Below, one piece after another: positions 1 to 17,198 of a stretch of DNA of 17,198 nt (its first letter is position 1; each line of letters starts with the position of its first letter). The stretch is from the NCBI GenBank assembly GCA_937135995.1, contig CAKZOF010000650.1, positions 1 to 17,198 of the forward strand. Direction: 5' to 3'. Made by a program: the position numbers and the translations under genes. The notes under the pieces are model-generated. The model saw only the letters and a list, made by a program, of their open reading frames with translations. It was not told the DNA's origin and did not search any database. The stretch comes from an uncultured Pyrinomonas sp. Its GTDB lineage: Bacteria > Acidobacteriota > Blastocatellia > Pyrinomonadales > Pyrinomonadaceae.

Positions 1-1
1 C

Positions 2-178
2 TACGCGTCGCTCGCCGAAGTGGTTCAGCCGCCGCGCGACCGGCGCGCGCTTGAAGAGCTGGAAGAAGCTCTCCGCCGCGCTCCGGCCTTTGTCCCCGCC
101 ACACTCGACCAACGACCGCAGACCTTGCGCGTCGTCTTCGTGGTCCACCGCGTCGACGTGCGCGAAAAGAGTTTCTAG
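2..178 (+). CDS. C-terminal end of an unidentified protein (5' truncated)
   Basis: An open frame enters from the left edge and ends at TAG 176-178, giving the last 58 residues of a protein. The segment is charged, with an Arg/Glu-rich helix-like stretch (DRRALEELEEALRRAP), then a short beta-prone tail (TLRVVFVVHRVDV) and the end REKSF. A helix followed by a basic, hydrophobic final strand loosely recalls the C-terminal domain of TonB-like proteins, but too little is visible to name it. Codon use is GC-rich like the neighbours. It is separated from gcvT by about 417 bases, so it is probably not part of the glycine cleavage operon. A near copy of its last 15 bases plus three downstream bases recurs at 370-387. 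Confidence 0.5.
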   Translation, partial: YASLAEVVQPPRDRRALEELEEALRRAPAFVPATLDQRPQTLRVVFVVHRVDVREKSF

Positions 179-387
179 CAACTGCGCTCTGCGCCGAAGT
201 GGTAGCACAGATCGCACGTGAAGCTGAAGAAGCGGGATCTGCTTTGGCCTTTTTAAGCTGCGCTCTGCGCCGAACACACATTGTATGCGCTGCTGTTCCC
301 ACCGGCGCGCCCCGTATGGCTGACGAGCGCTTGCGCCGAAGTGACAGCAGATTGCATGCGCTCCATCCTGAAAAGAGCTTCTAGCAA
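164..387. repeat. Degenerate direct repeats downstream of the first gene
   Basis: Three kinds of repeat are interleaved here. GAAAAGAGYTTCTAGCAA occurs at 164-181 and 370-387 with one mismatch; the first copy contains the stop of the upstream gene. CTGCGCTCTGCGCCGAA occurs exactly at 182-198 and 258-274. A longer imperfect copy of the block at 186-217 (GCGCTCTGCGCCGAAGTG, then AGCA, GAT and GCA) lies at 327-360 with small gaps. The copies are not evenly spaced, so this is not a simple tandem array. It looks like an old, decayed partial duplication of the end of the upstream gene and its flank. Confidence 0.5.
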
Positions 388-495
388 AAGCTCGTACCCT
401 GACCGAGACGCAAGCTCGTGTTCTGATCGGGCTGCCCTGTCGATTCGACGTTGCGCACGCCGTTGCCTGCTCGTCGTTTCGGGCAAGCGCCGCGC
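179..495. other. Gene-free stretch before the gcv operon
   Basis: No convincing coding frame was found; short open frames on both strands have biased, low-information translations and poor starts. Apart from the degenerate repeats, a small stem GAGCTT/AAGCTC (375-380 and 388-393, 7-base loop) is present without a T-tract, so it is only a weak candidate terminator for the gene ending at 178. No tRNA-like or riboswitch-like fold was recognised. Confidence 0.4.
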
Positions 496-524
496 TTGAC
501 GCGCCCGCCCCGGCGTGCTAGGTT
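496..524 (+). promoter_or_regulatory. Candidate sigma-70-type promoter for the gcv operon
   Basis: TTGACG (496-501) matches the -35 consensus at 5 of 6 positions. After a 17-base spacer comes TAGGTT (519-524), preceded by TG at 516-517, an extended -10 arrangement. The -10 box itself is weak (3 of 6). A start of transcription near 531 would give a leader of about 65 bases ahead of the GTG of gcvT. This also argues against a gcvT start further upstream. Confidence 0.35.
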
Positions 525-595
525 TCCTTTTTGATCGACTTCATCCATACCAGCACCAAAATCTTGCGCGCCGCCGCACCCGAAGGGAGAACCGC

Positions 596-1714
596 GTGAC
601 CGAGCTTTCGCTCAAAAAGACGCCGCTCAACGAAGTTCACCGTCGCATGGGCGCGCGCATGGTCGAGTTCGGCGGATGGGAGATGCCCGTGCAGTACGGG
701 GGCGGGACCATCGAAGAGCACATGCGCGTGCGCACCCGCGCCGGGTTGTTCGACGTTTCGCACATGGGCGAAATCGAGGTGCGCGGCCCCGATGCGATCG
801 CGTTCATCAACCGACTGACTTCCAACAACGTCGCCAAACTCGTCGATGGCCAAGCGCAGTACTCGACTTTGACGACGCCGCAAGGGACGGTGGTGGATGA
901 TCTCTTGGTCTATCGTCTGGCAGCGGATCACCTGATGCTCGTCGTCAACGCTGCGACGACCGACAAGGATTGGCACTGGATCCAACAACACAAGACCGAC
1001 GAGAAAGTGGAACTGCGCAACGCGAGCGACGATTTTTGCCAGCTCGCCATTCAAGGACCGGCTGCCCTCGACGTTCTCCAGAAGTTGACCAAAACGGCGC
1101 TCGACGAGATCAAGCGCTACCATTTTCGCGCAGGCGAGGTAGGCGGCGTCGCGTCGCTCATTTCGCGCACCGGCTACACGGGCGAAGATGGCTTCGAGAT
1201 CTACGCGCCGCCAGACAAGGCCGAGCATCTCTGGGAACAGTTGCTTGAGGCCGGCCGCTACGGCGCACCAGACGGCCTGCTCCCGTGCGGGCTTGGCGCG
1301 CGCAACACGCTGCGGCTCGAAGCGGCGATGCCGCTTTACGGCCACGAGATAGATGAGACGACGACCTTGCTCGAAGCTGGTTTGGAGTGGATCTGCAAGT
1401 TCGACAAAGGCGACTTCATCGGGCGCGAAGCGTTGCTCAAGCAGAAGCAAGAGGGTGTTCGTCGGCGTCTGATCGGTTTCGAGATGATCGAGCGCGGCAT
1501 CGCCCGCGACGGGCAAGAGATCGTTATCGACGGCCAGCGGTGCGGGCGGGCGACATCGGCTGGCCCAGCGCCCTACTTGAAGAAGAACATCGGCCTCGGT
1601 TACGTTCCCGTCGAACACGCGAGCGAAGGACGCAGAATTCACATTGATGTGCGCGGGCGACTGCTCGCGGCGCAGATCGTGCCGACGCCTTTCTACAAAC
1701 GCCCGCGGCGGTAG
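596..1714 (+). CDS. gcvT: Glycine cleavage system T protein (aminomethyltransferase)
   Basis: T protein takes the aminomethyl group carried on the lipoyl arm of H protein, passes the one-carbon unit to tetrahydrofolate and releases ammonia; it is cytoplasmic. From GTG 596 it is 372 residues, normal for the family. GTG is chosen because a good ribosome site (GAAGGGAG, ending about 6 bases before it) precedes it and the protein then begins with the usual short lead into VHRRMGARMVEFGGWEMPVQY; the longer frame from 515 would overlap the candidate promoter. Family hallmarks include FDVSHMGE near residue 52, VDDLLVY at about 100-106 with the Asp pair where family members hold the catalytic Asp, RTGYTGEDGFEIY, and the C-terminal GLGYVP barrel segment. 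It is the first gene of the operon; gcvH follows after 125 bases. Confidence 0.96.
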   Translation: MTELSLKKTPLNEVHRRMGARMVEFGGWEMPVQYGGGTIEEHMRVRTRAGLFDVSHMGEIEVRGPDAIAFINRLTSNNVAKLVDGQAQYSTLTTPQGTVVDDLLVYRLAADHLMLVVNAATTDKDWHWIQQHKTDEKVELRNASDDFCQLAIQGPAALDVLQKLTKTALDEIKRYHFRAGEVGGVASLISRTGYTGEDGFEIYAPPDKAEHLWEQLLEAGRYGAPDGLLPCGLGARNTLRLEAAMPLYGHEIDETTTLLEAGLEWICKFDKGDFIGREALLKQKQEGVRRRLIGFEMIERGIARDGQEIVIDGQRCGRATSAGPAPYLKKNIGLGYVPVEHASEGRRIHIDVRGRLLAAQIVPTPFYKRPRR

Positions 1715-1839
1715 CGCGGCGAAAAACAAAAGCGAGCGCGCCGTCATCTCTTAGCGACAGTTTTCGGTTAGGGATTTAACCACCAGCAGATTATGACGCT
1801 TTGCATCAAAGTCCAGATGGGGGAGAACTGAACGGTCTC

Positions 1840-2232
1840 ATGGCACACGTTCCGGAAGACTTGCACTACAGCAAAGATCACGAGTGGGTCAGAGTCGAGG
1901 GTGATACGGCCGTGATCGGCATCACCGACTACGCGCAACACTCGCTGGGCGACATCGTCTACGTGGAACTGCCGCGCGTTGGCGACTCTTTTGCCGCGCA
2001 CGATGCGTTCGGCTCAGTCGAATCGGTCAAAGCCGTTTCCGAAGTCTACGCACCCGTCTCCGGCGAGGTGATCGAGGTCAACGAATCGCTTCAAGACGAA
2101 CCAGAGAAGGTCAACTCCGATCCATACGGCGATGGATGGATGGTTCGCGTCCGACTGCTGGACCCGGGCGAAGTGGACAGTCTGTTGACGGCAGCAGAAT
2201 ACGAAGACTACATCAAGAAGGAGACGGAGTAG
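1840..2232 (+). CDS. gcvH: Glycine cleavage system H protein (lipoyl carrier)
   Basis: H protein carries the aminomethyl intermediate between P, T and L proteins on a lipoyl group. From ATG 1840 the product is 130 residues, the usual length. The lipoylated lysine is K64 in the conserved ESVKAVSEVYAPVSGEV context, and the N-terminal KDHEWVRVEG and central GITDYAQHSLGDIVYVELP motifs are intact. A GGGGGAGA ribosome site lies about 14 bases upstream, rather far; an in-frame TTG at 1801 would give 13 extra residues but an atypical N-terminus. The 125-base gap after gcvT contains a small GGTTA/TAACC stem but no clear terminator. The stop is one base before the start of gcvPA, which suggests translational coupling. 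Its lipoylation must be done by enzymes not in this window. Confidence 0.96.
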   Translation: MAHVPEDLHYSKDHEWVRVEGDTAVIGITDYAQHSLGDIVYVELPRVGDSFAAHDAFGSVESVKAVSEVYAPVSGEVIEVNESLQDEPEKVNSDPYGDGWMVRVRLLDPGEVDSLLTAAEYEDYIKKETE

Positions 2233-2233
2233 A

Positions 2234-3598
2234 TTGCGTTACATACCCAATTCGCCCGAAGAACGCGCCGAGATGTTGCGTGCCATCGGGCTTGACTCGG
2301 CAGAGCAACTCTTCGATTCGATTCCACGCGATCTGTTGTTGACTGCGCCGCTGCGCACGCCGGCAGCCCTTTCCGAGCCGGAGATCATCGTCAGATTCGA
2401 GCAACTGGCGGCGCGCAATGCGGCGGCGCGCCGTCCCTCTTTTCTCGGCGCGGGCGCCTATGCTCACTACGCGCCGACGATCATCGACCACTTGATCTCG
2501 CGCGCGGAGTTCTTCACCGCCTACACGCCGTATCAGCCGGAAGTGTCGCAGGGGACGCTGCAAGCGGTCTTCGAATTTCAGACGCTGGTCTGCCAACTGA
2601 CCGGCATGGATGTCGCCAACGCGTCGATGTACGATGGTTCGACGGCGCTGGCCGAGGCGGTGTTGATGGCCGAGCGGCTCACGGGTCGCAGCCGCGTGGT
2701 CATCTCCGAAGCGGTGCATCCTGAATACTTCGAGGTGGTCCACACCTACGTTCAACATGCGGGGATAGAACTGGCGCGCGCCGCCATCGACCCGCATTCG
2801 GGTCGCACCTCGACCGCTGATCTCGCCACCGTGGATGACCGCACGGCGGCTTTCGTCGTCCAATCGCCGAACTTCTTCGGCTGCATCGAAGAGCTATCGA
2901 AGCTCGCCGACCTCGTCCATCAAAAGGGCGCGATGCTGATCGTCGCCGTCACCGAGAGCGCCTCTTTCGGCCTGCTCCGCCCGCCCGGCGATTGCGGTGC
3001 CGACATCGTCGTTGCCGAAGGCCAATCTTTCGGCGTGCCGCTCTCTTTCGGCGGCCCGTATGTCGGGCTGTTCGCGACGCGCGAAAAGTTCGTGCGTCAA
3101 ATGCCGGGCCGCCTTGTCGGCGTCGCCCATGACAAGCACGGGCGGCGTGGTTTCGTGCTCACGCTAGCGACGCGCGAGCAGCACATCCGCCGCGAAAAAG
3201 CGACCTCGAACATCTGCACCAACGAGGGGTTGATCGCGCTGGCGGCGACCATCTATATGGCGACCATGGGGCGGCGCGGGTTGCAAGAGGTGGCCCACCA
3301 ATGCGCGCAGAAAGCAGCTTATGCCGCCCGCCAGATCGCTTCGCTCGATGGCTTTTCGCTGCCTTACAGCGCGCCGCGCTTCAACGAGTTCGTCGTGCGC
3401 GCGCCGGTTCGCGCCGATGAACTGCTCAAGCAATTGGCGACCGAGCGCAACATCACGGGCGGGTTGCCGCTTTCGCGTTACTTTGCCGACCGGCCCAACG
3501 ATTTTCTCGTCTGCGTGACAGAACTGAACACGCGCGCCGAGATCGATGCGCTCGTGGCTGGCTTGAAGCAACTCGCCGTCGCCACCGTGGCGGCCTGA
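2234..3598 (+). CDS. gcvPA: Glycine dehydrogenase (decarboxylating), subunit 1 (P-protein alpha)
   Basis: This is the N-terminal half of a split P protein; with GcvPB it forms the PLP enzyme that decarboxylates glycine and loads the aminomethyl group onto H protein. The start is TTG 2234, one base after the gcvH stop, with AAGGAG at 2218-2223 inside the end of gcvH. This gives the family's typical beginning MRYIPNSPEERAEML and 454 residues, a normal length. Motifs seen include FLGAGAYAHYAP, AYTPYQPEVSQGTLQAVFEFQT, SMYDGSTALAEA, QSFGVPLSFGGPYVG and the late segment SNICTNEGL. No PLP lysine is expected in this subunit. The rare TTG start next to the overlapping ribosome site suggests that its level is tied to gcvH translation. 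Confidence 0.96.
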   Translation: MRYIPNSPEERAEMLRAIGLDSAEQLFDSIPRDLLLTAPLRTPAALSEPEIIVRFEQLAARNAAARRPSFLGAGAYAHYAPTIIDHLISRAEFFTAYTPYQPEVSQGTLQAVFEFQTLVCQLTGMDVANASMYDGSTALAEAVLMAERLTGRSRVVISEAVHPEYFEVVHTYVQHAGIELARAAIDPHSGRTSTADLATVDDRTAAFVVQSPNFFGCIEELSKLADLVHQKGAMLIVAVTESASFGLLRPPGDCGADIVVAEGQSFGVPLSFGGPYVGLFATREKFVRQMPGRLVGVAHDKHGRRGFVLTLATREQHIRREKATSNICTNEGLIALAATIYMATMGRRGLQEVAHQCAQKAAYAARQIASLDGFSLPYSAPRFNEFVVRAPVRADELLKQLATERNITGGLPLSRYFADRPNDFLVCVTELNTRAEIDALVAGLKQLAVATVAA

Positions 3599-3626
3599 CG
3601 GAGAAACAGAGCGAAAGGTATTTCCG

Positions 3627-5150
3627 ATGAACGGAAGCAAGATCACCAAAGCAACGCCGCACGTGACCCAAAACGAAGACTTGCTCTTCGAGCGTTCGCG
3701 CCGTGGACGCATCGGCTATCGGCTGCCGGCGCTCGATGTCGAGCCCACGCCGATCGACGAGATTGTGCCGGCGGAACTGCGCCGCGATGACGATCTCGAA
3801 GGTGTCCCCGAGCTGAGCGAAGTGGACGTCGTGCGCCACTTCACGCGCCTTTCAACTTGGAACTACGCGGTGGATCACGGCATGTACCCGCTCGGTTCGT
3901 GCACGATGAAGTACAACTCGCGCCTCAACGAAAAGGTCGCGCGCATCGCTGGCTTCGCCAACCTTCACCCACTCGCACCGGCAGAAGAGGCGCAAGGTGC
4001 GCTTGAGGTGCTCTACGAACTGCAGCAACATCTGGCCGAGATCACGGGGCTGCCCGGCGTCTCGCTCCAACCGGCAGCAGGCGCACACGGCGAGATGACC
4101 GGCGTCATGCTGATTCGCGCCTATCTCGACGCACGCGACGGCAAAGGTCACGGACGCGACGTGATGTTGGTTCCCGATTCCGCCCACGGGACCAATCCGG
4201 CATCGGCCAACCTTTCCGGTTTCCGCGTCAAAACGGTGCGCACCACTCCCGAAGGATTGACCGATCTGGACCAGTTGCGTGAGCTTTGCGCGACAGGTGA
4301 CGTCGCCGGTTTGATGCTCACCAACCCGAACACGCTCGGCCTGTTCGAGCGCAACATACGCGAGATATGTCATATCGTCCACGAAGCCGGCGGCTTGGTC
4401 TACATGGACGGAGCGAACATGAACGCGCTGGTCGGGTGGGCGCGCCCCGGAGACATGGGCGTCGACGTCATCCACCTGAATTTGCACAAGACCTTCTCGA
4501 CGCCTCACGGCGGCGGCGGCCCCGGCTCCGGACCGTGCTGTTGCACGGCGGCGCTCGAACCTTTTCTTCCGGTGCCGCGCATCGTGCGCGAGGGCGAGGC
4601 GTTCAAACTCGATTACGACCGGCCCCAGTCGATCGGGCGCGTTCGCGCCTTCTACGGCAATTTCGGCATGGCCGTGCGTGCGCTCGCCTACATTCTCACG
4701 CACGGCCCCGACGGTATGCGCGAAGCCACAGAAGCAGCCGTGCTCAACGCGCGCTACATCGCTCAGGCGCTCGCGAGCGACTATGAAAAACCGTACCAAG
4801 CGCCGCCCATGCACGAAGTCGTCTTCACCGACAAACGACAAGCGCGCAAGGGCGTGCACACGCTCGACATCGCTAAGCGTTTGATCGATTACGGGTTTCA
4901 TCCGCCGACGATCTACTTTCCGTTGATCGTGCAAGGCGCGATGTTGATCGAGCCGACGGAATCGGTCGGGCGCGAAGAACTGGACCAATTCGTTGCCGCC
5001 ATGCGCGCCATCGCGCGCGAAGCGGAAGAAGAACCCGAAACGGTGCGCAATGCGCCGCACACGACGCGCATCGGACGGCTGGATGAAGCCGCGGCAGCGC
5101 GCCGCCCCGTGCTTCGCTGGAAGCCAACGGCGAAAGCAGAATCGGCCTGA
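3627..5150 (+). CDS. gcvPB: Glycine dehydrogenase (decarboxylating), subunit 2 (P-protein beta)
   Basis: This is the PLP-bearing C-terminal half of the split P protein. The product is 507 residues, slightly long for the family (commonly about 480-500). ATG 3627 has an AAAGG site 8 bases upstream. The hallmark MYPLGSCTMKYN lies near residue 90, the glycine-rich GAHGEMTGVM follows, and the PLP lysine is K288 in the motif HLNLHKTFSTPHGGGGPG. The C-terminal lobe keeps the conserved RLIDYGFHPPTIYFPL and IEPTES segments. The tail after about residue 470 is Ala/Arg-rich and probably disordered. It is the last gene of the operon; 227 bases follow before the convergent small gene, in which I see no clear terminator. 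No lipoamide dehydrogenase (L protein) gene follows. Confidence 0.96.
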   Translation: MNGSKITKATPHVTQNEDLLFERSRRGRIGYRLPALDVEPTPIDEIVPAELRRDDDLEGVPELSEVDVVRHFTRLSTWNYAVDHGMYPLGSCTMKYNSRLNEKVARIAGFANLHPLAPAEEAQGALEVLYELQQHLAEITGLPGVSLQPAAGAHGEMTGVMLIRAYLDARDGKGHGRDVMLVPDSAHGTNPASANLSGFRVKTVRTTPEGLTDLDQLRELCATGDVAGLMLTNPNTLGLFERNIREICHIVHEAGGLVYMDGANMNALVGWARPGDMGVDVIHLNLHKTFSTPHGGGGPGSGPCCCTAALEPFLPVPRIVREGEAFKLDYDRPQSIGRVRAFYGNFGMAVRALAYILTHGPDGMREATEAAVLNARYIAQALASDYEKPYQAPPMHEVVFTDKRQARKGVHTLDIAKRLIDYGFHPPTIYFPLIVQGAMLIEPTESVGREELDQFVAAMRAIAREAEEEPETVRNAPHTTRIGRLDEAAAARRPVLRWKPTAKAESA

Positions 5151-5377
5151 CGGACACGAGCCAAAGGACAAGGCGCGCAGCACACGACAAGGGCAGCAGA
5201 GAGTTTTCGGTTGGAATGCGGTAGCCTGAAGAAAGCTAGCGCTGGACCGCTTTGCCACAAGCGCACGCTGGATGATTAGAACGCGCTCGCTTCGCTCCCG
5301 GAGGTCGGAAGCACGTTGCTCTTTTGTGCCTCTAACTTGTTCTTCCTATCTCGACTTTCCCAAACGCTGCAAGCGCT

Positions 5378-5668
5378 CTAATCAAGGTCGAGCGGGTTGA
5401 AGGTCGGGCCCTCACCCTGCTTTTCAGCCTTCTTCAACGCTTCGCGGAACTTCTCTTCCAACACCCGCTCGCGTTCGCGCAGAGAGCTTAGTTCTTGTTG
5501 AAAGATCTGGTCGCGCTTCTGCTTCTGCTTTTCAAGTTCACGCGCCATCTCTTCCAGCGAGGCGAGCGGCTTGCTCTTCTCTTCATGCGAGATGATCGCG
5601 CCAGTCTGCGCATCGATGATCAACGTCGCCTCGCAACACGGGCAGATCACGGTCCAACGTTCCGTCAC
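5378..5668 (-). CDS. Small CPCC-motif coiled-coil protein, function unknown
   Basis: A 96-residue protein starts at GTG 5668, with a strong GGGAGG site 8 bases upstream. The N-terminus (WTVICPCCEATLIID) has cysteines at 9, 11 and 12 and resembles half of a zinc ribbon, but no second cysteine pair follows; a His at about residue 28 is the only other plausible ligand nearby. Residues from about 40 to 85 are a highly charged, Glu/Lys/Arg/Gln-rich segment that should form a coiled coil. No signal peptide or membrane segment is present. Proteins of this build look familiar as conserved hypotheticals, but I cannot give a function. It converges on gcvPB and has its own candidate promoter, so it is probably a separate unit. 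Metal-site formation by dimerisation through the coiled coil is an inference. Confidence 0.8.
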   Translation of the reverse strand: MTERWTVICPCCEATLIIDAQTGAIISHEEKSKPLASLEEMARELEKQKQKRDQIFQQELSSLRERERVLEEKFREALKKAEKQGEGPTFNPLDLD

Positions 5669-5703
5669 TTCGACACCTCCCGCCGCGTTAACTTAACACT
5701 GCC

Positions 5704-5734
5704 AGTATACAACTTTTCTCCGCCCACGACTCAA
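5704..5734 (-). promoter_or_regulatory. Candidate promoter for the CPCC protein gene
   Basis: Read on the minus strand, TTGAGT (5734-5729) and TATACT (5709-5704) are separated by 19 bases. The -10 box matches at 5 of 6 positions and the -35 at 4 of 6; the spacer is a little long. It lies about 36 bases upstream of the GTG start, a fitting distance. Confidence 0.35.
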
Positions 5735-5773
5735 CGAAACGGCAAGTGCGGCGAAACACCGGCAAAAGCTGAA

Positions 5774-5802
5774 GTCGGCAACCCCATGATGGGGTTGCCG
5801 AC
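5774..5802 (-). terminator. Perfect 12-bp hairpin, possible terminator of the lipoprotein transcript
   Basis: GTCGGCAACCCC (5774-5785) and its exact reverse complement (5791-5802) enclose a 5-base loop. On the minus strand it lies about 180 bases after the stop of the lipoprotein gene and is followed by TTCAGCTTTT, a poor T-tract beginning after a gap. On the plus strand no T-tract follows. It could be an imperfect intrinsic terminator, a transcript-end stabiliser, or a REP-like element; the perfect stem is certain, the role is not. Confidence 0.45.
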
Positions 5803-5980
5803 CAGCGATGGTGGGACGAGCATGGCCGCGCGCCGCCTGCCGCGTCTTTTATCACACTAGATCAACTTCGGGCGGCGTGGGCCAGCTTCTCGCGGCGCAG
5901 AGCGACAGCGGTGAAAACCCGCTGCCTTTGATCATCGATGACCCGATCGATCACAGTCGTCGCGGCCACGAAGAACCGGT

Positions 5981-6622
5981 TCACGGCGTCACCGCTTCTT
6001 TCACCTTGCTGCCGACCTTTTTGGCGCCTTCGACGGTCTTCTCGCCGGCTTTCTTGGCACCCTCGGCCGTCTTCTCGCCGACCGTCTTGGCACCTTCCGC
6101 GACCTTGGAACCGACCGTCTTCGCGCCCTCGACGGTCTTCTCACCAACGACTTCCGCGCCTTCGGCTGTCTTCTCAAGCGCCGTGCTGGCTCCTTCCTTG
6201 ACCGCGCCCGCTGCCTCTTTGGACTTGTCAACGACGAAACCCGCCGCATCGGCTAGCGCGTCGCCCGTCGCTTCAAGCGCTTCCGCCACCTTGTTCTCCG
6301 GTAACTCCTTGACTTCACCAGTGCGCGAGTAAACGCGCGCCGTGCGTCGCCCGCTGCGGTCCGTTGTGACAACCACCTTCTCGACGCGGCTGTTCGGATT
6401 GCGGAAGATGCGCGTCTCAGTGCGAACGCCGTTCTCTTCGGTGACGGTGATCTCGGTGTCATCTGGACCGGGGCGCGTCTGCTGCGCGACGGTCATGTTG
6501 GCGTTGACGTTGCTCACGGCCACGTTGGCGTTGACATTCGCGTTCGACATCTGCTCGTTCCGCGCGCAACCCGCTGCCAGAAGTGCCAGCACGAGCGTGC
6601 CCGTTGCTACCCTGCTGTTCAA
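5981..6622 (-). CDS. Lipoprotein with LEA-like 11-residue repeats
   Basis: A predicted 213-residue lipoprotein. The start is TTG 6622, chosen because a strong AAGGGAGGAAG site precedes it and a compact lipoprotein signal follows: a basic NSR segment, a hydrophobic core, and the lipobox LAAGC with C19 as the lipidated residue. An Asn/Val-rich linker (NANVNANV type) follows, then a small charged domain (about 50-110: TEITVTEENGVRTETRIF and a VVVTTDRSGRR strand). From about residue 125 onward the chain is a Lys/Glu/Ala-rich amphipathic helix ending in five 11-residue repeats of the form EKTxEGAKxxG. This periodicity and composition match the 11-mers of group 3 LEA (LEA_4-type) proteins, which are disordered when hydrated and fold on drying. 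A membrane-anchored stress or envelope-spacer role is inference. It is 206 bases downstream of the glycosidase gene and has its own candidate promoter. Confidence 0.85.
   Translation of the reverse strand: MNSRVATGTLVLALLAAGCARNEQMSNANVNANVAVSNVNANMTVAQQTRPGPDDTEITVTEENGVRTETRIFRNPNSRVEKVVVTTDRSGRRTARVYSRTGEVKELPENKVAEALEATGDALADAAGFVVDKSKEAAGAVKEGASTALEKTAEGAEVVGEKTVEGAKTVGSKVAEGAKTVGEKTAEGAKKAGEKTVEGAKKVGSKVKEAVTP
6011..6175 (-). repeat. Five tandem 33-bp repeats encoding LEA-like 11-mers
   Basis: Five in-frame units occupy 6011-6043, 6044-6076, 6077-6109, 6110-6142 and 6143-6175. Read on the minus strand they encode EKTAEGAEVVG, EKTVEGAKTVG, SKVAEGAKTVG, EKTAEGAKKAG and EKTVEGAKKVG. The DNA copies differ at several positions, so the repeat is not a recent slippage product and the protein pattern appears to be kept by selection. 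Confidence 0.85.
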
Positions 6623-6663
6623 TGTTCGCTTCCTCCCTTCTTGATCGAAAGTACGTGCTCCGT

Positions 6664-6693
6664 AGCATAAGTTAAACCCATCGCTGGAAGCAA
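6664..6693 (-). promoter_or_regulatory. Candidate promoter for the lipoprotein gene
   Basis: On the minus strand TTGCTT (6693-6688) and TATGCT (6669-6664) are 18 bases apart, with the -10 box about 41 bases ahead of the TTG start. The boxes match consensus only partly (3 and 4 of 6). It lies in an AT-richer patch within the 206-base gap after the glycosidase gene. Confidence 0.3.
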
Positions 6694-6828
6694 CTCGAGC
6701 GCGCGCGCAGCCGGGGACGGCAACGAAATCACAACAAAGATCGAACGAGCGAAAGACTAATCGAGCGCAACAGGCAAATGCCGACAGGCGACTCAGCGCG
6801 CTAAGACAGTGGCTTTCGCTGGCGAACT

Positions 6829-8073
6829 TCAAAGTTGGGGCTCATCGGCGAAGTGTGTCCGAAAACGGCTGTAGAGGCGGGCCAAGTTCCAGCGCGGCGA
6901 CTTGTAGAAATCTTCGGGCGCGATGTCCACCCAAGAAAGATCGCGGCACAGAGCGAGTCGTTCCCTCGCGCCGAAAGATTCCACTGCGCGGACAGCTGGT
7001 TTCGGCGATCCATCGGCACGCCACAGGCCGAAGAAGCGCTCGTGCACGGACTGATCGAGCGGCGGTTCGTGCCAGATCCTTTCGCTGTAGTCGTTGGCGC
7101 ACCAAACGGCAGCGCCCATCAAGCCGAAGCGGTGGAGCGAAACAAGCGCGCGCCGCGTGAAGCTTGCGGCCTCCTCCTCGGAGAGCAACTTGAAGGCCGC
7201 GCCGCCGACCTCGAATCCGAGAGGTTTCGTCGGCGCGCCGAACTCTTCGAAGAGCACATCGCGCCCGCCGAGCCAATGGGTCACCAGCCCGAGAAACGGC
7301 AAGACGAGCTCGTCGGTTTCGCTCGCAGCCCAACTCGCATAGAGCGGATAACCGTGCATGCAGAGGAAATCGCAAGCTTGCCCGGCCTCGGCCGGACCGA
7401 TTTTCCGATCCTCTTCGAGGTCTTCCATATGTAGCCCGATCGTCACAGGGCGGCCCGGATCTGCGACGCGTATCTCGCCGGCCATGCGCGCAAGCCACGA
7501 GATGCCAGCCTCGCGCGAAGGCGGCACGACGCAGTTAGAATTTTCGTTTCCGAGATCCCATGCCCAGACCGCCCGGTGACCGGCAAGCGCCTGCGCCGCC
7601 GTGCGCGCCAGCAGAGCTTGCGCCGTGCTGATCGCATCGTCCGTGTACCAGTTTTTCGGCACGGCTTGCACGACTCTGTCTTGCGCGATGAGGCGAAAAC
7701 GCGGCGGCGACGTCGGCGCTCGCGCGTCGAGCGCCCACGCGGGCAACCAGTTGACGCCGCTCATGTGTCCCGTGAAGAGCGTCGGGATAAGCCGCAGGCT
7801 GTGGCTAGCGGCGATGTCGGCGACGCGCACGAGCCGACCGAGCATCGTTTCGGAGACGACCTCCGGAGCGGGTTGAAAATCTTCCCACAAGAGGAAGATA
7901 CGCACCACATCGAACCCAGCGCGACCGAGACGCGCGAAGTCTCGGTCCACTTCGCCTTCGGCGAAACGTTGCCACCAGCGCATGGCGCTTTGCGCGGGCC
8001 AATAGTTCACGCCGAGGATGAAGCGGTCGCGCGCGCTATCGCTCTGAGACGAGAGTCGATGTCGTTCTTGCAT
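6829..8073 (-). CDS. Clan GH-A (GH5-like) glycoside hydrolase, intracellular
   Basis: A 414-residue TIM-barrel glycosidase. The general acid/base is E177 in AWDLGNENSN (strand 4) and the likely nucleophile is E277 in VLFEEFGAPT (strand 7); together with GVNYWPA at residue 21, LLWEDFQP at 61 and MHGYPLY near 239 these are marks of clan GH-A retaining beta-glycosidases, including the cellulase/mannanase group. Substrate cannot be read from the sequence; beta-mannosides are suggested by the neighbours. There is no signal peptide, so it should act in the cytoplasm. ATG 8073 is the only start that includes the first barrel strand with some lead; no good ribosome site is present, and a perfect palindrome sits where one would be expected. 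It is 93 bases after the GT4-cupin gene and probably last in the cluster. It could alternatively act as a transglycosidase. Confidence 0.85.
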   Translation of the reverse strand: MQERHRLSSQSDSARDRFILGVNYWPAQSAMRWWQRFAEGEVDRDFARLGRAGFDVVRIFLLWEDFQPAPEVVSETMLGRLVRVADIAASHSLRLIPTLFTGHMSGVNWLPAWALDARAPTSPPRFRLIAQDRVVQAVPKNWYTDDAISTAQALLARTAAQALAGHRAVWAWDLGNENSNCVVPPSREAGISWLARMAGEIRVADPGRPVTIGLHMEDLEEDRKIGPAEAGQACDFLCMHGYPLYASWAASETDELVLPFLGLVTHWLGGRDVLFEEFGAPTKPLGFEVGGAAFKLLSEEEAASFTRRALVSLHRFGLMGAAVWCANDYSERIWHEPPLDQSVHERFFGLWRADGSPKPAVRAVESFGARERLALCRDLSWVDIAPEDFYKSPRWNLARLYSRFRTHFADEPQL

Positions 8074-8075
8074 TA

Positions 8076-8087
8076 CGCTGGCCAGCG
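8076..8087 (-). promoter_or_regulatory. Perfect 12-bp palindrome just before the glycosidase start
   Basis: CGCTGGCCAGCG is a perfect palindrome ending two bases before the ATG. As RNA it could form only a short 4-bp stem, so a DNA operator or a block on translation starts are both possible. It occupies the position of the ribosome site, and no Shine-Dalgarno sequence is visible. Confidence 0.35.
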
Positions 8088-8099
8088 AAGCGCAACTCT

Positions 8100-8141
8100 G
8101 TGGCCGCGCGAAAAAGGGGTCAAGCGCGGCTCGGTTGCCAC
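8100..8141 (-). other. Intergenic hairpin between GT4-cupin and glycosidase genes
   Basis: CCGCGC (8104-8109) pairs with GCGCGG (8124-8129) over a 14-base loop; GTGG (8100-8103) and CCAC (8138-8141) can extend the stem across a one-sided 8-base bulge. On the minus strand no T-tract follows, so it is not a standard terminator. It may stabilise or separate segments of a shared mRNA. Confidence 0.4.
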
Positions 8142-8166
8142 TTTCGGACTAACTTCGTCGCTCGAA

Positions 8167-9552
8167 CTACGACACTCGTCCGAAATCATCTTCCAAACGG
8201 ACGATGTCATCTTCGCCGAGGTAGTCGCCGCGTTGAATTTCGATGAAGATGAGCTTTTCGTCACCCGGGTTTTCGATGCGGTGGGCGGCGCCCTTGGGGA
8301 TGTCGATGGTTCCACCCGTCGGCACGATAATCTCTTTGCCGTCCAACGTCACTTTTCCCGTGCCTTGTACCATCATCCAGTGCTCGGCGCGGTGCGCGTG
8401 CTTTTGGTAACTCAGACGCTTGTGCGGCAAGACCTCTATGCGCTTGACCTTGTAGCCAGCGCCTTCGTCCAACACGGTGAAACTACCCCACGGGCGCTCG
8501 TCGTAAAGCGGCGACCCATCGGCGCTCGTGCGCCCTCGTTTGTCTTCCATGCGCAGAACCTCCTCGTACACGCTGATGTAGTTTTCAACCATGCGCTCCC
8601 GGCTAAAACGACGCTCGACGTGGGCGCGAATGCGCGCGCGATCCAACGATGGTAGCTGGCTGAGCGCCTCCACGGCCTCATCCACCGAGCGAACGATGAA
8701 GCCGGTCTCGCCATCTTCGATGATTTCGGGGACTGAACCGCGTGGCGTGGCGATGACTGGTGTGCCGCAAGCCATCGCCTCCACCATGCTTAGGCCGAAC
8801 GGTTCGTTGAAGTTGATCAGGTGAAGCAGCGCCTTGGCTCCGCCGAGGAGTTCATCGCGGCGCTCGGGTCCGACGGAACCGATGTAGCGGATGCGCTCGT
8901 CGAGAAAAGGCTCGACTTCACGCGCGAAGTAATCACGATCCTGTATGATCCCAGCGATGATCAGGCGCTCGCCGCTGCGCCGCGCGACCTCGATGGCTTC
9001 GCGCGCGCCTTTGTCGTGGTGAATGCGTCCGAAGAAGAGGAGATAATCGCCCGCCTCACGCCGCAACGTGAACTCTTCGAGCGGGATGCCGTGGTAAACG
9101 GTGGCGACGTAATCGAGCCGGGGGTGTCGGTCCGCGTTACTGATGGCGACGTAGTAGGTGCGACCGTTGTACTTCTCGTAAACGGGCACGATCCGTTCGG
9201 AAGAGAAGCCGTGAATCGTGGTCACCACGGGCGTCTGGACCAGCCCGCTGTAGGAAAGCGGCAGGAAATCGAAGTGATTGTGAATGAGATCGAACTCCGC
9301 CGCTCGTTCGAAGACCGCTGAGATATGCAAGCACTCCCAGACTTTCGGGTCGATGCTCGGGTCCTCCGAGTATGGGCGCGGGCAAATGCCGACCAGACGC
9401 GCGCGCGTGATCGAGTCTGCGGTGGCGAACAAGGTCACGTCGAGGCCGCGCTCGACCAAGCCTTCCGTCAACAGCGAAACGACTCGTTCCCACGGCCCGT
9501 AGTGGCGCGGCGGCACGCGCCACGAAATGGGCGCCAACATGGCGACTCGCAT
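8167..9552 (-). CDS. GT4 glycosyltransferase fused to type II mannose-6-phosphate isomerase cupin
   Basis: A 461-residue two-domain protein. Residues 1-335 are a GT-B fold GT4 retaining glycosyltransferase: the N-terminus reads MRVAMLAPISWRVPPRHYGPWE, and the nucleotide-sugar lobe has FFGRIHHDKG near 173 and the EX7E motif E250-E258 in EPFGLSMVE. After a short linker, residues 353-461 match the C-terminal isomerase domain of type II phosphomannose isomerase/GDP-mannose pyrophosphorylase enzymes: RPWGSF at the start, the metal motif QKHAHRAEHW (383-392, His 385, His 387, Glu 390), His 424, and the closing GDYLGEDDIVRLEDDFGR. All metal ligands are kept, so interconversion of fructose-6-P and mannose-6-P is plausible. 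The usual guanylyltransferase half is absent. ATG 9552 follows an ACGGAG site 8 bases upstream. It sits between the GH130 and GH-A genes. The acceptor and donor are unknown; GDP-mannose is a guess from the fused domain. Confidence 0.9.
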   Translation of the reverse strand: MRVAMLAPISWRVPPRHYGPWERVVSLLTEGLVERGLDVTLFATADSITRARLVGICPRPYSEDPSIDPKVWECLHISAVFERAAEFDLIHNHFDFLPLSYSGLVQTPVVTTIHGFSSERIVPVYEKYNGRTYYVAISNADRHPRLDYVATVYHGIPLEEFTLRREAGDYLLFFGRIHHDKGAREAIEVARRSGERLIIAGIIQDRDYFAREVEPFLDERIRYIGSVGPERRDELLGGAKALLHLINFNEPFGLSMVEAMACGTPVIATPRGSVPEIIEDGETGFIVRSVDEAVEALSQLPSLDRARIRAHVERRFSRERMVENYISVYEEVLRMEDKRGRTSADGSPLYDERPWGSFTVLDEGAGYKVKRIEVLPHKRLSYQKHAHRAEHWMMVQGTGKVTLDGKEIIVPTGGTIDIPKGAAHRIENPGDEKLIFIEIQRGDYLGEDDIVRLEDDFGRVS

Positions 9553-9615
9553 CTTCAATGCTCCGTGTATCTCGCTCAACAGAACGAAAACGCCGGCTTG
9601 GCTTTTTTGGTCAGT

Positions 9616-9668
9616 GGCAGCTTGAGCGACGCGAAGCCGCGAGCGGCAGAAAGGGCTCCGAAGCTGCC
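9616..9668 (-). other. Structured intergenic element after the GH130 stop
   Basis: GGCAGCTT (9616-9623) and AAGCTGCC (9661-9668) are exact reverse complements. The 37 bases between them can form two smaller hairpins on the minus strand (GAGC/GCTC, and CGCG-GCTT-CGCG), giving a three-way-junction-like fold. It begins 9 bases after the GH130 stop and ends 63 bases before the GT4-cupin start. No T-tract follows, so it is not an intrinsic terminator on this strand. Confidence 0.4.
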
Positions 9669-9677
9669 GCCCAGCAC

Positions 9678-10631
9678 TTAACTGTTCTCCTTCAACCAAT
9701 CGAGAAGCTCGCGGACGTTTCCCGTCGCAAGCGCGATCGACGTATCGGCGGCGCCGTAGTAGAGGCGTAATTCATCCGTCTTGGTGTCGTGGACGAAACC
9801 GCACGGGAAGACCACATCGCCGACGTCGCCCGTCCTTTCGTAAGGTTCGTCGGGACCGAAGATCCACTCGTCGCCGCGGCGAATGACTTGCCGCGGATCG
9901 TCCAGATCGAACAGCGCCAGCCCCAAGCGGTAGAGACAACCGGCTGGCGTTATGCGCACGCCGTGGTAGATGACAAGCCACCCTTCGGGCGTTTCGATCG
10001 GCGGCGGACTCAAACCGATCTTGTTAGCATCCCACCACGCGCCGCGCCGCGCTTCCAACATCACCGTGTGGTCTCCCCAGTGGCGCAGGTCAGGCGAAAA
10101 TGAGACCCACATGTTCGCTTTGGTATGCGGGAAGTTCGACACGGGCCGGTGAATCAGCGCCCACCGCCCGTTGAAACGACGCGGGAAGAGCGCCGCATCC
10201 TTGTCTTCGGGCGGCATCACCGCGCCCAAGCGTTCGAAATAGCGAAAATCCTGGGTTTTGGCGAGCGAGACGAGCGGTCCTGAAGTTGAGTAGGAGGTGT
10301 AGGCGATGACGAAGCAGTTGAGTTCCTCGACCCACGTGATGCGGGGATCCTCGATGCCCCAGACCTCTTCCGGATAATGCTGCGGGTCGGGCACAAGCGT
10401 TGGCTCCGTGTCGATTCGCCAATTGGAGACGCCGTCTGGCGAGCGCGCGGCCGTCAGGTGCGAGATACCGCGCCGGTCTTCGACGCGCACCAAAAGCAGC
10501 GTTTCGCCCGACGGAAGAAGCGTCGCCCCGGCGTTGAAGACGCTGTTAGCCGGGTATGGCCACATCTCAGCTGTCAAGATGGGATTGCCTTCATAGCGGC
10601 GAAACAGTTCTCTGAATTTGCTGTTCTTCAT
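9678..10631 (-). CDS. GH130 family glycosidase/phosphorylase (beta-mannoside type)
   Basis: A 317-residue five-bladed beta-propeller enzyme of family GH130, whose members phosphorolyse (some hydrolyse) beta-mannosides, releasing mannose-1-phosphate. Signs: NPILTAEMWPYPANSVFNAGA near the N-terminus, the catalytic Asp as D95 in WGIEDPRITW, the ALIHRPV segment followed by MWVSFSPDLRHWG, SPPPIETPEGWLVIYHGV, and the closing YYGAADTSIALA. The SPPPIETPEGW and HRP segments look phosphorylase-like, but hydrolysis cannot be excluded without aligning the phosphate-binding residues. ATG 10631 is preferred to a TTG 24 bases upstream because AAAGGAAAG directly precedes it and the start then matches the family; the site is close to the ATG. 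No signal peptide is present. It lies between the two glycosyltransferase genes, consistent with turnover of the product they make. Confidence 0.92.
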   Translation of the reverse strand: MKNSKFRELFRRYEGNPILTAEMWPYPANSVFNAGATLLPSGETLLLVRVEDRRGISHLTAARSPDGVSNWRIDTEPTLVPDPQHYPEEVWGIEDPRITWVEELNCFVIAYTSYSTSGPLVSLAKTQDFRYFERLGAVMPPEDKDAALFPRRFNGRWALIHRPVSNFPHTKANMWVSFSPDLRHWGDHTVMLEARRGAWWDANKIGLSPPPIETPEGWLVIYHGVRITPAGCLYRLGLALFDLDDPRQVIRRGDEWIFGPDEPYERTGDVGDVVFPCGFVHDTKTDELRLYYGAADTSIALATGNVRELLDWLKENS

Positions 10632-10703
10632 CTTTCCTTTCTTCCCGGATCGCAAACGAAATTGTCATTCATCGAACCATAGGACCCCTTGAAAGTAGAA
10701 TAT

Positions 10704-10721
10704 GCCCGATGCGGGCTTTTT
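10704..10721 (+). terminator. Plus-strand intrinsic-terminator-like hairpin with T5
   Basis: GCCCG (10704-10708) and CGGGC (10712-10716) form a 5-bp GC stem with a 3-base loop, directly followed by TTTTT (10717-10721) on the plus strand. The shape is a minimal rho-independent terminator, but both flanking genes are on the minus strand. It sits in the 260-base gap before the GH130 start and might end an antisense or small RNA, or be fortuitous. Confidence 0.35.
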
Positions 10722-10891
10722 CCCCCAAAGGCTTGATTTTTCCGTAGACGGCGCCAGTACGTCTTCGGAAAACGTGCGGGCGCTGGGGACGAGATTGCCG
10801 GAAGAGCTTTGTTCAGTCGAAGCAGTGCCACACCACGCCCCGGCGGAGCGTGTTCGGCTTCGCCCCATGGGAGATCCCTGCATCATCATCT

Positions 10892-13375
10892 TCAATCGGA
10901 ACTTTCGCTTCGATCACCGGTAACTGCCGCTTCGAGCGGGGCGGGCAGCGCAACTGAAACCGACGCAGCAGCGGCGATCTCCAATTTCTTTTCGCGCAAC
11001 CGCGCCGCCGCCAATAAACCCAACAGGCAGCAGATGACCGATTCAGCCCCTTGGTTCAGGCTCGGCCCTTGCGGATCGAGACCGTCCGAGCAGGCGCCCG
11101 TGACCAGATCATACAGGCGCGCGCCGAGCCGATTGCGCCCGAGCAACCACTCGACCGCTGCGCGCGCCATCTCCAGATAGTAGCTCTTTTCAGTGATCTC
11201 GTAAGCTACGGCGCACGCCTCGGCCGTGTAGCCGGCCTCTATTGGTTGCTGCCCGAAGGTCGCGCGTTCGCCGCCGCGCCGGTACCATCCCTGATTACCG
11301 ACGAAATCGAATTGCCCGCCCGAGTAGGTTTGCTCGAGCAGGAAATCGAGCGATTCGAGTCCGATGCGCAGAAATCGTTCATCGCCGGTCGCTTGATAAG
11401 CAAGCAACATGGCTTGCGCTGGCTTAGCGTTGGCGTAGGTCAACTCGTCGCCGAACCACCGCCAATCGTCCGTGCGCGCTGATTCGTAGATCAAGGCCAA
11501 GCGACAAGCCAACTCGTCGAGCTTGCGTCGCACCAGCGCCGCCCCGTCGTACCGCTGCAGAAAGGCGTGCAATCCGCAGATCGCGTAACCGATGGCGCGC
11601 GGGTGGCGCATGTCGAGCGCATCGAGCGAACGTTCGAACATCTCGCGCGCAAGCGCACGCATCCCTTCGGTCGGCCCCAACGAGACGGCCATGCCGACGC
11701 CCCAAAGCGCACGCCCAAGCGTGTCTTCGCTGCCCACTTCGTCCGTGAACCGGCGCGCGTAGTTCATGAAGTTGTGGAAGCGCCCGTCGGGACACTGCGC
11801 CAGTTGCAAAAAGCTCAGGTAGGTCGTGGCAAGTTTCAGCGCCGTCGGATCCTCGAAGTTGCGGTAGTGCATCAGGGTGACCACCAATGCGCGCCCGGCA
11901 TCGTCGGTCGAGTAGCCGAAGCGACGATCCGGTATGCCATAAGTCGCGTGTTGAATCAAGCCCGTATCATCAGTCAACCGCACGAGGTGGTCCAGCTTGA
12001 TTTCGGGCACATCCAAACTCGGTCGCACGAAGGGCAACGCCGCCGTCGCCCGTCCTTGATAGTCGGCCACCGTTTGCCGGAAAAGCTCGACATAGGCACG
12101 CCCGACTTCGGGCCACGTCATCTGCCGCCCGAATTTGTAAGCGCGCTTGCGCATCTGGTGGCGCATCGCCTCGTTTTCGATCAAGCGGATGATGGTCCGC
12201 GCAAGGGCTTTGGAATCTCCGAACGGGACCAGCTTACCGCGCCCGTTGGCAAGCAACTCCTCAGCGTACAGGTACGGCGTCGAAACTACAGCCTTGCCCA
12301 TGCCGACGGCATAGGCGAGCGTGCCGCTGACGATCTGATCGCGCGACTGATAGGGCGTGACGTAGATGTCGCACGCACCCAAGAATTCGCGCAGTTCGTC
12401 GTCGTCGACGTAGCGATCGTAGAAGATGACGTAATCTTCCAATCCGAGCTCGCGCACGCGCCGCTTCAACATCAAGCGGTACTCTTCGCCGTCGCGCCGT
12501 TTCACTTCCGGATGCGTCGCGCCGAGGACGATGTAGACCACTTCAGGATGCGCTTGCACGATCTCGGGCAGAGCGTCGAGCATCATCTCGATGCCTTTGT
12601 TGCGACTGAGCAACCCGAAAGTGAGCAGCACGAAGCGACCCTCGACGCCGAACTTGTCTTTGTAATAGTTTGGATCGACGAACGGAACGTCAGGCACGCC
12701 GTGATGAATGAGCGCGACCTTTTCTTCACCGATGCCGTAAACATCGCGCAACAACTGAATCGCGCGGCTGTTGAGCACCACGAGCCGGTCCGACGCGTTG
12801 GCCACACGGATGAGCGAGACGCGATAGCCAGGCAACGGTTCGCTCAACACGGTGTGCAGCGTCGTTACTACCGGTTTGTTCAGGTTCTTGAGCAGTTCGA
12901 GAATGTACCGTCCTTCCGGTCCACCGAAGATGCCGAACTCGTGCTGCACGCAAACGATGTCAGCACCCGAGAAGTTGATGTACTCGGCTGCCAGCCGATA
13001 ATCGTTCAACTGATTCTGCCTGATCTCGAAGACAACCTCCGGCGGATACTTGTAAACGTTCGGCGGATTCGTCATCGCGATGACGAACGCTTCCACATCG
13101 TCGGACGCCTGGCAGATAGATTCGCGCAGGTCGCGCGTGAAAGTTCCGATGCCACACTCGCGCGGAGGGTAAGTACCGATCAAACAGACCTTAAGATGCC
13201 GTTCGCCGGACTCTTTTTCGTTCAACGCGGCGGCGCGATTGCGCCGCTGGAGCGCGAGACGAGGCGTATTAGCGCTCTCCTCCAATCGCTCTTTGGCGAG
13301 TCGCGCGCGCTCCGTCTCCTTCTCCGCTGAACTCAGCTCATGCCGGTTCCGGTTATCGGTGGCTTTCACCTTCAT
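10892..13375 (-). CDS. GT4 glycosyltransferase fused to an alpha/alpha-toroid domain
   Basis: An 827-residue cytoplasmic protein. Residues 1-60 are highly charged and probably disordered or helical. Residues 61-435 are a GT-B fold GT4 domain: CLIGTYPPRECGIGTFTRDL at 64, VQHEFGIFGG at 143, TLHTVLSEP at 172, HHGVPDVPF at 224 and FGLLSRNKGIE at 253. Where most GT4 enzymes have EX7E, this has DQIVSGTLAYAVGMGKAVVS (346-365), a variant seen in a GT4 subgroup. Residues about 455-800 form a helical repeat domain with ATYGIPDRRFGYSTDDAGRA (477-496), a DDWRWFGDELTYANAKPAQA segment and a final LNQGAESVICCLLGLLAA, resembling six-hairpin (alpha/alpha) carbohydrate enzymes. Its activity is unknown: hydrolase, epimerase or phosphorylase are options. 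ATG 13375 has an AAAGGGGG site 3 bases upstream. It is the first gene of the cluster, 260 bases ahead of GH130. Confidence 0.88.
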   Translation of the reverse strand: MKVKATDNRNRHELSSAEKETERARLAKERLEESANTPRLALQRRNRAAALNEKESGERHLKVCLIGTYPPRECGIGTFTRDLRESICQASDDVEAFVIAMTNPPNVYKYPPEVVFEIRQNQLNDYRLAAEYINFSGADIVCVQHEFGIFGGPEGRYILELLKNLNKPVVTTLHTVLSEPLPGYRVSLIRVANASDRLVVLNSRAIQLLRDVYGIGEEKVALIHHGVPDVPFVDPNYYKDKFGVEGRFVLLTFGLLSRNKGIEMMLDALPEIVQAHPEVVYIVLGATHPEVKRRDGEEYRLMLKRRVRELGLEDYVIFYDRYVDDDELREFLGACDIYVTPYQSRDQIVSGTLAYAVGMGKAVVSTPYLYAEELLANGRGKLVPFGDSKALARTIIRLIENEAMRHQMRKRAYKFGRQMTWPEVGRAYVELFRQTVADYQGRATAALPFVRPSLDVPEIKLDHLVRLTDDTGLIQHATYGIPDRRFGYSTDDAGRALVVTLMHYRNFEDPTALKLATTYLSFLQLAQCPDGRFHNFMNYARRFTDEVGSEDTLGRALWGVGMAVSLGPTEGMRALAREMFERSLDALDMRHPRAIGYAICGLHAFLQRYDGAALVRRKLDELACRLALIYESARTDDWRWFGDELTYANAKPAQAMLLAYQATGDERFLRIGLESLDFLLEQTYSGGQFDFVGNQGWYRRGGERATFGQQPIEAGYTAEACAVAYEITEKSYYLEMARAAVEWLLGRNRLGARLYDLVTGACSDGLDPQGPSLNQGAESVICCLLGLLAAARLREKKLEIAAAASVSVALPAPLEAAVTGDRSESSD

Positions 13376-13390
13376 GCTCCCCCTTTGTCG

Positions 13391-13457
13391 CTTTCGACGG
13401 CGAGCGTACTGATCCCAACGCTCGACCTTGCACTCTATATACTACAAGCGTCGAAAG
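13391..13457 (-). promoter_or_regulatory. Foldable leader of the GT4-toroid gene
   Basis: On the minus strand CTTTCGACG (13457-13449) pairs exactly with CGTCGAAAG (13399-13391), and inside it CGAGCG (13424-13419) pairs with CGCTCG (13406-13401), one base from the outer 3' arm. If transcription starts from the candidate promoter at 13470-13499, the whole element lies in the 5' leader and ends 15 bases before the ATG, beside the AAAGGGGG ribosome site. This placement suits control of translation. An alternative -10 (TATATA) inside the loop would break the outer stem. Confidence 0.4.
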
Positions 13458-13469
13458 AATCACCATGAC

Positions 13470-13499
13470 ATATTAACCGTTCGACGGTGAACCTTTCAA
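13470..13499 (-). promoter_or_regulatory. Candidate promoter with an overlapping inverted repeat
   Basis: On the minus strand TTGAAA (13499-13494) and TAATAT (13475-13470) are 18 bases apart; they match consensus at 5 and 4 of 6 positions. The spacer carries ACCGT-TCG-ACGGT, which extends to the imperfect palindrome TTAACCGTTCGACGGTGAA (13473-13491, one mismatched pair). An inverted repeat lying between the two boxes is a usual repressor site. It is about 95 bases upstream of the GT4-toroid ATG and would drive the carbohydrate cluster. Confidence 0.45.
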
Positions 13500-13588
13500 C
13501 AAGAGGAAAACGCGTGCGCGAAAAGTTTGCTCGCGTTGCGCTCCGATGCACGCACGATGTTCGGGGAAACTCTTCGCTCTACGTTGGT

Positions 13589-13604
13589 TCGGAATCCTTT
13601 CCGA
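13589..13604 (-). other. Small hairpin downstream of comEC
   Basis: TCGGAA (13589-13594) and TTCCGA (13599-13604) form a 6-bp stem with a 4-base loop, 41 bases after the comEC stop on the minus strand. Between it and the stop a second, bulged stem (TGCGA/TCGCA with inner GCGC/GCGC) is possible. Neither has a T-tract, so termination would have to be of another kind. Low confidence in any role. Confidence 0.25.
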
Positions 13605-13645
13605 CTCACGTGCGAAGTTGCGCCGCGCGCTCGCAAGATCGCCGT

Positions 13646-16309
13646 TCAATGAACGAACCGCTCGACCGATAACCTTTCGCCATCCGACCGGACGCTAATC
13701 ATGCCGCTTTCCGCCGTGGTCAACACTTGCGCGCCTGCATCGCGCCAGCGCCGGACCACCTCTTCGTGTGGATGGCCGAAAGGTGACTGCTTGCTGACGG
13801 AGATGATGGCGAAGGACGGGCGCGTGCGTGCGACGAACTCTTGAACGGAAGAGGTGCGGCTGCCGTGGTGCGCCACCTTGACGACATCGCACTGCAGATC
13901 GTCTGGCGATGTTCGCGCCAGACTCCGTTCCACTTCGCCGTCTATGTCGCCGGTCAACAGCACCGCGTGCGTGCCATGCCGGATGCGTAATACGAGCGAT
14001 CGTTGATTGTCTCCGAGCGCCGCGCTCTCCGCGGGCGGCCAAAGGACGTCGAGCGTAACGTCTTGGCTGCGTAACACGTCGCCGCGTTCCACTTTTTCGA
14101 GCGGAACGCCGCGTTCGCGCAGGACTTCAGCGAACCGAACGAAGTTCGGGCTGGTCCAATCGAACGAGGCGACCAGCGCCGTGCGCACGCGAAACAGCCG
14201 CGCAACGTCGATCGCTCCGCCGATGTGATCGGCATCCGAATGGGTCACGACGAGATAATCGATGCGATCCAACCCGCGCCACCAGAGATGCTCGGCCACG
14301 ATGCGCTCACCGACGGAGCGCACGTCCGGCTCGAACGCGTCCAGTTCATCCTCCTCTTCGAGGCGCAGCGGCTCTCCGCCGCCATCGACGAGAAGCGTCG
14401 TTCCGTCGGGCAACGTGATCAGCGTCGCATCGCCTTGACCGACATCGAGGAAATCGATATGCAGGAGCCCATCCGCCGGACGCGCACTCCCTGGATGAGC
14501 GATGACGACCCACGCGAGAACTGTCAGCGCAAAAGCGCAGAACGCGGCGCTGTGGCTTCGGTTTTCTGGCCGCGACCAATCCCATTTGCCGAGTGAGCGG
14601 AGAAGCAGCAGGAAGAAGACGTAGTAGAGCGCATAGATCGCCGCGCGCCAACCGGAGTACGTCGGCACGCGCACCGCGGCGAGCCCCAACTTCGAAAACG
14701 GTTCGACCATCGCCGTCAACGTGTGCACGAGCCATGTGCTCGCTTCCGCCGACCACATCACAGCGACGTCGCTCACCGGCGAGAGTAACAGCGCACACAG
14801 CCCGCATAGCGCCAACAACGCGAGCAGTGGACCGGCGACCAGATTCAACAGCAATCCGGCGATGGAGATGCGATGAAAGTAGATGATCTGCACGGGAACG
14901 AGCGCCGCCTGCGTCGAGAGCGAAACGATCGCGCCCACCATCGCGTAACGCAGCGGACGTTGCAGGCCGAAGCGTTCGAACCACAAAGCCACCGGCGTTT
15001 TGAACAAGCGGTAGCTGTAAGGTAAACGCGCCATGTCGCGCCGCCACCGCCGCTCGCTCCAGTAGAGCGCTTCGGACACGAGACGAAACGGACGCACGCA
15101 CTCCGGCGGGTGCGGCGTCGTGCGCGTTGGACGCCACTCACCAACGGCCCGCATCCGCTCGCAAACGGGCCACGCCAGAGAGACGATGGCCAGCACTGAA
15201 AGGAAGGTCAGGTGAAAGGACCAATCAAACAACGCGCGCGGGTTCCACACGAGCAACGCGAGCGCGGCGCCGCCGAGCGCATTGAGCGATGGCGCGCGGC
15301 GCTGGACCACAGGCCCGAAGCTCACTGCTGTCCACATCAGGGCCGCGCGCGCCACGGGCACGTCGAATCCAACCAACAGCGCATAGCCCCAAACGACAGC
15401 GTTGGTCAACAGGAAGCGCAACACTAGATTGCGCGTCAGCCAGCGAGAAAGCAACAGCGCGAAGCCGCCGATGAAAGCGATGTGCGAACCGCTGATGACG
15501 AGCAGGTGGAAGATGCCGCCCTCGCGAAAAGCTTCGCCCGTCTCGCGCGAGATAGAATGTCTTTCGCCGAGCGTCATCGCCTTGATGACGCCGGCGGTCC
15601 TCGCCTCGAAGACCTCATCCAACCGTTGCGCGATGCGCGCGCGATGCTCTTCCAACAACCGAAACAAGCCGCCCCTGCGCTCATCGCTTAAACGTTCGAT
15701 CAGCAGAGGGCTTTTGATCGTGCCCCAAGCTTCGATGCCGAGGCGGCGCGCCCAATCGAGACGAGAGGCGACGCCCGGATTGCGCGCGCCCGTTTCGCGC
15801 TTCAAACGCACTAGTGCACGAACGCGCGCCCCGTAACCGAGCGCCAGCGCCCGGTAATCATCGCGTGCCGCGGCATCGCGCAAAGGCAGAAACAGTTCGA
15901 CTTCGCCCGCGGTCTCGCGCTCTTGTCCCGAGTAGATGATGCGCCGCGCATCGACTCGCAACCGCACGCCGTCGGGCGCGCGTTCCGGCGCGCGCACGAG
16001 TACGCCGTCGAGGGCGACGGGCTCGCCCGACGGAATCAGTCCTCTCTCGTAAAGCGCCCCGAGCCGCTGACCGGCCCGCGCTTCTTCGAGATGCCACGCC
16101 GCCACGCCAGCGCAAAGGTAAGCGGCCATGACGGCAACGGTGGCAACCAGAGCGCGACCGCGCAGCAGAACGGCGCATGAAGCAGCGAAGAAGCAGGCTG
16201 CAAGCGCGACGGCCGAAGCGACAAATGGAGCGCACAGGATGCCGACCGCAAACGAGACGGCGAGCCAGAGCAACGGGTGAGGATCGAAGTTCCGCGGACG
16301 AGGTCTCAT
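13646..16309 (-). CDS. comEC: ComEC/Rec2 DNA-uptake channel protein
   Basis: An 887-residue membrane protein with the three parts expected of ComEC, which carries single-stranded DNA across the inner membrane in natural transformation. The N-terminus has two to three hydrophobic helices and then a soluble DUF4131-type domain (about 90-200). The central competence domain (about 230-600) includes KAMTLGERHSIS, FHLLVISGSHIAFIGG and many membrane helices. The C-terminus (about 615-887) is a metallo-beta-lactamase-like domain: LDVGQGDATLI, LLVDGGGE, the metal motif THSDADHIGG with His 690, Asp 692, Asp 694 and His 695, LLTGDID and VKVAHHGSRTS. All catalytic ligands look intact, so it is probably functional. 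ATG 16307-16309 fits the family start, though the ribosome site is weak. It stands 270 bases upstream of the GT4-toroid gene and 101 bases after the ArnT-like gene. Confidence 0.95.
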   Translation of the reverse strand: MRPRPRNFDPHPLLWLAVSFAVGILCAPFVASAVALAACFFAASCAVLLRGRALVATVAVMAAYLCAGVAAWHLEEARAGQRLGALYERGLIPSGEPVALDGVLVRAPERAPDGVRLRVDARRIIYSGQERETAGEVELFLPLRDAAARDDYRALALGYGARVRALVRLKRETGARNPGVASRLDWARRLGIEAWGTIKSPLLIERLSDERRGGLFRLLEEHRARIAQRLDEVFEARTAGVIKAMTLGERHSISRETGEAFREGGIFHLLVISGSHIAFIGGFALLLSRWLTRNLVLRFLLTNAVVWGYALLVGFDVPVARAALMWTAVSFGPVVQRRAPSLNALGGAALALLVWNPRALFDWSFHLTFLSVLAIVSLAWPVCERMRAVGEWRPTRTTPHPPECVRPFRLVSEALYWSERRWRRDMARLPYSYRLFKTPVALWFERFGLQRPLRYAMVGAIVSLSTQAALVPVQIIYFHRISIAGLLLNLVAGPLLALLALCGLCALLLSPVSDVAVMWSAEASTWLVHTLTAMVEPFSKLGLAAVRVPTYSGWRAAIYALYYVFFLLLLRSLGKWDWSRPENRSHSAAFCAFALTVLAWVVIAHPGSARPADGLLHIDFLDVGQGDATLITLPDGTTLLVDGGGEPLRLEEEDELDAFEPDVRSVGERIVAEHLWWRGLDRIDYLVVTHSDADHIGGAIDVARLFRVRTALVASFDWTSPNFVRFAEVLRERGVPLEKVERGDVLRSQDVTLDVLWPPAESAALGDNQRSLVLRIRHGTHAVLLTGDIDGEVERSLARTSPDDLQCDVVKVAHHGSRTSSVQEFVARTRPSFAIISVSKQSPFGHPHEEVVRRWRDAGAQVLTTAESGMISVRSDGERLSVERFVH

Positions 16310-16410
16310 AAGCCGCCAACTGCTGGCGCGCGCAAGCTGCGCCCATCATCTTGTTGCACCGATGTTGCAGCCCGAAAGCGCGCGCGTCAACTTAGCGAGG
16401 GCGCGCCGAA

Positions 16411-17198
16411 TCACTTCGCGTCAACGGCGAAGAGCGCCACCTGACCGTTGTCGCCGATCTTCTCCGCGTGTAAACGCGCTTCTTCGGTCAGCTGGTGCGC
16501 GTGCTCCAGCGGAACGAAGACGAGCACCGGCCCACCATGCGCAGCGACGATGTCGGCAACTTGAAAAGTGCCCTCGAGTTTGCGCGGCTCGCCGCGCTCA
16601 TCGTAGACGACTCTTCCGGAGCCGTAGAACTCCGCCGTTCGCTCCACCGTGTGCAGATTGAGGATCGGAGCTTTGCCGAAACCGAGCGCGTCGGCGCGTC
16701 GCAACAGATCGCGCGTCGAATGACGCAGCGCGACGCTCTCGGCGGCGCATAGTGAGATCAGCAACACCGACGTGAGCACAGCCCCGCCCGTCAACCAGAC
16801 ATCTGCTGAACGGAGTCGGCGCCTGAGCAACAAGCGACTTCCCACTGAAACCAAAACGATGGCGACCGATCCAGCGCACCAAACGCTCGTTTGCGCCTCG
16901 CGCAGGGCGTAGACGGCTCCGCCGATGCCAAGCGCGACGAAGAGCACGCCGAGCGCAACAGCGATCCAACGTTGGTCCAGCGCGCGCCGTAGCGTTTCGG
17001 CCAAATGAAGGCCGACGAGAATGGCTGCCCCTGGCAACGCGGGCAAGACGTATCCGGGGAGCTTCGAGCCGGAGAAAGAGAAGAAGGCGACGGGCACCAC
17101 CAACCAGAAGAACGCAAACAGCTTCACGCGATGAACGACGTTGACCTCGCCGCGATTAGCGCGCCGCAGAGAGACAAGAGCAGCGACGAGTACTGGCG
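16411..17198 (-). CDS. ArnT/PMT-type membrane glycosyltransferase, C-terminal part (5' truncated)
   Basis: The frame runs off the right edge; the visible 261 residues are the C-terminal part of a GT-C fold, polyprenyl-phosphate-sugar-dependent transferase (ArnT/PMT_2 group). The signature is WLVVPVAFFSFSGSKLPGYV followed by LPALP, with the Lys-Leu-Pro-Gly-Tyr motif typical of ArnT-like enzymes. Several membrane helices follow (AIALG-type hydrophobic runs up to about residue 150), and then a soluble C-terminal domain of about 100 residues ending VALFAVDAK. Such enzymes move a sugar from an undecaprenyl carrier to lipid A or other acceptors outside the inner membrane. The acceptor cannot be told here. 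Its stop is 101 bases before comEC, with no obvious terminator. Confidence 0.88.
   Translation of the reverse strand, partial: PVLVAALVSLRRANRGEVNVVHRVKLFAFFWLVVPVAFFSFSGSKLPGYVLPALPGAAILVGLHLAETLRRALDQRWIAVALGVLFVALGIGGAVYALREAQTSVWCAGSVAIVLVSVGSRLLLRRRLRSADVWLTGGAVLTSVLLISLCAAESVALRHSTRDLLRRADALGFGKAPILNLHTVERTAEFYGSGRVVYDERGEPRKLEGTFQVADIVAAHGGPVLVFVPLEHAHQLTEEARLHAEKIGDNGQVALFAVDAK

What the first reader, a model, noticed from the sequence alone, without database searches (positions are those of the whole stretch)
6829..13375. Intracellular build-and-recycle glycoside cluster: GT4-toroid, GH130, GT4-isomerase, GH-A
Four consecutive minus-strand genes combine two glycosyltransferases, a GH130 phosphorylase-type enzyme, a glycosidase and a mannose-6-phosphate isomerase domain. 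None has a visible signal peptide. Family knowledge links GH130 to beta-mannosides and the isomerase cupin to supply of mannose-6-P, so the set could make a mannose-containing glycoside or short mannan inside the cell and release it again as mannose-1-P. A storage or stress solute is one inference. I know of no described pathway with this exact set, but I could not search.
Basis: partly seen in the sequence, partly recalled or inferred. Interest (0 to 1): 0.75.

Follow-up and report, generated by a model that had tools for sequence, protein, structure and literature searches.

The report
Bacterial mannose glycoside build-and-recycle gene set
Four neighbouring bacterial genes look like a cell-internal kit for making a mannose-containing sugar and taking it apart again; half of the kit, an unusual two-domain sugar transferase beside a mannose-releasing enzyme, recurs in many distant bacteria and its product is unknown.

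Summary
The four minus-strand genes are real: T (GT4 + helical toroid), G (GH130), C (GT4 + mannose-6-phosphate-isomerase cupin), A (GH5-like glycosidase). They recur together: 9 of 60 genomes (own included) carry all four, and in these 60 A never occurs without T, G and C. The conserved units are two pairs. T-G is far more widespread: T lies within 1.6 kb of G on the same strand in 70 of the 80 fetched GH130 loci (best 80 of 426), under about eleven phylum-level labels. C-A is a narrower add-on that accompanies T-G, in 2 of the 9 genomes on a separate contig.

G keeps phosphorylase residues and an active-site signature of beta-1,2-mannoside phosphorylases. T is odd: its GT4 half lacks the usual Arg and EX7E glutamates, and its toroid has conserved acids. 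GT4 enzymes retain alpha-configuration, so T and C should not directly make the beta-bond G cleaves; a mixed alpha/beta glycoside is the simplest reading. Substrate, direction and role are untested. The nearest described cluster is in Thermoanaerobacter (GH5, two GH130, GT4, mannose-1-P guanylyltransferase).

The parts
10892..13375 (-). T: two-domain protein, GT4 glycosyltransferase + (alpha/alpha)6 toroid, 827 aa
   Evidence: AlphaFold model mean pLDDT 88.6; the 120 best homologues listed are 668-845 aa
12056..13204 (-). GT-B (GT4) domain of T, residues ~58-440; lacks the usual Arg (L255) and EX7E (Q347...Y355)
10976..12010 (-). (alpha/alpha)6 toroid domain of T, residues ~456-800, with conserved D469, D491, D492, D551, D764, E778
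9678..10655 (-). G: GH130 mannoside phosphorylase-type enzyme (ATG start likely at 10631)
8167..9552 (-). C: GT4 glycosyltransferase fused to a type II mannose-6-phosphate isomerase cupin, 461 aa (ORF open up to 9699)
8188..8496 (-). PF01050 cupin (PMI) domain of C; only match over the family cut-off in the assembly
6829..8073 (-). A: GH-A clan glycosidase, GH5 beta-mannosidase/mannanase-like; N176-E177 and E277 conserved

Best explanation
A cytosolic mannoside build-and-reclaim module made of two gene pairs. Shown by sequence: a GT4-toroid next to a GH130 with phosphorylase residues (core pair T-G), plus a GT4 fused to a mannose-6-P isomerase cupin and a GH5-like glycosidase (add-on pair C-A). 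Inferred steps: the cupin makes mannose-6-P from fructose-6-P; a sugar-phosphate mutase and a guanylyltransferase-like enzyme elsewhere in the genome give mannose-1-P and GDP-mannose; T and/or C (retaining GT4s) build an alpha-linked glycoside; G adds or, when sugar is needed, phosphorolytically removes beta-mannosyl residues (most likely beta-1,2) as alpha-mannose-1-P, which re-enters GDP-mannose or glycolysis through the same isomerase; A hydrolyses remaining beta-mannosyl bonds, and the toroid of T edits or trims the product. The product would be a soluble mixed alpha/beta mannose-containing oligosaccharide serving as reserve or protective solute. The category (intracellular mannoside turnover with both synthesis and phosphorolysis) is the supported part; linkage, acceptor, direction and physiological role are inference.
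For: T within 1.6 kb of G on the same strand in 70 of 80 GH130 loci under about eleven phylum-level labels. In 60 genomes (own included): G strong in 13, T in 11 (all with G), C-type GT4 in 10 (all with G), A in 9 (all with T, G and C); in 2 of those 9 the C-A pair is on another contig. G: Glu102-Asp103, Lys152, Arg170, His231 in 85 of 85 sequences, position 212 Lys in 81 and Arg in 4; the beta-1,2 enzymes Lin0857 and 9FJ8 show the same GxED and (D/N)KD motifs, while the beta-1,4 enzymes TM1225, UhgbMP and RaMP2 have Tyr-Asp-Pro-Arg and NRN. Cupin: the only PF01050 match over cut-off, and no PF01238 match, in the assembly. A guanylyltransferase-like gene overlaps a sugar-phosphate-mutase gene in the same genome. 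A resembles GH5 mannan enzymes and keeps N176-E177 and E277. No hydrophobic N-terminus. Other beta-mannoside-type enzymes lie near the pair in two unrelated loci: a GH2 with mannosidase Ig domain in L035 and a GH113-like protein (23.9 bits, under the 27 cut-off) in L093.
Against: No substrate is shown. The GT4 half of T lacks the canonical Arg and EX7E glutamates, so GDP-mannose use is not assured. C is closest to a UDP-glucose:sucrose glucosyltransferase, so its donor may be UDP-glucose. The guanylyltransferase-like hit is under its family cut-off (280 of 440 bits), and the mutase next to it fits an archaeal GlmM-type model best, also under cut-off (233 of 439; the gene runs off the stretch held). 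By overall score G is closer to the beta-1,4 enzyme TM1225 (241 bits) than to Lin0857 (204 bits). In 5 of 80 loci G has no T in the DNA held, and only 5 of the 16 C loci show the cupin: fused in L020 and L065, apparently a separate ORF in L022, L026 and L031. Within family f1 only 3 of 37 genomes carry all four genes.
Confidence: 0.5

Rival explanations
1. Catabolic salvage, as proposed for Thermoanaerobacter: imported beta-1,2-mannosides are cut by GH130 and the GH5 enzyme to Man-1-P, which feeds GDP-mannose; the GT4s are only consumers of GDP-mannose.
For: Very similar gene list (GH5, two GH130, mannose-1-P guanylyltransferase, GT4) in Thermoanaerobacter with measured beta-1,2 phosphorylase activity (PMC4264767, passages). 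beta-1,2-type signature in G.
Against: The Thermoanaerobacter cluster has five ABC transporter genes; none is among the window ORFs scanned, and none of 20 neighbour proteins from 16 loci was a sugar importer by Pfam (one ABC ATPase in an Ardenticatenia locus, beside an NPCBM-associated-domain protein). The tightest partner of G is a GT4-toroid, not a transporter.
Confidence: 0.2
2. Surface-glycan or glycolipid precursor assembly with proofreading: T and C add sugars to a membrane-bound acceptor at the inner face, G and A remove wrong or excess beta-mannosyl residues.
For: GT4 domain of T scores closest to phosphatidylinositol mannosyltransferase PimA and to HepE among PDB sequences; GT4s are common in such pathways (established knowledge). 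A truncated ORF at the window edge beyond ComEC weakly resembles a membrane arabinosyltransferase (33.7 of 567 bits).
Against: No flippase, polymerase, priming transferase or export gene among the window ORFs and the 20 neighbour proteins scanned. No third gene recurs beside T-G across phyla in the 80 loci.
Confidence: 0.17
3. Glucosylsucrose-like solute: C makes alpha-1,2-glucosyl or mannosyl oligosaccharides on sucrose or a similar acceptor as a thermoprotectant, and T, G and A handle an unrelated mannoside.
For: C GT4 matches TeGSS, a glucosylsucrose synthase, E 3e-86, with its catalytic Tyr18 and Arg179 kept (PMC9909042 abstract and passages).
Against: In 60 genomes C-type GT4s occur only with G (10 of 10) and have A beside them in 9 of 10, and C carries a PMI domain; sucrose enzymes were not established in the genome (one partial S6PP-type match).
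Confidence: 0.1

Closest known systems
Thermoanaerobacter sp. X-514 GH130 cluster Teth514_1785-1796 (PMC4264767, passages)
   Same: GH5 glycosidase, two GH130 phosphorylases, a GT4 mannosyltransferase annotation and a mannose-activation enzyme in one unidirectional cluster, no signal peptides on the GH130s; the four f7 relatives here also have two GH130s in tandem.
   Different: It has ABC transporter genes and a guanylyltransferase; here there is no transporter, a PMI fused to GT4 instead, and an extra GT4-toroid protein as the most conserved partner.
Leishmania mannogen turnover by GT108 (PMC8950772, passages)
   Same: Intracellular mannose polymer made and reclaimed by enzymes with the GH130 fold using alpha-Man-1-P.
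   Different: There the GT108 proteins themselves have both transferase and phosphorylase activity; here GH130 is paired with separate GT4s. No polymer has been shown here.
Uhgb_MS mixed-linkage mannoside synthase, GH130 (PMC8950772 Table 1 row)
   Same: A GH130 that adds beta-1,2-mannose from Man-1-P, also onto alpha-1,2-mannosides, which is the chemistry a GT4 plus GH130 pair would need.
   Different: Gut enzyme, 154 bits to the window G; its gene context was not seen here.
TeGSS/alr1000 alpha-1,2-glucosyltransferase, glucosylsucrose synthase (PMC9909042, abstract and passages)
   Same: GT4 half of C; equivalents of Tyr18, Arg179 and Lys184 conserved.
   Different: The TeGSS chain has no PMI domain (361 residues) and uses UDP-glucose and sucrose.
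Mannobiose 2-epimerase + GH130 mannosylglucose phosphorylase pathway (recalled)
   Different: No conserved His in the second half of the toroid, and G scores low against mannosylglucose phosphorylases (123-130 bits, against 241 for TM1225).

Membership tests
GH130 inverting mannoside phosphorylases | PF04041 family match | tested here: met
   185 bits, cut-off 26; 11 of 11 sequences in A1
GH130 inverting mannoside phosphorylases | Catalytic Asp and basic phosphate-binding residues present (not replaced by Glu as in hydrolases) | tested here: met
   D103, R170, H231 in 85 of 85; K212 in 81 of 85 with Arg in 4. Mapping to UhgbMP numbering is mine, from the alignment and recalled residue numbers
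beta-1,2-mannoside phosphorylases | Glu (not Tyr) before the catalytic Asp and Lys at the +1-site position | tested here: met
   E102 and K152 in 85 of 85; same in Lin0857 and 9FJ8, not in TM1225, UhgbMP, RaMP2; rule from PMC4599007 section 20. That K152 is the paper's Lys199 is inferred
beta-1,2-mannoside phosphorylases | Measured activity on beta-1,2-mannobiose or oligomannan | not testable with these tools
   needs enzyme assay
NCBIfam beta-mannobiose phosphorylase equivalogs (NF050092, NF052550) | Score over curated cut-off | tested here: not met
   227 of 550 and 189 of 450 bits: G is outside the named equivalogs
Canonical GT4 glycosyltransferase (T) | GT-B fold, GT4 family match | tested here: met
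Canonical GT4 glycosyltransferase (T) | Diphosphate-binding Arg before the conserved Lys, and EX7E glutamates (recalled) | tested here: not met
   L255 in 83 of 84 (Lys260 84 of 84); Q347 84 of 84 and Y355 82 of 84 where glutamates are expected; in the PimA alignment the first Glu pairs with residue 346 instead, Glu/Asp in 58 of 84
GT4 (C) | GT4 match with Arg/Lys and EX7E | tested here: met
   R176, K181, E250, E258 in at least 95% of 120 homologues
Type II PMI cupin (C) | PF01050 match and the signature Q.H.HR.EHW ... GEDDI.R ... GR (recalled) | tested here: met
   127 bits, cut-off 23.6; Q383, H385, R388, E390, H391, W392, H424, G446-I450, R452, G458, R459 in at least 95% of 120 homologues; the window has the second His (H387), but it is under 95% in the set
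AGE/cellobiose 2-epimerase family (toroid of T) | (alpha/alpha)6 fold | tested here: met
AGE/cellobiose 2-epimerase family (toroid of T) | Two catalytic His in the second half of the domain (recalled) | tested here: not met
   No His column over 90% after residue 476 in 39 toroids; best is 31 of 39 at 688, where the window has Gln
GH9 or GH76-type hydrolases (toroid of T) | Fold plus catalytic acids in family positions | tested here: inconclusive
GH5 (A) | Similarity to GH5 enzymes and two catalytic Glu | tested here: met
   7BOB endo-mannanase E 3.7e-20, GH5_18 about 1e-12, mostly over residues ~12-124; N176-E177 and E277 in at least 95% of 120 homologues; their catalytic role is inferred
GH5 (A) | Match to a GH5 family model | tested here: not met
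   The window protein passes no Pfam model; some of its listed homologues carry PF00150
Thermoanaerobacter-type GDP-mannose salvage cluster | ABC sugar importer in the cluster | tested here: not met
   None among the window ORFs scanned

The most novel reading that the evidence does not exclude
T-G is a widespread, undescribed bacterial system for an intracellular beta-mannoside reserve or mixed alpha/beta mannoside, a bacterial counterpart of mannogen. T is a new kind of two-domain enzyme: its GT4 half, having lost the nucleotide-sugar Arg and the EX7E glutamates, may itself be a retaining alpha-mannoside phosphorylase or use an unusual donor, while the toroid is a second active site acting on the same chain, so that T and G share one mannose-1-phosphate pool and can run without spending nucleotides.
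Probability: 0.18. Interest if true: 0.78.

Novelty: new variant of a known kind. Interest (0 to 1): 0.52.

Why it matters
A GT4-toroid/GH130 gene pair shared by very distant, mostly uncultivated bacteria points to an intracellular sugar that, as far as my searches show, nobody has isolated. GH130 is, as I recall the field, read mainly as a family for using plant or fungal mannans; a fixed partnership with a glycosyltransferase would add an anabolic or storage role, and named strains that carry the pair (Pyrinomonas methylaliphatogenes K22, Anaerolinea thermolimosa IMO-1) make it directly testable. The altered GT4 active site and conserved acids of T also predict new chemistry.

Tried and rejected
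T-G gene fusion: my own ORF caller gave single long ORFs in L081 and L075 covering both genes. Reading them showed the part upstream of GH130 to be out of frame with T, so no fusion is claimed.

Toroid as a mannobiose/cellobiose 2-epimerase, which would pair naturally with GH130: rejected as the leading idea because no His in the second half of the toroid is conserved. The fold match alone would have suggested it.

Toroid as C5-epimerase-C, GH127, GH9, GH88 or GH76: only weak or scattered profile matches (E up to 0.1: C5-epim_C in 6 of 39 members, best 1.1e-7; GH127 in 5, pectic lyase in 4, GH9 in 3, GH88 in 1) and an E 0.057 match to a GH76; left open.

Residue equivalence between the paper's Lys199 and K152 rests on alignment to Lin0857 and 9FJ8, not on BT3780 itself, which was never among the printed alignments.

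Recurring third partners of T-G in other phyla: neighbour clusters in the 80 loci were lineage-specific; only 20 neighbour proteins from 16 loci were scanned with Pfam. Three loci have a phosphoglycerate-mutase-family gene after G (L045, L052, L092; the L045 one scanned).

Sucrose route: one partial S6PP-type match in the assembly, not resolved.

PMI elsewhere: only PF01050 and PF01238 were tried; the PF01238 control rang in just 2 of 14 genomes, so another PMI type is not excluded. TIGR01479 hit only the cupin of C.

Literature: searches listed no title or abstract on a GT4-toroid/GH130 pair; one search returned no papers. One search (YPO2471, 7TEM) listed four papers, of which one on AlphaFold testing (PMC10776388) is the only biological-structure paper; it was not opened. 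The library lacks most subscription journals. Read: PMC9909042 (abstract and passages), PMC4599007 (passages and section 20), PMC8950772 (passages and table rows), PMC4264767 (passages). All others were seen only as search listings.

Full report
What was checked. The window is a 17,198-base contig of a 3.45 Mb, 97%-complete assembly. Start corrections: C most likely begins at ATG 9552, G at ATG 10631. No hydrophobic N-terminal stretch was found in any of the four.

Conservation of the set. In 60 genomes (own included), G has a strong match in 13 (plus one weak, G015), T in 11 (E 1e-60 or better), a C-type GT4 (69% identity or more) in 10, and A in 9 (E 1e-20 or better). All 11 T genomes have G; all 10 C genomes have G; all 9 A genomes have T, G and C. 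Of the two G genomes without a full T match, G028's contig is cut inside T (L022) and G008 has none in the DNA held (L028). Three G genomes (G008, G045, G049) lack a C of that identity. Of the 9 genomes with all four genes, 7 have them side by side (in G039 the two pairs are divergent) and 2 (G051, G055) have T-G and C-A on different contigs. These genomes are related, so this is a pattern, not a probability; it spans three families (f1, f4, f7). Within f1, 3 of 37 genomes (own, G001, G022) carry all four. Other rows set aside: distant GT4s in G049 and G057 (40-42%) and cupin-only matches in G012, G028 and G057.

The wider unit. The genome-contig scan with G found 426 encoding stretches, of which the best 80 were fetched. 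In 68 of 80, T lies upstream of G on the same strand within 1.4 kb (63 with hit-to-hit gaps of 393 nt or less; 4 with a second GH130 and 1 with another GT4 between), and in 2 of 80 downstream. In L060 and L079 T is about 2 kb upstream behind another GT4-like stretch; L072 begins at such a stretch; L052 and L083 are cut at the contig edge; L025, L028, L037, L045 and L092 show no T. Record titles of the 70 place the pair in Acidobacteria, Chloroflexi, Armatimonadetes, Planctomycetes, Krumholzibacteriia, Ignavibacteria/Bacteroidetes, Nitrospiria, Deltaproteobacteria, Dadabacteria, Sumerlaeota and Actinomycetota; most are MAGs, so some labels may be wrong. In the same 80 loci the C GT4 is in 16, a cupin beside or fused to it in 5 (fused in L020 and L065; apparently separate ORFs in L022, L026, L031) and A in 8. 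In the protein lists, contig lengths 8120, 74538, 12493, 13913 and 9113 each recur in the T, C and A lists, suggesting more contigs with the set.

G. Pfam and PDB matches make it GH130. It is outside the NCBIfam beta-mannobiose phosphorylase equivalogs. In 85 sequences (window, 80 loci and 4 tandem copies), Glu102-Asp103, Lys152, Arg170 and His231 are invariant, and position 212 is Lys in 81 and Arg in 4. The PDB alignments show the same Glu-Asp and (Asp/Asn)-Lys-Asp motifs in Lin0857 and in the 1,2-beta-oligomannan phosphorylase 9FJ8, whereas TM1225, UhgbMP and RaMP2, which act on beta-1,4 bonds (PMC8950772 tables), differ at both places. PMC4599007 (section 20) sets Glu in place of Tyr next to the catalytic acid apart as a mark of the GH130_NC group that holds the beta-1,2-mannosidases, ties a Lys to beta-1,2 specificity, and ties loss of the basic residues to hydrolases. 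Overall score still ranks TM1225 first. I read G as a phosphorylase with a beta-1,2-type site, in a subfamily of its own. A second GH130 type in five C-containing loci (titled Planctomycetota, Deltaproteobacteria, Syntrophobacterales and Acidobacteriota) has Arg-Asn instead of Lys-Asp (5 of 6 minor sequences).

C and A. The GT4 of C is a relative of the cyanobacterial glucosylsucrose synthase TeGSS (E 3e-86), with its catalytic Tyr and Arg kept. Its cupin carries most type II PMI residues (one His under 95% among homologues) and is the only PF01050 match over cut-off in the assembly; no PF01238 match was found. The fused architecture appears in all 120 listed homologues, though the query length favours that. 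A resembles GH5 mannan enzymes and keeps both expected catalytic Glu. Elsewhere in the genome a guanylyltransferase-like gene (best family mannose-1-P guanylyltransferase, 280 bits, under the 440 cut-off) overlaps a phosphohexomutase-family gene (best model archaeal GlmM, under cut-off, cut by the end of the stretch held), so a route from fructose-6-P to GDP-mannose is plausible but not proven.

How it may work. GT4 enzymes retain the alpha configuration (established knowledge; PMC9909042 says the same of TeGSS) and GH130 inverts beta-mannosides to alpha-Man-1-P. So the bond G acts on is not one that T or C would make directly. The simplest consistent scheme is a mixed product: alpha bonds from T and C, beta-mannosyl units added or removed by G from Man-1-P, A and the toroid as trimming activities, and the PMI as entry and exit to glycolysis. 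Uhgb_MS, a GH130 listed as making beta-1,2-mannosyl alpha-1,2-mannosides (PMC8950772 table), shows such chemistry exists. The constant GT partner, and the absence of importers among the window ORFs and the 20 neighbour proteins scanned, favour endogenous turnover over feeding on imported mannan, which is the rival drawn from Thermoanaerobacter (PMC4264767).

Novelty and verdict. A comparable gene list is in print for Thermoanaerobacter. A GT4-toroid/GH130 pair as a widespread unit did not appear in my search listings, in a library that lacks most subscription journals. I rate it a new variant of a known kind, interest 0.52, with the bolder reading at 0.18.

Noticed in passing
window 5981-6622 (-): Downstream of A: a lipoprotein-like ORF (LLAAGC lipobox) with 33-nt (11-residue) repeats of the type EGAKTVGEKTA, reminiscent (recalled) of LEA-like stress proteins; among the 80 loci a relative was clustered only in K22 (L020).
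   Followed up: partly
window 515-5150 (+): Glycine cleavage genes gcvT, gcvH, gcvPA, gcvPB in order on the plus strand.
   Followed up: yes
window 13646-16309 (-): ComEC/Rec2 DNA-uptake protein upstream of T; among the 80 loci a relative was clustered only in K22.
   Followed up: partly
L060, L065, L072, L079: Loci titled Deltaproteobacteria, Syntrophobacterales or Acidobacteriota (L072) carry another GT4-like gene just upstream of G (23-26% to T; a GT4 of 408 aa by Pfam in L065) and a second GH130 (38-41% identical) with an Arg-Asn motif instead of Lys-Asp.
   Followed up: partly
L045, L052, L092: A phosphoglycerate-mutase/metalloenzyme-family gene (about 395 aa; the L045 copy scanned) directly follows G, with no T in the DNA held (L052 is cut at the contig edge).
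   Followed up: no
7TEM (YPO2471), public structure: An uncharacterised exported protein is the closest solved structure to the toroid, sharing DDxxRA and NxGAEST motifs; the search listed no paper on its function.
   Followed up: partly
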